A DNA stretch of 47,602 nt from an uncultured Pseudomonadales bacterium. Its GTDB lineage: Bacteria > Pseudomonadota > Gammaproteobacteria > Pseudomonadales > Porticoccaceae. The DNA is taken from NCBI GenBank assembly GCA_905478975.1, contig CAJQKW010000119.1, forward strand, positions 1 through 47,602. The letters run 5' to 3'. Below are positions 1 to 47,602 of this stretch, in pieces; positions within the stretch are counted from its first letter, which is position 1, and each line of letters begins with the position of its first letter. The position numbers and the translations under genes were made by a program. The notes beneath the pieces were generated by a model. The model was not told the DNA's origin. It was given only the letters and a program-made list of their open reading frames with translations, and searched no databases.

Positions 1-738
1 GATATCCGCTTGGGGCTTGGTCTCACCGCCATAACCCGAATAGATCGCGAACGCACTGTGACTATTACCGCCGATGTGGACGCCAGTAAGGCCCAGAGTG
101 GTGCCGTAATTGAGGACTTAACCACGCAATTTATTCCACAATTATTAGCTCGCTATTCAGGGGTGAAATTTGGCTTGGGGGGCGCCAGTGAAGAAGAGCA
201 GACCTTAATGAATAGGATGATCCTGGGTTTTGTGGCGTCACTGTTTTTGATCTATGGTTTGCTGGCAGTTCCACTAAAGTCCTATGTGCAGCCTTTGGTG
301 ATTATGGCGGTTATTCCCTTTGGCTTTATTGGTGCGGTAGTGGGCCATGTTATTTTTGATGTCTCTATCAGCATGTTGTCGATTTTTGGATTGATTGCCC
401 TGGCCGGTGTGGTGGTCAATGACAGCCTGATTCTGGTGGAATTCGTCAATCGTGGCCGCGCCGATGAGTTGAGTATTGATGAGGCGCTTGCCGGGGCTGG
501 TAGGCAGCGCTTTAGGGCGATTTTGCTCACCACTATGACCACTTTTGTGGGGCTGCTACCGATGTTGTTTGAAACCAGTTTGCAGGCGCAGTTTGTGATT
601 CCCATGGCGCTGTCACTGAGTTTCGGTATTGTCTTTGCTACCACTATTACACTGATTCTGATTCCCTGCCTCTATCGGGTTATCTACGATCTACGTGATT
701 CGAAACGCTTTGTTGAACCGGTGTTAGCGACTGATTAA
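1..738 (+). CDS. RND efflux transporter, C-terminal part (5' end outside window)
   Basis: The reading frame is open from base 1, so this is the last 245 residues of a gene that starts before the window. It shows the last membrane bundle of an RND pump: a transmembrane run near residues 77-100, an Ile/Phe/Gly-rich pair, then [18 protein letters not shown], which matches the conserved TM10-11 region of AcrB/MexB relatives, and a final hydrophobic helix with a short charged tail. The GVVVND form (rather than GLVVKNA) suggests a clade apart from classical HAE1 drug pumps, so the substrate is unknown. A hairpin follows the stop. Family assignment is firm; the substrate cannot be read from this fragment. 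Confidence 0.9.
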
Positions 739-760
739 TCTGCCTATCCAAGCTATTTGA

Positions 761-783
761 AAAGCCTGCACAACGCGGGCTTT
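761..783 (+). terminator. Hairpin after the RND gene
   Basis: AAAGCCTGC and GCGGGCTTT pair (one mismatch) around a five-base loop, 22 bp after the RND stop codon. The T tract is only three bases, so this is a plausible but weak intrinsic terminator separating the pump gene from ribA. Confidence 0.45.
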
Positions 784-824
784 GCCGCTACAATACGCGG
801 CTGAATACTATCTTGGAGAAAACC

Positions 825-1421
825 GTGGCGCTTCGCTTTATCGAATCCTCAAAGTTGCCCACCCGCTGGGGCACCTTTGACATTCATGGTTTTGAAGACC
901 CCTTTAAAGGCAAAGAGCATATCGCCATCAGCATGGGTGACTGTGCCAGTGACGAACCGCTGCTGATTCGGATTCACTCTGAGTGTTTGACCGGCGATGC
1001 ACTGGGCAGTTTGCGCTGCGACTGTGGCGAACAGCTGCAAGAGGCGATGAAGCGGATTTCCGAAAAGGGCCGCGGCGCGATTCTCTATCTGCGCCAAGAG
1101 GGCCGAGGCATTGGTCTGGTGAATAAAATCCGCGCTTACAATCTTCAGGATCAGGGTGCTGACACTGTGGAAGCCAACGAGCGTTTAGGTTTTGGTGCTG
1201 ATATGCGTGATTATTCTATCTGCGCCTCGATGCTTGAGCATTTGGGTGCCATGGAAGTTCGCTTGATGACCAACAATCCCCGCAAGATTGACGCGTTAAA
1301 AGCCTTGGGTATCAATGTGGTTGAGCGTGAGCCGATTCAGGCTGATAGTAATCCCCATAATGTTCAATATCTGTCGACTAAGGCTGGCAAATTAGGCCAT
1401 CTATTTAAGGACGAAAAATGA
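825..1421 (+). CDS. ribA: GTP cyclohydrolase II
   Basis: Catalyses the first step of riboflavin synthesis, opening GTP to the diaminopyrimidine 5-phosphate with loss of formate and pyrophosphate. The protein carries the family's zinc-binding cysteines in [20 protein letters not shown], followed by [31 protein letters not shown] split over the GTP-binding and catalytic region, and [10 protein letters not shown] near the C-terminus. At 198 residues it has the length of stand-alone E. coli RibA, with no DHBP synthase fusion. I chose the GTG at 825 because GGAG lies six bases upstream (815-818) and the resulting N-terminus matches RibA; the TTG at 813 overlaps that ribosome site. The stop overlaps the hisF start by 4 nt, so the two are probably coupled. 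Confidence 0.95.
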
Positions 1422-2188
1422 GTCTGGCAAAACGTATTATTCCCTGTCTCGATGTGGATAAAGGCCGTGTTGTAAAAGGCGTGCAGTTTGTTGATATTCG
1501 CGATGCTGGAGATCCAGTTGAGGTGGCCCGTCGCTATAACGAGCAGGGTGCGGATGAGATTACCTTTCTTGATATTACCGCTAGCCATGAGGCGCGGGAT
1601 ACTACGCTGCATACGGTTGAGCGTATGGCCGGGCAGGTGTTTATTCCCTTGACGGTTGGCGGTGGTGTGCGTGAGTTGCAGGATATTCGCAATTTGTTGA
1701 ATGCCGGTGCTGACAAGGTGGCGATTAATTCGGCGGCGATTCACAACCCGGAATTTGTCCGTGAAGCGGCCCAGCGTTTTGGCTCCCAGTGTATTGTGGT
1801 GGCGATTGATGCGAAGCAGGTTGAGCAGGGCGATGAGTCGCGCTGGGAAATCTTTACTCACGGTGGCCGCAAGCCTACTGGGATTAATGCGATTGAGTGG
1901 GCGGAGAAGATGACGGCCTATGGTGCCGGTGAGATTTTGCTGACGAGTATGGATCGCGATGGCACTAAGAATGGTTTTGATCTGGATCTGACGTCGCGGA
2001 TTAGCGATGCGGTAAATGTGCCGGTCATCGCCTCTGGTGGTGTGGGCAATCTACAGCATCTGGTGGATGGTATTGTTCTGGGCAAGGCTGATGCGGTGTT
2101 GGCGGCGAGTATTTTTCACTTTGGTGAGCATACGGTGCCTGAGGCGAAGCGTTATATGGCAGAGCGTGGGGTTTCGGTGCGGCTCTGA
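1418..2188 (+). CDS. hisF: Imidazole glycerol phosphate synthase, cyclase subunit
   Basis: HisF is the (beta/alpha)8 half of the HisH-HisF enzyme that closes the imidazole ring in histidine synthesis and releases AICAR. The 256-residue protein shows the N-terminal IIPCLDVD with the catalytic Asp12, the second catalytic Asp131 in VVAIDAKQ, the phosphate-binding TVGGGVR and the GRKPTGI and IASGGVG loops. It overlaps ribA by four bases (ATGA). It is last in this small block, away from hisH and hisA, which are not in the window. Assignment is secure. Confidence 0.97.
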
Positions 2189-2649
2189 TTTCTTGCCCGG
2201 GGTCTATCTGAGTTATCGCGGTACCTTTTTTGTCATCCCGAGCGTAGCCGAGGGGTCTCATGCAGTCCACTCGGAAATCCTTCGATTGCGCCTAGTACAT
2301 GAATCTAGTCGATTGTCATTTTGACATAACGCAGTGACGAGAGATCTTTGGTTCGTTTTTGGCGGCTAAGTTGAGTGCCGGGTGCGAATAGACCCTGACC
2401 ATACCCTTGCGATCGGTCCCATGGATGCCATGATTTTCAGCGTTCGCACAACTCGCTGGCGCTCAGACAAGTGCTCTCTTCTTCTGAAAATAATGGCACC
2501 CATAAGCGGGCCCTGATTGATCGCAAGGGTATGCCCAGGGTCTATCTGGATTATTGCGGTACAGACGTGAAACTGGTTCTGCTATCGCTACACCTTACTG
2601 ATCATCCCGAGCGCAGCCGAGGGACCTCCCAGCAGGATTGCTCCGACGC
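2189..2649. repeat. 461-bp repeat-rich intergenic region
   Basis: No convincing gene lies here. It holds two copies of a tract: GCCCGGGGTCTATCTG at 2195 and GCCCAGGGTCTATCTG at 2533, each continuing to a GCGGTAC end (2195-2224 and 2533-2562) and each followed shortly by a TCATCCCGAGCG repeat (about 2230-2258 and 2599-2628). Between them sits a long inverted repeat (2391-2542). After the first TCATCCCGAGCG copy, a degraded inverted partner (AATCCTTCGATTGCGCCT, 2276-2293) is visible. The gap separates two convergent genes. Confidence 0.75.
2391..2542. repeat. Long imperfect inverted repeat (about 50-nt arms)
   Basis: The left arm 2391-2440 and right arm 2484-2542 are complementary over three blocks: GACCCTG, CATACCCTTGCGATC and ATGG-TGCCAT-ATTTTCAG, with a nine-base insertion in the right arm and few mismatches. 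The 43-base loop can form a smaller hairpin of its own (CAGCG 2438-2442 with CGCTG 2454-2458). In RNA this would be a very stable rod. It looks like a non-coding palindromic element rather than a simple terminator, as it has no T tract. Confidence 0.7.
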
Positions 2650-3735
2650 CTAAATTTGCTCCAGTGGCACATAGTCAATATCAAATCCAAAACAGCGTGG
2701 CGCAACCACCTTCAACGCGTTCTCCGAGCGATAAAAATCCGGACAGCCAACGGCAAAAACCGCGACTCTTTGCCCATACCGCAGGCGTTCTGCATTAATT
2801 GGCGCAGAGGTTTCATAGTCAACAATGACAATCAGATCCGGTACGCTGGCCACTACCTTATCGCCCTGACGAGCAAGCAGGTATTCATTTTTAATGCTTA
2901 CTTTTAGTGGTTTTTCGTCGCTACTAAAGGCTTCAATAACCGCTTCGCCAATATCGTAACCACCGACAATGCGAGTTGCCTTATCAGTTATTTTTCCAGC
3001 GAAAATCAGTCGGCATTCACCGTAAATTGAATCGCTAAATAATGTCTGTAATGGTTCGAGCATATCCCTGGCGGAGCCGCGATTTTCTCGCAGGGTCTGC
3101 CCCAGCTTAATCGAGAATGAGAGGGTGCCGGGAATAATTGATCGCTTCAGTTCAAGCCCGCTCATGGGGTGCTCGGCGGTGGTGATCATGCCACCTGCAG
3201 CTATCGCAAGACTGCGGATATGGCGTTCATAGACCTCAGTTGTCTTGGTCGAGAAGGCTGTGATATTGCCATCATAATCAAGGGCAACCGCGGGAGTGGG
3301 TTTAACCCCGGCGATGGCATAACTCATCATTTGTGCTTCCGGTAGGGCTCTGCCCATACCGTCGCCGTCGATAACGGGTATTCCTCTACCTGCTGCTGCT
3401 GCAATCGGGATCAATGAATTGCCACCGCCAATTTCAAAAGAGGCAACTGCGTCGATCTGTCGACCAACCTGCTGCTCAAAGGCTCTCAATGTATTAGCTG
3501 CTTCATCAATAGAGGGGAGTAGCTCCAAGCTAACCGTGGGTGCGCCCACGGCGCCAATGGCCACTACATAGGCATCATCGCTGACATCATCTGGCTGGAT
3601 AATCTCGACAGGCCCAAACTGTTTGACCGCCTGCTCGGTAATTAATCGTGGGACATAGGGATCACCACCACCACCGGTGGCTAAAAAAACCGAACCCAGT
3701 GCGAGGTCTTCTAAGTGTTTAAGTTCGATTTTCAT
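2650..3735 (-). CDS. DUF917 / S-methyl-thiohydantoin desulfurase-domain protein
   Basis: The 361-residue protein has the hallmarks of the DUF917 (S-Me-THD) family: an N-terminal LALGSVFLATGGGGDPYV, the central SFEIGGGNSLIPI and PVIDGDGMGRALPEAQM, and a C-terminal small domain ending in a Cys-Pro motif (AVGCPDFYRSENALKVVAPRCFG). Members of this family are encoded beside HyuA-type hydantoinases and NCS1 permeases, exactly as here. The start codon overlaps the upstream HyuA stop by four bases, so the two proteins are probably made together and may form one enzyme. The Pfam name implies sulfur removal from thiohydantoins, but the substrate of this copy is not shown by the sequence. Last gene of the leftward operon. 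Confidence 0.88.
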   Translation of the reverse strand: MKIELKHLEDLALGSVFLATGGGGDPYVPRLITEQAVKQFGPVEIIQPDDVSDDAYVVAIGAVGAPTVSLELLPSIDEAANTLRAFEQQVGRQIDAVASFEIGGGNSLIPIAAAAGRGIPVIDGDGMGRALPEAQMMSYAIAGVKPTPAVALDYDGNITAFSTKTTEVYERHIRSLAIAAGGMITTAEHPMSGLELKRSIIPGTLSFSIKLGQTLRENRGSARDMLEPLQTLFSDSIYGECRLIFAGKITDKATRIVGGYDIGEAVIEAFSSDEKPLKVSIKNEYLLARQGDKVVASVPDLIVIVDYETSAPINAERLRYGQRVAVFAVGCPDFYRSENALKVVAPRCFGFDIDYVPLEQI

Positions 3736-5312
3736 ACCAAAGCCTCACTATTGTTATTGGCAGTTGCCGATATGGAGGCGGTTAATTCACCGATCACTTT
3801 GACGCGAATACAGGTGCTGGATTCATCCATATAGGGCACAGGTGTTTCTTCAATGTCCACGGTGCGCAGAGTCTTCGCGTCAGCGCCGGCGTCTATAGCC
3901 CGTTGCACAGCAATCTGGGTAACCTGTTTGATAGCCTCTTTTCGAGGTAAGGTTCTGTAGGAGACCATTTGCTCTGCTTCGCCGCCAATCTGAGCAATGG
4001 CGGCGCCAATTGCGTTGGCGACACCTGCATGTTCTGGTCGGTGAATATTGGATACAGCCTGGAGTCCGTCGGTCACCAGCACTGCGCCACCGCCCACTAG
4101 GATCACGGGCATGGGTTTTCCGCCGGGCTTCATCATATCGATATTACTGTCGAGCATGGTATGTAGGGTTGCCTGGGCGTTACTAATAGTCTCTGGGGCA
4201 ATATGCGTAATCTTACTTTTGTCGCCAATATCGGCATTGCCACTGGCGACTAAAATATCGGTTGTGGTTAACGTCTCACCACCAAACACCAAGCCTTCGG
4301 TCACCAGTCGATGGCCCACTGACTGGGGGCCTATTGAGCTGCCATCGGCGGAGACAATACTGCCGCCGCCCAAGCCGATCGCCAGAATATCGGGCATACG
4401 AAAATTGGTGCGCACGCCGCCGATTTTAATAATTACATTGGATTCCCGCGGGAAGCCATTTTGCAGTACACCAATATCGGAGGTAGTGCCGCCAATATCC
4501 ACCACTACGGCGTCTTTTAATCCGGTAAGCTTATAGGCACCACGAAGGGAGTTGGTTGGACCTGATGCAAAGGTCAATGCCGGGTAGGAGCGGACAAAAT
4601 CAGCGCTCATCAATGTGCCATCATTTTGGCTGACATAGACCGGACAGTGCAGCTGGCGCTTTTTTAATGCGCCTAAAAATGAACTGACCACTTTGTCGGC
4701 AAAGGGCAGTAGTGTGGTGTTGAGGATAGCGGCATTTTCACGCTCCATTAAACCCAGGCGACCAAAGCTATGGGAGAGAGTGATCTTCGCGTTGGGGATA
4801 GCCTCAAGGATTTTACTGGCTACCTGTTTTTCCGGTTCCGCATTGATCGGTGAAAATGCTGAGGCAATAGCGATGTTTTTAACACCGCTTTTAAGCATAC
4901 TTTGAATCATGCGTTCAACTTCAGCATCGTCTATATCCGCCAGGGACCAGCCATCGTATAGATAGCCGCCGTGGAGCATATGGGTTTCGCTGTCGAGAGC
5001 GTCTTTTAGGTCTTGGGGCCAATCCAACATAGGTGGCAACCCATTACCTGATGGCAGGCCGATGCGCACGGCGGCAATCTGGGCCAGCTCGCGGCGCTCA
5101 ATAATGGCATTGGTAAACTGAGTGGTGCCGATCATTACAGTCTCTATCTCAGACTGGGCTATACCACTGTCGTCTAAAATTACATCTAGGGCATTGGTGA
5201 TGCCACTGATAACGTCGGCGGATGTCAGTGCTTTAGTTGAAGCTAAAACTTTATCGCCTTGCAGTATAACTGCATCTGTGTGGGTGCCGCCCACATCAAT
5301 TCCAATTCTCAA
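3732..5312 (-). CDS. Hydantoinase/oxoprolinase family protein (HyuA-like)
   Basis: An ASKHA-fold, ATP-using ring-opening enzyme candidate. The N-terminus MRIGIDVGGTHTDAVIL and the later AVVVDIGGTTSDIGVL are the two phosphate-binding segments; IGTTQFTNAIIERR, FASGPTNSLRGA and AIGLGGGSI are further family motifs. At 526 residues it is shorter than classical HyuA (about 680-720) and matches the compact form found with DUF917 proteins. The start is TTG at 5312, chosen because the conserved N-terminus begins there and AGAGG lies eight bases upstream, overlapping the permease stop; the gap is 11 bp. Likely acts with the downstream DUF917 protein on an imported hydantoin-like ring. No HyuB partner is present, which argues against a classical N-methylhydantoinase or 5-oxoprolinase. 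Confidence 0.88.
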   Translation of the reverse strand: MRIGIDVGGTHTDAVILQGDKVLASTKALTSADVISGITNALDVILDDSGIAQSEIETVMIGTTQFTNAIIERRELAQIAAVRIGLPSGNGLPPMLDWPQDLKDALDSETHMLHGGYLYDGWSLADIDDAEVERMIQSMLKSGVKNIAIASAFSPINAEPEKQVASKILEAIPNAKITLSHSFGRLGLMERENAAILNTTLLPFADKVVSSFLGALKKRQLHCPVYVSQNDGTLMSADFVRSYPALTFASGPTNSLRGAYKLTGLKDAVVVDIGGTTSDIGVLQNGFPRESNVIIKIGGVRTNFRMPDILAIGLGGGSIVSADGSSIGPQSVGHRLVTEGLVFGGETLTTTDILVASGNADIGDKSKITHIAPETISNAQATLHTMLDSNIDMMKPGGKPMPVILVGGGAVLVTDGLQAVSNIHRPEHAGVANAIGAAIAQIGGEAEQMVSYRTLPRKEAIKQVTQIAVQRAIDAGADAKTLRTVDIEETPVPYMDESSTCIRVKVIGELTASISATANNNSEALV

Positions 5313-5323
5313 TGTCTTCGCCT

Positions 5324-6625
5324 CTAAGAGTTCGTTTTACTGTGCTTAGTACTGTGCTTGGAACTGCGTTCATTCCAAGATAAGGCGGTATAAACAATGG
5401 CAGCAAGTATGATTGCATCGATCGCGGCTATACCTGATGGGGTGGCAATCAACCCTTTGGTACTTAATACCGCAAAAGTGGCACTGATTACCCAGGCAAT
5501 AAAGCCTTTGGGGGCTATAGCGCGATTGTCCGCTAGGGACTCAATGTTATAGGCCTGGGGGCGGATAAACAGGTAGTCGCTAATAATAATGCCGGCAACC
5601 GGAACAAAAATAATCGACAGATAAAAGATAAAGGTAATAAAGTTATCCAACAGATTGAGTAGAGCAACAAAGATGCCGAGCAAGCCGAGGCCTATAGTCA
5701 CAGCAGTGCTATTTAATTTTGGGAAGGTCGCTGTGGTGCCGAGTACGGCGCTGTAAAGATTGAGTGAGTTGAGCACCCAAGTTCCGGCAATCACAATAAT
5801 CGAGGCGCCTATACCTAAGCCCAGGTCAATCATGATATCTAAGATGTCGGCCTTTCCTGACGTAGCCCCTGCTAGACCGGCAGAGCCCATCACGACTAAT
5901 TGCACAACAACATAGGAAATAAAAGCGATATAAATCGCGCTGGACCAATGTTTAACAAAGCGGGTTATATCCGGCAGAATAATCGCGCCGATAATGATGG
6001 CACCCACTACTGCTGAGATGCCGTCACCTAATGTCAGTGTCGCGACCTTTTGGGTAGCAAGAATTTGTTCAAATGATTTTTCGCTTAGCGCAGAGTAACC
6101 GAGCAATAGGGTGACTCCAGCCAAAACTGGCACCATCAAAGTGGCCAACCAGTTGATTGCTTTAAAGCCAATCACCGTGGTTAATGTCATGCAGAAGCTG
6201 GCAATAATGGCCAGAGTTAAAGGTGCTATTCCGAGGTTAAATACATCTATCGCTAAGCGCGAGACGGCGTCGCCGAATAAATTAATATTCAAGCCGAACC
6301 AGCCGAGCAGGGAAATAGTAAAGGCGATATTTACCACACTGGCGCCTTTGTCGCCAAAGGCTACGCGCACTAGCAGGTAAGAGCTCATGCGAGTGCGGGC
6401 ACCAATCACGCCCATCACGCCACCAATAGCAAAAATAATAATCGAGCCGATAACTAGGGCCCAGAAAGCCTGTATGGGCTCGAGGGCTTGATAGACCTCA
6501 AGACCGGTAATAAACGTCGGTAACGAAAAGGCCACCATGGCCCCGACTGCTGCTACTCGGGGCCATGGTACCAATTGGTTGTCGCTTATTTTTACTGCGG
6601 AAAACTCATTGAGTTCCTGTTTCAT
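5324..6625 (-). CDS. NCS1-type permease (CodB-like cytosine/purine/hydantoin permease)
   Basis: A 433-residue inner-membrane protein with about twelve hydrophobic segments. It opens with a short cytoplasmic tail and VPWPRVAAVGAMVAFSLPTF, followed by GVMGVIGARTRMSSYLLVRVAFG, typical of the CodB branch of the NCS1 family, and LGWFGLNINLFG in the substrate region. NCS1 carriers move cytosine, purines, allantoin or hydantoins with H+ or Na+. It sits between the TonB receptor (60 bp upstream) and the HyuA-like gene (11 bp downstream) on the same strand, so its most likely cargo is the compound the two enzymes attack. The C-terminal tail is Ser/Lys/His rich. Confidence 0.9.
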   Translation of the reverse strand: MKQELNEFSAVKISDNQLVPWPRVAAVGAMVAFSLPTFITGLEVYQALEPIQAFWALVIGSIIIFAIGGVMGVIGARTRMSSYLLVRVAFGDKGASVVNIAFTISLLGWFGLNINLFGDAVSRLAIDVFNLGIAPLTLAIIASFCMTLTTVIGFKAINWLATLMVPVLAGVTLLLGYSALSEKSFEQILATQKVATLTLGDGISAVVGAIIIGAIILPDITRFVKHWSSAIYIAFISYVVVQLVVMGSAGLAGATSGKADILDIMIDLGLGIGASIIVIAGTWVLNSLNLYSAVLGTTATFPKLNSTAVTIGLGLLGIFVALLNLLDNFITFIFYLSIIFVPVAGIIISDYLFIRPQAYNIESLADNRAIAPKGFIAWVISATFAVLSTKGLIATPSGIAAIDAIILAAIVYTALSWNERSSKHSTKHSKTNS

Positions 6626-6685
6626 AGCTGAGGGCTATTTAACAAGAGGCTACTTCGCAGTATCAAATCACGACAGATTAAGGGT

Positions 6686-8812
6686 TTAAAAGTCATAGTT
6701 GAATTCAACACCATAGCTCGATCCGGTGTTCGGGAATCGACCCATAGAGACAACAGCGTTGCCCATGAAGACTAAATCTTCAACTTGACGTTCATCAGTC
6801 AGGTTGTCGGCAAAGACTGTCGCTGACCAGCCATCGGCCTCAACTGTGGCTCTCAGATTCAAAAATGTCTGTTTGGAGGATTCGATCTCAGGCACATCAA
6901 AGCTAAAGATTCTCGGTCCAGTGTGATTAACATCAGCACGCAGAACCAGATTCATTGCCGATGACATTTCATGCTCATATTCGGCAACCGCATTGAGGTT
7001 GTAGTCGGCGACATGGGGTAGCGAAGAGCCAATTAGATCAGCACGCTCACCAAAGGCTTCAATATCGGAATCGATCTTACCGCCATTGACCATCAACATT
7101 AGGTTGTCGCTAGCCTGAACAGCCAGTTCAAATTCAATACCCTGAGTGCTGACATCATCAACCGAGATATTTTCCAGGGTAAAGGTATTGCCATTGAAGC
7201 GCGTGACCTGTGCGTCTTCTTGGTCAATGCTGAATACCGCGACATTTAAAGTGCCAAGACCATTCATAATCGTGGTTTTAAAACCTAACTCAAGGCTGTC
7301 AGAGAGCTCCTTGTTAAAGGTGCGGCTGATATCCGGATGCGGCTCATTGAAACCACCGCTGCGGAAGCCTCGGGAAAAGCCTGCATAGATCAGAGTGTCG
7401 GCATCCATTTGATAGGCTAGAGACAGTTTTGGCTGCACTTCAGAGAAAGTCTTCTCTTCATAAGTGCTTTCGATAAAGCGTGAGTCAAAAGACTCTCGTT
7501 CATCTCTGTCATAACGGATTGCAGCGGTCACTTCGAGCTGCTCGGTGAGATCATAGTTAAGCTGAGTTGATAGAGCCCATGCATCACTGCTGTTGTCATC
7601 TAAAATACTAAATACGACTGTACTTGGGTCAAAGTCAGACCGGGTCATGGCCTGATTGCCTACTGCGTCGTCGTAGTTGTGGTACTCACTATCACGGGTG
7701 CGATCCTGCATAAAGGCGGCCACAGCCCAGCGCAAACGAGTATCATCGTTAGACTTTAGACGCGCTTCGAAGGTGGTTGATTCAACCTTCAAAATATTTT
7801 CCTGAGCACCAGCATAATGGAAACCATCAAAATCACTTGGCTGACTAGAGTAGTCGGCATCGGAAAAACCGACCTGATCAGATTCACTGTAACCGGTCAC
7901 TAACTCAAGCGTTGAAGAGGCGAAGTCATGGGAGAATCTAGCACTGAATTCAGTGAGATCACGCTTATCCAGCCCCGGCACGTTGTGTTCAGTAGTCAGT
8001 GAGAAATCTTCAAAGCTAGCTGCATCAACAGCTTGATAGTAACCAATACCCGTTTCTGTATTGGTGACTCGGGCATTTAAATCTAACCTTGAGGTATCAG
8101 ACAGTTCGATATTTAGCGTACCAAATACTGAGCTCTCTTCATGGAAGTCAGCTTTTTCGTTGAGGAAGGTATTGCTAATCTGTCCATCGTAATCGCGGCT
8201 GTAAGCGCCGACGCGGAAGTAAACCTGGTCTTCAACCAGTGCGCCAGAGGCTACGCCAGAGACGCGCTTATCGCTGCCGCTGGCAAAAGAAGTGCTGACT
8301 CGCGCTTCAAAATCATTGGTTGGCTTCTTGGTGGTAATATTGACTGCACCACCAATAGCGCCGCGACCGTAGAGGGCGCCCTGAGCACCGCGCAGCACTT
8401 CGATTCGTTCGATATCAAATAGCTCTTGGTTCATAAATTCGAGATCGGAAGCGGTAATGCCGTCGACAACGAAGGCGATTGGGGCGTCACCCACCTGAGG
8501 TGTGATCAGTCCACGAATCTGGATGCGCGCTAGACCAGGACGGAAATTGCTCAGCTGGCTGAGGTTCGGTGTTAGGTCGGCGACATCGCGAAAGCTCTTG
8601 ATACCGGCGCGCTCAATTTGCGCGGCATTAAAGGTGGTGATAGATTCAGGAATTTCCTGAAGGCTCTCTTCGCGGCCACGAGCCGTAACTATGACTTCGT
8701 CTATGGCCGCCTCTAGTGCTTCCTCGGCAGCGGTTAGCTGTGCAGTTGCACCAAACAGCAATGTACTAGGCACAATTAAACCGGCCAAAAATTTGTTTAA
8801 GCGGTATGACAT
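6686..8812 (-). CDS. TonB-dependent outer-membrane receptor
   Basis: A 708-residue outer-membrane receptor. A signal peptide (about residues 1-29) is followed by the TonB box DEVIVTA (38-44), a plug domain with RIQIRGLITPQVGDAP and the usual VLRGAQGALYGRGAIGGAVNI near residue 145, and a beta-barrel with repeated aromatic-rich strands ending in Phe (EFNYDF). It resembles the iron-complex OMR group used by marine bacteria for many non-iron substrates. It is first in a leftward operon with an NCS1 permease and two ring-acting enzymes, so it probably brings their substrate across the outer membrane. A GGGAG ribosome site precedes the ATG. Confidence 0.93.
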   Translation of the reverse strand: MSYRLNKFLAGLIVPSTLLFGATAQLTAAEEALEAAIDEVIVTARGREESLQEIPESITTFNAAQIERAGIKSFRDVADLTPNLSQLSNFRPGLARIQIRGLITPQVGDAPIAFVVDGITASDLEFMNQELFDIERIEVLRGAQGALYGRGAIGGAVNITTKKPTNDFEARVSTSFASGSDKRVSGVASGALVEDQVYFRVGAYSRDYDGQISNTFLNEKADFHEESSVFGTLNIELSDTSRLDLNARVTNTETGIGYYQAVDAASFEDFSLTTEHNVPGLDKRDLTEFSARFSHDFASSTLELVTGYSESDQVGFSDADYSSQPSDFDGFHYAGAQENILKVESTTFEARLKSNDDTRLRWAVAAFMQDRTRDSEYHNYDDAVGNQAMTRSDFDPSTVVFSILDDNSSDAWALSTQLNYDLTEQLEVTAAIRYDRDERESFDSRFIESTYEEKTFSEVQPKLSLAYQMDADTLIYAGFSRGFRSGGFNEPHPDISRTFNKELSDSLELGFKTTIMNGLGTLNVAVFSIDQEDAQVTRFNGNTFTLENISVDDVSTQGIEFELAVQASDNLMLMVNGGKIDSDIEAFGERADLIGSSLPHVADYNLNAVAEYEHEMSSAMNLVLRADVNHTGPRIFSFDVPEIESSKQTFLNLRATVEADGWSATVFADNLTDERQVEDLVFMGNAVVSMGRFPNTGSSYGVEFNYDF

Positions 8813-8985
8813 GGTATTTACTCCCGGGGCAGTATTTAAGTAACTATTATTATTTTTTCCTTCTGCTGTAGTATATTACTGATCACGCAAAATACTTGAT
8901 TGAAGAAATGCCTTAAACAACGCCTAAATTTGGTTGCAGGTCACTGTTACAAAATTATATTTTTTAAACCCTTCATGGCCCGCCT
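8813..8985. promoter_or_regulatory. Divergent promoter region between TonB receptor and Lrp-type regulator
   Basis: Rightward: TTGCAG (8934-8939), a 16-base spacer and TATATT (8956-8961) lie 24 bp before the regulator's ATG. Leftward: TATACT (8875-8870 on the minus strand) makes a good -10, but its -35 is poor, which fits a promoter needing activation; it lies in the near-palindrome AGTATATTACT (8870-8880). The divergent layout suggests the Lrp-type protein controls the receptor operon. Predicted by eye only. Confidence 0.4.
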
Positions 8986-9486
8986 ATGACCAGTAAAAAG
9001 AACATTAAGCTCGATGAGATCAATAAGAAGATAATAGCTATAACGCACACCCGAGCCGATATCTCTAATCAGGAGCTCAGTGAACGTGTTGGTTTGTCTA
9101 ACAGTGCCTGTTTTCAACGTACCAAAGCACTTAAAGAAGCGGGGTACCTTATTACGTTTCATTCTGACTTGGATATTGATCGGATCGCTAGAAATGTTTT
9201 GGCCTATGTTGAATTTACGCTTGAATCAAATAGCCCCAGTGCCAGAAAGACCTTTGAAAATGCAATTGAGGTGATTCCGGAATTTATGGATTGTTTGCGG
9301 GTTACTGGGGATGTGGATTACATCTGCTTTACTTGCTGTTCCGATACCTCTGCACTCAATGAGCTCTGCGATCTGATTAGTGGTAATCCTGATTTGGGTG
9401 TGCAAAAGGTCAAGGTGCGGATTATATTGGAGCGCGCCAAATGGTATTTGGGTTTTCCATTGGACAAGCTTGAGTGGTTGGATTGA
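8986..9486 (+). CDS. Lrp/AsnC family transcriptional regulator
   Basis: A 166-residue regulator with an N-terminal winged helix-turn-helix (about residues 8-60: LDEINKKIIAI, then ISNQELSERVGLSNSACFQRTKALKEAGYL) and a C-terminal RAM/ligand-binding domain (about 70-160) with the VTGDVDYICF segment typical of the family. Family members bind as dimers to octamers and respond to amino acids or related small molecules. It is transcribed away from the TonB-receptor operon, from a shared 173-bp region, so it is the obvious local regulator. The ligand may be the transported compound or an amino-acid product of it; this is inference. Confidence 0.92.
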   Translation: MTSKKNIKLDEINKKIIAITHTRADISNQELSERVGLSNSACFQRTKALKEAGYLITFHSDLDIDRIARNVLAYVEFTLESNSPSARKTFENAIEVIPEFMDCLRVTGDVDYICFTCCSDTSALNELCDLISGNPDLGVQKVKVRIILERAKWYLGFPLDKLEWLD

Positions 9487-9607
9487 TCTGTCATTCTAAC
9501 AGCGCATTTTGATCCACTGTCATTCCACCAGAGGCCCCACTCTGTCATCCTGACGGGGTCCCGATTCTGTTATCCCGACAGAGGCAGCGACGAGGAATCT
9601 CTAAACT
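9487..9607. repeat. Degenerate TGTCATYCY intergenic repeats
   Basis: The short gap holds four degraded heads of the TCATCC repeat family: CTGTCATTCTAACAG, CTGTCATTCCACCAG, CTGTCATCCTGACGG and CTGTTATCCCGACAG, ending in GCGACGAGGAATCTC. They look like worn copies of the repeats better preserved at 22974 and 26651. Confidence 0.55.
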
Positions 9608-10855
9608 TTAATCACAGGTCACAAAAGCCAACCCTGAATGCGCTTCCAACCGTTTCAGCAACGAATCACCCATGGCAACCGATGGTGTAAGAAAACCACC
9701 AGCACGATCTTCTTTGGCAATATCCTGAGCTAAACAGAGTCCCGCCTGACCGAGCATTTTCGCGGTGGAGCCATAACCCGGATCACGGTCACCAGTCACT
9801 TTTACAGTCAGCTTATTACCCTGATCATCACAGCCGTGAACACGCACATCAAAGTAGCCATTCAGTTGCTCCTCTGGACTCGGACCTTCGCCCGGTGCTG
9901 GAAGAACAAATTTTTCCAGCAGTGCTCTGGTGGGACTGAAGTAGAGGCCCAGTCCTAGCAGGCCAAAGGCCGCCGTTGTCATCAAGGCGCCAATGCGTCC
10001 CTTCAAGCCCTTGCCAGTAAGCATGCCTTCGCTATAGGAAAAGTCGCGGCCATAGGCCATGTCGAGCAGGGCGTTGGAGTGCAACACGACACGGGAATTA
10101 ATCGCTTCCATCACGAAGGGTGCAATCCAGCAATTAAAGTCTGGATCAAATTGTGGCCCGGAGACACTCTTGGCACGAATGCTGTACTGATGATCACTGC
10201 CGCATAAGAGGTAGGGATTGCCCATTTTCTTGCGCATTTTAGGATCGGCTTTGGCCGCTTTAAGGGCTTCGATCATACTCGCGATAGTGCCGCCAGAAGC
10301 GCCACCTTTCATGGCTTTTACTCGCAGCTTAGCGTGGGGCAGTGGATGACCAAACTGCTCTTGGGCGCGTTGCTGCATGGCAAAGACGCCCATATCCGAG
10401 GGGATAGAGTCAAAGCCGCAGCAGTTGACTATGCGTGCGCCGCTGGCCTCTGCGGCCTGGTTATATTTCTCTTTCATCTGCCCGATCCAATGGGCTTCGC
10501 CGGTCAGGTCAGTGTAGTCAGTGCCGGTTTCTGCGCAGGTTTTGATCAGCAGCTCGCCGTACAGTGCATAGGGTCCAACAGTGGAAATAACCACTCGGGT
10601 TTGGCTGCACAGTGCTTGCAGTGATGCTTCATCGTGAGAGTCGGCGATCAACACTGGCAGTTCGCTGGCAACAGTGCCGAGAGAATTTTTTAATATTGTC
10701 AGTTTGGATTCTGAGCGCGAGGCGATAGCCCAGGAAATATCGCCATTGACGCCAATGGTCTCGACTAAATAGTTACTGAGGATTTGGCCGACAAAACTGG
10801 TGGCGCCGAAAACGATCAGATCATAGGGTTTACTGGATACTTCGTTAGTAGACAT
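9608..10855 (-). CDS. Saccharopine dehydrogenase-like / trans-acting enoyl reductase family protein
   Basis: A 415-residue oxidoreductase. The N-terminus YDLIVFGATSFVGQILSNYL is a Rossmann dinucleotide-binding motif (GATxFxG), followed by ASRSESKL and the VVISTVGPYALYGELLIKTCAETGTDYTDLTGE stretch (given here as landmarks) that is characteristic of the saccharopine dehydrogenase NADP-binding family, including mycobacterial trans-acting enoyl reductases. In other organisms these reduce lipid-linked enoyl chains or have no known substrate; true lysine-pathway activity is unlikely. It is divergent from the GST gene, sharing a 58-bp gap. Annotate as a reductase of unknown substrate. Confidence 0.82.
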   Translation of the reverse strand: MSTNEVSSKPYDLIVFGATSFVGQILSNYLVETIGVNGDISWAIASRSESKLTILKNSLGTVASELPVLIADSHDEASLQALCSQTRVVISTVGPYALYGELLIKTCAETGTDYTDLTGEAHWIGQMKEKYNQAAEASGARIVNCCGFDSIPSDMGVFAMQQRAQEQFGHPLPHAKLRVKAMKGGASGGTIASMIEALKAAKADPKMRKKMGNPYLLCGSDHQYSIRAKSVSGPQFDPDFNCWIAPFVMEAINSRVVLHSNALLDMAYGRDFSYSEGMLTGKGLKGRIGALMTTAAFGLLGLGLYFSPTRALLEKFVLPAPGEGPSPEEQLNGYFDVRVHGCDDQGNKLTVKVTGDRDPGYGSTAKMLGQAGLCLAQDIAKEDRAGGFLTPSVAMGDSLLKRLEAHSGLAFVTCD

Positions 10856-10913
10856 AGGTTATTATTCTTATAGTTGCATACGGTTATTTTTATTGTTAAT
10901 TCGCGGAGCGGTT

Positions 10914-11555
10914 GTGCCCACAAACATACCCATTTTATATTCTTTTCGTCGCTGCCCCTATGCAATGCGGGCGCGAATGACTCTGTTATACGCGAGTATA
11001 AACCTAGAGCTGCGGGAAGTCCTGCTGAAAGCCAAACCGGAGAAAATGCTGGCTATTTCAGCTAAGGGTACAGTGCCAGTATTAGAGTTGCCGGATGCGA
11101 CGGTCCTCGATGAGAGCTATGACATTGCTCACTGGGCGCTGAATGCAAGTGATCCCGAGCAGTGGTGGAGTGCCGATCTCGCCCCGGCAATTGACGATTT
11201 AGTGGCCCGCAATGACGGCCAGTTTAAGGCCGATCTAGATCAGTATAAATACTGGGAGCGCTTTCCCGCGGAGTCACAGGAGCAGTATCGCGCTCGCGGT
11301 GAGCAATTTCTCGCTGAACTTGAAGTACTGTTAACCCGACAACCCTACCTGCTGGCAGAGCGAATAACCCTGGCGGACATTGCCCTGTTTCCCTTTATTC
11401 GTCAGTTCGCCTTTGTTGATAAAGACTGGTTTGATCAGTCGCCCTACCCAAAGCTGCGCGCTTGGCTGGAACAGTTACTGATATCTGAACTGTTTTTGTC
11501 AGCCATGAAAAAATCCCCACCCTGGCAGGATGGGGACTCTCCGATTTCTCTTTAG
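10914..11555 (+). CDS. Glutathione S-transferase family protein
   Basis: A 213-residue GST-fold protein. The thioredoxin-like N-terminal domain has LYSFRRCPYAMRARM with a candidate catalytic Cys14 in CPYA, KGTVPVL with the cis-proline, and LDESYDI in place of the usual glutathione-contacting ESxAI. The C-terminal helical domain follows, with LAERITLADIALFPFIRQF. This points to the Cys-type (omega/beta-like) GSTs that reduce or deglutathionylate rather than conjugate. I chose GTG at 10914 because GGAG (10905-10908) lies five bases upstream and the family N-terminus begins there; an upstream in-frame TTG at 10893 lacks a ribosome site. Confidence 0.88.
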   Translation: MPTNIPILYSFRRCPYAMRARMTLLYASINLELREVLLKAKPEKMLAISAKGTVPVLELPDATVLDESYDIAHWALNASDPEQWWSADLAPAIDDLVARNDGQFKADLDQYKYWERFPAESQEQYRARGEQFLAELEVLLTRQPYLLAERITLADIALFPFIRQFAFVDKDWFDQSPYPKLRAWLEQLLISELFLSAMKKSPPWQDGDSPISL

Positions 11556-11602
11556 GAGTGGCACTCTATGTCGCGCTCTCTCACGACTAATCCCTCGCAA
11601 TA

Positions 11603-14389
11603 CTAATCCCAGTCAATAACCACTTTTACCCGTGCTTCATCCGGTGCTTCTGAGGATGGCTCACCCAGTTTAAAGCGCAAACCGACTTCCGGAATATTGG
11701 CACCGCCAAAGGGCAGTTTTGGATTCTGATAGCGGTTTGGTCGCGCATCGGAAAACTCACTGACGGGCGGGTAGGCTTCACTGCTCCGTTCAAGCACGCG
11801 ATCACCATCAATGGAGTACACCGAGGTGCCCTTGGCAAAGCTCTCTAGGGCAAAGGGGGCATCACCGGAATGACGATTGCGCAGGGCGCGATCATAGAGC
11901 CGATACTCCGTTTTGCCACCGCGAATACGCAGGTCAAACAGAGAAGTAACGCCTTTATATTTCAGGCGGTCGGCACCGGGCAATAGGCTATTGATCAATG
12001 TGTAGCCATACATTAACTGACGGCCCTCCCAGTTCAATGATTCCACCGCGGGCAGGCCATTAACCAGAGACTCATAGCAGCGCTTTCGATCCGTGACACT
12101 GACATCGCTGGAGTAGAAAGCCGAGCGGCGCTGATGGCACATCACATCGACATAGCTCTGCTGCAGCCAGGGCTGTGCGCTGTCATCGAATTGGTAAGAG
12201 GTCCAGCCCTGGTCGTCGACAAAATACTGTTCAGGCACGCTAGGCAGATTAAATTCCTGGGGGTTGGCATCCACCAGTAATAAGAAACCATTGCCGGGTC
12301 CGAACTGGGCTGGTTCATTTTGGCTCCAGAGATACTCGCCGTTGTAATACCAGGCCAAAACCCCGGGGCGGTAGTTGGCACTAAAAGCCTTCATCTCACC
12401 GTCAGTATCCTTAAAAAAGGAAAAGCCGGGTTTAGAGAGTCCCGCATCGTAATTTTTTACCCGGTCAAAACGGGCGTAGGGATCGCGATATTCCAGTAGA
12501 TAGTAGTGGGGCACGGCAATGCGATGCTCTCCGCCACTGAGGGTAAAGCCATCGCTGCTCCAGCCCTTTAAGACGCCAGATTCAAAATCTTCGTAATAAT
12601 CCACCCCGTCGAGACGGATATTGTCGATCAGGGCGCCATCTTCCACGGCGGCACCATCGGCGAAGTAGTGCAGGCGAAGCGATACCTGCTTGCCGCGATA
12701 GGCTTCAAGATCAAATTCTGCGGTGATCCACTGGGCCTCTTCGCAGGCGTCCTCTATGGTTTCACCCACTCGATCTTCAGCCAGCACTTTGCTCGCCGAG
12801 GGGTCACAGCCGGCGGCGATCTCGACTTTGCCATCACCGTCCATATCACCGGAACGGCCGCTAAATCCAGGTAGGGAGCCCTCGCCCTCATGGCCCTTTT
12901 TCGAGGGCATGGTGCTGTTTGTATCCGCGGCATTGTCTTTGTCGGTGGGTAGCAGGCGCTGATAGTCATCGCCATCGGTAGAGGCTTCTATGTAGAGGTA
13001 GTCCCAATCCGATTCGATTTTAAACCAGGTATCGAAACTCAGTATCAACGGTTGCTCGGCAGCGACTTCACGGAGATCAACGCTGCGGCTAAGGAAGTGA
13101 TGCAGATCGTTGCCCTGGCCGGTGTAGGCGGCATAGTTACCCTGATCTTTGCCAAGGGGCCCAAGGTGCAGTTGACGTATTTTTGGCGGCAGAATAATCA
13201 TCGTTGCGTCGCAGACGCCACGACTGTTTTCAGTGCCGGCCTTATTCGACCAGTCATTCATGGTTTTTAAGTACATGGAGCTGCGCTTGTCGCCGCCAAA
13301 AGCCGGTGGGCGAACAATGCAGGGATTCATCCAGCCCAGTACCATTCGCGACCAGGCGCTGAGTTCTTGTGGCTCTGGAGAGGCGGTTGAGGACATGGCC
13401 TCCCAAGAGGCGGTGGAATTATTGGTTGAGCGAGCATAGATATCGGGCAGCCCTAAGGAGTGGCCAAACTCGTGGATAAAGGTCGACACCTCGGTGTACT
13501 CGGACTGCATATTGTAGTCGTAGAGCCACAGGCCCTCTTCAATTTCATGTCCGCCGCGACCATTGACCATACCCTCGAGAACCGGGCCTTTGCCGAGGCC
13601 GCGATTGAGTGAGCTGCGGTGGGGCCAGATGCGGTCGGCACAGTCCTGTTCATCTGCTGGCAGGCTGTCAAAGACGTTGCTTTCGGCATTGACGGTAAAT
13701 TTCTCATTGAGCTTGTAGAGACCCTGGCAAGAAGACTGGGCTTTGCCAGCATAGACAATCACTAGGTGATCCAAATAACCATCGGCCTCGGCGCGATTGC
13801 CATCGCCATCAAAGTCTTCAGGATCCCAAATATCGTAATCCTTCCAGGGAAACTTGGGGTTATCTCTATGGGCGGCCTGCAGTGCTTCAATGACCAGTTC
13901 CTCTGTATGGTCATCGTTGCGCCAGCTGCCATCGGCATTCTGTAGAGGGCGACCATAATAGGCCAGGGGCTTGCTCACCTTGGCGATGGGCATCACCTTG
14001 CCGGTGACGTTATAGAGGCCTTTTGATTGGTGGCGGTAGTAGTGGGACAGAGTGCCGGGCTTAGGGCGCTTAACACTGCCGCCAAACAATAGCTTTTGCA
14101 GATAGTTACGGTTTTTATTATTCTGCTTTTTGTCTCCGGCAAAGCGGTCATAACCGAGCTCAGGAAACTCCACGGCGATCACCAATAGGCGGTGGGGGCG
14201 TTCGATACCCGCCAGCACGGGTTTGATCGAATCGGTCTTAATCTGCGGGCTGCCAAGCTGGTCAAACTGCAGGCTGGCCAGTGAATCAATCATCCGTTCC
14301 GCCTCAAGATCGACGGCTGTAACCGGGATTGCGGTACAAATAACCGCAAAGCAGAGGATCTGCGCGTAAATAGAGCGTTGAAATGCCAT
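11603..14389 (-). CDS. Secreted M6-family (immune inhibitor A-like) metalloprotease
   Basis: A 928-residue exported protein with a signal peptide (about 1-25, ending near AVDLEAE). The zinc site HEFGHSLGLPD gives ligands His306 and His310, the catalytic Glu307 and Asp316, as in peptidase family M6. Upstream are VAVEFPELGYDRFAGD and an Asp/Gly-rich putative calcium loop (DPEDFDGDGNRAEADGYLDH, split); a second such loop (DMDGDGKVEIAAG) lies near residue 515. The middle region (about 430-600) resembles a MAM/concanavalin-like sandwich. Likely degrades proteins outside the cell. No sorting tail or C-terminal translocator is visible. It is divergent from an ABC exporter gene 94 bp away, but the signal peptide suggests Sec export, so that pairing may be chance. 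Confidence 0.88.
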   Translation of the reverse strand: MAFQRSIYAQILCFAVICTAIPVTAVDLEAERMIDSLASLQFDQLGSPQIKTDSIKPVLAGIERPHRLLVIAVEFPELGYDRFAGDKKQNNKNRNYLQKLLFGGSVKRPKPGTLSHYYRHQSKGLYNVTGKVMPIAKVSKPLAYYGRPLQNADGSWRNDDHTEELVIEALQAAHRDNPKFPWKDYDIWDPEDFDGDGNRAEADGYLDHLVIVYAGKAQSSCQGLYKLNEKFTVNAESNVFDSLPADEQDCADRIWPHRSSLNRGLGKGPVLEGMVNGRGGHEIEEGLWLYDYNMQSEYTEVSTFIHEFGHSLGLPDIYARSTNNSTASWEAMSSTASPEPQELSAWSRMVLGWMNPCIVRPPAFGGDKRSSMYLKTMNDWSNKAGTENSRGVCDATMIILPPKIRQLHLGPLGKDQGNYAAYTGQGNDLHHFLSRSVDLREVAAEQPLILSFDTWFKIESDWDYLYIEASTDGDDYQRLLPTDKDNAADTNSTMPSKKGHEGEGSLPGFSGRSGDMDGDGKVEIAAGCDPSASKVLAEDRVGETIEDACEEAQWITAEFDLEAYRGKQVSLRLHYFADGAAVEDGALIDNIRLDGVDYYEDFESGVLKGWSSDGFTLSGGEHRIAVPHYYLLEYRDPYARFDRVKNYDAGLSKPGFSFFKDTDGEMKAFSANYRPGVLAWYYNGEYLWSQNEPAQFGPGNGFLLLVDANPQEFNLPSVPEQYFVDDQGWTSYQFDDSAQPWLQQSYVDVMCHQRRSAFYSSDVSVTDRKRCYESLVNGLPAVESLNWEGRQLMYGYTLINSLLPGADRLKYKGVTSLFDLRIRGGKTEYRLYDRALRNRHSGDAPFALESFAKGTSVYSIDGDRVLERSSEAYPPVSEFSDARPNRYQNPKLPFGGANIPEVGLRFKLGEPSSEAPDEARVKVVIDWD

Positions 14390-14483
14390 TTGTTTCTCCT
14401 GACGGCCTCTGTAAATTGTTATTATGCCCGCCGCAAGTTCGTCTGACGAGTATGAACTCCACTGCTTTATTATAGGATCTTAA

Positions 14484-16313
14484 ATGTTCGGTTTTTTTGA
14501 ACGTCTAGTAGACCCCTTTCCGGCTGCTACGCCCCAACAACCTCCTCGCGGAATCTACGAATTCTGCCGCTATTATATGCGCGGTATGGAACGCTGGCTG
14601 CTGATAATGGGCATTCTTACGGCGATCACCGCGGTGGCAGAGGCCATGCTATTCGGCATTCTCGGTCAGGTGGTCGACTGGTTGGCCAGTAGTAACCCTG
14701 AAACCTTTTTGGCCGACACCTGGCCAACACTGCTGGGCATGACGATATTTATGCTGGTGGTGATACCAATTTCCATCACCTTGCATTCACTGATGGTGCA
14801 CCAGACTCTAATGGGGAATTTTCCCATGTCTGTGCGCTGGCAGACACATCGCTATCTGTTAAATCAGGGTTATGGCTTTTTTCAGAATGAATTTAGCGGA
14901 CGTATCGCCACCAAGGTAATGCAGACCTCGCTGGCCGTGCGCGACACAGTGATGAAATTGCTCAATGTGTTGCTGTTCGTACTGATCTATTTGGTCACCA
15001 CTCTGCTGTTGGTCGCCACGGCTGACCCGCGCCTGGTTATTCCTCTGTTGGTCTGGCTGCTGTTTTATATTGCCGTGCAGCGTTATTTCGTGCCGCGAAT
15101 GAAAAATATCGCCACCGTACAGGCGGATGCGCGCTCGCTGATGACCGGTCGCATTGTCGATAGTTACACCAATATAGTGACCCTGAAGCTGTTCTCTCAC
15201 AGCTCCCGTGAGTCGGCTTACGTAAAAGAGGGAATGAACGAGTTTCTAAATACGGTGCACCCGCAGATGCGCCTGGTCACCAAACTCAATATTGTTCTCT
15301 GGACGTTGAATATGCTGTTGGTCTTCAGCACCGCGGCACTGGGAATTTACCTTTGGATCAATGGCGCGGTTACCCCCGGCGCTATTGCTATTGTTGTGAG
15401 TTTGGCGATTCGCTTGACCGGTATGTCGCACTGGATTATGTGGGAGATCAGCAGCTTATTCGAGAATATAGGCACGGTTCAGGACGGCATCAATACCATT
15501 TCAATTGCCCAGACTATCACTGACTCTGACGCCGCTACCGAGTTGCAGGTACCCCGCGGAGAGATCCAGTTTAAGGATGTTAACTTCGCCTATAACAACG
15601 ATGAGATGGTATTTGATAATCTTAATCTCACCATTGCTGCTGGTGAGAAGGTCGGCATTGTCGGTCGCAGTGGTGCTGGCAAGTCGAGCCTGGTGAATTT
15701 GATATTACGTTTCTTTGATCCCCAGAGCGGTGCCTTGACCATTGATCAGCAGGATCTGCGCAATATCATCCAGGATAGCCTGCGCGCCAATATCGCCATG
15801 GTTACACAGGATACTTCTCTGCTGCATCGCTCGGTGCGTGAAAATATTATGTTTGGTCGCCCGGATGCCAGCGAAGGGCAGATGCTTGAAGCCGCCAAAC
15901 AGGCCCAGGCCCATGAGTTTATTCTGGGTCTGCGGGATAACACCGGGCGTCGCGGCTATGACGCCCACGTGGGTGAACGCGGCGTAACGCTTTCCGGCGG
16001 TCAGCGTCAGCGTGTTGCCATTGCTCGAGTGCTGCTAAAAGATGCGCCGATACTGGTGCTCGACGAAGCTACTTCAGCGTTGGACTCCGAAGTTGAAGCT
16101 ACCATTCAACAGAGTCTCAATCAATTAATGCAGGGTAAAACGGTGATTGCCATCGCCCACCGTCTCTCCACCATTGCCGCGATGGACAAGCTGATTGTGT
16201 TTGATAAGGGGGTGATTGTTGAGCAGGGTACCCATCAACAACTGCTTGCTGCCAATGGCCTTTACGCCAATCTCTGGAGTCACCAATCCGGTGGCTTCCT
16301 CGGTCTTGAATAA
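14484..16313 (+). CDS. ABC exporter, fused membrane and ATPase domains
   Basis: A 609-residue half-transporter that should work as a dimer. About six membrane helices occupy residues 35-310. The ATPase domain has Walker A GRSGAGKSS (394-402), the signature LSGGQRQRVAIARVLL (from 503), Walker B ILVLDEATSALD and the H-loop IAIAHRLSTI. The layout is MsbA/MdlB-like; substrates range from lipids to peptides and drugs and cannot be told here. The next gene, yheS, begins 21 bp after the stop, so they are probably co-transcribed although their roles differ. Confidence 0.9.
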   Translation: MFGFFERLVDPFPAATPQQPPRGIYEFCRYYMRGMERWLLIMGILTAITAVAEAMLFGILGQVVDWLASSNPETFLADTWPTLLGMTIFMLVVIPISITLHSLMVHQTLMGNFPMSVRWQTHRYLLNQGYGFFQNEFSGRIATKVMQTSLAVRDTVMKLLNVLLFVLIYLVTTLLLVATADPRLVIPLLVWLLFYIAVQRYFVPRMKNIATVQADARSLMTGRIVDSYTNIVTLKLFSHSSRESAYVKEGMNEFLNTVHPQMRLVTKLNIVLWTLNMLLVFSTAALGIYLWINGAVTPGAIAIVVSLAIRLTGMSHWIMWEISSLFENIGTVQDGINTISIAQTITDSDAATELQVPRGEIQFKDVNFAYNNDEMVFDNLNLTIAAGEKVGIVGRSGAGKSSLVNLILRFFDPQSGALTIDQQDLRNIIQDSLRANIAMVTQDTSLLHRSVRENIMFGRPDASEGQMLEAAKQAQAHEFILGLRDNTGRRGYDAHVGERGVTLSGGQRQRVAIARVLLKDAPILVLDEATSALDSEVEATIQQSLNQLMQGKTVIAIAHRLSTIAAMDKLIVFDKGVIVEQGTHQQLLAANGLYANLWSHQSGGFLGLE

Positions 16314-16334
16314 TTTACTGGTAATAACTTTTAT

Positions 16335-18278
16335 ATGATTACATTAACTGACATCGAGCTGCGTCGCGGCACTAAAGTACTGCTGCAAGATGCCGAACTC
16401 GTCGTCCACCCGGGCCAACATATCGGCATTATCGGTGCCAATGGTAGCGGCAAGTCGAGCCTGTTTAAATTGCTGATGGGAAAAATTAGCGCCGATGCTG
16501 GCGAACTATTTATTCCCAAAGATTGGCGCGTTGCGCATATGGCGCAGGAGCTGGCAAACTCCGAGAGTACTGTTGCGGATTTTGTTCTCGATGGCGATCC
16601 GCAAATTCGCAAAATTGAGCGAGCGATTGAAAAAGCCTTAGCCGATGAAAATCATGATCGTCTGGCTCTCGAATACGAAAAATTAGATAACGCCAATGGC
16701 TTCGATGCTCATTATCGCGCCGAGCAGTTATTGCATGGTTTGGGATTTGATCAGTCGGAATTAGATCGACCAGTAAATAGTTTTTCGGGTGGCTGGCGCA
16801 TTCGTTTAAATCTGGCCCAGGCATTGATGAGTCCGTCGGATTTGATGCTGCTGGATGAGCCAACCAATCACTTGGATTTGGATGCCACACTTTGGCTTGA
16901 ACAGTGGTTAAAAAATTATACTGGCACTCTATTAATTATTTCTCATGATCGGGATTTTATTGATAATGTTGTGGATCGCATTGTTCATGTGGAGCATTGC
17001 AAAACCAATACCTACAAAGGCAATTATTCAACCTTCGAACGTGTTCGCGGTGAGCGTCTGGCACTACAGCAGGCGAGTTTTGAGAAGCAGCAAAAACGTC
17101 GGAAAGAAGTTGAAGAGTTTATTACCCGGTTTAAAGCCAAAGCTTCCAAAGCCAAGCAGGCTCAGAGTCGAGTCAAAGAATTGGCGCGCATGGAAGATAT
17201 TGCACCGGCCCATATCGACTCGCCGTTTTACTTTAGTTTTGCCCAGGGCAAAAAAGCCCACAGTGCATTGGCCAATATTAGTCAGGGTAATTTGGGTTAT
17301 GACGGCCAAACGATTTTAGCAAATGTTAATTTTGATCTGCACCCGGGAACTCGTATTGGTTTGTTAGGACCAAATGGTGCCGGTAAATCAACCTTGATTG
17401 CCAGCCTTACCGGCGACCTGGATTTACTCAATGGTGAAAGAGTTTATGGCGACAATGTCAAAATTGGTTATTTCGCACAGCATCAGTTAGAAGTTTTAGA
17501 CTTACAGGCCAGTGCTTTTTTGCATCTCCAGCGCATCAGCCCAAAATCCACCGACCAAGAGTTGCGCAACTTTTTAGGCGGATTTGATTTTCATGGGGAT
17601 AAAGCATTGGAGCCCATCAAGTCATTCTCTGGTGGTGAAAAAGCGCGGGTTGCTCTGGCCCTAATTGTTTGGCAGAAACCCAACCTGTTATTGCTCGATG
17701 AGCCCACCAACCACTTAGATTTGGAAATGCGTCATGCATTGACTCTGGCGCTGCAAAGTTATGAAGGTGCATTGGTGGTTATCTCTCACGATCGACATCT
17801 GTTGCGTAACACAGTCGACGAGTTTTACTTGGTGGCAGACGGTGCAGTTAAAGAATTTGACGGTGACTTAAAAGATTACCAGCAGTGGCTGAAAAACTTT
17901 AATCGTGTGCCTACAGTTTCAGGTCAAAAAGCTGTGGATATAGCTGCTCCTGTAATTGAAGAAATTGCCGCATCTGTTGAAGTGCTCAGTTCTGCCGATA
18001 AAAAACTACTTCGCCAGCAGTCTGCTGATGCACGTAAAAACCTCGCGCCTTTAACGAAAAAATCCTCACAGTTAGAAAAGGCTATTGAAAAGCTTCAGGC
18101 GCAGCTAAAAGAGATAGAAGATAGTCTTGCTGATAGTGATTTATATTCAGATATGAATAAACAATTATTAAAACAACAGCTCGGTTTACAGGTGGAGATA
18201 AAAAAGTCGATTGCTGATACCGAAGAGCAGTGGTTTGATATTCAGCAGCAGGTTGAGCAGTTTAGTCACGAAGTTTAG
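16335..18278 (+). CDS. yheS: ABC-F type ribosome-associated ATPase, YheS-like
   Basis: A soluble protein of 647 residues with two ABC ATPase domains and no membrane part. Walker A motifs are GANGSGKS (34-41) and GPNGAGKS (about 345), with signatures FSGGWRIRLNLAQAL and FSGGEKARVALAL, and the paired LLLDEPTNHLDL motifs. Between them is the charged P-site tRNA-interaction linker (EKQQKRRKEVEEFITRFKAK, about 246-265), and a C-terminal Lys/Glu-rich coiled coil follows (about 550-640). Sequence order and the MITLTDIELRRGTKVLL start match E. coli YheS. ABC-F proteins act in the ribosomal E site to ease stalled translation. No clear Shine-Dalgarno is seen, so coupling to the upstream gene is likely. 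Confidence 0.9.
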   Translation: MITLTDIELRRGTKVLLQDAELVVHPGQHIGIIGANGSGKSSLFKLLMGKISADAGELFIPKDWRVAHMAQELANSESTVADFVLDGDPQIRKIERAIEKALADENHDRLALEYEKLDNANGFDAHYRAEQLLHGLGFDQSELDRPVNSFSGGWRIRLNLAQALMSPSDLMLLDEPTNHLDLDATLWLEQWLKNYTGTLLIISHDRDFIDNVVDRIVHVEHCKTNTYKGNYSTFERVRGERLALQQASFEKQQKRRKEVEEFITRFKAKASKAKQAQSRVKELARMEDIAPAHIDSPFYFSFAQGKKAHSALANISQGNLGYDGQTILANVNFDLHPGTRIGLLGPNGAGKSTLIASLTGDLDLLNGERVYGDNVKIGYFAQHQLEVLDLQASAFLHLQRISPKSTDQELRNFLGGFDFHGDKALEPIKSFSGGEKARVALALIVWQKPNLLLLDEPTNHLDLEMRHALTLALQSYEGALVVISHDRHLLRNTVDEFYLVADGAVKEFDGDLKDYQQWLKNFNRVPTVSGQKAVDIAAPVIEEIAASVEVLSSADKKLLRQQSADARKNLAPLTKKSSQLEKAIEKLQAQLKEIEDSLADSDLYSDMNKQLLKQQLGLQVEIKKSIADTEEQWFDIQQQVEQFSHEV

Positions 18279-18387
18279 GTTAAATTTTTGAGTAGTCTGT
18301 CAATTAACGCTAGTTATTTAAACTGGATGAATTGGTATTAAATTGGTAAGGTGACCGACCCTGTAAATTTAATGATTGGGAATTTCG

Positions 18388-18894
18388 ATGTTTAAATTCA
18401 AAAAAGACACTGATATAAGTGGTTCTGCAGTGAATAAACCGTCTCGTGGCTCAAGTGAAATTGCCAAAAGAGGTTCGGTATCTATTGGAGGTAAAACTAT
18501 GATTGGTTCAACTGTTGTTATTGATGGGAATATTACCAGCGCTGAAGATTTAATTATTGAAGGCAAAGTCTCCGGCACTATTACTGCCACTGAGCATGAA
18601 GTGACAGTGGGTCAGGCAGGTCAGTTAAAGGCCAATATCAGCGCCAAAATTGTGCGCATAGAAGGTAAGGTCGAAGGCGATATTTCTGGCGGCGAAAAAG
18701 TAATTATTTCAAAAACCGGCAATGTGCTTGGCAATATTGATGCCCCCCGCGTGACATTAGAAGATGGTGCCAAGTTTAAAGGCAGCATTGCTATGGATCC
18801 GGATGAGCAGCCAGCGGTTAAGGCTGTGCGCAGCGGTAAGTCAGATCTTTTTCCAGCCAGTGCAGTAGCCGCTGATAATTCGAAAGCGTCCTAA
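18388..18894 (+). CDS. Bactofilin (polymer-forming cytoskeletal protein)
   Basis: A 168-residue bactofilin. The core (about residues 30-135) is a run of short repeating beta turns such as IGSTVVIDGNITSAEDLIIEGKV, split by GTI and GEGD-like turns, typical of the right-handed beta-helix that polymerises without nucleotide. The flanks are low-complexity and charged: FKFKKDTD at the start and a Ser/Ala/Lys tail. Bactofilins organise cell-wall synthesis, stalks or polar complexes. The ATG at 18388 has GGGA six bases upstream; the in-frame TTG at 18376 lies inside that site. No M23 peptidase partner is adjacent; the next gene is an unrecognised protein. Confidence 0.92.
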   Translation: MFKFKKDTDISGSAVNKPSRGSSEIAKRGSVSIGGKTMIGSTVVIDGNITSAEDLIIEGKVSGTITATEHEVTVGQAGQLKANISAKIVRIEGKVEGDISGGEKVIISKTGNVLGNIDAPRVTLEDGAKFKGSIAMDPDEQPAVKAVRSGKSDLFPASAVAADNSKAS

Positions 18895-18953
18895 ACGGCG
18901 AGTTGAGAACAGCGGGCGGCAAGTAATGGGCAGCATGTAATGGAAAGCAAATA

Positions 18954-19622
18954 GTGTTTAGATCGCGGGTCGAAAAGGTAGCAGTTGCATCTGCCACTTC
19001 TCAGGACTACGCCCTGTGTACAATGTTGCATAGCAATCTTGCTGCTGCCATGTTTGACTCGCTACAGACTGACAAACGCCTAGTAGTCTTAGATGTGGGT
19101 ATGGCCATGGCCGCCACTGTGGATTTTTTCAGTCAGTTTAAAAGCAAACTACTCTTTGTCGACCTCTACTCCGAAGCCTTTGTCTCCGAGATCAATGAGG
19201 AGGTCAGCCACCAGCAGCTGGTGGAGCAGTTCCGCCAGGCTTTGGCCATCGACGATAACTGCATTATTGATATCTGTCTGTTCTGGGACTTCTTTAACTA
19301 TCTCGACGGCACCTTAATAAAAGCCTTTATTGAAGCACTACACCCCTATGTCGACGAACACACCCGTGGCTTTGGTCTCGGGGCGCTCAATTCCCGCTGT
19401 CAGCTACCAAATTCTTGTTACGGCCTGATGACCGAGGACAAATTGACCCAGTGCCCTCGCAGCGACGAACAGCGACCGGTCTACCCCCACTCCCAGCGCG
19501 ATCTCAACAGTCATCTAGACTACTTTGAAATCAATAAAAGCCGCCTGATGTCCGATGGTCGGGTGGAATATCTGATTACCCGCTGCAATGATTCTGTACG
19601 AGTGAAAAAGCCGATTTTTTGA
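18954..19622 (+). CDS. Unrecognised protein, possible Rossmann/methyltransferase-like fold
   Basis: A 222-residue soluble protein I cannot place in a family. Residues 40-75 (LVVLDVGMAMAATVDFFSQF followed by LLFVDLYSEA) resemble the first beta-alpha-beta unit of class I SAM-dependent methyltransferases: a beta strand, a glycine turn and an acidic residue after the second strand. The usual GxGxG is reduced to a single glycine, so binding of SAM is uncertain. It carries six cysteines and no signal peptide. The start is GTG at 18954, with GGAAAG six bases upstream. It lies 59 bp after the bactofilin gene and may be co-transcribed with it. Confidence 0.6.
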   Translation: MFRSRVEKVAVASATSQDYALCTMLHSNLAAAMFDSLQTDKRLVVLDVGMAMAATVDFFSQFKSKLLFVDLYSEAFVSEINEEVSHQQLVEQFRQALAIDDNCIIDICLFWDFFNYLDGTLIKAFIEALHPYVDEHTRGFGLGALNSRCQLPNSCYGLMTEDKLTQCPRSDEQRPVYPHSQRDLNSHLDYFEINKSRLMSDGRVEYLITRCNDSVRVKKPIF

Positions 19623-19757
19623 GCGCCAGCCTCTGCGGATTTGGTTACACTGCGACCCTCTTTTTTAAATCATATTCTATAGCTTTACCGATCTGCACTC
19701 AGCGGGCAGACCAAATAACAATAATAACCGTCTTAAAATGGGCGGCAGGGGAAATCT

Positions 19758-20474
19758 ATGAAGCAGGCAATTATCGTTGGCGCCAGTTCCGGGCTGGGTT
19801 GGGAGTTGGCAATACAGCTGGCGGACAAAGGTTATCAGTTGGGTGTTATGGGCCGCCGTGAAGGCCTGCTCCATGAGTTGGTGGAGAAATTGCCGGGCAC
19901 CCATTTTGTTCAAGCTACAGATGTCACCAACGCGGAACAGTCCCAGACTGAACTGGAAGAATTAATTACTCGCATGGGGGATGTGGAACTTATCGTCCTG
20001 AGTTCCGGTGTCGGCCTTTTTGAACATAAACTTGAATGGGTCGCTGAGCGGGAAATGATCGACGTTAATGTCCGCGGTTTTGCGGCTCTGACGATTGTTG
20101 CCATGGAGTACTTTACTCAGCGCGGCGCAGGGCATTTGGCGGGCATATCCTCGATGGCCGCCCACATATTTGGAGCTAAGACGGTCACCTATCACGCCAC
20201 CAAAGCCTTTGTTTCAAACTATCTTGCCGGCATGCGTCAGCGCGCGATTCGCAGCGGGCTGCCGATTACCATTACCACCATTGAACCGGGGTTTGTTAAA
20301 ACGCCGATGGTCCATGGCAACCCTATGTGGATGGCACCAGTGGAAAAGGGCGTTGCCCAGATGGTCACTGGGTTATTGAAAAAGAAAAGCCATATCTTTA
20401 TCACCAAGCGCTGGCGCTATGTGGCGTTTGTGGTCGACCTAATGCCCCAGTGGTTGCTGTGTAAGTTTTTGTAA
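19758..20474 (+). CDS. Short-chain dehydrogenase/reductase (SDR)
   Basis: A 238-residue classical SDR. Cofactor motif GASSGLG (8-14) is followed by the arginine pair MGRR (31-34), suggesting preference for NADP(H). The catalytic set is Ser131/132 with Tyr145 and Lys149 in YHATK. The C-terminus is hydrophobic (WRYVAFVVDLMPQWLLCKFL), which may anchor it to the membrane. AGGGGA precedes the ATG. The substrate is unknown; membrane-tailed SDRs often act on lipids or retinoid-like compounds. Confidence 0.88.
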   Translation: MKQAIIVGASSGLGWELAIQLADKGYQLGVMGRREGLLHELVEKLPGTHFVQATDVTNAEQSQTELEELITRMGDVELIVLSSGVGLFEHKLEWVAEREMIDVNVRGFAALTIVAMEYFTQRGAGHLAGISSMAAHIFGAKTVTYHATKAFVSNYLAGMRQRAIRSGLPITITTIEPGFVKTPMVHGNPMWMAPVEKGVAQMVTGLLKKKSHIFITKRWRYVAFVVDLMPQWLLCKFL

Positions 20475-20548
20475 CCGCTACGGCTATATTGGGCTATTGT
20501 AAAAGCCGATAGAGTTATTTTTGCATCCAGTAAGCTAGCGAGTCGATC

Positions 20549-21265
20549 ATGAGTAGGAATAATCGAGCCCTGAAAGTTGCCACCCTGCGTGGCGTTATCG
20601 ATATGCTACCTCTGAGTTTGGCCGTGCTGCCCTGGGGTATTTTGTTTGGTTCCCTGGCGGTGCAGCGGGGTTTTAGCTGGCTCGAAGCTCAGCTGTTTTC
20701 CGGGATTATTTTTGGTGGTGCGGTACAGATCGTCACCGTGGAATTAATCGCCGATAACAGCTCACTGCTGACGGTATTGGTTACCGCCTTTATTATCAGT
20801 TCCCGGCACTTTCTCTATGGTCTTTCTCTGCGAGAACGGCTCAGTCCACAGCCACTGCGCTGGCGTCTGAGTTTTGGATTTCTGCTCACCGACGAGCTGT
20901 TTGCTCTCTCGGGTCATCGTCGCGCCTATATTGGGAAATTACGTCTGTATTATGGCTTAGCTGCCGGTGGCAGCTTTTATCTGGCCTGGAACCTGTGGAC
21001 CTTTATTGGCATTGTCGCCGGTGCGTCGCTGCCGGATCTAACAGATTTAGGACTCGACTTTGCCATTGCTGCTACCTTTATAGCCTTGGTGGTTCCCGGG
21101 GTTAAGTCTCTGGCGACCCTGTCAGCAGTACTAACCGCAGCCACGGCGTCGGTTTTTTTCACCCTCTGGCATTTTGAGCTGGGATTGATCTGTGCGGCAC
21201 TGCTCGCTATGACGGTGGGTTATACAGTGAATAAACTCAGGGGCAACGCGGGGGATGGGCCATGA
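20549..21265 (+). CDS. azlC: AzlC-family branched-chain amino acid exporter, large subunit
   Basis: A 238-residue membrane protein with the AzlC signature: LPLSLAVLPWGILFGSLAVQRG near residue 22, then FSGIIFGGAVQIVTVELIA and FIISSRHFLYGLSL. AzlC with AzlD forms a branched-chain amino acid exporter (YgaZH in E. coli). The stop overlaps the azlD start by four bases (ATGA), so the two subunits are translationally coupled. Its cargo here is inferred from the family only. Confidence 0.9.
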   Translation: MSRNNRALKVATLRGVIDMLPLSLAVLPWGILFGSLAVQRGFSWLEAQLFSGIIFGGAVQIVTVELIADNSSLLTVLVTAFIISSRHFLYGLSLRERLSPQPLRWRLSFGFLLTDELFALSGHRRAYIGKLRLYYGLAAGGSFYLAWNLWTFIGIVAGASLPDLTDLGLDFAIAATFIALVVPGVKSLATLSAVLTAATASVFFTLWHFELGLICAALLAMTVGYTVNKLRGNAGDGP

Positions 21266-21573
21266 TAATACTGACTATCTTGCTGTTGGCCTCTATCACC
21301 TTCGGTACTCGCTATCTATTCCTTGAGGGCCGATTGCCAGTCCGCCTCGGCCCCAATCTGCGCCTGCTACTCAGTTACAGTGGGCCATCTGTACTGGCGG
21401 CTATTCTTGCGCCGATTCTACTGGTGCGTAATGACCAACTCTACCTGAGTATCACCAACCCCTATCTATGGGGTGCAGCGGCGGCTATTACTGCGGCCTA
21501 TAAAACCGGTAATATTTACTGGACGATTGGCGCTGGCATGCTAGTATTTATCGCATCTGGCCAATTAGTCTAG
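21262..21573 (+). CDS. azlD: AzlD-family exporter, small subunit
   Basis: A 103-residue protein with about four membrane helices. TFGTRYLFLEGRLPVRLGPNL and the following LLSYSGPSVLAAILAPILLV match the AzlD/YgaH small subunit (given as two separate landmarks). It overlaps azlC by four bases. The pair should act as one exporter. Confidence 0.88.
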   Translation: MIILTILLLASITFGTRYLFLEGRLPVRLGPNLRLLLSYSGPSVLAAILAPILLVRNDQLYLSITNPYLWGAAAAITAAYKTGNIYWTIGAGMLVFIASGQLV

Positions 21574-21692
21574 GGTCTGAGTTTTCAGAGTTCTAGCTTC
21601 TTTGAGAACGCTGTGGTCACCAAAATTCCCTGTTTTGTCACTGTAGATACGTCTTCACTGTGCGTAGTAAATCATACTGCTGTGAGAACAAG

Positions 21693-21712
21693 GCCGTTTT
21701 GTTATGAACGGC
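21693..21712 (+). terminator. Hairpin between azlD and acyl-CoA dehydrogenase
   Basis: GCCGTT (21693-21698) and AACGGC (21707-21712) pair around an eight-base loop, in the 202-bp gap after azlD. There is no T tract after it, so it is a weak terminator candidate or part of the leader of the next gene. Confidence 0.3.
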
Positions 21713-21775
21713 TTAAGAGATTAGTTTAACCGCTGGCCTAAAGGGCGAGCCTAAAAAGACCGAGAGATCCTGATT

Positions 21776-22918
21776 ATGATTCCACGTAACCTATATGATT
21801 CCGACCACGATATGTTCCGCGACACAGTGCGTAAATTTCTTGAAGTGGAAGCAGTGCCACACCACGCCCAGTGGGAAAAAGATGGCATGGTCAGCGACGA
21901 AATCTGGTTGAAGGCTGGCGAACAGGGCTTTTTATGTCCCACTGTGCCTGAAGAGTATGGCGGTGTTGGTGTCGATTTCCGCTACAACTGTATTGTTAAT
22001 GAAGAGATTGGTCACGCTGGCTGCACTGGCTTGGGCTGGACTCTGCACTCGGATATCGCGGTTCCCTATATAGTTCGCTACGGCAGTGAAGAGCAGAAGC
22101 AGCGCTTTTTGCCACGCTGTGTGTCCGGTGAGTTGATTACGGCGATTGCCATGACTGAGCCCAGCGCGGGTTCCGATCTCCAAGGTACCAAAACCACCGC
22201 AGTGCTCGACGGTGATGAGTGGGTTCTGAATGGTTCCAAGACCTTTATTACCAACGGTCAAAAATCCGGTTTGGTGATTGTGGTGGCCAAGACCGATGTC
22301 AATGCGGGTTCAAAAGGTATCAGTCTATTTTTGGTTGAAGCGGGCACGCCAGGATTTACTAAGGGTCAAAATCTTGAGAAGTTGGGTTTAAAAGCCCAGG
22401 ATACTTCTGAGCTGTTTTTCCAAGATGTGAGAATTCCCAAAGACAATCTGCTTGGCGAAGAGGGTCGTGGCTTTATCTATCTGATGCAGGACCTGCCCCA
22501 GGAGAGACTTTCTGTCGCGGTGAGTGCCAATGGCATGTGTCAGGCGGTCATGCAGTCCACTGTCGACTATGTCAAAGAGCGCAAAGCTTTTGGTACCAAT
22601 GTGGCGTCGTTTCAAAATACCCAGTTTAAGCTTGCTGAGTTATCGGCGGAAGTCAGTTGCGCGGAAGTGTATTTGGATCGTTGTACTGAGCTGCTGATTG
22701 AAGATAAATTGGATACGGTGACCGCTTCAAAGCTCAAGTTACTGACCACTGATCTACAGTGCAAGGTCGCGGATGAATGTCTACAGCTATTTGGCGGTTG
22801 GGGCTATATGTGGGAATACCCAGTTTGTCGTGCCTTTGCTGATGCGCGAGTGCAGCGGATTTATGCGGGTAGCAATGAGATTATGAAGCTGATTATTTCG
22901 CGTGATTTATTGAAATGA
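21776..22918 (+). CDS. Acyl-CoA dehydrogenase
   Basis: A 380-residue FAD-dependent dehydrogenase that introduces the alpha-beta double bond into an acyl-CoA. Family motifs are ITAIAMTEPSAGSDL (121-135), NGSKTFITNG (152-161) and LFGGWGYMWEYPV near the end. The usual YEGT glutamate is replaced by Ala (YAGSNEIMK), but a glutamate is present at the alternative base position, Glu243 in PQERL, as in isovaleryl-CoA and long-chain acyl-CoA dehydrogenases. The substrate is therefore more likely long-chain or branched than medium-chain. It stands alone between two intergenic gaps. Confidence 0.92.
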   Translation: MIPRNLYDSDHDMFRDTVRKFLEVEAVPHHAQWEKDGMVSDEIWLKAGEQGFLCPTVPEEYGGVGVDFRYNCIVNEEIGHAGCTGLGWTLHSDIAVPYIVRYGSEEQKQRFLPRCVSGELITAIAMTEPSAGSDLQGTKTTAVLDGDEWVLNGSKTFITNGQKSGLVIVVAKTDVNAGSKGISLFLVEAGTPGFTKGQNLEKLGLKAQDTSELFFQDVRIPKDNLLGEEGRGFIYLMQDLPQERLSVAVSANGMCQAVMQSTVDYVKERKAFGTNVASFQNTQFKLAELSAEVSCAEVYLDRCTELLIEDKLDTVTASKLKLLTTDLQCKVADECLQLFGGWGYMWEYPVCRAFADARVQRIYAGSNEIMKLIISRDLLK

Positions 22919-22973
22919 CTGCTCACTCATAGCCATCTCGATCTCCGCTCCTGTAACCCTGGCCTCCACTCCT

Positions 22974-23092
22974 GTCATCCCGACCGCAGTGGAGGGATCT
23001 CCCACAGCTGGCAGCAGACTAATAATGTTGTAAGGTTTTTTCGAGGCAGATGCCAGATGCGGGAGATCCTTCGGCTGCGCTCAGGATGACAA
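22974..23092. repeat. Paired inverted intergenic repeat (GTCATCCCGA family)
   Basis: A forward copy GTCATCCCGACCGCAGTGGA (22974-22993, continuing GGGATCTCCCA) and an inverted copy (CGGGAGATCCTTCGGCTGCG at 23060-23079, continuing CTCAGGATGAC to 23090) face each other across about 55 bases. The arms match at most positions. This is the best-preserved pair of the family in the window, and sits between two convergent genes. Confidence 0.75.
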
Positions 23093-23121
23093 TATGGGGT
23101 GGCTAACCGACCCGACCAACC

Positions 23122-23859
23122 TCAGTCCTTATAGGACGAATCAATCTTATCAATAATCCGCGTCATAGCTTTAAACTCCAACTCCCCAGCTGGCCGCCCC
23201 ATACTCTGCATCGCCATCAACTGCTCAGTCCGCGCTAGGACTTCAGCTGACACCGGAATCAGCGGCTTACCCGTCGCATCACAGGCTACCTGAACCTCAC
23301 AGGAACGCTGTAGCGCCCACATATTCATAAAGGCCTCAGGAATAGTGCGACCACAGGTTAATAAACCGTGGTTGCGCAAAATCAGCATATTCTTGTCGCC
23401 CATATTGCCCAGCAAGCGCGGCTTCTCATCGTCCATCACGGTGATGCCTTCAAAGTCATGATAGGCAACTCGACCTCTCAGCAGCGCGGAGTAAAAGTTA
23501 TCCGTACGCAACCCTTCCTCAGAACAGGCCACGGCCATACCGGCATCAGTGTGGACATGGGTAATGCAGTGCACGTCTTTGCGAGCACCATGAATGGCAG
23601 TGTGAATAATAATGCCCGCGGGATTAACTGCGTAGTCAGTAGGCTCAACAATATTGCCATCAATATCCACTTTAACCAGATTAGAGGCAGTCACTTCACT
23701 GTAATGTAGGCCGTAAGGATTGATTAAAAAATGCTCCTGATCGCCGGGCACTTTCATAGTGATATGGTTGAAAATCATCTCCGACCAGCCGAGATAATCA
23801 AAAATTCGATAGCATGCTGCCAGTTGAATGCGCAGTTCTTGTTCTGTTTGTCCTGCCAT
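23122..23859 (-). CDS. Class II aldolase/adducin family protein
   Basis: A 245-residue protein with the zinc-dependent class II aldolase fold. Metal ligands are expected in CITHVHTDAG (two His) and in the later LILRNHGLLTCGRTI, with an Asn/Gly-rich phosphate loop replaced by LINPYGLHYSEVT. Relatives include fuculose-phosphate aldolase, ribulose-5-phosphate epimerase and decarboxylases, but this sub-branch (GWSEMIFNHITMKVPG at the start) is mostly uncharacterised. Its ATG overlaps the stop of the upstream PhnA-like gene by one base, so it is the last gene of a leftward run. Confidence 0.85.
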   Translation of the reverse strand: MAGQTEQELRIQLAACYRIFDYLGWSEMIFNHITMKVPGDQEHFLINPYGLHYSEVTASNLVKVDIDGNIVEPTDYAVNPAGIIIHTAIHGARKDVHCITHVHTDAGMAVACSEEGLRTDNFYSALLRGRVAYHDFEGITVMDDEKPRLLGNMGDKNMLILRNHGLLTCGRTIPEAFMNMWALQRSCEVQVACDATGKPLIPVSAEVLARTEQLMAMQSMGRPAGELEFKAMTRIIDKIDSSYKD

Positions 23860-24431
23860 TAGCTCACCCTCTTTACAAACTTGGTTAAGATTACGATCTG
23901 TGTGCCGTTGACACGGCCTTCTATATGCTCAGGGTTGCTCTGCACCAGTGAAATATTACGCACTGCTGTTCCGCGCTTGCCGGTAAAGCTGGTTCCCTTA
24001 ACATCCAGATCCTTTATTAATGTCACTGTATCACCAGCGCTAAGTACTGCGCCGTTACTGTCTTTATGAATAACCGCATCCTCTTCGGGCTCGGCTTCAG
24101 TCCCAGACTTTGCCCAGGCGAGAGTCTGGTCGTCCAGATACATCATATCCAACAACTCTTGCGGCCAGCCCTCGGCACTGAGACGAGTGAGCATGCGCCA
24201 AGCCATGACCTGAACCGCGGGTACCTGTGACCACATGCTGTCATTGAGGCAGCGCCAGTGATTGACGTCAACCTTGTCTGGATTATTGATCTGATCGATA
24301 CAGATGTCACAGGCTAGCAGTGACTCTTCAGTGTTGCCGTCGCTATGGGGTGGCACTTCATAGGCAGAGAGATTTTCGCTGTTAGCGCAAAGTTCGCAGG
24401 CTGAACCGCTGCGGCTGTGAAGATCGGTCAT
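23859..24431 (-). CDS. PhnA-domain protein (YjdM-like) with zinc ribbon
   Basis: A 190-residue protein. The N-terminus holds two Cys pairs (CELC near residue 13 and CDIC near 40) forming a zinc ribbon. The last 75 residues (from VIHKDSNGAVL through DTVTLIKDLDVKGTSF to ILTKFVKR) match the PhnA/YjdM SH3-like domain of E. coli. The middle section (about 55-110) is extra relative to the 111-residue E. coli protein. PhnA-type proteins were once linked to phosphonate use, but that link is doubtful and their function is unknown. Coupled by one base to the aldolase gene downstream. Confidence 0.85.
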   Translation of the reverse strand: MTDLHSRSGSACELCANSENLSAYEVPPHSDGNTEESLLACDICIDQINNPDKVDVNHWRCLNDSMWSQVPAVQVMAWRMLTRLSAEGWPQELLDMMYLDDQTLAWAKSGTEAEPEEDAVIHKDSNGAVLSAGDTVTLIKDLDVKGTSFTGKRGTAVRNISLVQSNPEHIEGRVNGTQIVILTKFVKRVS

Positions 24432-24479
24432 AGGGGCGGGCTACTTGTGTTGAGTTATTTGGCCACAGTATAGGCGGCT

Positions 24480-25487
24480 TTACGCCAGCGCAGCAATCAA
24501 GCTCTTAGCCGCCGCCCAGCCGGATAACACTGCACCTTCAAAGCGTGGCCCGGCAAAGGCATCGCCGGCCAGAGCCAAGGGTGGCAGATCGGTAGATTCG
24601 CTGAGTAACATACAGGCTTCAGGGTCCACTACTGAGGGCTTGCTGTAACGCCAGCCGTGAACCTGATATTCAGTAACCTTTGCATTGCCGAGATAGGGTG
24701 CTGCTGCATCAATGAGTTTTTGCCCTATGAGTATTTTGTCGTCGTCATAATGTTCGGCACTAAAGCCGCCGCTGCCATGAATGGTCACTGCGGGAATCTT
24801 CGAGACACCTTTTTGCAGATTGTCACTGATCCAGCCAATTGGGCCTTCATCAAATGCGGTTGCACCGGGGGCTGGGATAGCCGTTGGGCCGTCAAGCACT
24901 GCCATCACTGCAATACAGGCTTCGTAATCAATACGATCAAGGCGCGCCTGCTTGTCCGCTGGTACTGGAATATTCCCCGAGGCGAGCAGGTCGAGGGTCT
25001 GTGGCACAGGTGAGGTAATTAACAGCGCCTTGGCGCTTATGGTATCGCCATTATCCAATGCCGCTGACCAGAGTTGATTATCTTGGGTGATGCTGTCGAC
25101 TCTAGTGGTGCGCAGCACATTCATATCCGTCGCCAGATATTTTGCCACCGCAGTCATGGTGGGCACGCCGCGATATCGTGGGTGGCCATTGGGATGTCCC
25201 GGGTAGCTGCTGTACCACTCTTCGGCGACACCGGCGTCGATCCACTCGGCAACACTGGCTTTAAAGCGCGAATCTCGGGCGGTCATAAATTGCGCACCGT
25301 GATCAAAGGTGGCATCGCCAATACGACGTCCTGCCAGGCGACCGCCGAGGCCTCGGCCCTTATCGACGACCAACACATTGAGGCCCGCTTGGTGCAAATC
25401 ATTTGCCGCGCTGAGTCCGGCAAGGCCGGCGCCAATAATAAGAACATCCCAAATGACGGGACTGTTGCTGTCGGTGGAGGAGGGCAT
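24480..25487 (-). CDS. Renalase-like FAD-dependent oxidoreductase
   Basis: A 335-residue flavoprotein. The N-terminal Rossmann motif is IIGAGLAGLSAA (Gly19, Gly21, Gly24), with the acidic residue of VVDKGRGLGGRLAGRR, and the substrate-side GATFDHGAQFMTARD. The C-terminal FAD motif is LALAGDAFAGPRFEGAVLSG. This pattern matches the renalase-like family, often mislabelled amine oxidase or photolyase-linked. Bacterial renalase oxidises isomeric dihydro-NAD(P), a repair function, but whether this copy does so is unknown. A DUF2256 gene lies 28 bp upstream on the same strand. Confidence 0.88.
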   Translation of the reverse strand: MPSSTDSNSPVIWDVLIIGAGLAGLSAANDLHQAGLNVLVVDKGRGLGGRLAGRRIGDATFDHGAQFMTARDSRFKASVAEWIDAGVAEEWYSSYPGHPNGHPRYRGVPTMTAVAKYLATDMNVLRTTRVDSITQDNQLWSAALDNGDTISAKALLITSPVPQTLDLLASGNIPVPADKQARLDRIDYEACIAVMAVLDGPTAIPAPGATAFDEGPIGWISDNLQKGVSKIPAVTIHGSGGFSAEHYDDDKILIGQKLIDAAAPYLGNAKVTEYQVHGWRYSKPSVVDPEACMLLSESTDLPPLALAGDAFAGPRFEGAVLSGWAAAKSLIAALA

Positions 25488-25515
25488 ATTTAAGAGTCTT
25501 ATTGGTTAGGTCTTG

Positions 25516-25677
25516 TTAGTTAGAGTGCTCGGATTTGTTTCGCGCGGCTTTGCATTTAACCGAACAAAAGCGCACTTCATCCCAGCAGCGCTGCCACTTT
25601 TTTCGCCAGACAAAAGGGCGCTCGCAGACTGGGCAGATCTTGCTCGGGAGGTCAGACTTTTTACGCATACTAGGCAT
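25516..25677 (-). CDS. DUF2256 small zinc-binding protein
   Basis: A 53-residue protein. It has CPVC at residues 15-18, then RPFVWRKKW, and a second Cys pair (Cys38, Cys42) in WDEVRFCSVKCK. This is the full DUF2256 pattern, probably a zinc ribbon. In other bacteria DUF2256 genes often accompany cryptochrome or photolyase-related flavoproteins; here the neighbour 28 bp downstream is a renalase-like flavoprotein. The ATG at 25677 is chosen as the longest start; ATG at 25668 is also possible. Neither has a strong ribosome site. Confidence 0.9.
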   Translation of the reverse strand: MPSMRKKSDLPSKICPVCERPFVWRKKWQRCWDEVRFCSVKCKAARNKSEHSN

Positions 25678-25723
25678 GGGCGGATTATCGCAGGTTTTGC
25701 TATTGGTTGACTGACCTATATAT

Positions 25724-26554
25724 CTAGGCGGCTTCTAACTTGCTGCCCTGCAAGGTAATTCGATGCATCAGTCGCATCTGCCCCTGGTAATCGTTGTCGG
25801 CCTGATGCCAGGTGCAGCGATTATCCCAAAAGGTAATTGAACCCGGCAGCCAATTAAAGCTGCAAGTGAACTCTGGCTGCGCCACATGAGCATAGAGTTC
25901 ATCCAATAACTCGCGGCTCTTATCAAACTCCCAACCTTCAAATTGAATAGTGTGGCCGGGATTAACATAGAGCACCTTGCGGCCGCTCTGAGGATGAATG
26001 ATCACCACCGGGTGGGTGGCGTCGCCAACACGATCCATACCGCCCAGCTGATCTTTTAGGTCGGTAAATCGGTAGAGACCATTTTCGCCGTACAGGTGTG
26101 TATTGGAGTGAACCGCGCGCAAACCCTCAAGGCGTTTTTTAAGATTATCTGGTAGTGCGTCATAGGCCGCGGCCAAGTTGGCAAACTGGGTATTGCCGCC
26201 GGTCTCTGGGAGTGTTCGGGCGACCAAGATAGAACCCAGTGCTGGAATATCGTCATAGGAATGGTCTGTGTGCCAGCCGCCACCTATATTGGTTTGCTGG
26301 TTTTTTTCTTTGCGCACTTCGGCAATCAGCGGGGATTCGTCGGTGGTTTTGAAGAATTTATTCACCACGATCTTGCCGAAGCGGTTGGCGAAGCGCAGAT
26401 GTTCTTCTGGAGGTAGTTCTTGATCGCGAAAAAACAGTAGGCCATGTTCAGTGAAGGCCGCGCGCAGCTGCTCTAGTTGAGTGTCACTCATGGTAGCCAG
26501 TTGCAGATCGCTGACAACTGCACCGCAGTTGGGGGAGAAGGGGGTCACTTTCAT
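25724..26554 (-). CDS. TauD/TfdA family 2-oxoglutarate-dependent dioxygenase
   Basis: A 276-residue Fe(II)/2-oxoglutarate oxygenase. The iron triad is His95 and Asp97 (WHTDHS) with His250 (WDNRCTWH), and Arg261 sits eleven residues after His250, where TauD's 2-oxoglutarate-binding Arg lies. The family uses 2-oxoglutarate and O2 to hydroxylate taurine, phenoxyacetates, sulfates and others; the motifs do not decide among them. It is the first gene of a leftward run leading to the DUF2256, FAD, PhnA-like and aldolase genes, 46 bp before the first of them. Confidence 0.9.
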   Translation of the reverse strand: MKVTPFSPNCGAVVSDLQLATMSDTQLEQLRAAFTEHGLLFFRDQELPPEEHLRFANRFGKIVVNKFFKTTDESPLIAEVRKEKNQQTNIGGGWHTDHSYDDIPALGSILVARTLPETGGNTQFANLAAAYDALPDNLKKRLEGLRAVHSNTHLYGENGLYRFTDLKDQLGGMDRVGDATHPVVIIHPQSGRKVLYVNPGHTIQFEGWEFDKSRELLDELYAHVAQPEFTCSFNWLPGSITFWDNRCTWHQADNDYQGQMRLMHRITLQGSKLEAA

Positions 26555-26607
26555 AGATGACTTCTTATTGTTTTTATTTGTGGGTTATTTGAGCACTTTT
26601 TGTTGTG

Positions 26608-26860
26608 CCTGTCATCCCAGCCGTCACACTGTTACCCCGACAGCCACACTGTCATCCCGACCGCAGTGGAGGGACCTCAGCCAGTTGGCAGGAGATCCTT
26701 CGACTTCGCTCAGGACGAAAAGCCTTTATAGAAAGAGGCCCTTCGACTCCGCTCAGGGTCACAAGCCTTTAATAGAAACAGATCCTTCGACTTCGCTCAG
26801 GACGAAAAGCCTTTATAGAAAGAGGCCCTTCGACTCCGCTCAGGGTCACAAGCCTTTAGG
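26608..26860. repeat. Tandem and inverted intergenic repeat cluster
   Basis: Two or three degraded heads (TGTCATCCCAGCCG, TGTTACCCCGACAG) precede a good forward copy GTCATCCCGACCGCAGTGGA (26651-26670, continuing to 26678) and an inverted copy GAGATCCTTCGACTTCGCTC (26692-26711). The inverted copy is then amplified: an 87-bp unit (26694-26780) is followed by a near-identical second copy (26781-26859). Each unit is itself two related 43/44-bp halves beginning GATCCTTCGACTTCGCTCAG and GGCCCTTCGACTCCGCTCAG. The gap between the dioxygenase and DoxX genes holds nothing else. Confidence 0.85.
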
Positions 26861-27245
26861 CTTGTGACTTATCCAAACTCCATATGCCAGCACCGCGCAC
26901 CGCAATAAACAAAAATGCAAAGCAGAACAACGCCGCTAATTCGCCCCTATTAATGATCGGGAAAACATTGTTCATACCATGAGCCATCCAGTAAGCCGCA
27001 GCCATGGTGCCACTACAGATAAACGCTGTGGGCCGAGTAAACAGTCCAATCATCACCAGCACACCACCTACCATTTCAATGGCGCCAGCGGAATACATCA
27101 ATGGGCTGAGGGGGTAGGGAAATTCAACAGGAAAATTCAGTAGCTTCTGGGTTCCGTGCCAGATAAATAAAAACCCGGTTACGATTCTCAGTAGTGCGTA
27201 GGATTGCTCTTCACGTCCGTCTAATAGGTTGTCTAAAAATTTCAT
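26856..27245 (-). CDS. DoxX family membrane protein
   Basis: A 129-residue integral membrane protein with four hydrophobic helices. LLRIVTGFLFIWHGTQKLLNF near the N-terminus, GAIEMVGGVLVMIGLFTRPTAF in the middle (given as two landmarks) and AALFCFAFLFIAVRGAG at the end are typical of DoxX/YphA proteins. Roles in the family range from quinone-linked sulfur oxidation to redox stress; none can be assigned here. The last few codons touch the tandem repeat cluster. Confidence 0.9.
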   Translation of the reverse strand: MKFLDNLLDGREEQSYALLRIVTGFLFIWHGTQKLLNFPVEFPYPLSPLMYSAGAIEMVGGVLVMIGLFTRPTAFICSGTMAAAYWMAHGMNNVFPIINRGELAALFCFAFLFIAVRGAGIWSLDKSQA

Positions 27246-27309
27246 ATACAGGCCTCTTTAGTTTTTCATTTTGGTTTGGCTTAATGGAATCACCCATACT
27301 CTATGGGAT

Positions 27310-27405
27310 CTAGATCAGAACAACAATAATTATCAGGCACAGTATGAATGGCACTGAGATACAGCTGACAGCAAATATGAGTATATTGCCTGTGTTTTTA
27401 GTCAT
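27310..27405 (-). CDS. Possible 31-residue membrane peptide
   Basis: A short frame begins ATG ACT AAA AAC and encodes 31 residues, MTKNTGN followed by a hydrophobic stretch to the end (ILIFAVSCISVPFILCLIII, then VVLI). It has a strong Shine-Dalgarno, AGGAGGT, eight bases before the ATG (27414-27420 on the plus strand), which is rare for a chance frame. The composition is that of a single membrane-spanning helix with two Cys. It lies between the radical SAM and DoxX genes on the same strand. I recognise no family. Confidence 0.55.
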   Translation of the reverse strand: MTKNTGNILIFAVSCISVPFILCLIIIVVLI

Positions 27406-27480
27406 GGGAAGTGACCTCCTAGTGTTATTAAAACTAGTCACTAAATCCCACTTTTTCCACTGGGGTTTTACCTGCTATAG

Positions 27481-28371
27481 CTAGAGCCCGCGCTGCCATT
27501 CCTCCCGTAGGGGTATCATCCCTGGTTGATTTATCGCGGTAGTGACAATCGACAATAACTGCTCTTTGTCTTTGCCCAGCACACCTTTTAGTACCAGATA
27601 ATTAGACGCGTGATCACTTCTGAAAATGGTTTTCTCCAGCTCCAGATTACTCAGCAATACCTGCATCTCATGAAATAGCTCCAGTTTGCCAAGCTTGCGC
27701 CAGCGGCCCTCAAAGGCCTCTTCAAAACGCTCACTGCCCGCGGGAAATTCCACCACCAGAGTGGAGAGATAATCCGGCTGTGCAGCATTCATCAGTTTGG
27801 CGGAGTTTAGCGCGTGTTGCTCGCTGAGTTCCGGGCCACCGAGGCCATTTAAAATCATCACTGAGCTTTTCATGCCCGCCTGTTTGATCTTTTGCAGGGC
27901 CACCAGCGAGGAGTCATAATCTTCCCCTTTATTGACCAGCCTCAAAACCTCGTTGTCGCCGCTCTCGCAGCCCACATACATCAGGCTCAGTCCAAGATCG
28001 CGCAAGTCAGTCAGCTCTTCAACGCTTTTCTTTTTCAGATTCCGCGGCAGACAGTAGGAGGAGACCCGCTGTACATCGGGATAGTATTTATTGATCATCT
28101 GTAGAATATCGACCAGCCTTCTAGTACTCAGGGTCATAGCATCGCCGTCGGCTAAAAATACCCGCTTGACCGGATAGCCGGCCTTGGCAAGACCACGCAA
28201 TTCCTCTTCAATCTTCTCGATGGGCTTGGGGCTAAAGCGCTTCTGTTGATCGGTGTACATTTCACAGAAGCTGCACTTATTGTAGGAACAGCCATTGGTA
28301 ACCTGCAGAATAAGCGAGCGACCTTCACTGGGTGGACGGAAGACGGGCTGAATATAGTCGAGTGGGTACAT
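27481..28371 (-). CDS. Radical SAM protein
   Basis: A 296-residue protein with an iron-sulfur cluster motif CSYNKCSFC (Cys28, Cys33, Cys36). This CX4CX2C spacing, rather than the usual CX3CX2C, is the form I know from the NGCSxNKCxFCxMY group of radical SAM proteins. The barrel continues with FLADGDAMTLSTRRL, LMYVGCESGDNEVL and VMILNGLGGPEL, the last two being the glycine-rich SAM-contact strands. No B12 domain, TRAM or SPASM domain is visible. The substrate is unknown. The start is ATG at 28371. Confidence 0.88.
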   Translation of the reverse strand: MYPLDYIQPVFRPPSEGRSLILQVTNGCSYNKCSFCEMYTDQQKRFSPKPIEKIEEELRGLAKAGYPVKRVFLADGDAMTLSTRRLVDILQMINKYYPDVQRVSSYCLPRNLKKKSVEELTDLRDLGLSLMYVGCESGDNEVLRLVNKGEDYDSSLVALQKIKQAGMKSSVMILNGLGGPELSEQHALNSAKLMNAAQPDYLSTLVVEFPAGSERFEEAFEGRWRKLGKLELFHEMQVLLSNLELEKTIFRSDHASNYLVLKGVLGKDKEQLLSIVTTAINQPGMIPLREEWQRGL

Positions 28372-28542
28372 AGTGAATAATTGCCGATTAATGAATGGCC
28401 CAAGTTTACAGGTTTTAGTCAGATTGCATCTGCCCAGGGTCTTTTATTGATTATTCATTGAATTAATCTAACTTTAGTTCAGTGAGGCAAAAGAATTAGT
28501 CTAAAATACTGCCATTATTTTGATTACCAGTGATCCTTTCCC

Positions 28543-29961
28543 ATGCAAAAAAACACCTCTGACAAGCCATTCAAACCTGGCATCGGTATCGACTTTGGCA
28601 CCAGCAACAGTGCTGCGGCAGTGTTTGATGGCGAGCAGGTCAGGCTGGTTCAGCTCAGTGAGCTCAATCCAATTATGCCCTCGGCTAATTATATCGATCG
28701 AGATTTCGCCTCGACCATAGGTCAGCTGGCGATCGATGACTATATTAGTGACAATCAGGGCCGCAAGGTGGAGCTCAGTGTCGAGGTGATTGGCGAGGCG
28801 CGCACCAGTGCCGGTACCGCCGATGGCCCGGCCAGTGAGTCGGAGACCAGCAAGGTTTATGGTCAGGCTTTTAATGACGCCAGTCTGCCAGGGCGACTTT
28901 TCCGCGGTACTAAGCGTTTGCTGGGCAATACTGCCAGTGATAAAACCGTGATTTTCAGTCGGCCGTTTCGTCTGGTGGCGCTGGTTACCCCTATATTGGT
29001 GGGTATCCGCAAAGCCTTGCGCCGCAGCGTTGATAACAGCAGTCAGGCCTGTATTGGCCATCCTGTCAACTTTGAGGGTATAGAGCAGGGCCGCAACAAT
29101 ATTGCACTTCAGCGCCTCAGTGAATCCTATCGTCACGCCGGTATTAGCCAGCAGAGTTTTTGCCCGGAGCCTACCGCGGCGGCCATTAGCTATCTGTATA
29201 ACTATCCCCACAGCCGCGACCAGCTGATGCTGACCGTGGATTTTGGTGGCGGCACTCTGGATTTTTGTATTCTGCGCCGCAAGGGCACGGAGTTTTCCGT
29301 TGAAGCCACCCATGGTATTGCCCTGGGTGGCGACAAGATCGACCAGACTATTTTCCGCGAGCTGGTTTTCCCGTTGCTGGGCAAGGGCGAGCGCTGGTCG
29401 CGCCTGGTCGATGGCACTGAGGTGGATACCCTATTTCCCTTTGCCGAGTTTGAAGAGCTGCTGATCAACTGGCCGGTGAGCTATATGCTCAACCAGAACA
29501 AATACACCGCCTCGGTGATGCAGCGCATGGTGCTGCCGGATGAGGGGGCGATTAAGTTTAAGCGTCTCTATGATTTGATTAAGCAGAACTATAGCTATCA
29601 GGTGTTTGAGGCGATCAAGGCGTTTAAAGCGGAGCTCTCGGTGTCTGATTCCGCGGTGCTGGATATTCCCGAGATCGATATAGAGGTGCGATTAGATCGC
29701 TGGGAGTTCGAGCTAATGATCACTGATCGGCTGTTTGAACTGGAGCGGGCAATCAGCCTAATCCTCGATAAAGCTGGCTTGCAGGCTGATGATATTGATC
29801 TGGTATTGCGCACTGGTGGCTCTTCATTGATCCCCGCGGTGAAAGATATTCTCGAAAATCAATTTCCCGGCAAGGTTGTGGAACACGATCCCTTTACTAG
29901 TGTGGCGGCGGGTTTAGCGATTGCTGATTACTTTGGTTACGGCTCAGATATTCCTCAATAA
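28543..29961 (+). CDS. Hsp70 family protein, YegD-like
   Basis: A 472-residue actin-fold ATPase related to DnaK but without the C-terminal peptide-binding domain and lid. ATPase landmarks are GIDFGTSNSAAAVF (phosphate 1), the linker region GHPVNFEG, FCPEPTAAAISYLYNY (connect), LTVDFGGGTLDFCIL (phosphate 2) and LVLRTGGSSLIPAVK (adenosine). GHPVNF and overall length resemble E. coli YegD. The client and partners are unknown; no J-protein or GrpE gene is adjacent. Preceded by a 171-bp gap and divergent from the radical SAM gene. Confidence 0.87.
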   Translation: MQKNTSDKPFKPGIGIDFGTSNSAAAVFDGEQVRLVQLSELNPIMPSANYIDRDFASTIGQLAIDDYISDNQGRKVELSVEVIGEARTSAGTADGPASESETSKVYGQAFNDASLPGRLFRGTKRLLGNTASDKTVIFSRPFRLVALVTPILVGIRKALRRSVDNSSQACIGHPVNFEGIEQGRNNIALQRLSESYRHAGISQQSFCPEPTAAAISYLYNYPHSRDQLMLTVDFGGGTLDFCILRRKGTEFSVEATHGIALGGDKIDQTIFRELVFPLLGKGERWSRLVDGTEVDTLFPFAEFEELLINWPVSYMLNQNKYTASVMQRMVLPDEGAIKFKRLYDLIKQNYSYQVFEAIKAFKAELSVSDSAVLDIPEIDIEVRLDRWEFELMITDRLFELERAISLILDKAGLQADDIDLVLRTGGSSLIPAVKDILENQFPGKVVEHDPFTSVAAGLAIADYFGYGSDIPQ

Positions 29962-30037
29962 GGCGGCTTTTTAGCCTTTCTTTACCATTTATTTTTTTGA
30001 TCAAGGCCATCTGTGCTCTCTTCCATCTAAAAACTTA

Positions 30038-30115
30038 CTTGCATGCAGCAAGCAAGATAACTAAACTCTCATCATTGCTAATCTAAACCGTTAATCTAAA
30101 TCGCTAATCTAAATG
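30038..30115 (+). promoter_or_regulatory. Structured leader of icmF: palindrome and three 13-bp direct repeats
   Basis: CTTGCATGCAGCAAG (30038-30052) is an inverted repeat with five-base arms. It is followed by three tandem 13-mers, GCTAATCTAAACC, GTTAATCTAAATC and GCTAATCTAAATG (30077-30089, 30090-30102, 30103-30115), sharing the TAATCTAAA core. The third ends beside the icmF ribosome site. They could be regulator sites or a slippage-prone expansion. Confidence 0.5.
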
Positions 30116-30124
30116 GAAGATCCA

Positions 30125-33100
30125 ATGACTACCTCTACTGTTTCCGCGAGCTCCACCTCAACTAGTGCTGTCGCCAATAAGGCGGTGCCGAAAAAAGGCA
30201 CTCCCCTGCGTTTTGTGACCGCCGCCAGTCTCTTTGATGGCCACGATGCGGCGATCAATATTATGCGTCGTATTCTTCAGGGCGCCGGTGTTGAAGTTAT
30301 CCACCTGGCTCACAATCGCTCGGTGGCGGAAGTGGTTCAGACTGCTTTGCAAGAAGATGCTCAGGGTATTGCCATCAGCTCTTATCAGGGTGGTCATGTG
30401 GAGTACTTTAAGTATGTGGTGGATCTGCTAAAAGAAGCGGGTGCTGAGCATATTAAGGTCTTTGGCGGCGGGGGTGGGGTGATTGTTCCCGCTGAAATCA
30501 AAGAGCTTGAGGCCTATGGTGTCGAGCGTCTCTACTCGCCCTATGATGGTCAGAATCTGGGCTTGGTGGGTATGATCGACGATATGATTGAGCGCTGTTC
30601 ACTGGGGGCTTACAGCGATGTGACTGTGGCCGCTGGAGAACTTTCCGGTGAGAGTGGACGCAATAATCTAGCACGTCTTATCACCGCCATTGAGCGGGAT
30701 GAACTCAGTGCAGAACAGCAGAGTTCACTCCGTGAGCAAGCGCAATTTCTTAGCACCACAGTGCCTGTTCTTGGTATTACCGGTACTGGTGGCGCTGGTA
30801 AGTCCTCACTAACTGATGAATTGATTCGCCGTTTCCGTCAAGATAGCGCCGACGAACTGAAGATTGCCGTGCTGGCCATTGACCCGACTCGACGCAAAAC
30901 TGGCGGTGCCTTACTCGGCGATCGCATTCGCATGAATGCTATTTATCATCCCTCTATCTATATGCGCTCCATCGGCACCCGTGGAGCCACCGGTGAAGTG
31001 CCGGCGGCACTGAAAGATATTGTCTGTGCCATGCGCCTCGGCGGTTTCGATCTGGTGGTAGTTGAGACTCCGGGTATTGGTCAGGGCGATGCTGGTATCG
31101 TGCCCTATGTGGATATTCCAATCTATGTGATGACCCCAGAGTTTGGTGCCCAGAGCCAGTTGGAAAAAATTGATATGCTCGATTATGCCGAGTTGGCGAT
31201 TATCAATAAATTTGATCGCAAGGGCAGCGACGACGCCTATCGTGATGTGTGCAAACAGGTGCAGCGCAACCGCGAAGCCTGGACTCAGGCGCCGGATGAG
31301 ATGCCGGTATTTGGCACCATTGCCTCACGCTTTAATGATGACGGTGTCACCGCTGCCTATCAGGAGCTGGTGGTTCTTTTACAAAACCGCGGACTGCGCA
31401 GCTTTGATCAGCATCTGGCGAAAGTCGATCGCCGCACTCCATCGGAAAAAACCGTGGTGGTACCGGCAGATCGTCAGCGTTATCTGGCCGAGATTGCCGC
31501 CAGCGTGCGCAATTACCACAAGCAAGTTGTGGTGCAGGCCAATCTGGCTCGCCAACAGCAGCAGCTCGCGGCAACCAAAACCATGTTATTGGAAAACGGC
31601 AGTGATGCACCAGAGGCTATCGACAGTCTGATTGCCGAGCGCAAACAGGCCATGGATGCCAAGGCCAGCAGCTTGCTGGAAGGCTGGCCCGCTATGGTGG
31701 AAGCCTATAGCGGCGATACTAAAGTCGATATCTTGCCCAATGGCAAAGAGATCGTCACCAAGTTAAATACTATTTCTTTGGCGGGCAACAAGATCTCCCG
31801 GGTTTCATTGCCGCGCTTTGAAGATCATGGCGAACTGCTCAAATGGCTGATGCGTGAAAATCTGCCCGGTGAGTTCCCTTACACCGCCGGTGTCTTTCCG
31901 TTTAAGCGCGAAGGTGAAGATCCAGCACGGATGTTTGCCGGTGAGGGCGATGCCTTTAAAACCAATCGCCGCTTTAAGGCGCTGTCGGAGCACTCCGATG
32001 CCAAGCGTCTTTCAACCGCCTTTGATTCAGTAACTCTCTATGGCTTTGATCCCCATGAGCGTCCGGATATTTACGGCAAGGTGGGTAATGCCGGTGTTTC
32101 CATCTGTACTCTGGATGATATGAAAGCGCTCTATGATGGCTTTGACCTCTGTAATCCAACCACCTCGGTTTCGATGACTATTAATGGTCCGGCGCCGACT
32201 ATCTTGGCGATGTTCTTAAACACTGCCATTGATCAGCAGGTTGATCAATTTGTTGCCGAACACAGCCGTCAGCCCAAGGATGATGAGTTCCAGACCCTGC
32301 GCAGCAATACCTTGCAGCGCGTGCGCGGCACGGTTCAGGCAGATATTCTCAAGGAAGATCAGGGTCAGAATACTTGCATCTTCTCCACCGAATTTAGCCT
32401 GCGCATGATGGGTGATATGCAGCAGTATTTTATCAATGAGCAGATTCGCAATTTCTACTCGGTGTCTATCTCCGGATACCATATTGCCGAAGCCGGAGCT
32501 AACCCCATCTCCCAGCTGGCCTTTACCCTGTCCAATGGCTTTACCTTTGTTGAAGCTTATCTGGCTCGCGGCATGAAAATCGATGACTTTGCCCCCAACC
32601 TGTCGTTCTTCTTCTCCAATGGTATGGATCCGGAGTACACAGTTATGGGTCGAGTGGCGCGGCGTATTTGGGCCACCTCTATGCGCGATCTCTATGATGC
32701 CAATCCGCGAAGCCAGAAACTGAAGTACCATATTCAAACTTCCGGCCGTTCCCTGCACGCTCAGGAAATGAACTTCAATGATATTCGTACTACCCTGCAA
32801 GCCTTGATCGCGATTTACGACAACTGTAATAGCCTGCACACCAATGCTTACGACGAAGCCATTACCACGCCAACTGAAGAGTCAGTGCGCAGAGCGCTGG
32901 CGATTCAGCTGATTATTAATCAGGAGTGGGGTCTGGCGAAAAATGAAAACCCCAGTCAAGGCGCGTTTATTATCGATGAGCTAACGGATCTGGTTGAAGA
33001 GGCGGTGCTGCAGGAGTTTGAGAAAATCTCCGATCGCGGCGGTGTGCTCGGAGCTATGGAAACCGGCTATCAGCGCGGTAAGATTCAGGAAGAATCGCTC

Positions 33101-33421
33101 TACTATGAGCACAAGAAGCATGACGGTTCTTTCCCGATTGTGGGTGTCAATACCTTCCTTAGTGAGACTGAAGAAGAGCCAATAGAAATTGAACTGGCCC
33201 GTTCAACTGAAGCGGAAAAACAAAATCAGATTAAACGTCTGCGGGCTTTCCAAGAGACCCACAGTGCCGAATCAGCGGAAGTGCTTAAACGCTTGCAGGA
33301 TACAGTGAGCCAAGGCGGCAATGGGTTTGAGGTGTTGATGGAAGCGGTGCGGGTTTGTTCGCTGGGCGAAATTACCAATGCACTATTCGATGTCGGCGGA
33401 CAATATCGCCGCAGCATGTAA
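30125..33421 (+). CDS. icmF: Fused isobutyryl-CoA mutase (IcmF)
   Basis: Adenosylcobalamin-dependent mutase that interconverts isobutyryl-CoA and n-butyryl-CoA, fused to its own G-protein chaperone. The domain order is the IcmF order: B12-binding domain first ([10 protein letters not shown], with His40 as the cobalt ligand, then VFGGGGGVI), a MeaI/ArgK-like GTPase with Walker [13 protein letters not shown] (217-228) and [14 protein letters not shown], then the mutase barrel from about residue 510 ([40 protein letters not shown]). At 1098 residues it is full length. I use the ATG at 30125 because GGAAGA precedes it; ATG 30113 lies four codons upstream. Isovaleryl/pivalyl-CoA activity is possible for the family. 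A TetR regulator follows. Confidence 0.95.
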
Positions 33422-33527
33422 TCATGCTGGGTATTTTCCGCCAGAAGGGCGTTAAAAATGTACTCATTCGGTCATTTATTAACATAAACTCCCTCACTGC
33501 GTGCATTTTTGCCTACTTCTGACGCAA

Positions 33528-33551
33528 ACTACCGGCGCATGATGCGGTAGT
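33528..33551. promoter_or_regulatory. 24-bp palindrome upstream of the TetR gene, candidate operator
   Basis: ACTACCG (33528-33534) and CGGTAGT (33545-33551) are perfect seven-base arms around a ten-base centre containing CATG. It lies 56 bp before the TetR start and about 107 bp after the icmF stop. With no T tract after it, an autoregulatory TetR operator is more likely than a terminator. Confidence 0.5.
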
Positions 33552-33607
33552 GGAATAAATCCAGGAACCGCTAATCACAAAACAGTTAATTTAGGACCCT
33601 ATAGCTA

Positions 33608-34225
33608 ATGCCCAAAGCCCTCCGACTCACTCAGGTTGAGCGCAAAGAAATCTCCGACGCCAAGATGCTTGAGGCGGCGGTGGATTTGATTGTCGAGCGC
33701 GGGGCGGGTCTAGTCACCTTAAAAGATGTGGGCGAAAAAGCCGGATACTCTCGCGGGCTGGCTGGTTATCGCTTTGGCAATCGTGAAGGTCTGTTTGATT
33801 TTGTTCTCAGGTCGGTTGGCGATGAATGGCTCGGAGAGCTCACCCAGGTGACTGCCAATAGCTTTGGTTATCAGGCTATAGCCGCGGCCCTCGATGCCCA
33901 TATTAAATTCTGTGAAGATGCGCCGAAACATGTGGAGGCCTTTTACCGCCTTTGGTTTGACTCCATGGCACCGGACTCTCAGCTTAAAGGCGTGATCTTA
34001 GGTATTCACCAGCGCCGCCGCGGCGATGTCGTCAGCTGGATTGAGCAGGCTATGGCTGCTGGGGAAGTGCCATCCACAGTGGATGCGGGAATGCTCGGGG
34101 ATCACTTTACCGCCTCGGTTAGCGGCATCGTCTATCACTGGATGACCGATCCGGATAATCTGGACGAGATGCGCAATCTCCATGAAGCCTTAAAGCAGGT
34201 CATGCACAGTATGTTGCGCGGCTAG
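33608..34225 (+). CDS. TetR family transcriptional regulator
   Basis: A 205-residue regulator. The N-terminal helix-turn-helix spans about residues 18-64 (MLEAAVDLIVERGAGLVTLK, then DVGEKAGYSRGLAGYRFGNREGLFDFVL, split here). The C-terminal ligand domain is mostly helical. TetR proteins often respond to acyl-CoAs, and this one lies directly after icmF on the same strand with a candidate operator in front, so control of branched-chain acyl-CoA metabolism is a reasonable inference. Alternatively it could control the molybdenum hydroxylase operon that starts 147 bp downstream. Confidence 0.9.
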   Translation: MPKALRLTQVERKEISDAKMLEAAVDLIVERGAGLVTLKDVGEKAGYSRGLAGYRFGNREGLFDFVLRSVGDEWLGELTQVTANSFGYQAIAAALDAHIKFCEDAPKHVEAFYRLWFDSMAPDSQLKGVILGIHQRRRGDVVSWIEQAMAAGEVPSTVDAGMLGDHFTASVSGIVYHWMTDPDNLDEMRNLHEALKQVMHSMLRG

Positions 34226-34371
34226 TTATTGCTCTTCTAAGCTGTGGATCTCCAATGCTTTGGTACCTCTAAGAATAGATATCGCGGGTCACTGATGCCT
34301 ACCTCTAGTCCTTGTAGTTTCTCCTTTTAAACTGCAATCTGTGAAGCCTACTTTCGCGAGTTAGCCATACC

Positions 34372-34908
34372 ATGATTAATTTCCAGCTGAATAATAGTCC
34401 TGTCGAAGTCGATATTGATCCGGATACCCCATTGTTATGGGTGGTGCGGGATCACTTTAAGCTCAAGGGCAGTAAATTTGGCTGTGGTATGGGTCTCTGC
34501 GGAGCCTGCACCATGCACCTCAATGGCGAGGCCGTGCGTACCTGCACTCTGCCTATTTCGGCGGTTCAAGGCGCTGTGATTACCAGTATCGAAGGTCTGG
34601 GTACGCCGGATAATTTGCATCCATTGCAACAGGCCTGGGTTGAGCACAGCGTTCCCCAGTGCGGCTATTGCCAGTCTGGCCAGTTGATGTCTGCCAGTGC
34701 GCTGTTAGCGAAAAACCCTAATCCCTCCGACGACGATATAGTGACGGCCATGAATGGCAATATCTGTCGCTGCGGCACCTACAGCAAAATTAAATCGGCT
34801 ATTAAGTCGGTCAGTAAGTCTGGCGCCGCGGCGATGCGTAACAAGGAGAGCATGGTTGAGACTTTTGATCCCGCAACTGCGAATCTCAAAAGGGAGGCAA
34901 ACTCATGA
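34372..34908 (+). CDS. Molybdenum hydroxylase, 2Fe-2S subunit
   Basis: A 178-residue iron-sulfur subunit of an aldehyde/isoquinoline-oxidoreductase type enzyme. It has the plant-ferredoxin cluster CGMGLCGAC with Cys38, Cys43, Cys46 and Cys58, and the second cluster with Cys97 and Cys100 (CGYCQSGQ) and Cys132 and Cys134 (NICRCGTY). This two-cluster layout passes electrons from the molybdenum cofactor to an acceptor. After residue 140 there is a 35-residue polar extension not needed for the clusters. The stop overlaps the next gene's start by four bases. Confidence 0.93.
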   Translation: MINFQLNNSPVEVDIDPDTPLLWVVRDHFKLKGSKFGCGMGLCGACTMHLNGEAVRTCTLPISAVQGAVITSIEGLGTPDNLHPLQQAWVEHSVPQCGYCQSGQLMSASALLAKNPNPSDDDIVTAMNGNICRCGTYSKIKSAIKSVSKSGAAAMRNKESMVETFDPATANLKREANS

Positions 34909-37109
34909 AAAAATCCTCCATGACAAGACGACTATTTCTCCTTTCTACTGGCGCAGCGGCTACTGGACTAATTGTGGGTTGCTCCACCGCAGGGCCTAAA
35001 GGCAAGGGTTATTCCGCCATTGCCGGTGCCTTTGAGCCCAACTCTTTTATTCAAATCACCCCTGATCATCAGGTGATTTTTTATCTCCCCAGCAGTGAAA
35101 TGGGGCAGGGTATTCTCGATGGTTTGACCACCTTGATTGCCGAGGAATTGCGAGTTCAGCCAACGGCGATTGATGTTCGTCAGGCCAGTCTTCACCAGGA
35201 CTATAAAAACCCCGAGATGGGCATGCAGGCCACCGGTGGCAGCAATGCCACTCGAGCCCAGTTTTTGCCCCTTCGCCAGGCGGCGGCTGACACCGCAGCG
35301 GCAATTCGCAATGCCGCCGCTAAGCAGCTTGATCAGCCTTTAGATAAAATTTTGTTAGCCGATGGCAATGTCGTCGTTGGCGATAAGTCCTACGGCTTTG
35401 GTGACTTTGTCGCCGTGGCGGCTTTGATGCCGGTGCCAGAAAACTCCCCTTTAAGAAGCCCAGCCCAGTTTGATCAAATCGGTCGTGAGCGGCCGCGTTT
35501 GGATGCCCTGGACAAGTCCACTGGAACCGCTGAGTTTGGTATAGATGCGGAAGTTGAAAATCTCTATCGGGCCGCGGTAGTGAGATCCCCTGTATTGGGT
35601 GCGGCACTGGAGAGCTTCGATGCCTCAGCTGCACTTAAGCAATCCGGCGTAGTGGATGTGGTGCAGATTAAAAGTGGCGTGGCGGTTGTCGCCCAGTCTT
35701 ACTGGCAAGCGCGAAAGGCCGCTACATCCCTTGAGCTAAAGTGGGAAAAAACCGAACTCGGCTCCTGGTCATCAGAGAGCATTTATAAAAATTTTACCGA
35801 CAGCCTGAATGACAGCAGCCAAAAAGGTTTGGAGTGCTGCAATGAAGGGGAAGGCGATAAGTTGTTGAATCAATCTGAGACAATGGTTGCCGCAGACTAT
35901 TACGCACCCTATTTAGCTCACGCCACCATGGAACCCCTAAATTGCACGGTGGCCGTGGAGGGTGATAGCTGCAAAATTTATGTGGGTACTCAGTCGGTGC
36001 AAGTCTCTGCTGGCGCTGCGGTTTATTACGGCGACTTTGATGCGGATAAAGTAAAAATGCACCCGGCCTTTTTGGGCGGGGGTTTTGGCCGTCGCTCTCT
36101 GGGCGATGATGTTGCCGAAGCGGTGGCTATTGCCAAACAAAGCGGGCGCAATATTCAGCTTGTATGGAGTCGCGAAGATGATATGAGCAATGACTTCTAT
36201 CGTCCGGCGGCGCTGGTGCGTATGCAGGCCGGTGTGTCTAAGCAGGGTCTGATTGAAACCTGGGCTGTGCGCCGGGTAGGCCCCAATATAATGGGCCATA
36301 TGGTTGATGCATGGCTTGAAGTATTGGCCCCAGATTATCTCAATAAAGGCTTTACCGATTGGTTGAGCAAACTGGGCCATCCGCTGTTTAATCGCTTTGT
36401 TGCCGATGCCAGTAATGGCGATGGTATTTATGGGGACTATGATACGCCCAATAAAGCGGTGCGCCATGTGACTCAGGATCCGGGGTTACGCACCGGATTT
36501 TGGCGTTCGGTAGGGCACTCATCCAATGCCTTTTTTAAAGAATCTTTTATTGATGAGCTGGCCCAGCGCGCCGGTATCGACGAGCTGCAGTTCCGACTCG
36601 CCAATATGAAAAACAACCCGCGACTCACTGAAGCCACGGAGCTGGTTGCGGCCAAAGCCGGTTGGGGCAAGCCACTGCCTGAAGGGCATTTCCATGGTCT
36701 GGCCACTCACAGCTCCTTTGGTTCGGCCGTGGCACAGATCGCCGAGGTCTCGATTAAAGGAACACAAATTATTGTCCACAAAGTCACCGCGGCGATTCAT
36801 TGCGGCATGGTGGTGAATCCGGAAATTGTTCGGGATCAGGTCGAGGGAGGCATTATGTATGGCCTCACTGCGGCGCTTTATGGCGAGATAACATTGGTCG
36901 ATGGCGTGGTTCAGCAGAGCAATTTCCATAACTATCCGATGTTGCGCATGGCCGATGCACCGGAGGTTGAAGTACATATAGTGGAGAGCCAGGAACATCC
37001 GGAGGGTGTTGGCGAACCGGGCTTGCCGCCCTTGGCGCCGGCAGTAGCCAATGCGGTATTTAAGGCTAGCGGACAGCGCTTGCGTGATCTTCCCCTCAGG
37101 CTTGGCTAG
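34905..37109 (+). CDS. Molybdenum hydroxylase, catalytic (molybdopterin) subunit with Tat/lipoprotein-like signal
   Basis: A 734-residue catalytic subunit of the IorB / aldehyde dehydrogenase type. The N-terminus has a twin-arginine motif (TRRLFLL, Arg8-Arg9), a hydrophobic stretch and LIVGC with Cys26 in a lipobox position, so the protein is probably exported folded and may be lipid-anchored. Cofactor-region landmarks are SSEMGQGILDGLTTLIAEEL, MQATGGSNATR, HPAFLGGGFGRRSL and the C-terminal GVGEPGLPPLAPAVANAVF with the catalytic Glu of GEPG. No cytochrome or FAD subunit is nearby, so the electron acceptor is unknown. Typical substrates are aldehydes and N-heterocycles. Confidence 0.9.
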   Translation: MKKSSMTRRLFLLSTGAAATGLIVGCSTAGPKGKGYSAIAGAFEPNSFIQITPDHQVIFYLPSSEMGQGILDGLTTLIAEELRVQPTAIDVRQASLHQDYKNPEMGMQATGGSNATRAQFLPLRQAAADTAAAIRNAAAKQLDQPLDKILLADGNVVVGDKSYGFGDFVAVAALMPVPENSPLRSPAQFDQIGRERPRLDALDKSTGTAEFGIDAEVENLYRAAVVRSPVLGAALESFDASAALKQSGVVDVVQIKSGVAVVAQSYWQARKAATSLELKWEKTELGSWSSESIYKNFTDSLNDSSQKGLECCNEGEGDKLLNQSETMVAADYYAPYLAHATMEPLNCTVAVEGDSCKIYVGTQSVQVSAGAAVYYGDFDADKVKMHPAFLGGGFGRRSLGDDVAEAVAIAKQSGRNIQLVWSREDDMSNDFYRPAALVRMQAGVSKQGLIETWAVRRVGPNIMGHMVDAWLEVLAPDYLNKGFTDWLSKLGHPLFNRFVADASNGDGIYGDYDTPNKAVRHVTQDPGLRTGFWRSVGHSSNAFFKESFIDELAQRAGIDELQFRLANMKNNPRLTEATELVAAKAGWGKPLPEGHFHGLATHSSFGSAVAQIAEVSIKGTQIIVHKVTAAIHCGMVVNPEIVRDQVEGGIMYGLTAALYGEITLVDGVVQQSNFHNYPMLRMADAPEVEVHIVESQEHPEGVGEPGLPPLAPAVANAVFKASGQRLRDLPLRLG

Positions 37110-37138
37110 TTGACTGGACTGCTGCTAGTCTTAATGCC

Positions 37139-38176
37139 ATGAATAATTATTTCACAGAGCTTTTAAACCATTGGCATCCACTGCGCGACGCGCATCTCTG
37201 GGTGCTGGCGACGGTGTATAAAACCGTTGGACCCTGTTATCGCAGAGCCGGTGCGATGATGCTGTTTAACGATCTCGGGCAGCAGTTTGGTCTGCTTAGC
37301 GGTGGCTGTCTGGAGGCGGATATTCAGCGGCATGCGGCCCGTGTTATGCATAGCAAGCGTTCGCTTACGGTCAGTTACGATGGCAGCGATGAAGACGATA
37401 TTACCTTTCAATTAGGTATTGGCTGCGGCGGCACCGTGCATATTGTGCTGCAACCGATCTTGCCTGAGCACCACTATCTTCATTTAAATGAGGTTCACGA
37501 GCAGCTAAGTAACGGCGGCAAGGGGCTTTATTCTCAGCTTATTGCCGCTGATGGAGAGGTTGAAACTCGCTGGGAAATTTCTCAGCTTTCTAATGACCGC
37601 TCTACTCAAAGGTCTTCCCCAGAATTAATTGAAAAAGATAATCAGACCTGGTTGCTAACTAACCTAAGCCCACCGCCCCACCTGTTGGTGGTTGGCGCCG
37701 GAGTCGATGCTCAGCCCGTTGTGCAGATGGCCAAGACTTTAGGTTGGACGGTGACGCTGTGGGATTCGCGGCCAGCCAATGGGCGTCGTGAGCACTTTAT
37801 GTCTGCGGATCAGATTCTGCGCCAGCCGTTGGATCTATTAATGCAGCATAAATCATCAGCACAGTGGAACGCTGCTGTGGTGATGTCCCACAATTTACAG
37901 ATGGATGGCGATGCAATCAGAGCCTTGCAGGGCAGTGCCATAGAATATTTGGCGCTGTTGGGGCCGGTTGCTCGCAAGCAGCAGGTGTTGGCCCTGGCGC
38001 GGTTGGATGAGCGGAGTCTGACTGTTCCTATTGCCGGGCCAGCGGGATTAAATCTCGGCGCCGAGTTGCCTGAGGGCATAGCCCTGTCCATTTTGGCCGA
38101 GTGCCATGCTGTATTGCAGGGGGCTACAGGTCAGTCTTTGAATGGCCTCCTGACACCAGTTTCTGAAGCCCCATAA
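37139..38176 (+). CDS. XdhC/CoxI family molybdenum-cofactor maturation protein
   Basis: A 345-residue XdhC-like protein. The N-terminal XdhC/CoxI domain has LWVLATVYKTVGPCYRRAGA and SGGCLEADIQRHAARVM; the C-terminal Rossmann domain begins near LLVVGAGVDAQPVVQMAKTL and contains VVMSHNLQMD. XdhC proteins sulfurate and insert Moco into xanthine-dehydrogenase type enzymes. It follows the catalytic subunit by 29 bp and overlaps the next gene by one base, so it belongs to the same operon. Confidence 0.9.
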   Translation: MNNYFTELLNHWHPLRDAHLWVLATVYKTVGPCYRRAGAMMLFNDLGQQFGLLSGGCLEADIQRHAARVMHSKRSLTVSYDGSDEDDITFQLGIGCGGTVHIVLQPILPEHHYLHLNEVHEQLSNGGKGLYSQLIAADGEVETRWEISQLSNDRSTQRSSPELIEKDNQTWLLTNLSPPPHLLVVGAGVDAQPVVQMAKTLGWTVTLWDSRPANGRREHFMSADQILRQPLDLLMQHKSSAQWNAAVVMSHNLQMDGDAIRALQGSAIEYLALLGPVARKQQVLALARLDERSLTVPIAGPAGLNLGAELPEGIALSILAECHAVLQGATGQSLNGLLTPVSEAP

Positions 38177-38754
38177 TGGCACAATCTATAGAAGTGTTGA
38201 TTCTTGCCGCAGGGGCTGCCAGTCGTTTTGGTTCTGCCAAGCAGTTGATTAGCTATCATGGCAAGCCGTTGCTACAGCACTGCATAGATAAGGCCAATGC
38301 TATTTGCCTCGGTCGGGTCTCCGTAGTTCTGGGAGCCAATCGGGAGCAGATTGAACCACAGATTTCAGGCGCTAAGATTATTCACAATAATCACTGGCAG
38401 CAGGGTTTGGGTGCATCCATTGCCACTGGCGTAGCATCTATTGACCACCATTCTAATGGCCTGTTAATTCTTTTAGCGGACCAAATTACCCTTACCACTG
38501 AGGATTTAAAGCTGTTGCTGGATGCCTTTGATGGCAGCAATACCGTCTCAGCCTATTACGCTGGTCGACGCGGGGTGCCAGCAATCTTTCCCCAGAGTCT
38601 ATACGCTGATCTGACAGCACTGTCAGGAGATAGTGGCGCTAAAGCAGTTTTGCAGCGCGGGGATATCAGCCTTGTGGAAATCGATCTTCCCCAGGCCGTC
38701 ATGGATATAGACACTCCTGAAGACTGGGCTCAATTCCTCGATTCGATTCAGTAA
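38176..38754 (+). CDS. MocA-like molybdenum cofactor cytidylyltransferase
   Basis: A 192-residue nucleotidyltransferase. The N-terminus VLILAAGAASRFGSAKQLI is the NTP-binding signature of MobA/MocA proteins, followed by VVLGANREQI, LILLADQITLT and GRRGVPAIFPQSL (the last typical of MocA). MocA adds CMP to Moco to form the dinucleotide used by xanthine-dehydrogenase family enzymes, matching the adjacent hydroxylase genes. Overlaps xdhC-like by one base and ends the operon. Confidence 0.87.
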   Translation: MAQSIEVLILAAGAASRFGSAKQLISYHGKPLLQHCIDKANAICLGRVSVVLGANREQIEPQISGAKIIHNNHWQQGLGASIATGVASIDHHSNGLLILLADQITLTTEDLKLLLDAFDGSNTVSAYYAGRRGVPAIFPQSLYADLTALSGDSGAKAVLQRGDISLVEIDLPQAVMDIDTPEDWAQFLDSIQ

Positions 38755-38818
38755 TGGGGCACTGATTTTTCCGATTCCCTGTTTTCAGTTGCGTGAGAGG
38801 CCAATAAACTGATATTCA

Positions 38819-38880
38819 AGCCTAAAGATGCCCCCATTCAACGATTAAATGTTGAATATAGCCCTGTTGCCATTTAGGCT
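38819..38880. promoter_or_regulatory. Nested inverted repeats upstream of the sugar transporter
   Basis: Outer arms AGCCTAAA (38819-38826) and TTTAGGCT (38873-38880) are perfectly complementary, and inside them ATTCAAC (38836-38842) and GTTGAAT (38851-38857) form a second perfect pair around eight bases. The inner 22-bp palindrome looks like an operator. The region ends 57 bp before the MFS gene start. Confidence 0.55.
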
Positions 38881-38937
38881 ACGCCCAGAAAATTTCTTAT
38901 AACAAAAACTAACGCACTTTATTCCATAGGGGGTCTC

Positions 38938-40161
38938 ATGGCAGGTTCAACACCAGAAGCATCAACCGCAACAGTGGCAGGCGGTCAGGTTCAGGGAAAG
39001 CAAACTTTTGCGTTTATCGCGATGACATGTCTGTTTTTCTTTTGGGGCTTTATCACGGTTCTAAACGATATTTTAATTCCGTTCTTAAAAGAGTCATTTG
39101 ACCTCAACTATACCCAAGCCATGCTGGTGCAATTCTGCTTCTTTGGCGCCTACTTTATTGTTTCACCCTTTGCTGGCAGATTAATCGACAAGGTCGGTTA
39201 TCAGCAGGGCATCGTTATTGGTCTGTTGACCACCGCTGCGGGCTGCTGTTTGTTCTACCCTTCAGCCAGTCTGCACCTCTATCCGCTGTTCCTGTTTGGC
39301 TTCTTTGTGCTGGCCAGTGGCATTACTATTTTGCAGGTTGCAGCCAATCCTTATGTGGCAGCACTGGGGCCAGAGAAGACCGCTGCAAGCCGTCTTAATC
39401 TCGCTCAGGCAGCAAACTCCTTTGGTACCACTGTAGGCCCAATCGTCGGCGCTGCATTGATTCTCGGTGTTGTAGCCGCAGATGCTTCAGCGGTTCAGGG
39501 TCCTTACCTGATGATTGCCGGTTTGCTAATTGCTGCGGCATTGGTATTTCGCAGCATTAAATTGCCTGTTCTGACGCATATGGAAAGCGAAGAAAAAGCA
39601 GAAGGCAGTGTCTGGGAGCACCGTCACCTGGTATTGGGTGCGCTGGCAATCTTCCTTTACGTTGGTGGTGAAGTGTCTATTGGTAGCTTCCTGGTCAACT
39701 ACTTCTCTGAGAGCACTATTGGTGGTCTGACCACCGCGGAAGCCGGTGAAATGGTTGCCTACTACTGGGGCGCGGCAATGATCGGTCGTCTGATTGGTGC
39801 TGTACTGATGAACTATGTTGCCGATACCAAGTATCTGGCGATTAATGCCCTGATTGCTATCGTTATGATCGTGGTCAGCATGAACACCAGCGGCAGTGTC
39901 GCTATGTGGTCTATTCTGGCGGTGGGCTTCTTTAACTCGATTATGTTCCCAACCATCTTTACCCTTGCGGTTAAAGGTCTGGGTTCCATGACCAGTAAAG
40001 GTTCTGGCTTTGTCTGTCAGGCCATTGTCGGTGGCGCACTGATTCCATTGGTTCAGGGTGTGGCAGCGGATACCATGGGTATTCAGCTGAGCTTTATCGT
40101 TCCAATGCTGTGCTATATCTATATCGGTTGGTACGCGCTGAACGGCGCTCAAAGAGCGTAA
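38938..40161 (+). CDS. Sugar:proton symporter, FucP/GluP-like MFS transporter
   Basis: A 407-residue MFS protein with about twelve membrane helices. Near the start are FFFWGFITVLNDILIPFLKESF and, in helix 4, GITILQVAANPYVAALGPEKTAASRLNLAQAANSFGTTVGP (given in parts), which are signatures of the FHS family of fucose, glucose and galactose symporters. AGGGGG five bases upstream supports the ATG. No sugar-using enzyme is adjacent, so the sugar cannot be named. The palindromes upstream suggest substrate-dependent control. Confidence 0.9.
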   Translation: MAGSTPEASTATVAGGQVQGKQTFAFIAMTCLFFFWGFITVLNDILIPFLKESFDLNYTQAMLVQFCFFGAYFIVSPFAGRLIDKVGYQQGIVIGLLTTAAGCCLFYPSASLHLYPLFLFGFFVLASGITILQVAANPYVAALGPEKTAASRLNLAQAANSFGTTVGPIVGAALILGVVAADASAVQGPYLMIAGLLIAAALVFRSIKLPVLTHMESEEKAEGSVWEHRHLVLGALAIFLYVGGEVSIGSFLVNYFSESTIGGLTTAEAGEMVAYYWGAAMIGRLIGAVLMNYVADTKYLAINALIAIVMIVVSMNTSGSVAMWSILAVGFFNSIMFPTIFTLAVKGLGSMTSKGSGFVCQAIVGGALIPLVQGVAADTMGIQLSFIVPMLCYIYIGWYALNGAQRA

Positions 40162-40502
40162 GACTGCAGTAATATCGTCGGGCGGGCCTAGTGATAGGCG
40201 CGCCCGATGATGCTTTAGATCATCTGTAAAGCCTCTCCTACACTTTCTTCCGCAACTTTTTCTCGTCACTCTTTTCGCACTTCGTCTGAAGCATCTTTTC
40301 AAAGATAGCCTAGAATTCCCTGTGGTTTTTCTGCGGGCAGCTTTTTAAACAGTAGCTATTAGATAGCAGCTCTTAAGTTACGGTTGGCACTAGGGGAATT
40401 ATCTGAGGGTCTTATCAGAGAAGCTTAATGATTCACCGAACCAAGCACTGGGAGCCAGGCTTGATCCGGTGAAGTTGTCACTGGGTAATAAAGCTAACCG
40501 CC
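40162..40502. terminator. 341-bp convergent gap with two strong hairpins
   Basis: No gene is seen. The first hairpin (40178-40207) pairs TCGGGCG with CGCCCGA and inner GCCT with AGGC, 17 bp after the transporter stop; no T tract follows. The second (40432-40473) stacks three stems, TTCACCG/CGGTGAA, CAAGC/GCTTG and CTGG/CCAG around a GAG loop, 30 bp beyond the ilvC stop. Each probably ends or protects the transcript of the nearer gene. Confidence 0.6.
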
Positions 40503-41984
40503 TTATCCCGCTTCTACAATACGCTTCATATCAGTCATATAGCCACGCAGTTCGTGGCCAATGATTTCAACATCATGGTCGCGAATGGCGTCGTTCACTT
40601 CGATCAAACGAAGGTTGTCGACGGCGTTAGAGCTATTAGCCAAACCGCCACCCAACTCTTCCAGAGTCAGTGAGCTAGCATGAGCTTGCAACAGTGGCAC
40701 AGCAGCGTGGGTAAACAGGTAGTTACCGTATTCCGCTGTATCAGAGATCACTACGTTCATCTCGTAAAGCTTGTTGCGAGCAATACAGTTGGCGATCAGT
40801 GGCGTCTCATGCAGTGACTCGTAATAAGCAGACTCTTCGATAATGCCCGAGGCAACCATGGTCTCAAAGGCCAGCTCAACACCGGCTTTAATCATTGCGA
40901 CCAGGTAGATACCTTTGTCGTAGAACTCTTGCTCAGTGATTTCGATATCGCAATCCGCAGCCTGCTCAAAAGAAGAGTCAGCAGTCTGTGCGCGCCACTT
41001 CAGCAAGTTGGCATCGTCATTGGCCCAGTCGACCATCATAGTGCGTGAGAACTCACCTTCAATAATGTCGTCCATATGCTTTTCAAACAGTGGACGCAGC
41101 GTGACTTTGAGTTCTTCTGACATATCAAAGGCTTTGATTTTAGCCGGGTTGCTCAGACGATCCATCATATTAGTGATGCCGCCGTGCTTCAGACCTTCAG
41201 TAACAGTTTCCCAACCGTACTGGATCAGCTTGCGAGCATAGGCTGCGTCGACACCAAGGTTGATCAGCTGCTGGTGACCCAGAACTGCACCGGTCTGCAA
41301 CATGCCACAAAGAATGGTTTGCTCGCCCATCAGGTCAGACTTAACCTCAGCGATAAAAGAAGATTCCAAAACACCAGCACGATCGCCGCCAGTAGCAGAG
41401 GCGTAGGCTTTAGCGATTGCGTGACCGTTGCCCTGGGGGTCATTCTCAGGGTGAACTGCGATCAGTGTTGGAACGCCAAAGCCGCGCTTGTATTCTTCAC
41501 GGACTTCAGTGCCTGGGCACTTAGGTGCAACCATGACAACAGTCAGGTCAGGGCGAATCTGCATGCCTTCTTCAACAATGTTAAAGCCATGTGAGTAGGC
41601 CAGAGTGGCGCCTTGCTTCATTAACGGCATAACCGCGGTGACAGCAGCGGTGTGCTGCTTGTCAGGCGTCAGGTTCAGAACCAGATCGGCAGTCGGAACC
41701 AGCTCTTCAGCGGTGCCAACAGTAAAGCCGTTCTCAGATGCCCAAAGAAACGACTGACGCTTCTCGGCAATTGCCTGAGGACGCAGTGCGTAGGAAATGT
41801 TCAGGCCAGAGTCGCGCATATTGAGACCCTGGTTAAGGCCCTGAGCGCCACAGCCAATAATGACGATGTTCCAGTCTTTGATAAAGTTGCAGCCATCGGT
41901 AAATTCGCTGCGGTCCATAAATCTGCATTTGCCCAGCTGCGTCAGTTTGTCGCGCAAGCTCAGGGTATTAAAGTAATTAGCCAT
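40503..41984 (-). CDS. ilvC: Ketol-acid reductoisomerase, class II
   Basis: Second common step of valine and isoleucine synthesis: NADPH-dependent alkyl migration and reduction of acetolactate or acetohydroxybutyrate. The 493-residue length and duplicated C-terminal knotted domain mark the long class II form of E. coli and plants. Landmarks are the NADPH loop [40 protein letters not shown] and the metal-binding [28 protein letters not shown] (split here). A GGAG lies seven bases before the ATG. Divergent from ilvY, as in E. coli. Confidence 0.97.
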
Positions 41985-42132
41985 TTCCAGTCTCCGGCCA
42001 CCGGGATCGGTGGGTTGTTAAATTGTTAAGGTCGGCAAGTGTACTTGATTTACTGTGTTGCTTAAAACGATATATATTCATCACAGTGTTGCGTATTTTG
42101 CAATATTAGTCGGGCGGGGTTAAGCTGCGTCC
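41985..42132. promoter_or_regulatory. ilvC-ilvY divergent control region
   Basis: TTGCGTATTTTGCAA (42089-42103) fits the LysR-type T-N11-A palindrome and is a good IlvY site; TTGCTTAAAACGA (42058-42070) may be a second, weaker half. Next to ilvC, CCACCG (41998-42003) and CGGTGG (42008-42013) make a tight hairpin immediately before the ribosome site. In E. coli IlvY activates ilvC with acetolactate as inducer; the same logic is inferred here. Confidence 0.6.
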
Positions 42133-43014
42133 ATGGATATTCGATCATTAACCTTGTTTCAACACCTGGCCACCAGCCTGCACTTCGGCAAAACTGCCGC
42201 CGCCTATCATGTCAGCCCCTCGACCCTGAGTCGCTCGATTCAGCGCTTGGAAGAGCAACTCGGGGCTCAGTTATTGATCCGCGACAATCGCTCGGTGCTG
42301 CTGACTAAGGAAGGCAAGAAATTACTCAGCTATGCAGATCAGCAGATCAGTCAGTTTGAAAGTTTAAAGCAGTCTCTTAATCAGTCGCAAAAAGAGCTTA
42401 GCGGATCTTTAAAACTCTACTGTTCGGTAACCGCCTCCTATTCTTACCTGCCGCCTCTATTAGAAAAATTTCGTCAAGCTCACCCCAATATTGATATCAA
42501 TTTGGATACAGGTGACGCCGCCGATGGTATTGATCAGATTAAAAATCAGAAAGTGGATTTAGCCATTGCCGCACGACCAGATGAGCTGTCATCGCGGATT
42601 CACTTCCAGACTATTGCCACAGCGCCCCTGGCGATTACCGCGCCGACGATTAACTGTGCAGTAAAAAAAGCCCTACAGGCAGAGATCATCGACTGGGCCA
42701 ATTTACCGATTATTCTCCCTGAGCACGGCGTGGCGCGAAAACGTTTTGAGCAGTGGTTTAGGCAAAAATATAGCGGCCGCCCCAATGTCTATGCCCAGGT
42801 CTCAGGGCAAGAAGCACTGGTGAGTATGGTGGCATTGGGCTGTGGTATCGGTATCGCGCCCAATGTGGTGGTGGAGAACAGCCCGGTTAAAGATCGTATC
42901 GAACTGCTGCCGGGAACCCGTATCGCGCCCTTTGATTTGGGTTTATGCTGCTTTAAGAAAAAACTCAACGACCCTTTAATAGCAGAGTTTATGGCCATGG
43001 CTGGCCAACCTTAA
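42133..43014 (+). CDS. ilvY: LysR-type regulator IlvY
   Basis: A 293-residue LysR regulator that in E. coli activates ilvC when acetolactate or acetohydroxybutyrate binds. The N-terminal helix-turn-helix contains HFGKTAAAYHVSPSTLSRSI and RLEEQLGAQLLIRDNRSVLLT; the ligand domain has CSVTASYSYLPPLLEKF, DINLDTGDAADGIDQIK and QEALVSMVALGCGIGIAPNVV, all closely matching E. coli IlvY. Its position divergent from ilvC confirms the call. Confidence 0.95.
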   Translation: MDIRSLTLFQHLATSLHFGKTAAAYHVSPSTLSRSIQRLEEQLGAQLLIRDNRSVLLTKEGKKLLSYADQQISQFESLKQSLNQSQKELSGSLKLYCSVTASYSYLPPLLEKFRQAHPNIDINLDTGDAADGIDQIKNQKVDLAIAARPDELSSRIHFQTIATAPLAITAPTINCAVKKALQAEIIDWANLPIILPEHGVARKRFEQWFRQKYSGRPNVYAQVSGQEALVSMVALGCGIGIAPNVVVENSPVKDRIELLPGTRIAPFDLGLCCFKKKLNDPLIAEFMAMAGQP

Positions 43015-43115
43015 TGGACACTGCCAGCAGTCCTAACAGCCTTTTTTAGAATTGGAGAAGCCCCATCAACGATGAAATAGTTAGCTTACTCGAAGCCAAT
43101 AAACACAATGCCTGG

Positions 43116-43571
43116 ATGCTTATTCTACCCCTGGCATTTCTCGAAGCCTGCCCCGGTATCGGCCTGATGATCTCCGGCGCTGTTCTCTTAGCCGTAGCCG
43201 TTTTTCTCTACAGCGAACAGGTCCTAACCCTGTCACAGATTTTACCCCTGGCCTTTGCCGGCGCCTGCCTCTCTGATCATTTGGGTTTTTATCTCGGTCG
43301 CTGGTCCGGCGACAAACTGCATGACACCGCCTTCGCGAAAAAGCGCGCCGAGCAGCTGCAAAAAGCCGAACTATTTATACTCAAACACGGCACCGGCGCC
43401 ATAGTACTCGGCCGCCTAGTCCCCGCCGTCAGAAGCCTAGTGCCCATGCTAGCCGGCATCAGCGGCACCAGCCGCCTAAAGTTCAGCCTAGTCGACCTGC
43501 TCGCATGCACTCTTTGGACCGCAGGCCTAGCCCTATTAGTCGCAAGCCTAGGCAACCTAGTCCCAAATTAA
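43116..43571 (+). CDS. DedA family membrane protein (start uncertain, may begin at 43065)
   Basis: A DedA/SNARE-associated family membrane protein of at least 151 residues. LPLAFLEACPGIGLMISGAVL, YLGRWSGDKLHDTAFAKK and HGTGAIVLGRLVPAVRSLVPMLAGISG are family motifs, the last containing the conserved Arg and Pro of the re-entrant loop. DedA proteins act as lipid or undecaprenyl-phosphate flippases. ATG 43116 lacks a ribosome site. The open frame continues upstream to a stop at 43047, and a GGAG (43054-43057) stands seven bases before an ATC at 43065; residues read from there (NDEIVSLLEANKHNAW) look like a normal DedA N-terminus. The true start may be non-standard or a base may be wrong. The stop overlaps a repeat end. 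Confidence 0.85.
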   Translation: MLILPLAFLEACPGIGLMISGAVLLAVAVFLYSEQVLTLSQILPLAFAGACLSDHLGFYLGRWSGDKLHDTAFAKKRAEQLQKAELFILKHGTGAIVLGRLVPAVRSLVPMLAGISGTSRLKFSLVDLLACTLWTAGLALLVASLGNLVPN

Positions 43572-43718
43572 TTGGGGCCGTATCGCTTATTTTTTGATCA
43601 ATCCTTATCCCGCAGGCCTCTCGATTTCGCTAGATATAAGAATGATGCTCAACAATTAAGCGATACGGTCCTAATGAAATAGCCCGCTGTACAAAAAATA
43701 AGCGATACGGCCCTAATT
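43570..43718. mobile_element. Non-autonomous element with RAYT-element termini (compound)
   Basis: A left end AATTGGGGCCGTATCGCTTA (43570-43589, on to TTTTTTGATCAA at 43601) and a right end GTACAAAAAATAAGCGATAC (43689-43708, on to GGCCCTAATT at 43718) are inverted copies of the ends of the transposase unit at 44815-45627. A third, worn right-end copy, AAGCGATACGGTCCTAAT (43658-43675), lies inside. There is no gene. The element fills the whole gap between DedA and the MBL gene, and its outer bases contribute to both stop codons. Confidence 0.75.
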
Positions 43719-44775
43719 AAAATTCTCGCGTCTCGCCTATATCTAGCACCCAGCTATTGGCTTGGCGTAGCTGGGTTTTCTCTGCGGCGGCTTTAAAGCG
43801 CAGTGGCGGTTCGGCTATGGGCTCATCAGAGAGATCAAAGGTTCCAAAGTGCATGGCAACTGCGGCGTTGGCCTGAACGTCCAAGGCTGCCTGCACAGCT
43901 TCTTCCGGATTCATGTGGGATGCCTCCATCATGGCATTGGGCTCATAAGCCCCGACAGGCACCGCGGCCAAATCAAAGGGCCCCAGTTTGCTGCCAATCT
44001 CTTTAAATCCGTCAAAGTAGCCAGTGTCTCCGGCAAAGTAAAAGCGTCGCTCTGTTCCCATAACCGCCCAGGATGACCAAAGTGCTTTGCGGGTATCCGT
44101 GAGACTGCGCTTGCTCCAGTGTTGGGTCGGCAGGCAGTGAATGGTGATCCCTTTATAGTCGGCGGTATCACCCCAATTCAATTCCCGCACCTGATCTATG
44201 CCATTGTCACGCAACAATTTGCCATTGCCCTGGGGTACAAAAAATACTGTCTCAGGGTTCAGCGTTGACAGTTTGCGCAGAGTTGGCAAGTCGAGATGGT
44301 CATAGTGATTATGTGAGATAACAACGAAGTCGATAGCCGGCAAATCCTCCAGAGCAACGCCGGGGTCAACCCAACGACTTGGACCAATAAGAGGCACTGG
44401 GCTGGGTGTTTGCGACCAGATAGGATCGGTTAAGAAATTCACCCCATCCATCTGCACTAATAGAGTGGCATGACCTATCCAAGTGGCGGTGGGGGTGCTG
44501 GTATTGTTACGCAGAAATTCACCGTCGTTGGATACTTTTTGGGGCGCTCCGGCATCACTGCGAAACATTGTGCCAAAGCGGCGCAGAAAGAATGACAGTC
44601 TTACGCCTAGTGAGCCATGCGACAGCTCGCTCTGATAATTGGTAAATCGACCCCGCTCATCTACGGGGGCAGAGTCAAACAGTGGCTTGGGCTTGGGCTG
44701 TGCCTCCACCTGCAGTGTGGCAATCGCAAGAATAAAACCCAGCGTGCAAAGTTGGTGAGATGTTTTTTTTATCAT
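43717..44775 (-). CDS. MBL-fold metallohydrolase, NAPE-PLD-like
   Basis: A 352-residue protein with a likely signal peptide (about 1-25, ending AQP). The metallo-beta-lactamase fold shows HNHYDHLD (His155, His157, Asp159, His160) and downstream zinc ligands in FAGDTGYFDGF and VAMHFGTFDLSDEP. Length and the WIGHATLLVQMDG and SRWVDPGVALEDLP segments resemble the N-acyl-phosphatidylethanolamine phospholipase D / RomA group rather than true beta-lactamases. AGGGGG stands six bases before the ATG. The RAYT unit begins just 40 bp upstream, so the native promoter may be displaced. Confidence 0.87.
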   Translation of the reverse strand: MIKKTSHQLCTLGFILAIATLQVEAQPKPKPLFDSAPVDERGRFTNYQSELSHGSLGVRLSFFLRRFGTMFRSDAGAPQKVSNDGEFLRNNTSTPTATWIGHATLLVQMDGVNFLTDPIWSQTPSPVPLIGPSRWVDPGVALEDLPAIDFVVISHNHYDHLDLPTLRKLSTLNPETVFFVPQGNGKLLRDNGIDQVRELNWGDTADYKGITIHCLPTQHWSKRSLTDTRKALWSSWAVMGTERRFYFAGDTGYFDGFKEIGSKLGPFDLAAVPVGAYEPNAMMEASHMNPEEAVQAALDVQANAAVAMHFGTFDLSDEPIAEPPLRFKAAAEKTQLRQANSWVLDIGETREF

Positions 44776-44831
44776 TATAAGCCCCCTAGTCAGAGCGACA
44801 TTCTAACGGTGTTTAATTGGGGCCGTATCGT

Positions 44832-45524
44832 TTATTTTTTGATCAATGATGGCCTGCCAGGCTTAGCTATGCTCAATTTTCTACCCAGCGCGTTTTCCAA
44901 CCGCTCTTGAAATCTTGCATCCCCAACCCAGCGATTGGTTTTAGTGGCAACACGGATGTCATGAATATCCTGATCTGCTAAAGGGGTTTGAAATAACTCG
45001 CGGTAAGCAAAGCAGCGCTCCTTACTGGTTTTGCCCAGATCCTTATAGTTCTGATGAGGTGTTAGCAGGTCATCCACCGCACCGCAGCCATTAGCTCTAT
45101 AGCTACTCCAGCAATAGTCTTCGGGCATAACTACCATCCCGGCGTTCACTGGGTTGAGCTCAATATAGCGATAGCAGGCCAGTAAATAATTGTCTTCACA
45201 GACTAAACTGCCTCTATGTCGTCCCTCCCACAATGCCCCGGTGCGCCGATAGCTCTGGTTAATATGCTGCGCATACTGTCGCCCCATATGCTGAAAAATA
45301 CGCTGAATACTATCCTCGTAAAGCGGTGTTAGTAGCAGGTGAATATGATTGCTCATTAGACAGTAAGCGTGGAGCGACCCGCCGTAGCGGCCCAAAGCCT
45401 CAGCGAGAACCTCTTTATACAAGACATAGTCATTATCCGCAAAGAAGCAGGCCTTGCGGTTATGTCCGCGCTGAACAACATGAGCCGGTATTCCCGGGAT
45501 ATACATCCGAGTTTGTCTCGACAT
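44832..45524 (-). CDS. RAYT-like REP-associated tyrosine transposase (Y1/HUH)
   Basis: A 230-residue transposase of the Y1 family. The N-terminus GIPAHVVQRGHNRKACFF is typical of the TnpA-REP group; the metal-binding HUH motif is HIHLL (His60, His62) and the catalytic tyrosine is Tyr118 or Tyr120 in CYRYIELNPVNAGMV. The protein is intact, with no frameshift, and ends PGRPSLIKK. Family members cut and join single-stranded DNA at repeated palindromic sequences and are usually single-copy genes that mobilise short non-autonomous repeats. The start has GGAGG six bases upstream, partly held in a small hairpin. Confidence 0.92.
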   Translation of the reverse strand: MSRQTRMYIPGIPAHVVQRGHNRKACFFADNDYVLYKEVLAEALGRYGGSLHAYCLMSNHIHLLLTPLYEDSIQRIFQHMGRQYAQHINQSYRRTGALWEGRHRGSLVCEDNYLLACYRYIELNPVNAGMVVMPEDYCWSSYRANGCGAVDDLLTPHQNYKDLGKTSKERCFAYRELFQTPLADQDIHDIRVATKTNRWVGDARFQERLENALGRKLSIAKPGRPSLIKK

Positions 45525-45525
45525 T

Positions 45526-45543
45526 ACAAACCTCCATGTTTGT
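45526..45543 (-). promoter_or_regulatory. Hairpin holding the ribosome site of the transposase gene
   Basis: ACAAAC (45526-45531) and GTTTGT (45538-45543) pair perfectly around a six-base loop. On the transcript the loop is ATGGAG, so most of the GGAGG Shine-Dalgarno sits in the loop and its last G in the stem, one base before the ATG begins. This could damp translation or mark a single-stranded DNA structure used by the transposase. Confidence 0.55.
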
Positions 45544-45813
45544 AGGATAGGGTTGAACAGCTTTAAATCTAACAGATAGCTGCGGGAACGGCTTTTTGTA
45601 CAAAAAATATGCGATACGGCCCCAATTAAACTCGCGAACTGGTGCCTATATAGCGTGCTCTTTTGTCCCTTCGCCTACTGCTATCCTCAATCGAATCCGA
45701 ATGAAAGCATATCGTGATAAGCTACAGGTGCTGAGTCGTTAGGTTTTCAGTGGTGCCTGTAAAATAATAAAAGTGACAACAATAACCAAAAATATTAAAG
45801 GGGAGATCATATC

Positions 45814-47430
45814 TTGGGCCAACAAGAGTCAATTGATAATCAGCCTGCTGTTGCGATTACCACCGAGCAATCAGGGTTTTATGAAGGTTTCAATCGGGTT
45901 GTTGCTGTGGCGCCCAAGTTGCTTATCGGCGCGATGGTTATCTGGGTGGGCTTATCACCCTCCGCTGCGGGTGAGCTGTTGCTCAGCATGCAAAATTGGA
46001 CCACGGCCAATTTCGCCGGTTGGTATATTTATGTCACCGCTTTTTACACTCTTGTTTGCCTGGTACTGGGTATTTGGTCTCGCACAGCCCATGTGAAGTT
46101 GGGCAAGGCCGATGAAAAGCCTGAGTTTTCTATGTTCACCTGGCTGTCGATGATGTTTGGCGCCGGTATTGGCATTGGAATGCTGACCTATTCCACTGCC
46201 GAACCGATCTTTCACTTTGCCAATAACCCTGACACAATCAAAGGCCTCACCAACGGTCTCAATGAAGATAATGTCCGTAATGCCTACAAATGGGCGCTGC
46301 TGCACTACGGTCTGACCCCCTGGGCCTGTTATGGCGTGGTCGGTATGTCACTGGGATACTTCTCCTACAACCGCGGTTTGCCGCTGACTATTCGCAGTGC
46401 GCTAGAGCCGCTATTTGGTCGAGCCATGTCAGGTGGCGCAGGGCATATGGTGGACATAGTGGCGATTCTGGCTACCATTGTAGGCCTCAGTGTGACTATT
46501 GGTTATGGCGTCTCTCAGCTGGCTTCAGGTTTTTTCAATATTAGCGGTGCCGAGTGGTTGGTGGATAACAGTGGCAAGCCGACTCTGATGGCTCAGCTGG
46601 TTGGATTGGTGCTTATTATCAGTGCTTCCTGCCTGTCGGCCATGTCGGGTCTGAAAAAAGGCATCAAGTGGCTCTCCAACATTAATATGGGCCTGTCGGC
46701 ATTTGTGATCGCCTTCTTTGTCATATTTGGCGCCACCTTCTTTGCCCTGCAAACCTTTTTCTACGCGATCTGGGACTACCTAGTGGCAATGCCCGCCATG
46801 TCGACCACCGTATGGTCAGGCAGCGGGGCAGACCCTGCTTCCGCCCTGCAAGGTTGGCAGAGTGCTTGGACTATTTTCTACTGGGCCTGGTGGATAGCCT
46901 TTGCACCCTTTGTAGGATTGTTTTTAGCCCGCGTATCTCGCGGCCGCACCATTCGCGAATATGTGATTGGCGCGATGATTATTCCCTCACTGATCTGCTT
47001 GGTCTGGTTTGCCTTTGTCGGCGCCACGGCCATTGATCTTGAACTGTCTGGTGTTGCCCAAGGTGCGATTGTTAATGCCGATATTTCTGCCCAGCTATTT
47101 AAAACCATCAACTTGATACTCTCCCCTGAGCTGGCCGTTGCCCTGTCAGTGGTCATTGTGGTTTTACTGATGACCTTCTTGGTCACCTCAGCAGACTCGG
47201 GAATCCTGATTATTAACACCCTCGCCTCTGGTGGCAGTCAGAGTCAAAAGCAGGCTAGGCATGTGATTATCTGGGGAGTGATCTTTGCGCTGTTGATCGG
47301 TGTGTTACTGTCCGCCGGTGGCATGGATGCACTGAGGTCAGTGATGATTATTGGCGCACTGCCGTTTTCCGTGGTCATGGCGCTGATGGCGGTTTCGCTG
47401 GTGAAAACACTGTTGAGTGAAGACACTTAA
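45814..47430 (+). CDS. BCCT family transporter (betaine/carnitine/choline type)
   Basis: A 538-residue transporter with about twelve membrane helices. GIGIGMLTYSTAEPIFHF corresponds to the substrate/Na+ segment of BetP-type proteins (where the usual sequence is GIGxGMLxxGxAEP; here TYST replaces the glycine-containing part), and TIFYWAWWIAFAPFVGLFLARVSRGRTIREYV (split) holds the conserved Trp cluster of the family. It should import a quaternary ammonium or sulfonium compound, perhaps as osmolyte or nutrient. The start is TTG at 45814, supported by GGGGAG eight bases upstream. Confidence 0.9.
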   Translation: MGQQESIDNQPAVAITTEQSGFYEGFNRVVAVAPKLLIGAMVIWVGLSPSAAGELLLSMQNWTTANFAGWYIYVTAFYTLVCLVLGIWSRTAHVKLGKADEKPEFSMFTWLSMMFGAGIGIGMLTYSTAEPIFHFANNPDTIKGLTNGLNEDNVRNAYKWALLHYGLTPWACYGVVGMSLGYFSYNRGLPLTIRSALEPLFGRAMSGGAGHMVDIVAILATIVGLSVTIGYGVSQLASGFFNISGAEWLVDNSGKPTLMAQLVGLVLIISASCLSAMSGLKKGIKWLSNINMGLSAFVIAFFVIFGATFFALQTFFYAIWDYLVAMPAMSTTVWSGSGADPASALQGWQSAWTIFYWAWWIAFAPFVGLFLARVSRGRTIREYVIGAMIIPSLICLVWFAFVGATAIDLELSGVAQGAIVNADISAQLFKTINLILSPELAVALSVVIVVLLMTFLVTSADSGILIINTLASGGSQSQKQARHVIIWGVIFALLIGVLLSAGGMDALRSVMIIGALPFSVVMALMAVSLVKTLLSEDT

Positions 47431-47432
47431 TT

Positions 47433-47602
47433 TAATTAGGGCCGTATCGCTTATTTTTTAACCAAGATTCGTCGGATCGGCCATATACCGAGTGTTTGCC
47501 TCGGTATTGGGTTTCAGTAAGAGCGATATAATTAGATAGATAGCGATGCGCGTCCGCTTCGATTCTACTGTACAAAAAATAAGCGATACGGCCCTAATAA
47601 TT
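47433..47602. mobile_element. Non-autonomous element with RAYT-element termini (may continue past window)
   Basis: A left end TAATTAGGGCCGTATCGCTT (47433-47452, on to ATTTTTTAACC) and a right end GTACAAAAAATAAGCGATAC (47570-47589, on to GGCCCTAATAATT) repeat the ends of the transposase unit but enclose only about 110 bp without a gene. Inside is a perfect hairpin, ATACCGAG (47485-47492) with CTCGGTAT (47500-47507) around TGTTTGC. It begins three bases after the BCCT stop codon. The last bases run to the window edge. Confidence 0.75.

What the first reader, a model, noticed from the sequence alone, without database searches (positions are those of the whole stretch)
2650..9486. TonB receptor + NCS1 permease + HyuA + DUF917 operon: predicted uptake and ring-opening system
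Four genes run in one direction with gaps of 60 bp, 11 bp and a 4-bp overlap, covering transport across both membranes and two enzymes of the hydantoinase/S-Me-THD type, with a divergent Lrp regulator. HyuA-DUF917-permease trios are known, but a dedicated outer-membrane TonB receptor implies a scarce or bulky substrate, perhaps a thiohydantoin-like breakdown product or a modified hydantoin or purine. No HyuB is present, so the chemistry differs from N-methylhydantoinase.
Basis: partly seen in the sequence, partly recalled or inferred. Interest (0 to 1): 0.62.

Follow-up and report, generated by a model that had tools for sequence, protein, structure and literature searches.

The report
Receptor-fed cyclic amide ring-opening operon
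A bacterium carries a compact gene set that seems to pull a small ring-shaped nitrogen compound through both of its membranes and open the ring using ATP; the closest relatives of its outer-membrane receptor also sit beside this type of ring-opening enzyme, although the actual compound is still unknown.

Summary
In detail: a TonB-dependent receptor (TBDT), NCS1 permease, short HyuA and DUF917 (S-Me-THD-like) protein form one minus-strand run with the stated spacing and a divergent Lrp. HyuA+DUF917 is a widespread pair: 78 of 80 DUF917 loci have HyuA on the same strand within 1.7 kb. Of 19 receptor relatives from four genome scans, the 10 best-scoring lie on the same strand within about 1.6 kb of DUF917 and/or HyuA; the 9 weaker ones have neither nearby. 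The window receptor lies in a supported 8-row clade, all enzyme-linked, yet the enzyme varies: HyuA+DUF917, DUF917 alone, or HyuA+HyuB. This suggests DUF917 stands in for HyuB. A thiohydantoin/ergothioneine substrate is not supported. Neighbours in single loci elsewhere (hydantoin racemase, M19 dipeptidase, oligopeptide transporter, cyclodipeptide oxidase) hint at amino-acid-derived cyclic amides; their enrichment was not tested and the substrate is unproven. Against a general link: over the 80 DUF917 loci TBDTs are no denser near DUF917 than in the flanks (p=0.48).

The parts
6686..8812 (-). TonB-dependent outer-membrane receptor, 708 aa, first gene of the run
   Evidence: Plug and barrel domains over cut-off; clade of enzyme-linked receptors; dN/dS 0.048 against G056
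5324..6625 (-). NCS1-family permease, 433 aa; nearest to CodB but far below the CodB equivalog cut-off (157 of 326 bits)
3732..5312 (-). Short HyuA-type ATPase subunit, 526 aa, without a match to the C-terminal HyuA domain PF19278
2650..3735 (-). DUF917 / S-Me-THD-like protein, 361 aa; proposed partner of HyuA in place of HyuB
8986..9486 (+). Divergent Lrp/AsnC-type regulator, 166 aa
   Evidence: Lrp-like gene on the opposite strand within 4 kb in 10 of 80 DUF917 loci
8950..8964 (.). Candidate operator, imperfect 15-bp palindrome CAAAATTATATTTTT between regulator and operon
   Evidence: Motif search over 13 intergenic regions, information 11.0 against 8.1-8.9 in 4 mononucleotide shuffles that were given fewer restarts (12 against 40); weak, prediction only

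Best explanation
The locus is a self-contained scavenging operon for a small cyclic amide, most likely an amino-acid-derived ring such as a 5-substituted hydantoin or a cyclic dipeptide. The TBDT takes the compound across the outer membrane with TonB energy, and the NCS1 symporter takes it across the inner membrane. The short HyuA uses ATP to phosphorylate the amide carbonyl, and DUF917 completes ring opening in the role that HyuB plays in 5-oxoprolinase, N-methylhydantoinase and caprolactamase. A local Lrp-type regulator controls the set, probably by sensing an amino acid product. Shown by sequence: the genes, the pairing, the receptor linkage, the ATPase fold (predicted), and the exchange of enzyme type behind one receptor clade. 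Inferred: the order of steps, DUF917's catalytic role, the direction of transport, the regulator's ligand and the substrate class.
For: Gene set and domains. The HyuA model matches N-methylhydantoinase, acetone/acetophenone carboxylase and caprolactamase subunits (Foldseek E 7e-30 to 5e-23); the glycine-rich motifs GIDVGGT and DIGGTT, which I recall as phosphate-binding, lie in invariant or nearly invariant columns over 46 rows. HyuA is within 1.7 kb on the same strand in 78 of 80 DUF917 loci. Receptor: the 10 best of 19 relatives are linked to DUF917 and/or HyuA, the other 9 are not. The window row lies in supported sets of 6 and 8 rows, all linked; one of the 8 (L058) had been fetched by its DUF917. 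Gene order differs between window and G099 (receptor upstream or downstream), yet the set stays together. Enzyme exchange within the 8-row set: HyuA+DUF917 (window, L008, L009, L058, L148), DUF917 without HyuA in the stretch (L125, L126), full-length HyuA+HyuB (L127). A second 4-row set (L128, L129, L146, L147) also has HyuA+DUF917. Single loci elsewhere show hydantoin racemase, M19 dipeptidase, oligopeptide ABC transporter and a cyclodipeptide oxidase fusion. Published: DUF917 enriched in cyclodipeptide oxidase clusters (PMC11055893, passages).
Against: I saw no activity reported for a HyuA-DUF917 pair (listings only: 25 of 161 papers, 10 of 10; passages of three papers). DUF917 shows no profile similarity to HyuB (hhalign probability 0.2), so 'same role' rests on gene exchange, and the HyuB case is one genome (G208). 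Across the 80 DUF917 loci TBDTs are not denser near DUF917 than in the flanks (12 in 741 kb against 9 in 626 kb, p=0.48), and 13 of 80 have a TBDT on the same strand within 3.5 kb. L125 and L126 have DUF917 without a HyuA in the 18 kb fetched. None of the context clues (racemase, dipeptidase, CDO) is inside this operon. In G056 HyuA and DUF917 are interrupted while receptor, permease and Lrp are intact.
Confidence: 0.6

Rival explanations
1. The operon serves thiohydantoin or ergothioneine breakdown: DUF917 is a thiohydantoin or S-methyl-thiohydantoin desulfurase and HyuA then opens the hydantoin.
For: DUF917 belongs to the S-Me-THD domain family; the two desulfurase models are its only NCBIfam matches at E<=0.001.
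Against: Scores 110 of 450 and 92 of 440 bits; the five other DUF917 proteins scanned score 73 to 116 bits. No urocanase-family gene in the own genome at E<=0.001, though the genome is about 80% complete.
Confidence: 0.07
2. A pyrimidine or purine salvage-type operon: the NCS1 permease and enzymes handle a nucleobase derivative such as dihydrouracil or an allantoin-like ring.
For: The NCS1 protein is nearest to cytosine permease CodB among solved structures (7qoa, E 1e-24).
Against: 157 of 326 bits on the CodB model. The positions that I aligned by hand to CodB Q105, S203 and S206 (cytosine contacts as I recall them) are L, A and I here; over 29 permeases the first is L in 24, the second S in only 2, the third I, V or L in 29. 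No deaminase or amidohydrolase domain among the seven proteins scanned.
Confidence: 0.15
3. The receptor is a general siderophore-type receptor that lies next to the enzymes by chance or for co-regulation only.
For: Best NCBIfam model is TonB-siderophore, below its cut-off (164 of 223.5 bits); best solved relative is the pesticin receptor (4epa); 22 plug domains in this genome; density near DUF917 not raised overall.
Against: The 10 best of 19 relatives of this receptor are enzyme-linked, with changed gene order and changed enzyme type; clade supported.
Confidence: 0.08
4. The set works as transport only, or the enzymes act on a compound made inside the cell, and receptor linkage reflects something else.
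For: In G056 the receptor, permease and regulator are intact while HyuA and DUF917 are interrupted.
Against: HyuA there has nine single-base insertions, no deletion and 91.8% nucleotide identity; DUF917 has four single-base insertions and one single-base deletion inside the gene. This looks like sequencing error as much as decay. TBDTs are importers by established knowledge.
Confidence: 0.05

Closest known systems
HyuA-DUF917-permease trio (for example C. difficile CDR20291_1615-1617: probable permease, DUF917, hydantoinase)
   Same: Same two enzyme families with a permease; the three genes stand in a table of PMC12915319 (passage). 46 of 80 DUF917 loci here have an NCS1 on the same strand within 4 kb
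   Different: Here an outer-membrane receptor of its own clade and a divergent Lrp are added
ATP-dependent 5-oxoprolinase / N-methylhydantoinase / caprolactamase (HyuA+HyuB)
   Same: HyuA ATPase domains and predicted fold; two-subunit enzymes with ATP-driven lactam opening (PMC6061476, passages)
   Different: HyuA is short (no PF19278 match) and the partner is DUF917, with no profile similarity to HyuB
S-methyl thiohydantoin / thiohydantoin desulfurase
   Same: DUF917 domains
   Different: Far below both equivalog cut-offs and paired with HyuA
Cyclodipeptide-oxidase gene clusters with DUF917 (PMC11055893)
   Same: DUF917 with hydantoin racemase and peptide transporters in that survey (passages); a fused oxidase beside DUF917 seen here in Chloroflexi L046 and L056
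   Different: No cyclodipeptide oxidase domain among the operon's proteins
Own-genome HyuA-HyuB-TBDT operon, contig C46 (L099)
   Same: Ring-opening ATPase pair followed by a TBDT
   Different: Full-length HyuA with HyuB, another receptor lineage, no NCS1-like gene seen by eye in the frames

Membership tests
ATP-dependent hydantoinase/oxoprolinase (HyuA+HyuB) | HyuA ATPase domains | tested here: met
   Hydant_A_N 129.9 bits, Hydantoinase_A 96.3 bits; fold match to N-methylhydantoinase 9h03
ATP-dependent hydantoinase/oxoprolinase (HyuA+HyuB) | HyuB subunit encoded with HyuA | tested here: not met
   No HyuB among the operon's proteins; a HyuB exists on another contig beside its own HyuA
ATP-dependent hydantoinase/oxoprolinase (HyuA+HyuB) | C-terminal HyuA domain PF19278 | tested here: not met
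   No match at E<=0.001; the full-length HyuA of L148 does match
ATP-dependent hydantoinase/oxoprolinase (HyuA+HyuB) | ATP-dependent ring opening | not testable with these tools
   needs an enzyme assay
S-methyl thiohydantoin / thiohydantoin desulfurase | S-Me-THD N and C domains | tested here: met
   171.3 and 189.6 bits
S-methyl thiohydantoin / thiohydantoin desulfurase | NCBIfam equivalog cut-off | tested here: not met
   110 of 450 and 92.1 of 440 bits
S-methyl thiohydantoin / thiohydantoin desulfurase | Urocanase-type partner enzyme in the genome | tested here: inconclusive
   0 of 1 genomes matched PF01175, but the assembly is 79.86% complete
NCS1 permease | Transp_cyt_pur domain | tested here: met
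   62.6 bits against 23.5
Cytosine permease CodB | NCBIfam equivalog cut-off | tested here: not met
   156.8 of 326 bits
TonB-dependent receptor | Plug and beta-barrel domains | tested here: met
   69.3 and 127.7 bits
TonB-dependent receptor | TonB-energised import of a defined ligand | not testable with these tools
   needs binding and uptake assays
Lrp/AsnC regulator | HTH plus AsnC ligand-binding domain | tested here: met
   45.3 and 39.4 bits
Cyclodipeptide oxidase cluster | CDO genes in the cluster | tested here: not met
   None among the seven window proteins scanned; present beside DUF917 in L046 and L056

The most novel reading that the evidence does not exclude
HyuA-DUF917 is an ATP-dependent hydrolase of cyclic dipeptides (diketopiperazines) or amino-acid hydantoins in which DUF917 has replaced HyuB, and this receptor clade is the first family of outer-membrane receptors dedicated to such rings: a scavenging route for cyclic dipeptides in Proteobacteria.
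Probability: 0.2. Interest if true: 0.7.

Novelty: new variant of a known kind. Interest (0 to 1): 0.47.

Why it matters
DUF917 proteins are widespread and few have a tested function; a 2024 paper calls the family experimentally uncharacterised (PMC11055893, passages), though NCBIfam now has two desulfurase models. No TonB-dependent receptor for hydantoins or cyclic dipeptides showed in my literature listings (open-access papers only). A receptor clade that goes with these enzymes, while HyuB and DUF917 seem to trade places behind it, gives a concrete handle on what HyuA-DUF917 does and whether such rings are a scavenged nutrient. One heterologous assay of the enzyme pair with a panel of cyclic amides would settle much of it.

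Tried and rejected
Thiohydantoin/ergothioneine substrate: not supported. Cytosine permease as an equivalog: rejected. DUF917 as a distant HyuB: hhalign gave no match (the HyuB side had 4 rows only). DUF917 fold: the AlphaFold model (pLDDT 93.4) has one clear solved match, 2o3i (Z 41.1, rmsd 2.3, 339 aligned). No HyuB chain appeared among the 50 rows shown, which excludes nothing. The 34 invariant columns over 51 rows contain no His and no Cys; no catalytic residue could be assigned.

Enzyme decay in G056: HyuA there has nine 1-base insertions and no deletion; DUF917 has four 1-base insertions and one 1-base deletion. I do not count this as evidence for transport-only use.

General TBDT enrichment around DUF917: tested and not found (p=0.48). 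The near windows include 3-4 kb of core genes, and Gram-positive and archaeal loci were not removed, which weakens the test, but the result stands. L033 has a TBDT upstream of its NCS1 that was not picked up (probably my filter on N bases), so 13 of 80 may be 14 of 80.

Neighbour census: 77 ORFs near TBDT-linked pairs (25 loci that I picked as linked) and a random 110 of 207 near other pairs were scanned (the first 25 of 109 and of 108 families were shown). Near linked pairs: LuxR-type GerE 9 of 77, MalT-type TPR 8, Sulfotransfer_3 5, Asp/Glu/hydantoin racemase 3. Near other pairs: ABC permease 10 of 110, GerE 5, nitroreductase 3, oligo_HPY 3, racemase 2. The control sample of distant ORFs (120 of 278) was drawn but never scanned, so no enrichment is claimed; M19 was not among the families shown.

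CDOB (PF19585): found in 5 of 35 genomes, from 36 of the 80 loci that I chose (L043 not held); beside DUF917 in 2 of those 5, on other contigs in 3.

Literature: terms; open-access PMC only. Subscription papers on ergothioneine and DUF917 enzymes, which I recall exist, were not seen. Passages, not whole texts, were seen of PMC11055893, PMC13405746, PMC12915319, PMC13390362, PMC6061476 and PMC10040529.

Limits: in the receptor scans only some candidates per genome were scored (10 of 26 in G000; mostly 2 or 3 per genome), so weaker unlinked receptors are undercounted; the own-genome receptor of C46 (249 bits) was not listed. E-value limits differed between scans (1e-60, 1e-75, 1e-85, 1e-85). The tree holds 40 of the 46 receptor rows: the five over 1000 aa and one row of L148 were left out. 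Several rows come from loci fetched by DUF917, so they are linked by construction. It has long branches.
Full report
Observation. The window is contig C119 of a 2.24 Mb assembly, 79.86% complete. PF06032 matches once in it, and it has 22 TonB plug domains. One genome of the same order (G325) has a contig of 301,495 bases with the same gene frames as the gamma proteobacterium NOR5-3 scaffold L042, so a gammaproteobacterium is likely (inference).

The enzyme pair. In the 80 loci fetched with a DUF917 alignment, 78 have HyuA on the same strand within 1.7 kb, 46 an NCS1 permease on the same strand within 4 kb, and 10 an Lrp-like gene within 4 kb, in all 10 on the opposite strand. Of the 78 HyuA frames, 63 are 513-587 codons long from stop to stop, 4 shorter and 11 longer. 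Hosts include archaea and Gram-positive bacteria. The window HyuA model (pLDDT 88.9) matches N-methylhydantoinase, acetone and acetophenone carboxylase and caprolactamase subunits but has no match to the C-terminal HyuA domain. Published work on oxoprolinase assigns phosphorylation to subunit A and a need for subunit B in hydrolysis (PMC6061476, passages). DUF917 is paired with HyuA here as HyuB is there; the role is inferred. DUF917 has no detectable profile similarity to HyuB, and its only clear solved relative is 2o3i, deposited as a hypothetical protein.

The receptor. In 112 family genomes DUF917 was found in 4 (G000, G056, G065, G099) and receptors at E<=1e-60 in 8; those over 40% identical are G000 (the window), G056 and G099. 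In G099 the set is Lrp <> NCS1-HyuA-DUF917-TBDT: the receptor sits at the other end of the operon. Scans of 390 order, 369 class and 398 phylum genomes (overlapping sets) brought the total to 20 genomes, the window's included. Ranked by bit score, the window and the 10 best relatives (G056, G370, G235, G099, G208, G602, G1032, G1130, G157, G432; 1438 to 323 bits) have DUF917 and/or HyuA on the same strand, the nearer of the two within about 1.6 kb. The other 9 (G343, G325, G1151, G037, G036, G357, G103, G109, G107; 312 to 238 bits) show neither in the 12-20 kb fetched. With random labels so clean a split of 10 and 9 has a chance of 1 in 92,378 (by hand; it ignores kinship). In the tree of 40 receptors the window row lies in nested sets of 6 (100/99) and 8 (98/98) rows, all linked; linkage also appears in further lineages, with 5 label changes against 12.9 in shuffles.

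In the order scan for DUF917 itself, 12 of 390 genomes gave 13 places. A TBDT of some lineage lies on the same strand within about 3 kb in 6 of them (window, L128, L129, L133, L134, L135), none was seen in another 6 (L136-L141), and one (G232) was not fetched wider (L137 and L138 were judged by tblastn and by their look-alikes L042 and L031).

What varies behind the receptor clade. The window, G099, G056, L058 and G1130 have HyuA+DUF917 (G056 interrupted). G370 and G235 have a distant DUF917 (26-27%) without HyuA in the stretch. G208 has an MFS transporter, a full-length HyuA and a HyuB, with an Lrp-like gene (44%) on the same strand beyond one opposite gene. G1130 has both enzyme sets side by side, with an NCS1 and an M19 dipeptidase. 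The simplest reading is that the receptor's ligand class is constant while the opening enzyme is exchanged between HyuB and DUF917 types; the HyuB-only case is a single genome.

Substrate class. No gene in the operon fixes the substrate. Lrp/AsnC regulators usually sense amino acids (established knowledge). Elsewhere the pair is seen with hydantoin racemases (PF01177; L039, L046), M19 dipeptidases (L084, L148), oligopeptide ABC transporters (L034, L046) and a fused cyclodipeptide oxidase (L046, L056). An independent survey reports DUF917 and hydantoin racemases enriched in cyclodipeptide oxidase clusters (PMC11055893, passages). These are single loci, not a tested enrichment: the control scan was not run. 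The own genome has three M19 matches, one short and at a contig end. The permease departs from CodB at positions that I recall as cytosine contacts.

Results against. TBDTs are not denser near DUF917 than in the flanks over the 80 loci. Thus the claim is one-sided: this receptor clade goes with the enzymes, while most of the 80 DUF917 loci show no receptor nearby. The G056 enzymes are interrupted. The receptor census is incomplete, as told under Tried and rejected.

Regulation. A 15-bp imperfect palindrome sought over 13 regulator-operon intergenic regions scores above 4 shuffles that had fewer restarts (11.0 against 8.1-8.9); in the window it lies at 8950-8964. It is a prediction only.

Verdict. 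A real, conserved uptake and ring-opening gene set; a new variant (receptor-linked) of the known HyuA-DUF917-permease kind. The general mechanism is likely (0.6). The exact substrate is open.

Noticed in passing
own genome contig C46 (L099: 5310-12607): A second ring-opening operon, HyuA-HyuB-TBDT-isochorismatase family gene, preceded by CoA-transferase-like and HMG-CoA-lyase-like genes (the last two named by eye); its receptor is of another lineage.
   Followed up: partly
window 2237-2254, 2606-2623, 22979-23085, 26656-26844: Short repeat family around CCCGAGCGNAGCCGAGGG, 9 matches with up to 3 mismatches against 0.1 expected; an IS200-like Y1 transposase gene lies at 44832-45524, perhaps a REP-type element system (guess).
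   Followed up: partly
window 9488-9581: Four 15-nt repeats of the type CTGTCATTC.. spaced 25-29 nt just after the Lrp gene.
   Followed up: no
L009 (G056) 9075-11778: HyuA with nine single-base insertions and DUF917 with four insertions and one deletion in a same-genus genome, while receptor, permease and Lrp are intact; sequencing error or recent decay.
   Followed up: partly
L011, L013, L014, L016: A TPR/sulfotransferase-like gene on the opposite strand lies between the trio and a TBDT of another lineage (cluster 12; Sulfotransfer_3 in 5 of 77 neighbours); its role is unclear.
   Followed up: no
L046 and L056 (Chloroflexi): Two tandem DUF917 genes, a fused cyclodipeptide oxidase (Nitroreductase + PF19585) and a following HyuA-type gene; L046 also has a racemase and an oligopeptide ABC transporter, and L056 a HyuB-like frame 49% identical to that of L127.
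   Followed up: partly
L128, L129, L146-L148, L045, L058, L060, L084: A large MalT-like LuxR-family regulator stands near many HyuA-DUF917 pairs that lack the Lrp (Pfam for L128; GerE in 9 of 77 neighbours; others by eye).
   Followed up: partly
window 34372-38754: Two-subunit molybdenum hydroxylase genes followed by XdhC-like and MobA-like frames (the last two named by eye).
   Followed up: no
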